In this document: positions 1-32,478 of the stretch, one piece after another
How the letters are laid out: every line of letters begins with the position of its first letter
How positions within the stretch are numbered: the stretch's first letter is position 1
Program-made: the position numbers and the translations under genes
The notes under the pieces: model-generated
Databases searched by the model: none
Told to the model about the DNA's origin: nothing
What the model saw: the letters and a program-made list of their open reading frames with translations, nothing else
Virus record (IMG/VR): IMGVR_UViG_3300017963_000561
Span: 1-32,478 of that record
Source: a virus
DNA length: 32,478 nucleotides
Direction: 5' to 3' (one strand)

Positions 1-1
1 A

Positions 2-220
2 GAATGTTTAAATATTTATAATTATGAACTATTTCAATACAATATAACTTTTACAGATTATCACATTAGTATTGGCTGTATTCAAATGTTGGCTCCTGAG
101 TGGTTGGAAGTGGGGATTGAAGATGCAAAAGAAATGGGACTTGATAGGGAATATTATCAAGATGTTAAAGAATTATTGAAATCATTAATTTCTATTATTT
201 ACAATAAGCCTTTAATTTAA
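2..220 (+). CDS. Hypothetical protein, 5' end cut by window edge
   Basis: An open frame runs from the first bases to a TAA at 218-220 and gives about 72 residues of normal-looking protein, ending in EYYQDVKELLKSLISIIYNK. Its start lies outside the window. It is in the same direction as the genes that follow, and 25 bases separate it from the next start. The visible part is mixed acidic/aromatic with no motif I recognise and no membrane segment. The other forward frame starting at base 1 closes quickly, which supports this frame. Function unknown. Confidence 0.6.
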   Translation, partial: ECLNIYNYELFQYNITFTDYHISIGCIQMLAPEWLEVGIEDAKEMGLDREYYQDVKELLKSLISIIYNKPLI

Positions 221-245
221 TGATAAATATTTGTAGGAGATATTT

Positions 246-446
246 ATGACAGAGCAAGAAGTATATAGTATTGTTAAAGAGAATATCTCCGGTGAGCAAA
301 TGCCTAAATTTATTCAGAGGTTACTTAGAGATGAGTTGGAAGAAGTTAAAAGGACTATTGAAAAAACTAAAAAGCTCTCCGAATCCCAAGGAACTGCCTT
401 GGGTAAAGCCGCTCTCGGAACCTTCTTTGGCTATCCGCTTGATTGA
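246..446 (+). CDS. Small hypothetical charged helical protein
   Basis: Sixty-six residues. The ATG at 246 follows a strong ribosome site, AGGAGA, five bases upstream. The middle (about residues 18-46) is rich in Glu, Lys and Arg and should be helical; the end is Gly/Ala/Phe-rich. No signal peptide and no known domain. Its last 8 bases overlap the TTG at 439 proposed as start of the M15 peptidase, so translation may be coupled. The alternative frame over this stretch looks like an out-of-frame shadow. Alternatively it and the peptidase were once one gene, or are joined by frameshifting; I see no classical slippery site in the right phase. Confidence 0.55.
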   Translation: MTEQEVYSIVKENISGEQMPKFIQRLLRDELEEVKRTIEKTKKLSESQGTALGKAALGTFFGYPLD

Positions 447-855
447 GGACAAAGAGTATTACGTGTGGCAAAAGGGTAATCGCCACATGCTCACTGATAA
501 TTTCAATTCCGTAGAATTTGAGTGTAGCTGCTCCAATCCTCTCTGCGTTGAGCAACGTATTTCCAAAGAATTAGTTGCCAATCTTCAGGCCATTCGAAGT
601 ACACTTAGTATTGATATTGTGGTGCTTAGTGGTTTTCGGTGCGAGTGGAAACAGGCCGAGCTTAAAAGACGAGGATATAAGACTGCTCGTAAATCTCAAC
701 ATCTTTTAGGCAATGCGGCAGATGTGCAAGTAAGGCCCCATAATCGAGATAAATTTAATAATATGATTGATACTTTTTTCGTAGCAAAGGGCTGGGCCGA
801 CAGTTGGGTACATGTAGATATGAGAGAGGATAAAGAGAGAATTTGGTATTATTAA
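439..855 (+). CDS. M15-family peptidase, probable endolysin
   Basis: Cuts peptide bonds in peptidoglycan (D-Ala-D-Ala carboxypeptidase/L-Ala-D-Glu endopeptidase fold) and is the likely lysis enzyme. The domain opens with LTDNFNSVEFECSC, then has GFRC, the zinc motif SQHLLGNAAD and the closing WVHVDM. Counting from the TTG at 439, the zinc ligands would be His88, Asp95 and His125 in a 138-residue protein, the size of a minimal M15 domain. The frame is open upstream to a TTG at 271, with an ATG at 331 preceded by AGAGG, but those starts would overlap the well-supported upstream gene heavily. The start is therefore uncertain; family assignment is firm. No signal peptide is seen, so export would need a holin. 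Confidence 0.85.
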   Translation: MIEDKEYYVWQKGNRHMLTDNFNSVEFECSCSNPLCVEQRISKELVANLQAIRSTLSIDIVVLSGFRCEWKQAELKRRGYKTARKSQHLLGNAADVQVRPHNRDKFNNMIDTFFVAKGWADSWVHVDMREDKERIWYY

Positions 856-856
856 T

Positions 857-1279
857 ATGTCTAAGAAAAAGCGCGCATATAAACGAAAAAAAGTAAAGGT
901 TGTAGAGGAGTCTACCCCAGCAAAGAATATTATGGAATGGTTCCTTTATCCTCTTTTTGATTCTCAAATTAGCCTAGAATATAAGCAGTGGCTTGATTTT
1001 GTGTTTAAAGCAGATGAGCGCCCTATTCTAGTTTTTACAGTTAAAAATGATTTTTGGATTAAAGCCAATATATATATAACGGCCATCAGTCACATGAAAA
1101 TGCAAAGGCCTAATAAAGTTAAAAAAGGAACACTTGTCTTTGCTAGATTTGATCGGCAACAGCGACATAAGATTGATCTTGAGGTTCAAACGGGAAGAGG
1201 GGGCAGAACAAGAGTACTTCATATTAATCGAACCCAATGGATAGATATTAGACCTAATTTGGAACTAAAGGATATATAA
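857..1279 (+). CDS. Hypothetical basic protein
   Basis: A 140-residue protein starting one base after the endolysin stop. The first 15 residues are very basic (SKKKRAYKRKKVKV), followed by a mixed alpha/beta body with many aromatic residues and a Gly/Arg-rich stretch GRGGRTR near residue 118. The basic start and Arg-Gly stretch suggest nucleic-acid contact, but that is inference; no named domain is visible. Its last base is the first base of the DNA polymerase ATG (TAATG overlap), so the two are probably translated together. Confidence 0.6.
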   Translation: MSKKKRAYKRKKVKVVEESTPAKNIMEWFLYPLFDSQISLEYKQWLDFVFKADERPILVFTVKNDFWIKANIYITAISHMKMQRPNKVKKGTLVFARFDRQQRHKIDLEVQTGRGGRTRVLHINRTQWIDIRPNLELKDI

Positions 1280-3225
1280 TGGAAATTCCCGTTGTATCAT
1301 TAGATATTGAAACTAAATGTAATGTAAAAGACTGTATCGGCAAATCCTGTCGCCACGGCTTAAGTCCCTTTACTAGTGATTTTATGTCAGCCGCGATTTA
1401 TACAAAATTACCCAAAGAGTATCAAGTTGTTTTCCATTCTTTAGCCGAACTGAAAAATTGGATTAATGAGCATCCCGCAACTAATTATTTAGGACAAAAT
1501 TTTAAGTTTGATATTAATTATCTCTTTCATAAAGACGTAGAAATTCCTCTTGATAGATGGGTACATGACACACAGGGAATGGCTGCAGCCGCACTGATAA
1601 AGGTGCCTAAGGAATACCAAGAGGCCTATGAGGCCCGCCGAATGGAAATTAATAAGTTGCCAGATACAAAGCAAACTATTAGGCAAGAGCGGGGTAGATA
1701 TGGACTAAAGCTTATGGCCCCCTATTTTCTTGGTATTGATGCTTATTGGGAACGTTTGGGTCATGAAAGTGACGAATATGTTATAAAGGATGCTAAGTAT
1801 ACTTATGAATTGGCGGAATTCTTTTTAAAACATTTACAAGAAACCGGAACTTATCAGTTTTATTCTGAGTATTTAATGCCATGGTCGAAGACACTCACAT
1901 TAGTAGAACGTACAGGTATTACACTTGATATGCAAGAACTTAAAAGTCAAACTTTAGACGCCAAATCTGGACTGGAATATGCAGAGACAGCACTTAAAGT
2001 TACTTGGGCCGAAGGCTTAAAGGCCTTTAAGAGTAAGCAAATAAAAGAACGTCAAGAAGAAAGGGATGAGTATTATAAGATAAAGCTTGCAGAGGATTTG
2101 GCCAAGCGTGGGAATTTAGATGCCAAAAAACTTGCTAAACGAAAGGCCTATTATGCAAATTTAAAAGTTAAAGCATTAGCTAAACCTGTAGATGAATTTA
2201 ATTTTTCTAGTCCTGCACATATGACGTGGTTGCTGCGAGATTATTTTAGTTATGATATTGTTAACACTAAAGGAGATGAGAGTACTGGTGTTGAGGTTTT
2301 AGAACGATTGAGTGAACAGGATGATAATATTAAGCAATATTTAGCATATCGAAAACACAATAAAGCAGTTACAGCTTTTTATGATAAATATGCAAAAATG
2401 CATCATAATGGGGTTATCTATTGCAATTTTAATCAACACGGCACACGTACCGGACGTACTAGTAGTAGTCATCCTAATATGCAACAAGTGCCAGAAAATA
2501 TGCATAAACTTTTTGTAGCTCGTCCAGGACATTTACTTGCCTGCTATGATATGACAGCTATCGAAACTATGCTTATTGCTTATTTTACACAAGACCCCAT
2601 ACTTCTTAATATCATATTTGAAGGGCATGATTTTCATGGATCTAATGCTAAGATCTATTTTCCTGAAATTAATTGTCACCCTAATGAAGTAAAAGAGAAA
2701 TATCCGAAAGAGCGTGCATTTGCTAAAAAATTGGGATATGCTTTATTTTACGGAGCAGGTAAAGGTCGTATTATGCTAGAGTCTATAGCTGCGGGCTATA
2801 ATTGGTCAGAGATCAGATGTAAAGAGATTGCAGATAATTTTAGATGTCAATATCAAACTGTTATGGATTTTAAAAGGCAATTAGATGAGCGTGTAAAATA
2901 TGAACCAATCAGCAATCCCTTTGGTCGAAAACATTTTTTTGAAGATTTATCTGATGTATATATGAAAAATTTTAATACACTCGTTCAAGGTACAGCATCA
3001 GATTTAGTTCAAAATTCCGCCCATAAAATTCAAACAAGTAAAGAATTTACGGCACAAGTTCTTTTATTTGTACACGATGAGTTGGTAATAGAATTTTCAG
3101 AAGAGCAACGCGAATTGGCTGAAAAATGGATACCATTTTATATGACTGACTATAACTTTGACACTCCGAGGGGCCGACTGCCGTTAAAAGTGGAGGGTGG
3201 GGTTGCTAAATACTGGAAGAAGTAG
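1279..3225 (+). CDS. polA-like: Family A DNA polymerase with 3'-5' exonuclease
   Basis: Replicative phage DNA polymerase, 648 residues, T7-like in scale. The N-terminal proofreading domain carries DIE (Asp9/Glu11), NFKFD (Asn74/Asp78) and YVIKD (Tyr167/Asp171). The polymerase domain has RTGRTSSSHPNMQQVP, motif A YDMTAIE (Asp424/Glu429), the O-helix RAFAKKLGYALFYG (Arg479, Lys483, Tyr487, Tyr491) and motif C VHDE (His599-Glu601). All catalytic positions are present. Tyr487 aligns with E. coli Pol I Phe762, the site where T7 polymerase also has Tyr. Motif A departs from the usual DYSQIE. No 5' nuclease domain is present. The ATG overlaps the preceding stop by one base. Confidence 0.96.
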   Translation: MEIPVVSLDIETKCNVKDCIGKSCRHGLSPFTSDFMSAAIYTKLPKEYQVVFHSLAELKNWINEHPATNYLGQNFKFDINYLFHKDVEIPLDRWVHDTQGMAAAALIKVPKEYQEAYEARRMEINKLPDTKQTIRQERGRYGLKLMAPYFLGIDAYWERLGHESDEYVIKDAKYTYELAEFFLKHLQETGTYQFYSEYLMPWSKTLTLVERTGITLDMQELKSQTLDAKSGLEYAETALKVTWAEGLKAFKSKQIKERQEERDEYYKIKLAEDLAKRGNLDAKKLAKRKAYYANLKVKALAKPVDEFNFSSPAHMTWLLRDYFSYDIVNTKGDESTGVEVLERLSEQDDNIKQYLAYRKHNKAVTAFYDKYAKMHHNGVIYCNFNQHGTRTGRTSSSHPNMQQVPENMHKLFVARPGHLLACYDMTAIETMLIAYFTQDPILLNIIFEGHDFHGSNAKIYFPEINCHPNEVKEKYPKERAFAKKLGYALFYGAGKGRIMLESIAAGYNWSEIRCKEIADNFRCQYQTVMDFKRQLDERVKYEPISNPFGRKHFFEDLSDVYMKNFNTLVQGTASDLVQNSAHKIQTSKEFTAQVLLFVHDELVIEFSEEQRELAEKWIPFYMTDYNFDTPRGRLPLKVEGGVAKYWKK

Positions 3226-3226
3226 A

Positions 3227-3481
3227 ATGGCATATAACAAGAAATACCTATATGGCTGTTCCGTATGGGTACAGTGGTATACAAAACGCGTGCCAAGATT
3301 TGAGCTATTTGATTATACAGGACAAAATAAGGGAAGGGGTGTATACTACTTTAGGTCGCGGACTGAGGATACGCTACTGATTAAGACCTTTGCGGAGCTT
3401 CAGTCTCCAGGCTTTGGCCCCTTTCTTATTGATTTGAGGAAGTTGGAGAAATGTGTTGACAATGTAACTCAGATGAGGTAA
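3227..3481 (+). CDS. Hypothetical protein
   Basis: Eighty-four residues from the ATG at 3227, one base after the polymerase stop; the same frame is open a little further upstream inside the polymerase gene, but a start there would be out-of-frame overlap. GAAG just upstream may serve as ribosome site. The protein is rich in Tyr, Arg and Phe with repeated beta-like stretches and no Cys cluster, signal or membrane segment. I do not recognise a family. Its position between polymerase and the lysis-like pair gives no firm clue. Confidence 0.6.
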   Translation: MAYNKKYLYGCSVWVQWYTKRVPRFELFDYTGQNKGRGVYYFRSRTEDTLLIKTFAELQSPGFGPFLIDLRKLEKCVDNVTQMR

Positions 3482-3490
3482 GATAAAATT

Positions 3491-3757
3491 ATGTCTACAT
3501 TTAAGAAGTTACTATTATATTGTGGGATTGCGGTTGTTGGGCTTTTTATTTTGACATTTGGAATTAATTCGTGTAGATTGAAACAGGCGCTTTTGAATTT
3601 ATTAAAAGCTAAGCACGACTTAGAGCTAGAGAAAACTGAGAAAAAGAAAGCTGTGCTTAAGGCCAAGATTAAAGAAGTCGAGGGAAAACGACGTGATGCG
3701 GTGGCTAGTTATCGTAAGTATATTAAGTCTGTTAACTCTGCCAGCAAGAGCCAATGA
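3491..3757 (+). CDS. Membrane-anchored coiled-coil protein, i-spanin (Rz)-like
   Basis: Eighty-eight residues. One membrane segment at about residues 7-26 (LLYCGIAVVGLFILTFGI) is followed by a highly charged Lys/Glu helix (about 30-75) expected to form a coiled coil. This N-in, periplasmic-helix layout is that of inner-membrane spanins such as lambda Rz. The next gene, a secreted protein, starts inside it in another frame, as with Rz/Rz1. Known of the family: spanins fuse inner and outer membranes at lysis. Against it, the partner has no lipobox. Could instead be an unrelated small membrane protein. Confidence 0.6.
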   Translation: MSTFKKLLLYCGIAVVGLFILTFGINSCRLKQALLNLLKAKHDLELEKTEKKKAVLKAKIKEVEGKRRDAVASYRKYIKSVNSASKSQ

Positions 3758-3989
3758 TACAGAGGCGCTAGGGCTTTGCGATAAGGCTCTAACGTTATGT
3801 GAAGAAGAGTTAAAGCTTAAGAATTCCTATATTAAAGCGCAGGATGAGACTATTACTATTCTTATTAAACAACGCAATGAGGCCTACGAGGAGGCTGGAA
3901 AAAACTTCTCAGCCGTACCTTGGTATGTCTGGACCATTACCGGTGTAGCTGCGGGCCTTGTATTAGGACATACAGTGGTGTTTAAATGA
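3696..3989 (+). CDS. Secreted protein with C-terminal membrane segment, possible spanin partner
   Basis: Ninety-seven residues from the ATG at 3696, with GAGGG upstream; a GTG three bases earlier is possible. It begins with a clean signal peptide (SILSLLTLPARA, cleavage likely before Asn20), then a Cys-containing charged helix with CDKALTLCEEELK, then a C-terminal membrane segment at about 77-95 (WYVWTITGVAAGLVL). Its first 62 bases lie inside the preceding gene in another frame. No lipobox Cys follows the signal, so it is not a classical Rz1. The predicted orientation would place the helix in the periplasm tethered at its C end. Its stop overlaps the next ATG by four bases. Confidence 0.6.
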   Translation: MRWLVIVSILSLLTLPARANDTEALGLCDKALTLCEEELKLKNSYIKAQDETITILIKQRNEAYEEAGKNFSAVPWYVWTITGVAAGLVLGHTVVFK

Positions 3990-4588
3990 TTAAGCCAGGA
4001 TTAGCAGCAGATTCATGGGTTGAGTATTGGTTTGAATATGGTGTTGATATTAAAGCGCGCCGTGTTTTTATTGGCGCCAATCTTTCTCAGCGTGAGGATC
4101 AAGAAGTCGATTTAAACATGTCTGAATTTGTAATTAAGGGCCTGTTGCTACTTGACAGCATGAATACTGACCCCATTGATGTTATTATTAATTGCACTGG
4201 CGGAGATGAGTACTCCGGCATGGGAATCTATGATGCAATTCAGTCATGTAAAAGCTATGTAACTGCAAAGGTATATGGGTCAGCCATGAGCATGGGCTCT
4301 ATTATATTTCAAGCTGCAGATGAGCGCCTTATCTCAGCCAACTCTAAAATAATGATTCATTATGGCACGGCCATTGCTACAGGTGATATGCACGACTTGG
4401 ACAATGAGCGTTGGGCTTTAGAGAGCAAAAAGTTTAGAAAGCAGATGGAAGACCTTTATTTAAAACACATTAAGGAAAAGCATCCTCAGTTTCCTCGAGA
4501 TAAGTTGAAGGAGATGTTAAAGTTCGATACGATATTAACAGCCCAAGAGACAATAAGATTGGGCCTTGCAGATGGGATTATTGGATGA
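3986..4588 (+). CDS. clpP-like: ClpP-type serine protease
   Basis: Two hundred residues with a full ClpP-like triad: Ser102 in YGSAMSMGS, His125 in KIMIHYG and Asp181 in KFDTILTAQE. The end TAQETIRLGLADGII matches the family's usual final motif. The substrate-groove Gly-rich strand NCTGGDEYSGMGIYDAI is also present. In phages such proteins often mature the capsid or trim scaffold, but this copy lies in the replication set on the other strand from the capsid genes. It may therefore act as capsid protease in trans or act on host or early proteins; the sequence does not decide. ATGA overlaps join it to both neighbours. Confidence 0.9.
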   Translation: MIKPGLAADSWVEYWFEYGVDIKARRVFIGANLSQREDQEVDLNMSEFVIKGLLLLDSMNTDPIDVIINCTGGDEYSGMGIYDAIQSCKSYVTAKVYGSAMSMGSIIFQAADERLISANSKIMIHYGTAIATGDMHDLDNERWALESKKFRKQMEDLYLKHIKEKHPQFPRDKLKEMLKFDTILTAQETIRLGLADGIIG

Positions 4589-5736
4589 GTAAAGTTAAAG
4601 TACTAGGCCCCCCAGTTGGCTATACAGATCTTTTAGATCATGCCATTACAGAGAAGCTTGAGAAGCGGCGAGCTGCCATTAAGGCCGGGGAAACGGATAA
4701 CTACTTCCCCCTTAGGCCCTCGGCCGCAGGCTTTTGTGGCCGTAGGCTGGCTTATAGCCTTATGGAGTACCATAGATATGCAGACTATGATATTCCCATC
4801 TACTCCCCTCGAACCGAACGAATCTTTGAGATGGGACATGCTGTTGAATATTCTATCCTTAAGCAATTTGGACAAGTAAAAATTGTAAGGACTAAGTATA
4901 AGCAGGCCCCATGTGACTGCCTTTATTTAGAGCCCCTTACGCCAAAAGGTGCGGCCCAGCTCATTGAGGGCTCCTGCGATGCCTGCTTTATGAGCGAGAC
5001 CTATAAGGCCGTTATGGATGTTAAATCCGTTAAAGACGGCTTTTCAAAGTTTTACCCGACCAGGTGGACCGAGACGCTGCAGAAGCTGGCTAAATGTAAG
5101 ACAGCTGTACAGCTTACTGAAACCGCCTTTTATGTAGATGACATTGAGGCTTTCTTGGAGGAATACCATGATTCTTTTTTGGCAGATAATATTTTTCAGC
5201 TTAATCTTTATGCTATGTCAGATTTTATTCGACTAAGAGGAATAGATCACGCTGTCATTTATAAGTATAACAAGAATGATAGCAGCCATTATGAGCTGCG
5301 ATTTAAGCCTTCTGAGGCCCTTGCACAAAAGGTGGTTGAGAAGTTCAATTTAGTTAATAGGTGTGTGTCTGAGGAGAAGCCTGAGGATGTGCCTAGAGAT
5401 TCTGGTCTAGGCTCTCAGCGCTGCGCATTCTGTGACTATAGCAAGCTTTGCTATCCAAATAAGAACTCTCTCAAAGAGTATTTCAAGACCTGGCCCAAGA
5501 AGAAATGGCCCACAGATATTGATCGTATTCAAGAAGAGGGGCTACCGGAACTATTTGAGCAATATGAGATTAATCAGGAGGCGACAGACTATAATAAAAA
5601 GCTTGAGGAAAAGATTCTTTTTCTTTTAGAAAACCATAAGGTTCAAAAGGTTAAGCTTGCGAATGGGCATGTATATGAGGTGAAGTTTCTAAAAACACCC
5701 AAGGAGCATCTGGAGCTTAGAAGGACTAAAATATGA
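4585..5736 (+). CDS. Cas4/RecB-like PD-(D/E)XK exonuclease with Fe-S cysteines
   Basis: A 383-residue nuclease of the Cas4/AddB type. His85 (MGHAVE), Asp132 (GSCDACF), Asp145-Val-Lys147 (VMDVKSVK) and Gln205/Tyr209 (QLNLY) form the nuclease core. Cys51 (FCGRRLAY) plus Cys280, Cys283 and Cys289 (RCAFCDYSKLC) match the four-Cys iron-sulfur pattern of Cas4 and AddB. Extra Cys residues at 110, 112, 131 and 134 are unusual. Known relatives trim single-stranded DNA ends in recombination. There are no CRISPR genes nearby, so I infer a replication/recombination role. After the last Cys comes a roughly 95-residue charged helical tail. Starts by ATGA overlap with the ClpP-like gene. Confidence 0.88.
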   Translation: MSKVKVLGPPVGYTDLLDHAITEKLEKRRAAIKAGETDNYFPLRPSAAGFCGRRLAYSLMEYHRYADYDIPIYSPRTERIFEMGHAVEYSILKQFGQVKIVRTKYKQAPCDCLYLEPLTPKGAAQLIEGSCDACFMSETYKAVMDVKSVKDGFSKFYPTRWTETLQKLAKCKTAVQLTETAFYVDDIEAFLEEYHDSFLADNIFQLNLYAMSDFIRLRGIDHAVIYKYNKNDSSHYELRFKPSEALAQKVVEKFNLVNRCVSEEKPEDVPRDSGLGSQRCAFCDYSKLCYPNKNSLKEYFKTWPKKKWPTDIDRIQEEGLPELFEQYEINQEATDYNKKLEEKILFLLENHKVQKVKLANGHVYEVKFLKTPKEHLELRRTKI

Positions 5737-6107
5737 ATGATGTTAAATTAAAGTTTGATTTAAACCCAGATCAACGCCAGTGCATTGCCTTAGCTTACGA
5801 CTTAGCCGTTAAATCTTTAGGGCCCGTAAAAGTTGGACGGAATAAGGAGCAAATACATCTACATAGACAGAAGAAGATTGAACTTAAGAAACTAAAGAAA
5901 AAGTTTGATAAGAAGAGCCTTTATGTAAAACTTAAGCCCGCAGAGGTGCGCTATACTATGAACCTAGTAACCATACAGCTTCAAAGTATCGAGGGCGGCT
6001 TTATCACAAAAAAGTTTCAGACTGAGGATCAAAAGAAAAATGCACAGACATTCTATGAGCTATATAAAGGAATCTATAATTATATGAAAGGGCCGGGCGA
6101 GAAATGA
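5733..6107 (+). CDS. Hypothetical basic protein
   Basis: A 124-residue protein coupled by ATGA overlap to the nuclease gene before it and to the gene after it. It is rich in Lys and Leu, mainly helical, with the dense basic stretch KKIELKKLKKKFDKKSLYVK near residues 46-65. No Cys, signal or membrane segment. Tight coupling to a Cas4-like nuclease suggests a DNA-related partner, but this is context only and I know no family for it. Confidence 0.6.
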   Translation: MNDVKLKFDLNPDQRQCIALAYDLAVKSLGPVKVGRNKEQIHLHRQKKIELKKLKKKFDKKSLYVKLKPAEVRYTMNLVTIQLQSIEGGFITKKFQTEDQKKNAQTFYELYKGIYNYMKGPGEK

Positions 6108-6379
6108 CAACTCTATTATTTACCCATAAGTCCACAGGCAATACGTTTTATTTAATACCAAACAATCTGTTTGGTTTTTATTCAATGAATGGAGACACAG
6201 TGCTGACTGCCAATGGGGGCGCAGCTGTTGTAGTCTCTGAGAGTGTAGATGAAGTAGATAGAGCCCTAATGGGCATTCAAGGAGAAAATAATGGCATATC
6301 AGAACTATCAAAACGACCCGGAAAAGGCCCCTCCCGCCGACATGGTGCGGCTAAAAAACGTAAAGCGGGCAAGAAATAA
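6104..6379 (+). CDS. Small hypothetical protein with basic tail
   Basis: Ninety-one residues. The first 60 form a compact beta-rich part (LLFTHKSTGNTFYLIPNNLF, then AVVVSESVDEVDRALMG). The last 25 are very basic (RPGKGPSRRHGAAKKRKAGKK). The basic tail overlaps the next gene by 89 bases in another frame, so part of its composition may be imposed by that gene. Starts by ATGA overlap. A DNA-binding tail is possible; function unknown. Confidence 0.55.
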   Translation: MTTLLFTHKSTGNTFYLIPNNLFGFYSMNGDTVLTANGGAAVVVSESVDEVDRALMGIQGENNGISELSKRPGKGPSRRHGAAKKRKAGKK

Positions 6380-6758
6380 ACATCAAGAAGATGTTGTTTA
6401 TATGAACTTTAGTCCAGAAGAGGCTGCCAGGCTTGCTAATCTTATTGGCGTTACACTGCAGAATCCTCGCGGAGTTAAGCTTGCGCTTAATATTCGTATG
6501 GCTGTTAGTGAGCGAGGAAGCTTTGAATCTGGTTATATGTTTGTTAGCCCTATTCAAGAGTTTAATAAGCAGAGTGGTGGCGGTGGATATGGTTCTCCTG
6601 CGCAGCAACCCTTACCGACAGGTGGCTATGCTCCGCCGTATTCGCAGCCAACGCAACCTGTAATGCCGCAAACAAGTCTCCAAGCCCCTGTTGGAGCAAT
6701 GGTGCCTACTGCTAATTTACAGGATAGAATTAATAAACTTAACCAACAAGGGCAATAA
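6291..6758 (+). CDS. Possible single-strand-binding-like protein with disordered tail
   Basis: A 155-residue protein with a strong ribosome site (AGGAGA) before the ATG, located inside the preceding gene. Residues about 20-90 look like a small folded domain (VVYMNFSPEEAARLANLIG, then ALNIRMAVSERG). From about 93 on it is rich in Gly, Pro, Gln and Ser (QSGGGGYGSPAQQPLPTGG) and likely disordered, ending in a short helix. A folded core plus Gly/Pro/Gln tail in a replication operon recalls single-strand DNA-binding proteins, but I see no clear OB-fold signature and there is no acidic phage-SSB tip, so this is only a suggestion. Confidence 0.6.
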   Translation: MAYQNYQNDPEKAPPADMVRLKNVKRARNKHQEDVVYMNFSPEEAARLANLIGVTLQNPRGVKLALNIRMAVSERGSFESGYMFVSPIQEFNKQSGGGGYGSPAQQPLPTGGYAPPYSQPTQPVMPQTSLQAPVGAMVPTANLQDRINKLNQQGQ

Positions 6759-6760
6759 CT

Positions 6761-7078
6761 GTGAAACCCAAGTCTTCGCCTAAGATCATGAAGGTAACCC
6801 TAGAGGACCTTGCAGTATTAATATTTAATGTTCATCTTGGTTTACAAAACAAGGAGATAGGCTTTGAGGATGCATATAATCATGTTAATGAAATACTTGG
6901 TGAAGTTGATAGGCCAGTTAAACTTAAACGTGAGCATGTAGAATCTATGCTATGGTCAGCGAATTTACTTGACGAACGTGGAGAATTCTGGCACCCTAGA
7001 GGTATGTCCTTTGAAAAATTCACAAAAAGACTTGGACGAAAAAAATTATTCGATAGGCGCTATAATTTATTTACCTAG
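6761..7078 (+). CDS. Hypothetical protein
   Basis: A 105-residue protein. I chose the GTG at 6761, which follows AAGGG by about eight bases; an ATG at 6788 is the alternative. It is mainly helical (VTLEDLAVLIFNVHLG, then REHVESMLWSANLLDE) with a basic end KRLGRKKLFDRRYN. No motif recognised. Two bases separate it from the gene before. Confidence 0.6.
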   Translation: MKPKSSPKIMKVTLEDLAVLIFNVHLGLQNKEIGFEDAYNHVNEILGEVDRPVKLKREHVESMLWSANLLDERGEFWHPRGMSFEKFTKRLGRKKLFDRRYNLFT

Positions 7079-7087
7079 AGGTTAAAT

Positions 7088-7438
7088 ATGGTTGAGAAAT
7101 TAGGCGGAAGAAAAGTGGTACTTGGAATGCTTACTATTCTAATTGCCATTTTAGTGGATATACTGGCCCCAAAAGGTCTCACGGCCAATGTAATGAATCT
7201 ATTGCAGTTTGTGGCCGTTGGCTTTTTTCTGGGCAATGGTATTGAACATGTAGCTGAGGCGATTAAAAAGAAGAAGCCACCTACAAGTATCGATGTAAAA
7301 CCCATTAAAGAGGAAATTGAGAAGGTGGCTCAAGGGCAGCTAGTCTTGGCTCAGCAGGCTCAGGTTAATCAGCAGGGTATTGTTGCTGTCAATAAAACCC
7401 TTCAAGACGCTCTTGGTCCAGTACCTGATGGAAATTAA
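7088..7438 (+). CDS. Holin-like membrane protein
   Basis: A 116-residue protein with ribosome site TAGAGG before the ATG. Two membrane segments are likely, at about residues 10-26 (VVLGMLTILIAILVDIL) and 36-52 (MNLLQFVAVGFFLGNGI), with a short polar turn between. A Lys cluster KKKKPP follows, then a Gln/Val/Ala helix. Two short segments with a charged C-terminal tail are the usual class II holin form. If it is a holin, it would release the M15 endolysin. No similarity to a named holin is claimed; it could also be another small membrane protein. Confidence 0.6.
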   Translation: MVEKLGGRKVVLGMLTILIAILVDILAPKGLTANVMNLLQFVAVGFFLGNGIEHVAEAIKKKKPPTSIDVKPIKEEIEKVAQGQLVLAQQAQVNQQGIVAVNKTLQDALGPVPDGN

Positions 7439-8135
7439 ACGATACATAGAAGAGTATATATCTGATATGCAGTATGCCTGGAGCCCTAGTACAATGCGGT
7501 CGGAACGGCACAGGCTAAATGGCGTGGCTGCGGTCCTGGATGGAAAGCCCCAATCTCTCTGGGACCGTATCCAAAACCTTAAGCCCTATACGCGCACAAC
7601 GGTCTGGACCCGTGTATGTAGGTTTTGGGATTGGCTATTAGATAAGGAATATATCAATGGATCGAATGAATATACATCTTTCAGGAAACGAAATAGACGG
7701 TTTTTTAAAGGATCATATAGAAGAGTACCAAGCAGGTTTCACTTTTCCGAAATCGATTCCCGCATACAGAGAATTCTATGTCCGGATTCTAAGGCGAAAG
7801 CAAACTGGATTCTTCACAATGCCCTTAGGGTTTCTGAGTTCGATACTCTTAAGAATGGTACTGTGGTTGGGAAGGGCGGGCATTGTAGACAGATATATAA
7901 CTGTGGATTTTCAGCCCCTCGAAAAAGAGTAAGCTATTCAAAGTTCTGGAGAGAGCTAAAGAAGGTGGGCCTTAAGCCCCATGACCTTAGAAAGGCAGCC
8001 CTAACGAGACTTGTGGAAAAAGGTGCCAATGAGTTTGAGTTGTGTGCGATTGCGGGCTGGAGTGATCTAAATACGGCTGCTAGCTATATTCGGGTTAATG
8101 AAACGAAGCTTAAGAAATTGATGGAGAGCGCCTGA
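7428..8135 (+). CDS. int: Compact tyrosine recombinase/integrase
   Basis: A site-specific DNA recombinase. From the ATG at 7428 it has 235 residues, short for the family. All active-site positions are visible: Arg134 (ALRVSEF), Lys149 (VVGKGGHCR), His185-Arg188 (PHDLRKA), Trp211 (AGWSDLNTA) and nucleophile Tyr220 (ASYIRV). The N-terminal part (1-90) looks like a reduced core-binding helical domain; there is no extra arm-binding domain. The start overlaps the holin-like gene by 11 bases; the frame extends to a TTG at 7380, but the ATG gives a natural beginning. No excisionase, repressor or att site is visible nearby. It may integrate the phage or resolve multimers. Confidence 0.9.
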   Translation: MEIKRYIEEYISDMQYAWSPSTMRSERHRLNGVAAVLDGKPQSLWDRIQNLKPYTRTTVWTRVCRFWDWLLDKEYINGSNEYTSFRKRNRRFFKGSYRRVPSRFHFSEIDSRIQRILCPDSKAKANWILHNALRVSEFDTLKNGTVVGKGGHCRQIYNCGFSAPRKRVSYSKFWRELKKVGLKPHDLRKAALTRLVEKGANEFELCAIAGWSDLNTAASYIRVNETKLKKLMESA

Positions 8136-8136
8136 G

Positions 8137-8280
8137 ATGGTTATCGGAAAGTATTATTGTCTTACGTGTGGGAATTACATTCATACTTATGTTATGTATA
8201 ATCCTTATACCGATAAAATATATTTACGTAAGGGTTTATGGAAAATGAATGTTAATCACGAATGTCTGGGAGTTTTATAA
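8137..8280 (+). CDS. Mini-gene, zinc-finger-like protein
   Basis: A 47-residue frame starting one base after the integrase stop and ending in a TAATG overlap with the next small gene. It has CLTCG near the start and HEC near the end (Cys8, Cys11, His43, Cys45), a possible zinc site. Tyr-rich, no signal peptide. No clear ribosome site except coupling to the integrase stop. Its size and regular Cys spacing make it plausible as a real gene; function unknown. Confidence 0.5.
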   Translation: MVIGKYYCLTCGNYIHTYVMYNPYTDKIYLRKGLWKMNVNHECLGVL

Positions 8281-8417
8281 TGAAATTGAATATTACGATC
8301 ATAAGGCAACGCCGGAATGGAAAGACGCGACGCGTATTTCTTGATGAATTAGATCCATCTGCTGGTAATTATAATATTGAAAAAGATATAAGTTGTGGGA
8401 TATTGTGCGGAGATTAA
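8280..8417 (+). CDS. Mini-gene, basic N-terminal hypothetical protein
   Basis: A 45-residue frame that shares one base with the stop of the preceding mini-gene (TAATG). GGGAG lies nine bases before the ATG. The first half is basic (IIRQRRNGKTRRVF), the second half acidic and ends CGILCGD. Back-to-back coupling with both neighbours supports it being translated. No family recognised. Confidence 0.5.
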   Translation: MKLNITIIRQRRNGKTRRVFLDELDPSAGNYNIEKDISCGILCGD

Positions 8418-8432
8418 TTGGAGGTTATTGCG

Positions 8433-8630
8433 GTGAAATCTAAGTACTTTATGTTAATTGTACTGTTAGTTTTAGTAGGATGTTCTAAACCAAGGTCTGA
8501 TCAATACTATATTGATCTATGTTTTGATTGGTGTGCCAAAATAGGTAAAACTCCCACTGAAATTAGGTGGAACAACGAAGTAGATCGTCTTCATTGTGTA
8601 TGTAGAGAAAGTACTAAAAATGAAAAGTAA
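8433..8630 (+). CDS. Small phage lipoprotein
   Basis: Sixty-five residues from a GTG at 8433, chosen because GGAGG lies eight bases upstream and the signal peptide then begins correctly. MKSKYFMLIVLLVLVGC is a classical lipoprotein signal with lipobox LVGC and lipidated Cys17. The mature part of about 49 residues has four more Cys (CFDWC and CVC), likely paired in disulfides in the periplasm. Known small phage lipoproteins act as outer-membrane spanins or shield receptors against superinfection; which applies here is open. Its end overlaps the GroES-like start. Confidence 0.72.
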   Translation: MKSKYFMLIVLLVLVGCSKPRSDQYYIDLCFDWCAKIGKTPTEIRWNNEVDRLHCVCRESTKNEK

Positions 8631-9045
8631 ATACCTAGAACAATTTCAAAAGCTTGAAGGCCTACGTGATAAGTTTGAATTGGTTGGAGACTTTATGCTC
8701 ATTGAGCGTATGCCTCAAGAGGAAAAGAAGACGAAGAGTGGAATAGTTCTTGCCCCCACACCTGGAGACTATAAGAGCGAGCTTCAGGCCGAGCAGCCCG
8801 TATTTGCTCATGTGCTTGCAGTGGGCGAGGGATTTTATGATGATGAAACAGGGGAGGATATTGATGGCAAGGCTAAGCCTGGTGACATAATTCTTATTTC
8901 CCCGATGTGTGTCACCTGGTTTAAGACGTTCGGTACCGTGATATCGGAAGGTGATGCGCTTGTTGGTGTAGCTAGAGAAAATGATGCAAAAATGTTCTTT
9001 AAGGGAGTGGAAGGCTACACAGCGGTATTTGAGGCCCTAGTATGA
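8620..9045 (+). CDS. groES-like: GroES-like co-chaperonin
   Basis: A 141-residue protein with a Cpn10 fold pattern. FELVGDFMLIERM matches the first strands. KKTKSGIVLAP (about 37-46) matches the GroES mobile loop including the Ile-Val-Leu GroEL-contact triplet (42-44). AHVLAVGEGFY, KPGDIILI and ALVGVAREND follow in family order. It is longer than host GroES (about 97), with an extra N-terminal helix and an insertion after the mobile loop. Known phage versions such as T4 gp31 replace GroES to fold the capsid protein with host GroEL. No GroEL is seen here. I chose the ATG at 8620, overlapping the lipoprotein stop. Confidence 0.88.
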   Translation: MKSKYLEQFQKLEGLRDKFELVGDFMLIERMPQEEKKTKSGIVLAPTPGDYKSELQAEQPVFAHVLAVGEGFYDDETGEDIDGKAKPGDIILISPMCVTWFKTFGTVISEGDALVGVARENDAKMFFKGVEGYTAVFEALV

Positions 9046-9587
9046 TTAGAATGACAATAGATCCAGCAAGTATATCTTCAGGTTGGTGTGTATATGAAAA
9101 CGGTGTATATCTGGATTCAGGTACTATTAAATTTACACAAAAGAATCCATTTCAACGATTGAGTTATCTATATGACGCATATCTTGCCCTTTTTTATCAG
9201 TTTGTGCCAGATGAGGTATATATTGAAACTATACCTATTTCACAGAATTTTGGTAAATTATTTACAATGAAGCCATTGTTTTACTCTGTAGGGGTTATCG
9301 GTGCAGCTCTCAGCTCCACTGAAACCGTAATAAATGATAGGTCTTTATTGCCCAAGGTGTGGCAGAAGGCAGTAGATTGGAATGGAAAACGCGATAAACT
9401 TAGAAGGTTTAAGGTTGATAGTGAGGATGAGCTAGCAGCCATTGGAATGAGTATTTATTTGGAGGAGAAAGATATCAATGAACGACAAGCGAGGCGGAAT
9501 AAACCCACCACAAACAGGAACAAAACACGACAAAGGAAAACCAAGAATGGCCCTACTTGCTCCAGTGGGCGTAAAAGAAGAAGCTAA
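9042..9587 (+). CDS. RuvC-like Holliday junction resolvase
   Basis: A 181-residue RNase H-fold endonuclease. The pattern is IDPASISSGWCVYE (Asp7), VYIETIPIS (Glu62) and VDSEDELAAIGM (acidic cluster 126-130, usual for the last RuvC Asp). Such enzymes cut branched DNA before packaging and in recombination. The folded part ends near residue 146. The last 35 residues are Arg/Asn/Thr-rich and overlap the next gene by 110 bases in another frame, so they are probably tolerated read-through rather than a conserved domain. Starts by ATGA overlap with the GroES-like gene. Confidence 0.85.
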   Translation: MIRMTIDPASISSGWCVYENGVYLDSGTIKFTQKNPFQRLSYLYDAYLALFYQFVPDEVYIETIPISQNFGKLFTMKPLFYSVGVIGAALSSTETVINDRSLLPKVWQKAVDWNGKRDKLRRFKVDSEDELAAIGMSIYLEEKDINERQARRNKPTTNRNKTRQRKTKNGPTCSSGRKRRS

Positions 9588-10023
9588 AGCAATGACTCTT
9601 GGGGCCAAGGAATATGGGGATCATAACTATCGTGGTGGAATTACTGTTATGAGACTTCTTGATGCCTGTTTAAGACATATTTGGAAATGTATTGATGGGG
9701 CCGATATAGATCCAGATTCAGGAGAACTTAAGGTACATCATTTAGGATGCGCTAAAGCAGAGTTGGGCATGGCTTTGCAAATTATGAAAGAAAGGCCTGA
9801 CCTTGATGATAGATATAAAAAAATAATTCCGCCAAAGTTTGATATAATTTTAGATCCCACACTTAAAGAGGACCAGTGGTATTTAGCTGCACCTAATATA
9901 GGTCTGCATGGCCCCACTGAGAACGTGAGCACAAACGAGTCGAGCTGCAGCCAAGAGGCACTTGACAAATCCTCAAATATAGGGCATAATAAGTGCAAGG
10001 AGTGTAACTGTAATAAGGAGTAG
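9478..10023 (+). CDS. DUF5664-type dATP/dGTP diphosphohydrolase-like protein
   Basis: A 181-residue protein with the family's core: TKHDKGKPRMALL (about 16-28), AMTLGAKEYGDHNYRGG (38-54), RLLDACLRHIWKCIDGADIDPDSG (59-82) and HHLGCAKAELGMALQI (87-102). The family is named for a dATP/dGTP diphosphohydrolase activity and belongs to the all-helical MazG-like NTP hydrolases. It would adjust the deoxypurine pool during replication. The C-terminal 40 residues carry many Cys/His (CSQ, HNKCKECNC), perhaps a metal site. A GGAG upstream of the ATG lies inside the resolvase gene. Confidence 0.8.
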   Translation: MNDKRGGINPPQTGTKHDKGKPRMALLAPVGVKEEAKAMTLGAKEYGDHNYRGGITVMRLLDACLRHIWKCIDGADIDPDSGELKVHHLGCAKAELGMALQIMKERPDLDDRYKKIIPPKFDIILDPTLKEDQWYLAAPNIGLHGPTENVSTNESSCSQEALDKSSNIGHNKCKECNCNKE

Positions 10024-10026
10024 TTT

Positions 10027-10386
10027 ATGAGTAAACAAAGGAAAGTATATATAGCTGGTCCTATGAGGGGCTATAAAGAATATAACTTTCCAGCGTTTGA
10101 TGAGGCCTCTAAGAGATTCCGTAAAGCTGGTTGGTTTGTTTACAGTCCAGCAGAGCTTGATAGGGCACAAGGAATTCATGAATATACCAAGAAACTCCCA
10201 AATGGGTTTTTAAGAGATGCAATGAAACGAGATACAGCAGCCATTTGCGAATGTGATGCCATTGCGCTTCTTCCTGGCTGGGAACACTCTGAGGGTACAC
10301 ATGTTGAGCTAACCCTTGCGGGCCTTCTTGAGCTTGATACTTATGATGCAATAACAATGAAAAAGATCCATCCTAACAAGGAGTAA
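10027..10386 (+). CDS. DUF4406 nucleoside deoxyribosyltransferase-like protein
   Basis: A 119-residue protein with the DUF4406 signature YIAGPMRGYKEYNFPAFDEA at the start, then AGWFVYSPAELD, a charged RDAMKRDTAAICECDAIALL and GWEHSEGTHVELTLAG. The Rossmann-like fold and the Glu in EGTHVE resemble nucleoside 2-deoxyribosyltransferases. Activity on bases or on nucleotides is inferred. Its place after a dNTP hydrolase-like gene fits nucleotide handling. The ribosome site AAGGAG lies at 10015-10020, seven bases before the ATG. Confidence 0.8.
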   Translation: MSKQRKVYIAGPMRGYKEYNFPAFDEASKRFRKAGWFVYSPAELDRAQGIHEYTKKLPNGFLRDAMKRDTAAICECDAIALLPGWEHSEGTHVELTLAGLLELDTYDAITMKKIHPNKE

Positions 10387-10390
10387 TAAA

Positions 10391-11116
10391 TTGGCCCGAA
10401 AAAGAGTTACCATAGACATAGAGACTTTTCCTAATCTAATTTGGGCTTGGGGCATTCATGAACAAGATGCAATTGCAGTGGAGCAACACTGGCAACTTGC
10501 ATCTATGGCTTGGAAGACTTTTGATAAGTCTGGAATATCCTACGCCTCTCAGCAGGAGATGTCTGAGAAAAAGCTAGCCAAAGTGTGCTGGGACGTTCTC
10601 AATGAGGCTGATATTATTATTGGCCATAATATTAAGCGATTTGATAAAAAGAAACTAAATGCTAAGTTTATGGAATTTGGTCTGGGTCCACCGTCCCCCT
10701 ATGATGTTGTGGATACTCTAGAGCAGGCTCGGAAGCATTTTAAATTCACATCTAATCGCTTAGGCGCACTTGCAGAAGACCTAGAAGTGGGACATAAGCT
10801 TCCTAACGAAGGCTGGTCTATGTGGGAAGGCTGCATGCAAGATGACCCAAAATGCTGGGCTAGGATGAAGCGCTATAATAAGACAGATGTCGAAGTTAAT
10901 GACAAAATTTATGAAAAGATGCTTCCCTGGATTGAGAATCATCCTGAGGTAAATCTACTTGATGGTAAGCGTACTTGCCGTTGCGGGTCTGAACATGTGG
11001 TTAAAAACGGGCTTGCCGTAGCTGGTAAAACTATGAAACAGCGCTATCGGTGCGAGGACTGTAAGGCTTATTTACTCGGGCCTATGAAAGATAGGGCTAT
11101 TGAGTATGGGGACTAA
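10391..11116 (+). CDS. DnaQ-like 3'-5' exonuclease with C-terminal zinc ribbon
   Basis: A 241-residue protein from a TTG start after AAGGAGTAATAAA. The DEDD exonuclease motifs are TIDIETFPN (Asp9/Glu11), IIIGHNIKRFD (Asn80/Asp85) and RYNKTDVEVN (Tyr162/Asp166). The C-terminal 45 residues form a zinc ribbon with CRCGS (Cys196/Cys198) and CEDC (Cys221/Cys224), like those of some transposases and phage nucleases. It is a second exonuclease beside the polymerase's own, so it probably serves recombination or degradation of host DNA. Ends inside the methylase start by a short overlap. Confidence 0.85.
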   Translation: MARKRVTIDIETFPNLIWAWGIHEQDAIAVEQHWQLASMAWKTFDKSGISYASQQEMSEKKLAKVCWDVLNEADIIIGHNIKRFDKKKLNAKFMEFGLGPPSPYDVVDTLEQARKHFKFTSNRLGALAEDLEVGHKLPNEGWSMWEGCMQDDPKCWARMKRYNKTDVEVNDKIYEKMLPWIENHPEVNLLDGKRTCRCGSEHVVKNGLAVAGKTMKQRYRCEDCKAYLLGPMKDRAIEYGD

Positions 11117-11618
11117 AGGACATATAACTAAACAGGGCTTCAATTCCAATGAATATGAAACACCTAAATGGCTCTTCAATAAGCTTAATAACCTATATAG
11201 TTTTAAATGTGATATGACCTGCACCACTGAAAACGAGAAGATTCCAGGAAGCTTTGATTTCCATAAGGGAGACGCTCTAAATATGCCCTGGGAGTGCTTT
11301 AAAGGGGACTACGTTTGGTTGAATCCTCCCTACCGACCCCTGAGGCCTTGGATTGAAAAGGCATGGACTGAGAGCCAATCTGGCGTAAATGTGGTTATGA
11401 TAGTGCCACTGGCTACTATATCTGCACAATACTTTCAGCAATATTTACCAAATGAGATTATGCTGTTTACTAAAAGAATCAACTTCGAATATAAAGGTGT
11501 GGAAATAAAGGGGAATGCGCACTGCACTTGCTTGCTGGTATATAATGCTAGTAATGAGTGGTCTGGATATACTCAGCTGGGCACAGATTGTGTGCCTGAT
11601 ATTCACTACATAGACTAA
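11106..11618 (+). CDS. N6-adenine DNA methyltransferase, phage Dam type
   Basis: A 170-residue protein from the ATG at 11106, preceded by ATAGGG; a TTG two codons earlier is possible. It matches the phage DNA N-6-adenine methyltransferase family: NEYETPKWLFNKLN at about 15-28, CDMTCTTENEKIP at 35-47, the catalytic NPPY motif in YVWLNPPYRPLRPWI (Asn73-Tyr76), then NVVMIVPL. There is no restriction partner nearby. Phages use such orphan methylases to evade restriction or mark their DNA. Its stop TAA at 11616-11618 overlaps the stop of the convergent protease gene by three bases of shared sequence. Confidence 0.85.
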   Translation: MGTKGHITKQGFNSNEYETPKWLFNKLNNLYSFKCDMTCTTENEKIPGSFDFHKGDALNMPWECFKGDYVWLNPPYRPLRPWIEKAWTESQSGVNVVMIVPLATISAQYFQQYLPNEIMLFTKRINFEYKGVEIKGNAHCTCLLVYNASNEWSGYTQLGTDCVPDIHYID

Positions 11619-12274
11619 AGCCTAAGTTCTTTCAGCTTCTCACGTATCAAATAGGCTGGAGCATACATCGCAAGCCCCACTTTAATCGGCCAATAGGAGG
11701 CATAGCCGATTCCATAAACCCTCTTACCATACCAATCTACTATAGCCCCACCGGAATCGCCAGGTATAATTTGAATTGCGGCTAAAAACCCCAAACCCCT
11801 CATTGTAAGAATAGGTATTAAAGCAATCCCAGGTGTCGCCCACTGGGCCTTAGTTCCGCTATATCCTAAATGTTTAATAAGTGTAAGGGGATAGGGCTGT
11901 TTTGTGGCAAGGGGTATATAGGGTAAATTTAAGGTATCAACTTGAAGAAAGGCAAAATCTCTTCGTCCTGGCTTTCCTACATAAAGAACATCAGCGTAAG
12001 CTTTATCTTGGTTATAAAATATAATTTTAGCTCTTTTTTGGCCCCTAATACAATGTGCAGCGGTGGCAATAAGATTCTTTTTAATAATTACACCGCTACA
12101 ATAATTTCCTATATTTACTACAGCTTTATGAACAATAACTTCTTTAATGCGTGGAAATTGAGGTTCCTCAACAACTCTTCCTCCAGCCCACCTAAAAAGT
12201 AAGCCCGTTCCGAATAATGCAATTAAAGCAATAAGATATAGACGAATAATTAAACGGAGTAAAAATTTCTTCAT
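11615..12274 (-). CDS. Membrane-anchored trypsin-like serine protease
   Basis: A 219-residue protein. A membrane anchor lies at about 5-27 (LLRLIIRLYLIALIALFGTG). The trypsin-like domain has His74 in IATAAHC, Asp106 in GRRDFAFL and Ser174 in PGDSGGAIVD, a complete triad. Cys59 and Cys75 match the disulfide flanking the catalytic His in chymotrypsin-fold enzymes, which implies an extracytoplasmic site. The specificity pocket beyond WYGKRVYGIGY is not readable. It is the last gene of the late set, four bases after a membrane/coiled-coil gene. It could process virion or envelope proteins or help lysis. Rare in tailed phages as far as I know. Confidence 0.9.
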   Translation of the reverse strand: MKKFLLRLIIRLYLIALIALFGTGLLFRWAGGRVVEEPQFPRIKEVIVHKAVVNIGNYCSGVIIKKNLIATAAHCIRGQKRAKIIFYNQDKAYADVLYVGKPGRRDFAFLQVDTLNLPYIPLATKQPYPLTLIKHLGYSGTKAQWATPGIALIPILTMRGLGFLAAIQIIPGDSGGAIVDWYGKRVYGIGYASYWPIKVGLAMYAPAYLIREKLKELRL

Positions 12275-12278
12275 TTTC

Positions 12279-12572
12279 TCATAATAGTTTTATAATTCCA
12301 GCCACAATGCCCACAATTGTTGCGATAGCTCCCAGCCCCACTAAAAGTGCTTTAACTACAGCACTAAAAACCGCTACATGCATTTTAACAGGTTTGAACT
12401 CTTTTTGCAACTCCTGATGAGATTCTTCAAGTAAATCGGTGCGTTCTATGTGATACTCGAGGTCTTTGCGGATAAGCTTCTGCTCAAGATTATTGGCATT
12501 GGCAAGCTCTTGAGTTTCTTGACAAATTACTTTAATTTCAGCAATGTCTTTTTTAATCTCGTCCACTGGCAT
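12279..12572 (-). CDS. Coiled-coil protein with C-terminal membrane segment, XhlA/holin-like
   Basis: Ninety-seven residues. Residues 1-60 are a charged helix (IKKDIAEIKVICQETQELA) predicted to coil. Residues about 74-95 are a membrane segment (KALLVGLGAIATIVGIVAGI). This layout is seen in the XhlA-type and related phage membrane proteins that work with holins. Gene order (ejection proteins, then this, then the anchored protease) suggests a lysis or envelope role. It overlaps the upstream gene by 20 bases. Confidence 0.6.
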   Translation of the reverse strand: MPVDEIKKDIAEIKVICQETQELANANNLEQKLIRKDLEYHIERTDLLEESHQELQKEFKPVKMHVAVFSAVVKALLVGLGAIATIVGIVAGIIKLL

Positions 12573-12753
12573 TTAGCGTGCCCTCATCGATAACGCGATA
12601 CATCTCTTCTTCTGTCATATTTTCTTCAAGAATTGCAAAGGCCAGGTCTTTATCAATGCCGCCCTCAATCATCTCCATAAGGGCCTGCTTGGCCTCATCG
12701 GAAAGGGTCCATTCTAATCCCTCACATAGGAATTTAAAGTTGGCTTTGTCCAT
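12553..12753 (-). CDS. Small acidic hypothetical protein
   Basis: Sixty-six residues, acidic and helical (LSDEAKQALMEMIEGGIDKD, then EENMTEEEMYRVIDEG). It overlaps both neighbours by 20 bases, a sign of tight packing in the late set. No signal, membrane segment or known motif. Its place after the large ejection protein is suggestive only. Confidence 0.6.
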   Translation of the reverse strand: MDKANFKFLCEGLEWTLSDEAKQALMEMIEGGIDKDLAFAILEENMTEEEMYRVIDEGTLNASGRD

Positions 12754-14620
12754 GTACGCTCTCCAGTGCGCTGTCGGTTAGATCCTCAGTCAAATTTTCC
12801 TCAACCCCCTGAATAAAAGTCGAGCGAATTAACGTATCAAATGCAGCCTTACTTCCGGTAAGTTCATCAAGCTGCTGAGGATTAAGAAGCCTGAGAAAAT
12901 TTACATTGCGACTTAAGTATTGAGCTAACTGTGTCTGTCGTGCCACAATTCGTGGAGAAATCTGAGATAAGCCTACAATAGGCATTGACAAAGCCACGCC
13001 AGTTTGAAGTAACCCAAATTTGGGTAAATAAGGCATAAATTTAAGTGTGGCTGCGTCTAACATAAGTTCTCTATTTATGGCTTCCCCATTAGGCACAAGT
13101 TGTCCTAGGCGCTTCATTGTCCCAACTGTTTTTCTGCCCGCAGCATTATCATTTAACATACGATCAATTAGTACGTCACTGACCTCATTATCTCTAAGCT
13201 TTCTGGCCTGGGATACGGAACGGTCGAACTTTAAATATAAATCTTGCATTTCCGTATATTTATTAGCCAAACCAACTTTATCAAATTCTTTGCCTACCGC
13301 CTCACGGGTCTTACCCTGTACAATTTTAACCAATCTTTCAACCTCTGGTGTAGCTCGCCTATCAACAGCCTTAAGTGTTCTATTGATTGAACGATTTAAT
13401 TCTTGTAATTGTTTGGCTGCATTCTTTCCATGCAATTCACCAGTCCGAAAAGAATCAATATTTTTTGTTAAAGTTTTTAAATGCCTAATAGCCTCGGGGC
13501 TATCAACTAATTCAGTATTGAGACCCAAACGACGCCTAGAAGCGACTTCTCCCGGAGAAAAAGGTACAAAATCTCGACCAGTTTTTGTCGATACAATTTT
13601 ACCTAAACCCATATCCTCTATCTGCTTATAAACATCATCAGTAACTTCCGTGAAATTTACTTTTAATTTTCGCTGATCAGCTGTTGAAAGAATATCATCA
13701 AGAATCTCTCCATATTTGGAAGGCAACACCTTATCTGCCTTGTCTAAGTAATTATCAATCTTACTAACTAGCTTTTCTCGAGCCCGATCTATTGCCTGGT
13801 CCAGGTGCTCACCTGGTTTTGCCAAACGGCTGTTTTTCTTGAGCCCCCTAATAACTGCAGGTGCATTGTCCATTAATTCCCGCATTGCGCCTTCGCCTGT
13901 TCCAGTAAGCTTTCCATAAATTTGTATAGCAGAATCAGTAATTATTGTATTTTTAAGTCTAGTTGCTGCGCGAGATAGAGCCAATAATGTAGGCCTAGCA
14001 CCAATAGCGGTGGCCTCGCCTCCTAAGGATAAAACACCTTCAAGAGCCAAATCTTTTATTTCTTCTTCGGGTGTGGCCTCATATGTTCCAGCTAATCTTC
14101 CAAGACTAGTTCTTACTGCGGCAGCCCCAACACCGGCAGCCCCAGCACCTAAAAGCCCACCTACTACTGCAGCTGGAGGCCCACCGACTGCTAAACCGGC
14201 TGCCCCGCCTTTAAGGGCTCCCTTGCCTACAATAATCGCATTTAACGCAACATCCCCAAGATCCGCCATATCTTTAGCTAGTTCTTTAGATACCTTCCAA
14301 GGATCACCTGTTTTCAGTATATCTCTAAAACCAGGATCTACCTGATGCCAATTACCTTCATGTTTTACTAGTAGACCATGATCTGGATGTGGATATAGTC
14401 CCTCAAAATTGCGCCTAAGATAATTAAGGCGGCCACGCTCATTTCCTAGCCCCTTCAATCGAAACCGCTGCCCAACAGTGAGCGGGGATTCTGGTCTTGG
14501 GGTATCAACGTCTTGTCCAACCAAGTCGCCCTCAAAGGACAGGTCTTCTTCAGGAATAGCTGTGCCTATCTGAAGATCTTCTTCTGGTATCCGTTGCCCA
14601 ACCTTTAAATCATTGGCCAT
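12734..14620 (-). CDS. Large internal virion/ejection-type protein
   Basis: A 628-residue protein in the place of T7 gp16. The N-terminus repeats the hexapeptide IPEEDL (residues 11-16 and 22-27). Residues about 125-170 are a long Gly/Ala/Val-rich stretch (GGAAGLAVGGPPAAVVGGLL) able to enter membranes. The remainder is Lys/Arg/Glu-rich helix with many heptad-like Leu. Known podovirus ejection proteins share this mix of hydrophobic patch and long helices and form the DNA channel across the envelope. I see no transglycosylase motif. Function is inferred from position and composition. Confidence 0.72.
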   Translation of the reverse strand: MANDLKVGQRIPEEDLQIGTAIPEEDLSFEGDLVGQDVDTPRPESPLTVGQRFRLKGLGNERGRLNYLRRNFEGLYPHPDHGLLVKHEGNWHQVDPGFRDILKTGDPWKVSKELAKDMADLGDVALNAIIVGKGALKGGAAGLAVGGPPAAVVGGLLGAGAAGVGAAAVRTSLGRLAGTYEATPEEEIKDLALEGVLSLGGEATAIGARPTLLALSRAATRLKNTIITDSAIQIYGKLTGTGEGAMRELMDNAPAVIRGLKKNSRLAKPGEHLDQAIDRAREKLVSKIDNYLDKADKVLPSKYGEILDDILSTADQRKLKVNFTEVTDDVYKQIEDMGLGKIVSTKTGRDFVPFSPGEVASRRRLGLNTELVDSPEAIRHLKTLTKNIDSFRTGELHGKNAAKQLQELNRSINRTLKAVDRRATPEVERLVKIVQGKTREAVGKEFDKVGLANKYTEMQDLYLKFDRSVSQARKLRDNEVSDVLIDRMLNDNAAGRKTVGTMKRLGQLVPNGEAINRELMLDAATLKFMPYLPKFGLLQTGVALSMPIVGLSQISPRIVARQTQLAQYLSRNVNFLRLLNPQQLDELTGSKAAFDTLIRSTFIQGVEENLTEDLTDSALESVHGQSQL

Positions 14621-14628
14621 TTTTACTC

Positions 14629-15534
14629 CTAGTCGGCATATCTAAGGAAGTTACCATTCTCATCTACAATAATCGTTCGTCTTGAAGGCTTGTGAAAGGC
14701 CTTTCGTTCGCCTGGACCTAATTCTTCTTGTTTAGCCCCAAAACCACTAGTAGTCAGTCCCTCTGTTATCTTGGCTTCAAACTCTTCTTCACTCATTCCT
14801 ACAAATTTTGCACGCTGTCTTGCAAAGGCTTTTGCACGCCTTTCGGCTGCAAATTTAAGACCCTTTTCTGCAATATCGACAAGGCGCATCATTTCGTCTA
14901 CATCCTCAGTAGGCGGAATACCACGAGCGATTTTTGTTAAGAATCGTTTAGTTCTTCGAAATAAACTAGGATTGCCAGCAGCCCGCTCTAAATCCTGATC
15001 AGAAAGACGTCCAGATTCTCCTGAAGCCTTAACAAGACCTATTTTGGCTAACTCTGACGCAGCAAACTGAGCAGCGGATGGATCTTTTGCTCCAGTCAAC
15101 AAAGACCGAACCGAGGCGACTGAATCCATTGACTTAGTAAGCCCTGAAATTCCCTTATTAAAAATATCTAGCTGCCTTAAAATTCTTTTGCTTTTTTCTT
15201 TAGGAACTGCAACGTCCTGCTTAACTCCTAAGGTCTTTCTCTGTTCTTCAGCCCTAAGTCTGATTAGCTCTTTTTCTTGTTCAAATTTATCGACCCGAGG
15301 TACAAAAAGTTGATTAGCAACCTGAATATCACGCGGACTAGCTCCTCCAGCCATCATTTTTATGCTGAGATTCTGTGCAACCTGGCGAATCTGCTCCTGC
15401 TTTGCAGCATCCTCCTCCTCACTCTCACGAATGGCATTGACCTCTACATTGGCATTCTGAAGAGCGCGAGACACGGCATAACGCTGCATGCTGCCTGCAA
15501 ATTGATTTAAAGCATTTACGATTTCATTTGGCAT
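14629..15534 (-). CDS. Internal virion-type helical protein (gp15 position)
   Basis: A 301-residue protein, almost wholly helical and rich in Ala, Arg, Glu and Gln (IRESEEEDAAKQEQIRQVAQ near 35). It has a KDPSAAQFAASELAKIG stretch and a compact end with SRRTIIVDENGNFLRY. No enzyme motif. It lies between two proteins with ejection-protein features, eight bases from the next and four from the previous gene, and takes the T7 gp15 position. Assignment rests on order and composition. Confidence 0.65.
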   Translation of the reverse strand: MPNEIVNALNQFAGSMQRYAVSRALQNANVEVNAIRESEEEDAAKQEQIRQVAQNLSIKMMAGGASPRDIQVANQLFVPRVDKFEQEKELIRLRAEEQRKTLGVKQDVAVPKEKSKRILRQLDIFNKGISGLTKSMDSVASVRSLLTGAKDPSAAQFAASELAKIGLVKASGESGRLSDQDLERAAGNPSLFRRTKRFLTKIARGIPPTEDVDEMMRLVDIAEKGLKFAAERRAKAFARQRAKFVGMSEEEFEAKITEGLTTSGFGAKQEELGPGERKAFHKPSRRTIIVDENGNFLRYAD

Positions 15535-15538
15535 TGAT

Positions 15539-16534
15539 TTACCTCAATGAAAATATATTACTATTAACTCCACTGAAACCGGGAGCTGATTGTCCAAAAC
15601 TTACGCCACTAGATCTAGGGGCAAACATACTACCCAACTGAAAACTGTTGGCCCCAACACCTATAGGCTGCGCGGCCTGAACACTCATCGGCATTGATTG
15701 CATCATAGACGCAGCGCTGGTCATAGGAGCCGCTGCAGTTCTAGCCCCACCTAAAGCGCTCATTCCCTGAGCAATACCTAAACCTGCTCCAGCCCCACCG
15801 ATAGCGCCAGATAGCCCCGCACCAATGCGCTGCATTGTGGAAGGTGATTCAACCATCCTATGTTGTCCAGCTCTCTGCAATCGAAACTGTCTTTCAGCCT
15901 GACCCAACTGATGACCTAGACTTAAGAGGCTCATTCTATTCTGCATTGCCTGTGTAGCCAAACCCCCAAGAACATCTGCTTGACGTGATTGCAGCTGCAA
16001 TCTTTGTTCTGGTCTAAGCATGGCTAAACGCTGTGCGAGGGCTCCCTGACTGGCTCCCATACGTTCCTGAGACTCAAGCCTTGACTGGGCCAATTTTGCC
16101 TGAATTAGGGGATCTGAGGGACCCCTTCCAAGGCGTTGAGATGTTCTCTGTGCTTCAAGCCCTTGACGCCTAAATGCCTGTTCCATTGCCACTCGCTGGG
16201 GGGATGATAAGGCCTCTGCCGTAGTCTGCCCCTGAGTAATATCAGCTGCGGTCGGAACGAGCCCTGTTTGGGCTAAATTACCCAATGTGGCGGCAAGTCC
16301 TCGTCTGGCCTCTAGCGCTTGTGTAATGTCTGTGCCACCAGGACCTAAATCTGTATAGCCCATAAGATCCTGAAATCTTGTACGTGCAACGCCGAATCCT
16401 AACTTTTCTAATCCACCAGGATCAGCAATTGGAGGCGCAATGAATTCTCGATCCGGAGCACCAGATCCAAGAACCCCACCGAGACCACCAAGAGCAGCCC
16501 CACCAATAATTGCTGCAGTTGTTCCAATAGCCAT
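15539..16534 (-). CDS. Glycine-rich internal virion-type protein (gp14 position)
   Basis: A 331-residue protein. It opens with a hydrophobic Gly/Ala stretch (TTAAIIGGAALGGLGGVLG, about 4-22), has a long Gln/Arg/Ala helix in the middle (about 100-220), a second Gly-rich hydrophobic stretch (IGAGLSGAIGGAGAGLGIA) near 237-255 and a Ser/Met/Gly-rich tail. Two membrane-active patches around a helical core fit a podovirus ejection protein. It shares one base with the stop of the GNAT-like gene (TAATG). Confidence 0.68.
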   Translation of the reverse strand: MAIGTTAAIIGGAALGGLGGVLGSGAPDREFIAPPIADPGGLEKLGFGVARTRFQDLMGYTDLGPGGTDITQALEARRGLAATLGNLAQTGLVPTAADITQGQTTAEALSSPQRVAMEQAFRRQGLEAQRTSQRLGRGPSDPLIQAKLAQSRLESQERMGASQGALAQRLAMLRPEQRLQLQSRQADVLGGLATQAMQNRMSLLSLGHQLGQAERQFRLQRAGQHRMVESPSTMQRIGAGLSGAIGGAGAGLGIAQGMSALGGARTAAAPMTSAASMMQSMPMSVQAAQPIGVGANSFQLGSMFAPRSSGVSFGQSAPGFSGVNSNIFSLR

Positions 16535-16920
16535 TAGTTTTTCTCCAAACGATTAATCATATTAATCATGCCCTCATCAGCAACCACGAATCCTTGGCTT
16601 TTAAATTGGGCCATAAGATTAGGGTGTTTAATAGAACTAAAAACAACATCAAAACCAAGCTCTTTGGCCTTATCTAATAAAGTTTTTACTAACAATTTAA
16701 TTCCGATTGCCCGCTCTAATTTATTTGATTTGGGATTAGAAATAATCCACTCAATCCACGCAATTTTACTATCCGTTCTATAGAGCCAGCCTGCACATAT
16801 ATTTGAAATAACATAGCCCGTTTTAGGTAAATACTGTTCGGGCAAAATTGGCCAATTGTGGGCTTTCCACCAAGAAGTAACTACTTTATAATCTTCAACT
16901 GTATATCTTCTTATATTCAT
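16534..16920 (-). CDS. GNAT-like protein in the gp13 position
   Basis: A 128-residue protein with GNAT-fold features: MNIRRYTVEDYKVVTSWW at the start, the strands around ICAGWLYRTDSKIAWIEWII, a helix beginning AIGIKLLVKTLLDKAKELGF (where acetyl-CoA would bind) and the late KHPNLMAQFKSQGFVV. The usual Q/RxxGxG/A loop is weak, so acetylation activity is uncertain. A GNAT-type protein at this spot is common in podovirus tail regions, and it may be a structural protein built on this fold. TAATG overlaps link it to both neighbours. Confidence 0.7.
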   Translation of the reverse strand: MNIRRYTVEDYKVVTSWWKAHNWPILPEQYLPKTGYVISNICAGWLYRTDSKIAWIEWIISNPKSNKLERAIGIKLLVKTLLDKAKELGFDVVFSSIKHPNLMAQFKSQGFVVADEGMINMINRLEKN

Positions 16921-17951
16921 TATGTTTTAATAATGCCTTGATAGACAACCGTATTCGAGCGTGTTTCATTATCCCCGCCACTATCAACATTATGCGTATG
17001 GGCTCCGGAGGATGAAATACTATGTGTATGGTTTGCACTTTCTGTAGCAGAGGGCTGAGTCGTATTTACACCGCCAGAGGCCCCTCCTCCAGCAAAAGGA
17101 ACGCCAGAAGATACCCCCCAACCAAAGCTGCCCCCAGGAGGCAAGTGGGTATGTGATGCTGATTCTGTACCAGTTGTATGTGTATGATTTCCACTAGACG
17201 AAACTGCTAATGCGGTGTTTGCCACTGCTGTAGCATTTTCAAGCATAGAGCCCACAGAATTACCTGTAGACCCACCTGGAGCTGGAGCTACACCGCTGCC
17301 ACTATCGGGTGATTCCCAACATACAATAGTCATGCTAGCCGCTGAGCCTGATATTGAAATTTTTGTCCCGGCCAAAGCATTGGTCCTATTTGTAGCAAAA
17401 CCTACCGCATCAACATCATCTACAATTAAATAATAAGTAGTATTTAAACTGAGACCGGTAACTGGTGTTCCGGTTACACGAACTTTCATGCCGGTTCTGT
17501 TTAAACTGTGACCGGTGGCTGTAACTAAATCTGTTCCAGGATCACCAGCATTGCCAGAACATGTTGCATCATCTGGTGCTACTATTCTACGATAAAGTCC
17601 TCTATCATCAGGAAGATTAAATGTTGTACTCCCATCACCTTCACCAAATTTATCACCCGTAATTGCATAAAGATCGGCATAAGTAGTTCTAGAGACTTCA
17701 GAGCCATCCCTCAGTAACCAGCCTACGGGAGCAGTGGTCCCCGCATAATCCATTAGTGATCCTGGAGGACATAGTGCATTTTGAACTGCAGCAATTAACT
17801 TTGCTTTAGTAATTCCACTATCTTGAATATTATCTGAATCAATCTTCGTTGTATTTAAAAAAGTTTCAGTTGAAGTTTTTATATCATCAAGCATGGCTTC
17901 CGTAAGAATCTGGCCATCTTGATAGGATTTTGTCATAGTAAAAGTTGGCAT
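16920..17951 (-). CDS. Tail fibre with collar domain and HxH metal-binding repeats
   Basis: A 343-residue receptor-binding-type protein. Residues 1-60 are a helical N-terminal part for attachment or trimer formation. The phage tail collar domain (about 63-117) reads PGSLMDYAGTTAPVGWLLRD, then TTFNLPDDRG. Between it and the tip is an inserted beta-rich part (130-215). The tip holds four His-Thr-His motifs (256-258, 267-269, 308-310, 318-320), as in fibres that bind iron or zinc along the trimer axis, and ends NTVVYQGIIKT, typical of collar proteins. Nine bases follow the upstream gene stop. Confidence 0.88.
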   Translation of the reverse strand: MPTFTMTKSYQDGQILTEAMLDDIKTSTETFLNTTKIDSDNIQDSGITKAKLIAAVQNALCPPGSLMDYAGTTAPVGWLLRDGSEVSRTTYADLYAITGDKFGEGDGSTTFNLPDDRGLYRRIVAPDDATCSGNAGDPGTDLVTATGHSLNRTGMKVRVTGTPVTGLSLNTTYYLIVDDVDAVGFATNRTNALAGTKISISGSAASMTIVCWESPDSGSGVAPAPGGSTGNSVGSMLENATAVANTALAVSSSGNHTHTTGTESASHTHLPPGGSFGWGVSSGVPFAGGGASGGVNTTQPSATESANHTHSISSSGAHTHNVDSGGDNETRSNTVVYQGIIKT

Positions 17952-17960
17952 ATCTTATCC

Positions 17961-19529
17961 TTAATTCGCTACAACCTCCTGTGAGGTGCCGCTTACTTCA
18001 AATTCCACACTAAAACCCTGAATTTCTACAAACTGATCAATAGCATTGTGTGTTAAAGTTAGTTTAAAGCCTCTACCATATCCATCAACAGGAAGAGTAT
18101 ATGGAGCCAAAACGAGAGACCCACCTAATTCATCAGTACCAAGAACCATTGTGCCTAATGGTGTTTCAGTAATTGAGGTACTAAATGAAAAATTCTGTAC
18201 AGCATGGTTGTCTATCTTAAAATTAGCAACCAATGAATGCGATTCTTCGGGCTTATAATTAATAGATAATCTTTTAAATCCTTTAATTAAAAATTCACCC
18301 TTAGGAAAAATTATCCCGGTTTCAACGGACATTGTAACGGCCTCATCATTACCATCTACATCAATATCATTAAAATCGCTATTTTGGGTCTTAGCAATCT
18401 TATTATTAATTCCGCCAAAATAAAGTCTTATTCTGTCAGAATCTCTAGCAACGCAAAGACTTTCACATGGAATATCAATCCACCTAGACCAAAGCCCTAA
18501 TTCTATATTATAAATATAGAGGCAATTCATATAAGATCCTGAAAAATCAGAGTCACTGAATGTAAAAAACGCACTCTGAAGCTCAGGTATATAGCCCCCA
18601 AAGCAACTCATGAGCTTTGTTCTATCGAAATTCTCAATAAAAGTCTTCTGTATTTTTTGAGATAAAAATTTAGAGGAAAAATCACCATATGCATCTGTTG
18701 CTGATAAACTATGAATACCACGCTCAGAAACAAAAAGAACGTCGTTTCCATCAATTGAAATAGCTGAATTATGACTTACACATCCAATTCCATCACTAAC
18801 CAAAGAAACCTGTGCATATAATGGATCGCTGGTATTTGAGATACGATAAAGCTTTGTCTTTTTAGCTACAAATAAATCTCCACGATGTGTTGGAAAAATA
18901 GCTGTAATGCCCTCAGGGTCCCCATCTCCTTCTCCGATATAAAGATACCCAGAATCTCCTGATCCATTCCATTTAGTCTCATCTCCAATTTCACAAAAAT
19001 GAAGTCTATCTAAATTTGTTTTATCATTACACCAAATTCTTCCACCATGCTCACGCAAAATAGAAGCCGAAGGGGCATTGGAAACACTATCGACATTTCC
19101 AGAACCTGTCCATTGTTTAACTGGATTACTTGCTCCGTCTACAGCTATAATAACTTTATTATTATAAGTTATCATAGATACCTTGGTAATGTCTGCCGGA
19201 TAGGCAGCAGTAAGAGTTAAATTGCTTCGTGTTCCACCAGAAGTATGACTATAAACCTCTTTTTTAGTAGAAACAGCAACTAAACGACTAGTCCTTGACG
19301 TAGTACCATAACTAAAAAAGTGCTGCCCAATTATCTCTTCTGTGTCGGCTGTGGCGTCATCCCAATTATAATAAATACCTTCACGCACACGCCGGGCAGC
19401 CCTATTATCAAAAATTACATTATCTGCTCGCACTAACTCATTGGAATCAATAACAGCCTCATTTACAGATGTATTCATGCCCCCATTCCAAGGCATCATC
19501 CGAAATAATTCTGTTCGAGTTCCCATCAA
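17961..19529 (-). CDS. Tail tube protein, T7 gp12-like
   Basis: A 522-residue protein, beta-rich throughout, with repeated strand-turn units (VSMITYNNKVIIAVDG, GGRIWCNDKTNLDRLHF, THRGDLFVAKKTKLYRIS) that suggest a propeller. The opening MMPWNGGMNTSVNEAVIDSN, then NVIFDNRAARRVREG, is typical of podovirus tail nozzle/tubular protein B families, which start by describing a grid-like ring. It shares four bases with the gp11-like gene. It would form the distal tail tube or nozzle. Confidence 0.75.
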   Translation of the reverse strand: MMGTRTELFRMMPWNGGMNTSVNEAVIDSNELVRADNVIFDNRAARRVREGIYYNWDDATADTEEIIGQHFFSYGTTSRTSRLVAVSTKKEVYSHTSGGTRSNLTLTAAYPADITKVSMITYNNKVIIAVDGASNPVKQWTGSGNVDSVSNAPSASILREHGGRIWCNDKTNLDRLHFCEIGDETKWNGSGDSGYLYIGEGDGDPEGITAIFPTHRGDLFVAKKTKLYRISNTSDPLYAQVSLVSDGIGCVSHNSAISIDGNDVLFVSERGIHSLSATDAYGDFSSKFLSQKIQKTFIENFDRTKLMSCFGGYIPELQSAFFTFSDSDFSGSYMNCLYIYNIELGLWSRWIDIPCESLCVARDSDRIRLYFGGINNKIAKTQNSDFNDIDVDGNDEAVTMSVETGIIFPKGEFLIKGFKRLSINYKPEESHSLVANFKIDNHAVQNFSFSTSITETPLGTMVLGTDELGGSLVLAPYTLPVDGYGRGFKLTLTHNAIDQFVEIQGFSVEFEVSGTSQEVVAN

Positions 19530-20734
19530 TCAATTCTCCCATATTCATAGGGAAGTCGTATGCGATTGCGTTTAATTGCTAAATAATTTTTGCTTACTCT
19601 AAAGCGGACGGCCTCAGAGGAACTATCTAATTTTCCTGCCATTTTATTAAGCTTGTTCCAAAACTTGGCCTCATTCTTGTCAGCCATTTCCTCATTACGC
19701 TCTCTGACCCAAGAGGTTGATAGGGCACCATATAACAAAACTCTACGATCCTTTATAGGCATTAGCGGCTCATCATCATCGTTTTCCATGGGCTTTGGAC
19801 ATCTAAAATAATCAACATGTACATTATGGCGATCAGAACTAATCGATGGATGAATCAAAAGGGCCTTATATCGCTCAGCCTGACCGGGATTGTTTTCTCG
19901 TTCAATTGTGGCATTTGTGTCTGCAATTTCTGCTTCCTTAAAACTATCTTTACCAGTATATGTTATCGTTTTATTGCTAGCATCTACGTCAGAAACAAGC
20001 CACTCTCCATTATAGCGATCATCATCGGCGGTATGTACTTGTATTCTAGTGCCCACAGGAAAGTCATCGCTGGGATCTGCAGATAATGTAAGTATCTTTG
20101 TAAGGCCTGCTGATTCTCTTTTAGTAATTGTAGGTGCTCCAGCTACCACTGAAAACTGATCTGGGTCAATAAATTCTGAAACACAAGCTGCCCTTGGACG
20201 CCCATCTTCCTTAGGTCGCATCAAAACGCGTTCCCTATGGGCTTGTAGGCCAGTTAGCTCAATAGGGACATATTTTTCATCTAAATAAACACTATCTATC
20301 TCATCAAAATCAGGAGGAAGGGGGATGGCATCGGTCCATATTTTATATCCAGCCGTAGCATTTGTATCATCCACAAATTCTGTTTCAAGTTCTACTGCTG
20401 TAGCCCCTGCGGTATGAGCGGCAATAGTGTAGATTTTTTCGTTAGTACTAAATTTAAAACCTTTTTTAGAATCAGCAGGAGCACTTGATAATGTAACTGA
20501 ACGTGAGCCTTGAGTTACGCTTGCCGTGCCCGTATCTACATAGGGCTGGTGCGTAATATCAATTGACTTTCGAAGCCATCGCCAATTATTTTCAGAACAA
20601 ACAGTGTCCTCATAGATATAATTAACTTCGCGCTTTATACGATTAATTGTAGTAGTATCAGATGACTGAATTTTAAGTTGCTCTCTAACTGCATCTACTA
20701 TATCTTTAAAGGTTTTTAGTCTATATATAGCCAT
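19526..20734 (-). CDS. Tail adaptor, T7 gp11-like
   Basis: A 402-residue protein. The helical start (TFKDIVDAVREQLKIQSS, then INRIKREVNYIYEDTVCSEN) and the helical end (LLYGALSTSWVRERNEEMAD, then AKFWNKLNKMAG) flank a beta-rich inserted middle (100-270), as in adaptor/tubular protein A families that sit under the portal. The insert (TRIQVHTADDDRYNGEWLV) may be an added surface domain. It shares a base with the gene upstream (TAATG). Assignment comes from this layout and gene order, not from a catalytic motif. Confidence 0.75.
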   Translation of the reverse strand: MAIYRLKTFKDIVDAVREQLKIQSSDTTTINRIKREVNYIYEDTVCSENNWRWLRKSIDITHQPYVDTGTASVTQGSRSVTLSSAPADSKKGFKFSTNEKIYTIAAHTAGATAVELETEFVDDTNATAGYKIWTDAIPLPPDFDEIDSVYLDEKYVPIELTGLQAHRERVLMRPKEDGRPRAACVSEFIDPDQFSVVAGAPTITKRESAGLTKILTLSADPSDDFPVGTRIQVHTADDDRYNGEWLVSDVDASNKTITYTGKDSFKEAEIADTNATIERENNPGQAERYKALLIHPSISSDRHNVHVDYFRCPKPMENDDDEPLMPIKDRRVLLYGALSTSWVRERNEEMADKNEAKFWNKLNKMAGKLDSSSEAVRFRVSKNYLAIKRNRIRLPYEYGRID

Positions 20735-21048
20735 TATTTATTGCTCTCCCTGACAATCAAAGTTGCTTTACAATTACTAACTGTTTCGGGATGGATTCCA
20801 TTAGGGAATAATAGTGGCTGTCCTATTAAATTAATATGTTCCGTTGTAGCATCCGCTGGAACTTGAATATTTATTTTTATTGCATCTGTAGTTACATCAT
20901 GTAAATTAAGTTCGGCTACGCCTCCATCTGCTGTTACTATAATAGATGTAACAGAAAAAGGTCCAGCGAGATTTCCACTTGTTCCAGGATCAGCATCACC
21001 TGCGGCTGTATCTACATAGAAACTGTTTGCATTCCGAACATTAGCCAT
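20734..21048 (-). CDS. Hypothetical virion-type beta protein
   Basis: A 104-residue protein, rich in Thr, Val, Ala and Asp with alternating strands (SVTSIIVTADGGVAELNLHD, then IKINIQVPADATTEHINLIG). No Cys pair, signal or membrane part. The composition is like small phage surface or decoration proteins. It has one-base stop/start overlaps on both sides, fitting a tightly run tail block. Function unknown. Confidence 0.6.
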   Translation of the reverse strand: MANVRNANSFYVDTAAGDADPGTSGNLAGPFSVTSIIVTADGGVAELNLHDVTTDAIKINIQVPADATTEHINLIGQPLLFPNGIHPETVSNCKATLIVRESNK

Positions 21049-21257
21049 TAAGAGACCACTTGTGATTGGGCATCAGTTAGTGCTTTATTATATGCTGCGA
21101 CAAATTCTGCAACATCATCATCCATTTTTATAGCTAAGTCCCGCCCAAGAAGAGCATTCTGATCGTCTTCAATATGTGCACCATATTGCATCTTAACAGC
21201 ATCGCCCTCTTTCCAAATACGAATCATTAAAGAAGCTTGATCTAAAACTTCAGCCAT
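21048..21257 (-). CDS. Small acidic hypothetical protein
   Basis: A 69-residue acidic protein (IEDDQNALLGRDLAIKMDDD, then EFVAAYNKALTDAQ). GGAGAA lies just before the ATG on this strand. It is probably helical at its end. No family recognised; its place between a fibre and a beta protein suggests a virion or chaperone role only by context. Confidence 0.58.
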   Translation of the reverse strand: MAEVLDQASLMIRIWKEGDAVKMQYGAHIEDDQNALLGRDLAIKMDDDVAEFVAAYNKALTDAQSQVVS

Positions 21258-21267
21258 TATTTTCTCC

Positions 21268-22527
21268 TTAACTCAAGGCTACGCTCTTCCAAGCAGAATC
21301 AGAATCATCATATGCATATAGCGTAGCGTTTCCGCCATTATTTTTTAATAAACAAATTGGGGCATACCCCGTTGCACTTGTAGGTGTTCCACTGGGCGCT
21401 GCTTGTGTTTCAGGAATATACAGAAAACCATCGGTTGCTGTGCCACCTAAATCAGCATCACCTGCAATACAATTTTTATTAGGATCAACAAGAAGACCGT
21501 CGTTTGCATTTATATCACCGTCCGCCTCTAAATCTAAATAGCCATTTGTATTAAAAATTCTAAGAAGTTCTGGACTAGAGTCTGCCGACTCAATTTCAAA
21601 TCGAGAGTTGCCTGTATCCCAGCCGACAATTATTTTTTTAGCAGATTGCAATGCGCCTTTAATGATATTAATCTTATTATCAGTCTCTCCATTAGCGCCC
21701 CAACCATTAACACCCACATAACCATCTCTGGCCTCAATATTAATTTCCCCACTTGAGCTGCCTTTAATTTGACCGCCTTGATTAGTGTTACCAAATTTAA
21801 TAAATCCAATACCAGTAGCTACCTGAGCAAGATTAATTGTACTAGTGGTACCGGTTAAATATAAATCTTTAAATCCCTTAGCAGTGGCTCCTATATCAAT
21901 TAAGCCATTATCTGCAGGCAATGTCTGCTGTTTTTGATATACATAGCAATATGTTTCGCCAAAACCCATGGCTCTAGTGCTATTATATCCTATATCCCAA
22001 GTAAGGGTTCCGCCGGTGCCTGTTTCCATGTAGCCATTTAATGAGGGGCCTAAGGTAAAAGCACCGTCTCCATCGATCCTAAACATTCCTTGTACAGCGC
22101 CATCTCCTGTTTGGACCTCAAAATGTCCCCCATCTCCTGAATGAGAATATCCGGTCTTTATCGTAACATGCCCGCCACGATTTGATCCATCGTCAGAATT
22201 AGATCCGTGAATTACTAAATCATTACCAGCACCAGTAGCAGTATCTGCTAATTTAATAAGTCTCTGAGAAATAGCTAATTCAGAATCAACTGTTAATGTA
22301 TCAGTAGCCTTATCCCAGGAAAAAGCTGCCTCACCGCCAAAAGATCCACCGTCATTAAATTGTATGTGTGTATCCGACCCCGCAGGATCAATAGAAATTA
22401 ATTGATACGTAATGGTATCAGAGGCACTATCATAAGCTAAAGCATAGCCATCTGCGATGGCAGAACTATCGACCTCAACGCCATCTATTCGGCGTGCATT
22501 TCTTGAAACAAATAAAGCCTTACCCAT
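21268..22527 (-). CDS. Tail fibre-like beta-rich protein
   Basis: A 419-residue protein. The N-terminal 45 residues (FVSRNARRIDGVEVDSSAIA, then DTITYQ) resemble the start of the fibre-like gene at 22971-23537 and probably anchor both to the virion. The rest is Gly/Asp/Ser/Thr-rich with repeating short strands (THIQFNDGGSFGGEAAFSWD, DGDGAFTLGPSLNGYMETG), as in beta-helical trimeric fibres. Near the end is a Pro/Ser/Thr linker (QAAPSGTPTSATGYAP) and a small knob. Overlaps the upstream gene by 8 bases. Probably host-surface contact. Confidence 0.78.
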   Translation of the reverse strand: MGKALFVSRNARRIDGVEVDSSAIADGYALAYDSASDTITYQLISIDPAGSDTHIQFNDGGSFGGEAAFSWDKATDTLTVDSELAISQRLIKLADTATGAGNDLVIHGSNSDDGSNRGGHVTIKTGYSHSGDGGHFEVQTGDGAVQGMFRIDGDGAFTLGPSLNGYMETGTGGTLTWDIGYNSTRAMGFGETYCYVYQKQQTLPADNGLIDIGATAKGFKDLYLTGTTSTINLAQVATGIGFIKFGNTNQGGQIKGSSSGEINIEARDGYVGVNGWGANGETDNKINIIKGALQSAKKIIVGWDTGNSRFEIESADSSPELLRIFNTNGYLDLEADGDINANDGLLVDPNKNCIAGDADLGGTATDGFLYIPETQAAPSGTPTSATGYAPICLLKNNGGNATLYAYDDSDSAWKSVALS

Positions 22528-22702
22528 TTATTTCCCCTTTATAAATCTCTTTCTCTTCAGTCTTTTCTTTATCAGGAATTTCAACCTCTTTAATTTCTTT
22601 TTCTAATTCACGATAGATATTTAGAGATACTCGCAACGGCAACTCTTCTAGTAGTCTTATAAGCTTATTCGCAACACTAACAGGTATCTGTACAACTTTC
22701 AT
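22520..22702 (-). CDS. Small charged hypothetical protein
   Basis: Sixty residues with a strong ribosome site on this strand (AAGGAG, five bases before the ATG). The first half is a hydrophobic/basic helix (VANKLIRLLEELPLRVSLNI), the second half is Lys/Glu-rich (EKEIKEVEIPDKEKTEEKEI). Function unknown. The good ribosome site and tight overlap with the next gene support translation. Confidence 0.6.
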   Translation of the reverse strand: MKVVQIPVSVANKLIRLLEELPLRVSLNIYRELEKEIKEVEIPDKEKTEEKEIYKGEING

Positions 22703-22730
22703 TCTATCTCCTTAAAAACTCTTACTCTTC

Positions 22731-22967
22731 CTATTGAATTATAGGCTCAAAATTAGTAACTATATCGGTTAATTGTATCTCTTCTTCTGGTGTTAACTCC
22801 TGTTCAAAAATAATTTTAAGATCGTCTAAATAGCATTTTCCAATAAAAACTCTATTTGGAAAAGCTGCCTCTACTAAATCTAATAACTCAAGGCCATAAA
22901 TATCAGGCGTTGTAAAGTCATACCACATCGTTCCGGCTTTTGGACGTAAATAGGTATAAGTAAACAT
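22731..22967 (-). CDS. Hypothetical protein in fibre block
   Basis: Seventy-eight residues, with aromatic start (FTYTYLRPKAGTMWYDF) and acidic end (FEQELTPEEEIQLTDIVTNF). It starts three bases after the stop of the fibre-like gene before it. Probably a small mixed alpha/beta protein. No known motif. Confidence 0.6.
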   Translation of the reverse strand: MFTYTYLRPKAGTMWYDFTTPDIYGLELLDLVEAAFPNRVFIGKCYLDDLKIIFEQELTPEEEIQLTDIVTNFEPIIQ

Positions 22968-22970
22968 AAA

Positions 22971-23537
22971 TTATACATAGGTTAATACAATACTATGAAC
23001 TTGGATAGCTCCTCCAATAAACTTATTTTTCCAATGAAATCCGCAAAAATCTCCGGCGCTTAATTCGGAAAATATATGCGAAATATCCATACTTTTCCAC
23101 ACATCCACAGCATCGCCCAAATCATAAACTGACACAATATCCGCCTCAGAGTGTTGCGTTATTGCTTCTTCTAATTTACCATAATTACTATATAAATCTA
23201 TATTTTTATTAGAACCCAAAGCCCCGACGTTAATAGGAGTAAAAATACATTTTAAATCTACTAATTCAATAAAATCAATAGGAACTCTAAAGCTAAACTG
23301 TGCGGCACCAGAGCCACCTATTCTAGTAATCCTATAATATTTATAAGTATTTGTATTATCATTAACAGGAAAAACAACTTCTTTGATTATGCCTGCCATA
23401 GCCTGAGCGGCATTTAAATATGTATGCTTCTTTGTATCGCTGTTATAAACTAAAAGGCCGGTGCCGCTCGAATTTGGATGTTCAATCTTACGCCCACAAA
23501 GCCTTCTAGCATTATGTGTAATATAAGAATTGCCCAT
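22971..23537 (-). CDS. Fibre-like protein sharing an N-terminal anchor
   Basis: A 188-residue protein. Its start (SYITHNARRLCGRKIEHPNS, then GLLVYNSDTKKHTYL) aligns by eye with the start of the larger fibre at 21268-22527 (NARR, G, then Y-S-D-T-TY). The remainder is beta-rich (YKYYRITRIGGSGAAQFSFR) and ends in IGGAIQVHSIVLTYV. It may be a short accessory fibre or head spike attached by the same socket. No enzyme motif. Confidence 0.68.
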   Translation of the reverse strand: MGNSYITHNARRLCGRKIEHPNSSGTGLLVYNSDTKKHTYLNAAQAMAGIIKEVVFPVNDNTNTYKYYRITRIGGSGAAQFSFRVPIDFIELVDLKCIFTPINVGALGSNKNIDLYSNYGKLEEAITQHSEADIVSVYDLGDAVDVWKSMDISHIFSELSAGDFCGFHWKNKFIGGAIQVHSIVLTYV

Positions 23538-23541
23538 TTTC

Positions 23542-23859
23542 TTATGTTCTTGCTTTTACATAAAAATAACGAAGTTTTTCTCCTCCAACAGCAGCGTCAA
23601 CCCAAATGTCAGACAGGTCATAGTTGCTGTCTCCGCCTCGGGCTCTATTTTGACCACCCAAGGAATAGATATCTTCGGCACCTAAAGCTAGTCCCGAAGT
23701 AGCATCTACATCGCTATCCCCAATATATACTAAATCAGTATTAGAGGGGTCTCCTTGAAATACCACAGAATGTGCAAAAATAGAAGAAGAAGATAGCTGT
23801 ACCGCCGTACCGGAGGCAGCTACAGTCACAACGCCGCCTTGGAATAATTTGTCTAGCAT
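23542..23859 (-). CDS. Small virion-type beta protein
   Basis: A 105-residue protein from the ATG at 23859, chosen because GGAGG lies four bases before it; a TTG 15 bases upstream would place that ribosome site inside the gene. It is rich in Ser, Ala, Gly and Val (VTVAASGTAVQLSSSSIFAH, then TDLVYIGDSDVDATSG), like small capsid or fibre-cap proteins. It sits between two fibre-like genes, so a virion role is likely. Confidence 0.65.
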   Translation of the reverse strand: MLDKLFQGGVVTVAASGTAVQLSSSSIFAHSVVFQGDPSNTDLVYIGDSDVDATSGLALGAEDIYSLGGQNRARGGDSNYDLSDIWVDAAVGGEKLRYFYVKART

Positions 23860-23877
23860 ATTGCCTCCAGGCAAAAA

Positions 23878-24336
23878 TTAGGTTAAATCAAACCAAAGAT
23901 ATGTCCAATTGGCTGAACTCTCATCTATAGCTCCACCCGTTTCATTAGAAACAGGAATAGAAACTGTATCAGCAGCCGAAACGTAAGAGGCACCGTTAAC
24001 AAGCCCAGCCGTCAAATCTGCAGGTGGAACCATGTAAACAATGTCACCAGTTGCGGCACCAGTAAGCGTTGCATCATGAACAATATATCCTGAAGCAGGA
24101 ACAGATGCTAAATCTACGGCCAATGTACCAGAACGAATTTCCTTAATAGATGCGCCACTAGCACCCACAGCCAAACTAGAGCTTGCAGTAATATCTGCAG
24201 CTGTCACATCACCAGTCAAATCTCCAGTAACATCACCAGTAACGTCTCCAGTGACATCTCCAGTTAAATCACCAGTAACATCACCTACAAATCCACCAGT
24301 TGAGGTAACCGGCCCGGAAAAAGTTGTTGAACCCAT
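23878..24336 (-). CDS. Repeat-bearing head/tail fibre-like protein
   Basis: A 152-residue protein. Residues 18-45 are seven tandem Gly-Asp-Val/Leu-Thr tetrapeptides, which should form an extended beta-type shaft. The opening MGSTTFSGPVTSTGGFVG is typical of phage fibre shafts. The C-terminal 95 residues form a beta-rich domain (DIVYMVPPADLTAGLV, then ANWTYLWFDLT). AGGAG lies before the ATG on this strand. It is the first gene after the capsid gene and the hairpins at 24362-24425, so a head fibre is likely. Confidence 0.72.
   Translation of the reverse strand: MGSTTFSGPVTSTGGFVGDVTGDLTGDVTGDVTGDVTGDLTGDVTAADITASSSLAVGASGASIKEIRSGTLAVDLASVPASGYIVHDATLTGAATGDIVYMVPPADLTAGLVNGASYVSAADTVSIPVSNETGGAIDESSANWTYLWFDLT
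24202..24285 (-). repeat. Seven tandem 12-bp units coding GDVT/GDLT
   Basis: Seven in-frame copies of a 12-base unit inside the fibre-like gene, each encoding Gly-Asp-Val-Thr or Gly-Asp-Leu-Thr. The copies differ at synonymous positions, so they are not a fresh slippage product, but unit number could still vary between relatives. Confidence 0.85.
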
Positions 24337-24361
24337 TATTTACTCCTAGTCATATTTCAGT

Positions 24362-24383
24362 CGCGAGGTTATTTGGCCTCGTG
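24362..24383 (-). other. Second hairpin between capsid and fibre genes
   Basis: Arms CGCGAGG and CCTCGTG pair (one wobble) around an 8-base loop. On the minus strand it lies after the stronger hairpin and about 26 bases before the fibre-like gene start, with no T-run. Could be a second RNA-processing or translation-control element. Confidence 0.45.
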
Positions 24384-24394
24384 TCTAGGTTAAA

Positions 24395-24425
24395 GTGTAG
24401 TGAGGGCATTATGCCCCCACTGCAC
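24395..24425 (-). terminator. Strong hairpin after the major capsid gene
   Basis: Two 14-base arms (24395-24408 and 24412-24425) pair around a TTA loop with one A/C mismatch and one G-T wobble. On the minus strand the hairpin begins ten bases after the capsid stop and is followed by only a short TTT. It may be a partial terminator that sets the capsid-to-tail transcript ratio, or an RNA-stability or processing element. The poor U-tract argues against a full stop. Confidence 0.6.
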
Positions 24426-24434
24426 AAAAATTAT

Positions 24435-25367
24435 TTATGAAGCGCCCGGGGTACCAAAAATACCATAAGCGTGAGTAGCTCCAAGAGCCTCACGATAACG
24501 CGCTTTGTAAAGAATAGCGTCAGTCGCAAATCCAACATCAGGACCTGCGGCCTTTGTCTCAATCGGATTCCGAACAATAATACGAAGTCCAGTCTCTTCG
24601 GGCGCAGCCAAAAGAAACCAAGCATCAGAATCAGTAAGATGCGGACTAGAAACAACCTGAAGATTATCTTCCTTAAAAGAATTCATGTTATTATCTGCAG
24701 TATCCGCTTTAAGATCGGAACCAACCACCTCACGAGCATACCTACGCAGGCTCGGATGACATAGCAAAGCTTTAGGAACCATCTTATAGATAATCCCGCT
24801 ATCGCCAACAAATTGAGTTTCAAAATCAGACAACATTGTATCCAAAGAGCTTGGTGACAAATCGGAAGGAGTGCTTAACAAATTCCGAAAAGTTCCGCCA
24901 CTTGGTAATGCATGACTTGCACTAAAAACATATTGCCCATCGGCAGTTGTTTCAGAATCAAATGCATTATTAAAAATATTCATAGCAGAAATCTCTTGAG
25001 ATTCCCTACCAGAACGTCCAAGTTTACGAACCAAATCACCAATTTCCTGAAATTTACCATCGGCAACCATTTCTTCAGAAATGGAAAACCCAAGCCCATA
25101 CTTATCAATAGTAAGGGTCTTATTAGATCCCTGTTTTCTAGCTTTAAAGCTATACTCAGCGCCCTCTTCAATTTTAGAAAAGAGGTCGAGATCGTGCTGT
25201 TCAGAATATTGCCAAATGTCTCTCATATGAGGGACAAGTTTAAAAAGTTGCTCTCTGCGAGAAGGATGCCTTTCGAGTTCAACCCGAAAAAGCTCTTCCA
25301 ATACAGGGAGCATGTTTGACCCAAAAAGGTCAACAAATTGACTACGATTAGCAGCTGGTGCGTACAT
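24435..25367 (-). CDS. Major capsid protein
   Basis: A 310-residue protein of the HK97-fold, Mu gpT-like type. Recognisable stretches are LTIDKYGLGFSISEEMVADG (about 85-104), RESQEISAMNIFNNAFDSET, ADGQYVFSASHALPSGG and the late YREALGATHAYGIFGTPG. The length is usual for a capsid without a delta domain cleaved by a linked protease. It follows the scaffold-like and cement-like genes, the normal order. GGAGC lies upstream of the ATG on this strand. The GroES-like and ClpP-like proteins of the other arm could help fold or mature it. Confidence 0.9.
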   Translation of the reverse strand: MYAPAANRSQFVDLFGSNMLPVLEELFRVELERHPSRREQLFKLVPHMRDIWQYSEQHDLDLFSKIEEGAEYSFKARKQGSNKTLTIDKYGLGFSISEEMVADGKFQEIGDLVRKLGRSGRESQEISAMNIFNNAFDSETTADGQYVFSASHALPSGGTFRNLLSTPSDLSPSSLDTMLSDFETQFVGDSGIIYKMVPKALLCHPSLRRYAREVVGSDLKADTADNNMNSFKEDNLQVVSSPHLTDSDAWFLLAAPEETGLRIIVRNPIETKAAGPDVGFATDAILYKARYREALGATHAYGIFGTPGAS

Positions 25368-25388
25368 TTTTTAGCTCCTTATATTGAA

Positions 25389-25880
25389 TTAGTACCCAAC
25401 AGTTCCAGTACCACCGGCCAAGATATGATTGTTTATTTTCACAATACAATCAACCTGAGCACCATAAGCATTATTAACTCTACGGTCGATATCAATAAGC
25501 TTAAGGGGCAGGGTTGCCGTGGTAGCTCCGGAATCACTATCTAATTCCATCCGGGACTGTTTAAATGTTGAGTCGCCAGCAGTGGCAACAATATTATAAT
25601 TAAGGTTTTGAGCTGTCATAGCACTGACATCGCTCCCATCAGCCTGTATAACATACTGCTGATCGGGATCATCGCACACCATAACAACCGCTGCATCAGC
25701 AGAAGCATAACTGAGAGCAACTCCCAGAAGGGCTTCAGAAGCGTCCGCAGGTTCAACCTTTCCGGCTGATCCCATATTCACAAAATCGCCTGGATAAATA
25801 GCCTCAGATGCGACATATTTAGTCATTTTCTTAATCGCACCCTGGGGCCATGCTCCGCGCGGTCGGTCACTATTAGCCAT
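25389..25880 (-). CDS. Head decoration/structural cement protein-like
   Basis: A 163-residue protein, Ala/Val/Asp-rich with many strands (YPGDFVNMGSAGKVEPADAS, then ALLGVALSYASADAAVVMV). The pattern EAIYPGDFV, GKVEPADAS, LLGVA is common in the capsid cement families encoded just before major capsid genes. It would sit on the capsid surface and stabilise the shell. No enzyme residues. Confidence 0.72.
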   Translation of the reverse strand: MANSDRPRGAWPQGAIKKMTKYVASEAIYPGDFVNMGSAGKVEPADASEALLGVALSYASADAAVVMVCDDPDQQYVIQADGSDVSAMTAQNLNYNIVATAGDSTFKQSRMELDSDSGATTATLPLKLIDIDRRVNNAYGAQVDCIVKINNHILAGGTGTVGY

Positions 25881-25892
25881 GTTTTTCTCCCA

Positions 25893-26360
25893 TTAATCCT
25901 CGTAGCTATCTACGATTGTTGTATTTAGCCCGCCAGCTCTTGCCTGTTGTCTTAATTCATCGGCCTGTTGTTTACGATGCTGCGAGCTATATGTTCTTGC
26001 TCTACGAGCCAAATGTTGTTTATGTCGTTCATTTTCTTCTTTGGTCTTAGCGGCCAAAATTAACGTACCTCTTCGCACAAACCCATCAGGATCGCGGCCA
26101 AATCTAGGGCCATCCTCTTTCATTTTCATTATAACATTTTCTGGTCTACGATATACTTGCCAACCACTCCTATGATATCCTTCCCATTCCTTCATCTGCT
26201 TAGCATCTACCCATCGTGCAACTAAACCATTATCTTCCAACTCTTTTTTAACATCTAAAGGCAGGGCAGTCATATCACCATAAAAAGTTACTTGTGTTTC
26301 TATTGCTTTTTTCTTAGAAAGTGGCTTTCGTCCTCTTTTTAATCCTTGTTTATTTTCCAT
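25893..26360 (-). CDS. Hypothetical head-region basic protein
   Basis: A 155-residue protein, basic at both ends (GLKRGRKPLSKKKAIE near the start; RHKQHLARRARTYSSQHRKQ near 113). The middle has aromatic stretches (EWEGYHRSGWQVYRRPENVI). It lies between the scaffold and cement-like genes with 10-12 base gaps. It could contact DNA in the head or assist assembly; no family is recognised. Confidence 0.6.
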   Translation of the reverse strand: MENKQGLKRGRKPLSKKKAIETQVTFYGDMTALPLDVKKELEDNGLVARWVDAKQMKEWEGYHRSGWQVYRRPENVIMKMKEDGPRFGRDPDGFVRRGTLILAAKTKEENERHKQHLARRARTYSSQHRKQQADELRQQARAGGLNTTIVDSYED

Positions 26361-26370
26361 AACTTACTCC

Positions 26371-27051
26371 TTACTTATAGTCAATCCAATTCTCACGATT
26401 ATGCCTATTAATCCGCTCCATTGTTTTCTTATCATTTACATCTAAACCCATAAATGCAGCAAATTGTTTCGTTTTTTCCTCTTGTTTACTTTGAATTGCT
26501 CTAGATTCTCTTTTACTGCTTCCACCCAAAGTAAAATCATCCTCATAATCTTCTGAGCGCTGGGAGGCAGGTTTAATACTCATTTCGGCTGCAGCCTGTA
26601 AAACAGCCATCTTATAAGAGAGAGGATCTGCTTGTCTATTTTTAGGCATTTTTTGATGAAGTTCTACCGTCTTTTTGGTCAAAGGGTGTGCCATATTACT
26701 AACTTCCGGATAATCCTGAACAATTTCAGTTAAAATATCCTGCTTATATGATTCAAACTCGACCATTTTTGCTTTGTCCTCTTCTGCTTCCCTCTTAAGC
26801 TCTGCTCTGATTTGTTCACGCATAGTTTGCATCGCTTTATTTGGATCTTCATAAATAAGATCTCCAAGCTCAGAAGGCTGTGATTCTTTCTTTTTAGGCT
26901 GCAGCTGTTGGATTAAATTCTCAAGAGTTTTCTTATTCTCCTCTTGAAAAGAAGCTAGTTGCTGTCCATAATTATCTAACTTGCGATTCATCTCCGATTT
27001 TAAATTGCCTACAAGATCTGGAGTTTGTTCTTTTTTTTGTCCTTCACTCAT
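26371..27051 (-). CDS. Probable scaffolding protein
   Basis: A 226-residue, highly charged, nearly all-helical protein with coiled-coil tracts (SEMNRKLDNYGQQLASFQEE; REQIRAELKREAEEDKAKMV) and a compact Arg/Asn/Asp-rich end (NRHNRENWIDYK). It contains no Cys and few aromatics until the end. A basic/aromatic C-terminal hook that binds the coat is usual for phage scaffolds. Its place between portal and capsid is the classic one. No protease is found in the same block. Confidence 0.75.
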   Translation of the reverse strand: MSEGQKKEQTPDLVGNLKSEMNRKLDNYGQQLASFQEENKKTLENLIQQLQPKKKESQPSELGDLIYEDPNKAMQTMREQIRAELKREAEEDKAKMVEFESYKQDILTEIVQDYPEVSNMAHPLTKKTVELHQKMPKNRQADPLSYKMAVLQAAAEMSIKPASQRSEDYEDDFTLGGSSKRESRAIQSKQEEKTKQFAAFMGLDVNDKKTMERINRHNRENWIDYK

Positions 27052-27068
27052 ATTTTTCCTCTCGTTAC

Positions 27069-27081
27069 GCGAGTTACTCGC
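27069..27081 (-). other. Short perfect hairpin between portal-side gene and scaffold
   Basis: Arms GCGAG and CTCGC around TTA in a 64-base gap (27052-27115). It lies about 18 bases upstream of the scaffold start on this strand. No T-run follows, so it is probably a leader structure rather than a terminator. The rest of the gap holds nothing else I can support. Confidence 0.35.
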
Positions 27082-27115
27082 TATGATTTACGTCTTACGC
27101 CGTTATCCGGAAACC

Positions 27116-27355
27116 TTATTTACTGTTTGCTAAATAGGTTTCAAATTCTCGAAAAAGCCACTCTGCTCCTTCAAGTTTTGCTTTTATATAAGGCAGTCGC
27201 TGATAATCAGTCTCTGCCTTTAAATTCAAAAATCTTTTTTTATCTGACTCAACCAGCATATACAATAACTTCTGAACTACAGGATAGCTTGTTCCTTCTT
27301 TAAATAATTGTAATTCTTGAATATCTTCCTGATTCAGCTCCACATTATCTCCCAA
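27116..27355 (-). CDS. Small hypothetical protein following portal
   Basis: Seventy-nine residues, acidic/helical (QEDIQELQLFKEGTSYPVVQ, then KLEGAEWLFREFETYL). It overlaps the portal gene end by 11 bases. Small helical proteins at this place are common in podovirus head blocks. No motif gives a function. Confidence 0.62.
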   Translation of the reverse strand: MGDNVELNQEDIQELQLFKEGTSYPVVQKLLYMLVESDKKRFLNLKAETDYQRLPYIKAKLEGAEWLFREFETYLANSK

Positions 27356-29564
27356 TCAGTGGGTTTTGTCCTGGATTATTTCCACTCACTCCTAAGCCAG
27401 AATTTTCAATAATTTGCTGCCGATTCGCCTGCTGTGCTTGCATTCTTTTCATATTTTCAAGTATTTCCTGGTGTTGCCGAAGCTGCAGAGCAAGTGCGGC
27501 ATATGCTTCCTGATCAACTTGACCAGCTAAATTATCATCCTGCAGAAAATGGCTAGCATAAGCAATAAAGCCTTCATGATCCATAATAGGTACAACTTGT
27601 ACTGGAATACCTCTTAAAACCCTATTAGCCTCTTCTTCAGGTGTCATAAACTGAGGAACTCCCTCGGGTTTTCTCGCATATCTACTAGCACTTTTACATC
27701 CCAAAATCTTAATATAATCCCGCATTGCATTATAACGCTCTAATGGCGATACAATACCAAGTTGCATATCCAAAGGATTGGACGTAAGATTCAATATTTG
27801 TGTGGCCCGTTGCTCACGAATCTGTTGATTAGATGTAGAGGAATTTGGAGATACTTCAATATCAAAATCCCCACGAATCTCACTACGATCATTTATCTTA
27901 ATCCACCACTCTGTATCATCATCATTGGCTACACGAAAGTTAAATCCAATCGGAAGGCGTTGCTGATTAAGATCCACGCAATGTTCTAAAAGCTGCTTCC
28001 AACCGATATTAAGCCTTCTCAAAAATACATCTAAATTGGCACTAAGTTCACCAACTAACGCCCGAGTCCCAGTTGCAGTTCTAGTGGCCCCCTGATTACC
28101 GCTTAATACTCCAAGAGATAAATCAGAAATACCTGTCAGTCTCTCAACAATAGTATTAAGTGCGGCCTCTTCCTGATGTCCAAATGCGGTACGATTTCCA
28201 AGTTGAGGAAAAACCACGTCTGTCTGAGGGTTGTCAAGAGGGTAAAGCGATCCTGGTTCAATCTGAATTTTTTCAGGCTTCACACTAGAGGTTGGCCTAT
28301 AAAATCCAAAAGGCATTGTAGATAACAGCCCAAAATCAATACGCATATTATGCATAGCATCAATTTCGGTTTGTAATGGGTGAAGAATTTCAGCAAGCCC
28401 CATTCCATAATCCTGGCCGGGCCTTCTTATAAAATCAATCTTTTTAATAGGAATCTTGCCATTTTTATTAATACGATGTAAATATGTAGCTCTTAAAACC
28501 TTACCCGTACCCTCATGAACCCAAACTACAATATCACAATTAATACCAGAATCATCTATATCAGCCTCTAAATAACATTCTAAGATGTTATAACGATCTA
28601 ATTGGGCCACAGAATCAAGCTGATGCTCGGCCGAATTTGTTTTTCGTTGTTGCTTAATCGTACCAGTCGTATCATCCCCTGCATGACTTTTTCCACTCTT
28701 AATTACCTCACGGCATATATCCTCATCGAAAATTTTTTGATCGGCAAAAGATAGCAATTCCGATGCAGTTAGTGGCTCTTTTTGGATAACTATATCAGCT
28801 CGCTGCGGATCGCCTTGGCCCCCAATAATTAATACATCCTCATTAAAAAGAAAATTCAACTGAATGCCTTCCCAGAGCATTTCAGTTTTCATCTTTGCAA
28901 CCTCTTTGTTGAGAATCTGAGGAATCATAATTTCATTGCCATCATTATCAACGTCAAATATAGGTACGCCTTGTTCTGGAACAAGTTCAACATCCTCATA
29001 GCGTGTAAATTTGCGTTTCCAGTGGGGTTTAATTAAACCAGAACCGCTAGCACACCAATGCCAAAGCCAGAGATCTAATGCCTCAAAAGCCCCATTTCGG
29101 CAATTCATATCATAGTTCAATTGATAACGAACCAATTCTTGCATATTTTGTGCCCGTTCGACAGACGCCTCATTACGCGGTTTACACTGAAAAGGCGGAT
29201 CAATGCCCAAAAGGGCTTGCAGAAATCTGGCATGCATCGTCTTAATAACAATGAAGGTAATAGGCAAATGAAGAGAAGACGCCTGCTCAAACGGACCCTC
29301 AGCCGTGCTTTCATAAAATTCGTCATAATCTTGCAATACCTGTTGTTGTCTTCGAAGCCAATTTGCACGATCTGCGTTTCCAACACTCCATACCTGAGTA
29401 AGCTTTAGTCCAAGCCCTAACTCATTAACTTTATCCATTAATTTTTTTGAAATTTGATCACGAAGAGGAACTTCTACTTTAACATTTTCTTCTGGTTGAT
29501 CTTTTAATTTATTTCTACGTTTTTTTGCTATTTTCTGATCATTATTAATAATAGAATTAGACAT
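27345..29564 (-). CDS. Portal protein
   Basis: A 739-residue protein placed between large terminase and scaffold. Typical portal stretches: NWLRRQQQVLQDYDEFYES (68-86), LHLPITFIVIKTMHARFLQA, DYGMGLAEILHPLQTEIDAM, and ISDLSLGVLSGNQGATRTAT before a long helix. The last 80 residues are Gln-rich and helical (LALQLRQHQEILENMKRMQA), like a barrel or head-tail contact. The length fits the large portals of P22-like and other podoviruses. It forms the 12-fold ring through which DNA passes. Starts one base after the terminase stop on this strand. Confidence 0.9.
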   Translation of the reverse strand: MSNSIINNDQKIAKKRRNKLKDQPEENVKVEVPLRDQISKKLMDKVNELGLGLKLTQVWSVGNADRANWLRRQQQVLQDYDEFYESTAEGPFEQASSLHLPITFIVIKTMHARFLQALLGIDPPFQCKPRNEASVERAQNMQELVRYQLNYDMNCRNGAFEALDLWLWHWCASGSGLIKPHWKRKFTRYEDVELVPEQGVPIFDVDNDGNEIMIPQILNKEVAKMKTEMLWEGIQLNFLFNEDVLIIGGQGDPQRADIVIQKEPLTASELLSFADQKIFDEDICREVIKSGKSHAGDDTTGTIKQQRKTNSAEHQLDSVAQLDRYNILECYLEADIDDSGINCDIVVWVHEGTGKVLRATYLHRINKNGKIPIKKIDFIRRPGQDYGMGLAEILHPLQTEIDAMHNMRIDFGLLSTMPFGFYRPTSSVKPEKIQIEPGSLYPLDNPQTDVVFPQLGNRTAFGHQEEAALNTIVERLTGISDLSLGVLSGNQGATRTATGTRALVGELSANLDVFLRRLNIGWKQLLEHCVDLNQQRLPIGFNFRVANDDDTEWWIKINDRSEIRGDFDIEVSPNSSTSNQQIREQRATQILNLTSNPLDMQLGIVSPLERYNAMRDYIKILGCKSASRYARKPEGVPQFMTPEEEANRVLRGIPVQVVPIMDHEGFIAYASHFLQDDNLAGQVDQEAYAALALQLRQHQEILENMKRMQAQQANRQQIIENSGLGVSGNNPGQNPLIGR

Positions 29565-31127
29565 TTAAAAGCTCTCCCAAGACTCTTCTTCTGCATTACG
29601 CCTATTAAATCGATAACTTGACATTACGCGCCTCTTTTTCGACAAGACGTTCTCTATCGTAGGCTTAGACTTTATTCCATATGTCTCTGCTTTAGCACGC
29701 ACTCGATGTACTGTCTCTTGAATCTTGTCGTAGCGAATATTAGTTGCAAGTGCATATTTCAAGCAGGACAAATAATCTTTATTAGTGATATCCAGCTTAG
29801 GCTTAAACATATCTACATTGCGAATCTTAAGCCACTGGACGTTCTCCACGTCTATAATTATACCAACATTGTGACTGAAAAAACGAAGTTGTGGAATATA
29901 TTCACCATTTTTATTGGGTTCCGCCGGGAGCGCTAAACCGTCTTTAATGCGCTCAATAAAATCTTCGTCGTTCTTCTCAGTCCATGTAGTAGCACGAACC
30001 GGAACGCCTTCCTCCCGAAGTACCTGAATGAATGGCTTAAATCCCTCTCCTGAAGTATTCTCCGCTGAACCAAGACAATCTGATACAATATCAATAACCC
30101 TATAGCCGTCATACCAGGACTTAAGCCTCCTAGAAAACTCCCGGGCCCCGCACTTCTGCCTAAGCTCCTTGAGATAGTAAAGATGCCCATCTGGTGATGC
30201 TCCCACCATACAGGCATAGTGTGCCTTTGATGGATGTGGGTCCAGGGCAATAGTCACTGGCCATGTTTCTGGCCAAAGGAAATGCTCTATAACATGAGAA
30301 TCTCTATTAAATAGTCCGGCAAGCGCTAACCCCTCTAAATCAAAGAACTCTCCGTGGAGCCGAATTCTTTTCTCTTTATCTGTTAGCTTTCGGGCAAAAC
30401 GCTCAATATATCCGTCAGCCAGGTTACCTTCGTTGACGTTGGTTCCAAAGGTAAAACACTCGGTATCAGGCAGCTCCCCCTTCCGCCAAGGCTCAAGAAT
30501 TTCCAATCGGAGCCAGGCGCCTGTGATGGGCGTGCCGACCATAAGATATCTAGCCTTCTTTCCTTTTTCTCGCCCGCCGCGAGCGAGCCCAATATAGGCA
30601 TGGCGGGGAGGGGGCTCGTCGCAGATTACAACATCGACCTCGATGGATTCAAAAAGTGCGGGCTCCTGCTGATGAAACATAAATAATATTTCTGAGCCAT
30701 TTTTAAAGGTGATTTGTGTGACATAGGGTTTGCCCCGCTTAGAGAGTTGCTTCTTGTCTATATTTGTCCACTTCTGAAGCTCCGGCAACCACTTATCTTG
30801 GACCTTCTCTGGGTGATCCAATAGTACCACAACGCGGCAGGGTACAGGCGTATAGATTTTAGACACAGGATTATAGCCCTTAACGGCAAATATTGCCTCA
30901 TTTACGGCCATCGCAGTTTTGCCTGCTCCATTCCCACTGAAAACGCACCTTACCTCTTTATCACATAGATGTACTGGTAACTGCCCCGAATTAGGCACAT
31001 AGATGCTCTTACGGGCACGCTCTCTGCGGCCCTTCTCCTCCAAGGCATCCAAAAATCTAAGCTTATCCTCTCTACTTAGATTCTTTAGACGATTCTCGGG
31101 CTTCTGGCAATTGGAACTTGGTACCAC
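29565..31127 (-). CDS. terL: Terminase large subunit
   Basis: A 520-residue packaging motor. The ATPase domain has Walker A SGNGAGKT (64-71) and Walker B VDVVICDE (Asp170/Glu171), followed by the coupling region LMVGTPITGAW. The nuclease domain has the first Asp in TIALDPHPS (Asp296) and a second acidic site in DIVSDCLGSAEN. KRIRLHGEFFD separates the two domains, as in many terminases. The likely start is a GTG at 31127 with AGGAA upstream, overlapping the small-terminase gene by 56 bases. The C-terminal 40 residues are basic. Confidence 0.95.
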   Translation of the reverse strand: MVPSSNCQKPENRLKNLSREDKLRFLDALEEKGRRERARKSIYVPNSGQLPVHLCDKEVRCVFSGNGAGKTAMAVNEAIFAVKGYNPVSKIYTPVPCRVVVLLDHPEKVQDKWLPELQKWTNIDKKQLSKRGKPYVTQITFKNGSEILFMFHQQEPALFESIEVDVVICDEPPPRHAYIGLARGGREKGKKARYLMVGTPITGAWLRLEILEPWRKGELPDTECFTFGTNVNEGNLADGYIERFARKLTDKEKRIRLHGEFFDLEGLALAGLFNRDSHVIEHFLWPETWPVTIALDPHPSKAHYACMVGASPDGHLYYLKELRQKCGAREFSRRLKSWYDGYRVIDIVSDCLGSAENTSGEGFKPFIQVLREEGVPVRATTWTEKNDEDFIERIKDGLALPAEPNKNGEYIPQLRFFSHNVGIIIDVENVQWLKIRNVDMFKPKLDITNKDYLSCLKYALATNIRYDKIQETVHRVRAKAETYGIKSKPTIENVLSKKRRVMSSYRFNRRNAEEESWESF

Positions 31128-31536
31128 GACTTTCCTGTTCCCTTAAACGGGCATGCATAAGAGCATCTAGCTCCTCATCAGATAAACTCTCATATTTGTG
31201 TGTAAGCTCTTCCTTCTGAATGGGACGCCCCTGGGTCCTATCTAAGATATCCCTAATAGTTGCCACATCCCCATCGCGGAGCGCCACAGTTAGTTGCTTA
31301 GCCGCTACGAGTGTGGAATACTTCTCAAGTAACTCCTGAGTGGTCATTGAGCCGCTCTCAACATCTCTTCGAATGGCTGGTAGGACTTCTTCCTTAAACT
31401 TCTCATAGGCAATAATGTCATCCACAAGGTCGCACTGACCACCTAAAATCTTATGATTATTCTTTCTCTTTTTTCTGGCCATTTTCGATATTTTGTCCTT
31501 GGTTGGCGGAAGCCTATTTATTTTGACGCGCGGCAT
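31072..31536 (-). CDS. terS: Probable terminase small subunit
   Basis: A 154-residue protein just before and overlapping the large terminase. A basic N-terminus (KISKMARKKRKNNHKI) is followed by a helical middle (EVLPAIRRDVESGSMTTQEL) and the segment DRTQGRPIQKEELTHKYESL, seen near the end of several small-terminase families, before LSDEELDALMHARL. I chose the ATG at 31536 because it shares a base with the stop of the preceding mini-gene (TAATG); an ATG at 31482 is the alternative. It would recognise the packaging site. No classical helix-turn-helix is obvious. Confidence 0.75.
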   Translation of the reverse strand: MPRVKINRLPPTKDKISKMARKKRKNNHKILGGQCDLVDDIIAYEKFKEEVLPAIRRDVESGSMTTQELLEKYSTLVAAKQLTVALRDGDVATIRDILDRTQGRPIQKEELTHKYESLSDEELDALMHARLREQESRGTKFQLPEARESSKESK

Positions 31537-31583
31537 TACTTCTTGGGACGCTTAGGTCGTTTTTTCTTCTTTGGACAAGGCAT
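31536..31583 (-). CDS. Fifteen-residue lysine-rich mini-gene
   Basis: A frame of 15 codons with a near-perfect ribosome site (AAAGGAG, five bases before the ATG), ending in a TAATG overlap with the small terminase. The product is MPCPKKKKRPKRPKK. The ribosome site is stronger than that of the terminase gene, so this may be a coupling leader, or a small DNA-binding peptide. It resembles the end of the upstream mini-gene (KKRPKKKKR). Too short for database evidence from sequence alone. Confidence 0.45.
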   Translation of the reverse strand: MPCPKKKKRPKRPKK

Positions 31584-31608
31584 GTTAGCTCCTTTCAGTC
31601 GCAGCAGC

Positions 31609-31755
31609 CTATCGGCTAGCCCTCTTTTTCTTTTTTGGTCGCTTTTTAGTTAGCCCAAATGATTCCCTAAACCCCTTCTCAAACTCCTCAGTTTTCTGTG
31701 GGTCCAGCCTTAATTGAGATTGCTTTTTAAGGCTATATCCTTTCTTTTTAGGCAT
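31609..31755 (-). CDS. Lysine-rich mini-gene at the head of the late set
   Basis: A 48-residue frame from an ATG at 31755 with GTGAGATGAG just upstream as a weak ribosome site. It is very basic, especially at its end (LTKKRPKKKKRASR). It is the first gene of the late set on this strand, 25 bases before the next mini-gene. Its Lys-Arg-Pro run matches that of the next mini-gene, suggesting duplication or a shared DNA/RNA-contact role. No family recognised. Confidence 0.55.
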   Translation of the reverse strand: MPKKKGYSLKKQSQLRLDPQKTEEFEKGFRESFGLTKKRPKKKKRASR

Positions 31756-31816
31756 CTCATCTCACTTTCAGTGGGGCTTGCAGCATCATTGGTCTTTTTG
31801 CCCCCGGTTTCTCTCT

Positions 31817-31825
31817 ATTTTATCA
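31817..31825 (-). promoter_or_regulatory. Possible late promoter, extended -10
   Basis: Read on the minus strand, TGATAAAAT is one mismatch from the extended -10 pattern TGnTATAAT. It lies about 60 bases before the first late gene at 31755. There is no good -35 at 17 bases, which an extended -10 may not need, or an activator could supply. Only a pattern match. Confidence 0.35.
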
Positions 31826-31830
31826 CGAAA

Positions 31831-31845
31831 AATGTATATAACATT
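31831..31845. promoter_or_regulatory. Small palindrome near the late promoter
   Basis: AATGT and ACATT flank ATATA. It lies immediately upstream of the possible late -10 element at 31817-31825. Its first ten bases recur at 32143-32152. Could be a protein-binding site. Confidence 0.3.
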
Positions 31846-31950
31846 CTCAGGAAACAAATGGAAGTTGCATTTTCAGTGGAAGTTATTGATATCATTAATG
31901 AATAAATTTTTTTTCACATTCCAGATTTTTACATCTGGCACTACTCAGGG

Positions 31951-31999
31951 ATAGGGACAAAGTGTGTGGTTTGGTACGCGCCCCCTACACAATCCCTAT
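31951..31999. repeat. Imperfect inverted repeat
   Basis: Outer arms ATAGGGA (31951-31957) and TCCCTAT (31993-31999), inner arms TGTGTGG (31963-31969) and CTACACA (31985-31991) with one wobble, and a G/C-rich loop containing GGTACGCGCC. If transcribed it would fold into a long stem with a 5-base bulge. No T-run on either side, so not a usual terminator. Confidence 0.45.
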
Positions 32000-32156
32000 G
32001 TATTTACAAGTACTTAGCATTTTTAGCCCCATTTAAAGCTCTAAGTGGTTAAATTGTTGATATTAGGAACTAAACAATGTCTTGGGGTTAGGTGGTTTAG
32101 GGGCTTTTTTAGTGGGGCTGCGAGTATTTCCTCAATGATTTCAATGTATATAGTGT

Positions 32157-32176
32157 AAGTGTATGTGAATACACTT
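32157..32176. promoter_or_regulatory. Operator-like palindrome
   Basis: Perfect 8-base arms AAGTGTAT and ATACACTT around GTGA. The right arm overlaps the -35-like TTGCAA of a plus-strand promoter candidate at 32175-32202. Size and symmetry suit a dimeric repressor site. The binding protein is not seen in this window. Confidence 0.5.
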
Positions 32177-32202
32177 GCAAAAGGTTATAATTAAGTATAA
32201 CA
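32175..32202 (+). promoter_or_regulatory. Possible sigma70-type promoter next to the palindrome
   Basis: TTGCAA (32175-32180), 16 bases, then TATAAC (32197-32202). A perfect TATAAT also occurs at 32186-32191 but lacks a well-spaced -35. The next plus-strand gene begins more than 200 bases downstream, so a leader or an unseen short product would be needed. Confidence 0.3.
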
Positions 32203-32370
32203 TATTTAAATATATGAAATTATTAGAGAAATATTATCGATACTTTAATTGTTTAAGTAGTTTGCATCGTCACCTAACTAACAGTAGTATAATCATTCAA
32301 TAATTGGCATTTTGTATATAAATTCGTCACCAATAATAATGTCAGTATGAATAATATTAACTACTTAGAC

Positions 32371-32399
32371 TTGGCACACCAAATGCATTTAAATATAAA
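32371..32399 (+). promoter_or_regulatory. Promoter before the last gene, sigma70-like and sigma54-like
   Basis: TTGGCA (32371-32376), 17 bases, TATAAA (32394-32399) fits sigma70. The same stretch holds TTGGCACACCAAATGCA (32371-32387), with GG and GC separated by exactly ten bases as sigma54 sites require. The sigma70 start would fall near 32406 and cut into the ribosome site at 32404-32409; a sigma54 start near 32398 would keep it. Confidence 0.5.
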
Positions 32400-32416
32400 T
32401 AAGAAAGGACGTGATT

Positions 32417-32478
32417 ATGAATAACAGAATTACACGCATTGCAGTTTGTATGGCCCTGGATCTTCTTCCCTCTAAACA
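32417..32478 (+). CDS. Start of a gene cut by the window end
   Basis: ATG at 32417 with AAAGGA seven bases upstream and a good promoter before it. The visible 20 codons (MNNRITRIAVCMALDLLPSK) run into the window edge without a stop. It is transcribed away from the late set and is probably the first gene of the next early block. Function not readable. Confidence 0.6.
   Translation, partial: MNNRITRIAVCMALDLLPSK

Follow-up and report, generated by a model that had tools for sequence, protein, structure and literature searches.

The last late gene of an uncultivated tailed phage raises the question of why such a phage of bacteria would encode an exported serine protease. The window, by which we mean the whole stretch of DNA analysed here, is the complete IMG/VR record IMGVR_UViG_3300017963_000561 (32,478 bases), from a phage with an SU10-type portal. 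Portal, terminase and capsid genes lie on the minus strand, as does a collar fibre gene, and the plus strand encodes a DNA polymerase, ClpP, a Cas4-type exonuclease and a Dam methylase. The landmarks of this layout and the genes around the protease are as follows.

29565-31127, minus: large terminase
27345-29564, minus: SU10-type portal (PF23899, 139 bits)
24435-25367, minus: capsid protein
12734-14620, minus: putative ejection/internal-type late protein of 628 aa
12553-12753, minus: soluble protein of 66 aa, part of a conserved end module
12279-12572, minus: protein of 97 aa with a coiled coil and a C-terminal transmembrane (TM) segment, directly upstream of the protease
11615-12274, minus: exported trypsin-fold serine protease of 219 aa with an ATG start, last gene of the late operon
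11100-11618, plus: Dam-type methylase (PF05869, 58.8 bits), convergent with the protease and last of the early operon
3986-4588, plus: ClpP-type protease (PF00574, 102.2 bits)

A search of INPHARED found no DNA-level relative of the window. One further record, L002 (positions 1-6100), is near-identical, with proteins that are 99.8-100% identical across most of what the two have in common, and extends the window phage by about 5 kb past the window end; it carries a C39-like peptidase ORF (1688-2146) and a primase/helicase-like ORF. The window also encodes a Cpn10 (GroES)-like protein (8596-9045, plus), which is conserved group-wide.

A gene for an exported trypsin-fold protease ends the late operon

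A preliminary description of this DNA had an open reading frame at 11615-12274 closing the late operon, and this proved exact: it is the last minus-strand gene, its start codon lies 4 nt past the stop codon of the coil-TM gene, and at the 3' end it shares 4 bases with the methylase gene. Because the gene ends the late operon, the protease is probably expressed late. Promoter and terminator sites near the gene were no more numerous than in shuffled sequence. The encoded protein matches PF13365 (Trypsin_2) over residues 59-189 with a score of 53.4 bits and E 6e-14, the cut-off being 27.6 bits, and its match to PF00089 is likewise above the cut-off of that family. Its main features are listed here.

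12197-12253, minus: signal-anchor formed by a hydrophobic stretch near the N-terminus (residues ~8-26, 19 residues with a mean hydropathy of 2.3)
12098-12100, minus: Cys59, at the chymotrypsin C42 position, shared by the copies of the window, G008 and G009
12053-12055, minus: catalytic His74, invariant in nine of nine homologues
12050-12052, minus: Cys75, at the chymotrypsin C58 position, shared by the copies of the window, G008 and G009
11957-11959, minus: catalytic Asp106, invariant in nine of nine
11753-11755, minus: catalytic Ser174 within PGDSGG, invariant in nine of nine together with G172 and G175

The triad and the Cys59/Cys75 pair were found at the residues for which they had been proposed, and these two are the only cysteines of the protein. 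A basic N-terminus precedes the hydrophobic stretch, AlphaFold2 (AF2) models place a helix at residues 2-31, and a lipobox is absent. The earlier term trypsin-like is apt for the fold but not for the specificity residue of trypsin, since Q168 occupies the Asp189 position, six residues before the catalytic Ser, which does not agree with Arg/Lys specificity. The view that the trypsin-fold enzyme is present instead of a ClpP-type protease had to be given up: because the phage also encodes ClpP, the enzyme is additional and not a substitute. In the window, clpP belongs to the early operon and adjoins lysis-type genes, away from the capsid genes, an arrangement also seen in G003, G009, G031, G064 and G067.

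The predicted structure resembles MarP and HtrA-type proteases

AF2 with the nine homologues returned a model with a pLDDT of 86.2 and a pTM of 0.75, in which most of the catalytic domain reaches about 90 or more and only the linker 31-42 falls below 50; an earlier model built with six sequences had been poor (pLDDT 69). The modelled chain adopts a trypsin/HtrA-type double beta-barrel, with PDB matches at E 3e-11 and probability 1.00. The best solved folds in Foldseek were MarP/Rv3671c (3lt3, 3k6z), H. pylori HtrA, MamO and DegS-deltaPDZ, with E values of about 1e-10 to 3e-11. Profile search and structure prediction both agree with the chymotrypsin-type fold proposed at the outset.

This predicted fold and the export signal rule out a head-maturation protease. 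Membership of the DegS/HtrA family was rejected, as the protein ends after the protease domain, without a PDZ domain, and scores 29.6 bits against 423 with TIGR02038 and 28.1 against 416 with TIGR02037. The MarP family was rejected as well (NF033740, 27.3 bits against 250), the window protein having a single N-terminal hydrophobic segment and no multi-helix membrane domain.

With DegS-deltaPDZ, HtrA and MarP as the best solved folds, the enzyme could be imagined to act in envelope stress or quality control, as a PDZ-less DegS- or DegP-like protease that trims misfolded envelope proteins of the phage or its host or alters the envelope stress response of the host. We regard this role as quite unlikely: the PDZ domain is missing, the window copy has an S1A-type GDSGG and the C42-C58 pair and not the GNSGG of HtrA, and the replacement by subtilisins and the linkage to lysis-type genes described below would be left unexplained.

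Homologues in related phages retain the triad and an export signal

To gather relatives, we used portal and capsid profiles, which yielded about 80 IMG/VR records, metagenomic in origin and for the most part incomplete, plus one INPHARED genome, MW202601, that was analysed in full; a simple ORF rule served to call the genes of these relatives. We found Trypsin_2 genes in eight of these relatives (G003, G008, G009, G017, G031, G052, G053 and G067), all above the Pfam cut-off and with identities to the window protease from 33% down to 17%. At this divergence, only M1, H74, D106, G172, S174 and G175 are invariant columns of the nine-protein alignment. Loss of the triad was seen in none of these eight relatives, and its conservation across all nine homologues is, judged from the alignment, far beyond chance. 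Searches for close homologues of the window protease gave none in INPHARED at E 0.1 (at E 10 there were chance-level matches only) and none in IMG/VR with the single sequence as query; an alignment query of IMG/VR retrieved G008 and G009 alone.

The homologues fall into two subfamilies by their cysteine pair, which profile comparison links with a probability of 98%. The window protein, G008 and G009 share C59/C75 (C42/C58 of chymotrypsin), and in the remaining six, Cys residues at His+2 and Asp+2 (H-x-C and D-x-C) are invariant along with the triad. Distinct pairs that are both retained would fit an oxidising compartment. Signal-anchor-like N-termini are present in the window copy, G008, G017, G031 and G053, cleavable-looking signals in G003 and G009, and lipoboxes in G052 and G067. 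The membrane anchor claimed for the window copy therefore stands for that copy but not as a group feature: because all nine copies carry signals but of differing kinds, it is export that is conserved, and not the anchor. Together, these results give good support to the view that the window gene encodes an intact, exported serine protease of the trypsin fold that has long been under constraint, with a putative protease activity.

In five of nine genomes, the protease gene lies near lysis-type genes

In the window as in G008 and G009, a gene for 61-66 aa is followed by the coil-TM gene, the protease gene and the convergent early operon. Counterparts of the 66-aa protein (61-64 aa) occupy the same place in G008, G009, G039 and G052, where they were recognised by position and a sequence motif; the G039 record stops just past its counterpart. 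Homologues of the 628-aa protein end the late operon in G008, G016, G053 and others. The coil-TM protein was also considered as a proven XhlA, an identity that was rejected for too weak a similarity (phrog_1193 'hemolysin' at E 1e-3; PF10779 XhlA matching one of six aligned coil-TM proteins, at 5e-4).

The protease gene likewise follows ejection-type genes in two related phages, G008 and G009. This position, as last gene after such genes in these two and the window, would suit a virion protease that is packaged with the upstream ejection-type proteins and acts at entry, with periplasmic or membrane proteins as conceivable substrates, and roughly this position is taken in MW202601 and G075 by a metzincin-like ORF that lacks a signal peptide. 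However, Sec-type, lipoprotein and cleavable signals are ill-suited to cytoplasmic packaging, and the genes for six of the nine homologues do not lie within the late strand or module, which makes a virion role decidedly unlikely.

The window also carries the following candidate lysis genes.

271-855, plus: M15 peptidase, endolysin candidate (PF08291, 41.8 bits), true start possibly internal
3491-3757, plus: protein with an N-terminal TM segment (residues 7-25, hydropathy 2.51) and a coiled coil, i-spanin-like by architecture only
3693-3989, plus: protein with a signal peptide, two Cys, a coil and a C-terminal TM segment (Cys-coil-TM), lysis-type

Genes of these kinds (M15 peptidase, lytic transglycosylase or Cys-coil-TM) lie less than 1.5 kb from the trypsin gene in five of the nine genomes (G003, G017, G031, G052 and G067), which are related, so that their neighbourhoods are not independent. 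In G003, the protease gene shares bases with one for an M15 peptidase, and after it come a small TM ORF, the gene for a signal-Cys-coil-TM protein (350 bp from the protease gene), a lytic transglycosylase gene (664 bp from it) and clpP. The nearest lysis-type gene is 0-1.0 kb from the protease in G031, G067, G017 and G052; the same kinds of gene occur within 0.2-1.9 kb in the first three, and the protease gene of G052 overlaps a Cys-coil-TM gene. In G052 and G053, the protease lies at the late-operon junction on the opposite strand. The copies of the window and G009 are not located with lysis genes, and the window protease is 7.6-10.8 kb from its own M15 and Cys-coil-TM genes. Because five relatives place the gene by lysis-type and not after ejection-type genes, lysis is favoured over the virion among the options first proposed.

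Apart from the start, only C29 and C36 are invariant in the alignment of the Cys-coil-TM family, which by its sequence features seems to be a spanin-like lysis protein that has so far escaped recognition. Homologues occur in L011, L077, L076, L166 and L170, and homologues flank the protease in relatives. L011 also contains several neighbouring ORFs (8060-8299, 9181-9495, 10217-10522 and 10720-10986) made almost purely of xQLx tetrapeptide repeats, such as SQLDNQLYSQL.

Other proteases replace the trypsin-fold enzyme in some relatives

Three relatives without a Trypsin_2 gene (G019, G035 and G064) encode N-terminally exported S8 subtilisins (PF00082, above the cut-off), with those of G035 and G019 being 62% identical. 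The subtilisin genes sit in replication-type regions, away from lysis genes. Two further relatives have a metzincin-like ORF at the end of the late operon.

MW202601 (L009), 16566-17558, minus: metzincin-like ORF with an HExGHxxLxR[GP]H...M motif
G075 (L176), contig positions 41647-43089, plus: metzincin-like ORF with the same motif

These two ORFs are mutual homologues (30%) and lack a signal peptide, and that of MW202601 has no Pfam match. Among the 13 records of at least 29 kb, seven carry an S1 enzyme, two an S8 and two a metzincin-like enzyme, none was recognised in two, and no record has two kinds together; the chance of this non-overlap is 0.015 if records are assumed to be independent, although they are in fact related. 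No candidate enzyme was seen in G016 and G034.

The pattern bears on two further explanations. In superinfection exclusion, the exported protease would cut receptors or envelope proteins used by a second phage, or block adsorption to debris. Export signals in all copies suit any envelope substrate, and the S8 genes of G019 and G035 lie in a non-structural region, where accessory genes are common; yet lysis-type genes are close by in those five genomes, and the end of the late operon, where the window copy lies, is late for exclusion, so that we consider this unlikely. Exported trypsin-fold proteases are also scattered among unrelated phages, as expected of accessory cargo without a lysis role, such as an extracellular nutrient protease or a lysogenic-conversion gene. 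This explanation is very improbable given that most near-complete records of the group have an S1 or S8 gene, intact and in core operons, and that the portal and capsid profiles retrieved zero relatives, and hence no prophage of the group, from GTDB genomes.

A proposed role in lysis

The best reading, to which we assign a probability of about 0.5, is a late periplasmic protease that aids lysis. It builds on the computed fold, triad, export signals of all homologues, gene position, lysis-gene linkage and subtilisin replacement, and the conservation of an exported protease near genes for bursting the cell suggests that cutting envelope proteins helps the phage to exit. Judged from the lysis-type genes, the host probably has a Gram-negative envelope. 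From these features we infer the following course. A Sec-exported, active trypsin-fold serine protease, nearest in fold to membrane-tethered DegS (without its PDZ domain) and MarP, would be produced late in infection and inserted in the inner membrane by its uncleaved N-terminal anchor. The catalytic domain would fold in the periplasm, where Cys59 and Cys75 could form a disulfide of the C42-C58 type. At the end of infection, the protease would serve as an accessory lysis factor that cleaves envelope proteins, candidate targets being the tethers of the outer membrane or of peptidoglycan, or else peptidoglycan hydrolases, which it might activate in the manner of MarP. The weakened envelope would then fail once the endolysin acts.

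The group keeps an exported protease, varies its export mode, places it near lysis-type genes and exchanges it for an enzyme of unrelated fold, a pattern that suggests a genuine requirement for envelope proteolysis. For annotation, exported Trypsin_2 or subtilisin genes of phages merit a lysis assay before they are labelled host cargo.

Comparison with known systems

The window protein shares the common fold, the triad and GxSG with PF13365 and family S1 (phrog_9683 'protease'), and phrog_9683 matches five of the six copies tested; it differs in being a single exported catalytic domain of ~220 aa, with 23 bits to phrog_9683. DegS (TIGR02038), an inner-membrane periplasmic protease, likewise combines an N-terminal anchor with an HtrA-type catalytic domain, whereas the window protein has GDSGG and a Cys pair not expected in HtrA. 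MarP/Rv3671c of mycobacteria (NF033740) is a membrane-tethered, Cys-containing protease outside the cytoplasmic membrane that processes a peptidoglycan hydrolase; it has several anchor helices and the window protein one. By analogy, the phage enzyme could activate hydrolases or cut envelope tethers.

Exported single-domain trypsin-fold proteases are annotated in Rhizobium phage AF3 (QNH71420) and Brevundimonas phage Kikimora (USN15568), and an exported phage enzyme of this fold is therefore not new as a kind. Those phages are unrelated to the group, their sequences are distant, and the genes are solitary or beside the portal gene, not beside recognised lysis genes. Our literature search found no paper on exported trypsin-fold proteases in phage lysis, and it is the group-wide pattern that looks new.

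Spanins cannot be identified in 13% of phages of Gram-negative hosts, and how these phages get through the outer membrane is still open (PMC12819732). The group pattern makes this question testable and offers its protease as a defined candidate for outer-membrane opening without recognisable spanins. More tentatively, and on balance doubtfully, envelope proteolysis could be a dedicated lysis step of the group, in which an exported S1 or unrelated S8 protease removes the outer barrier, a third route next to those of spanins and disruptins. The proposed task shared with these two is the removal of the outer barrier at lysis; spanins and disruptins work by membrane fusion or as antimicrobial peptides, whereas the window enzyme is proposed to act by proteolysis.
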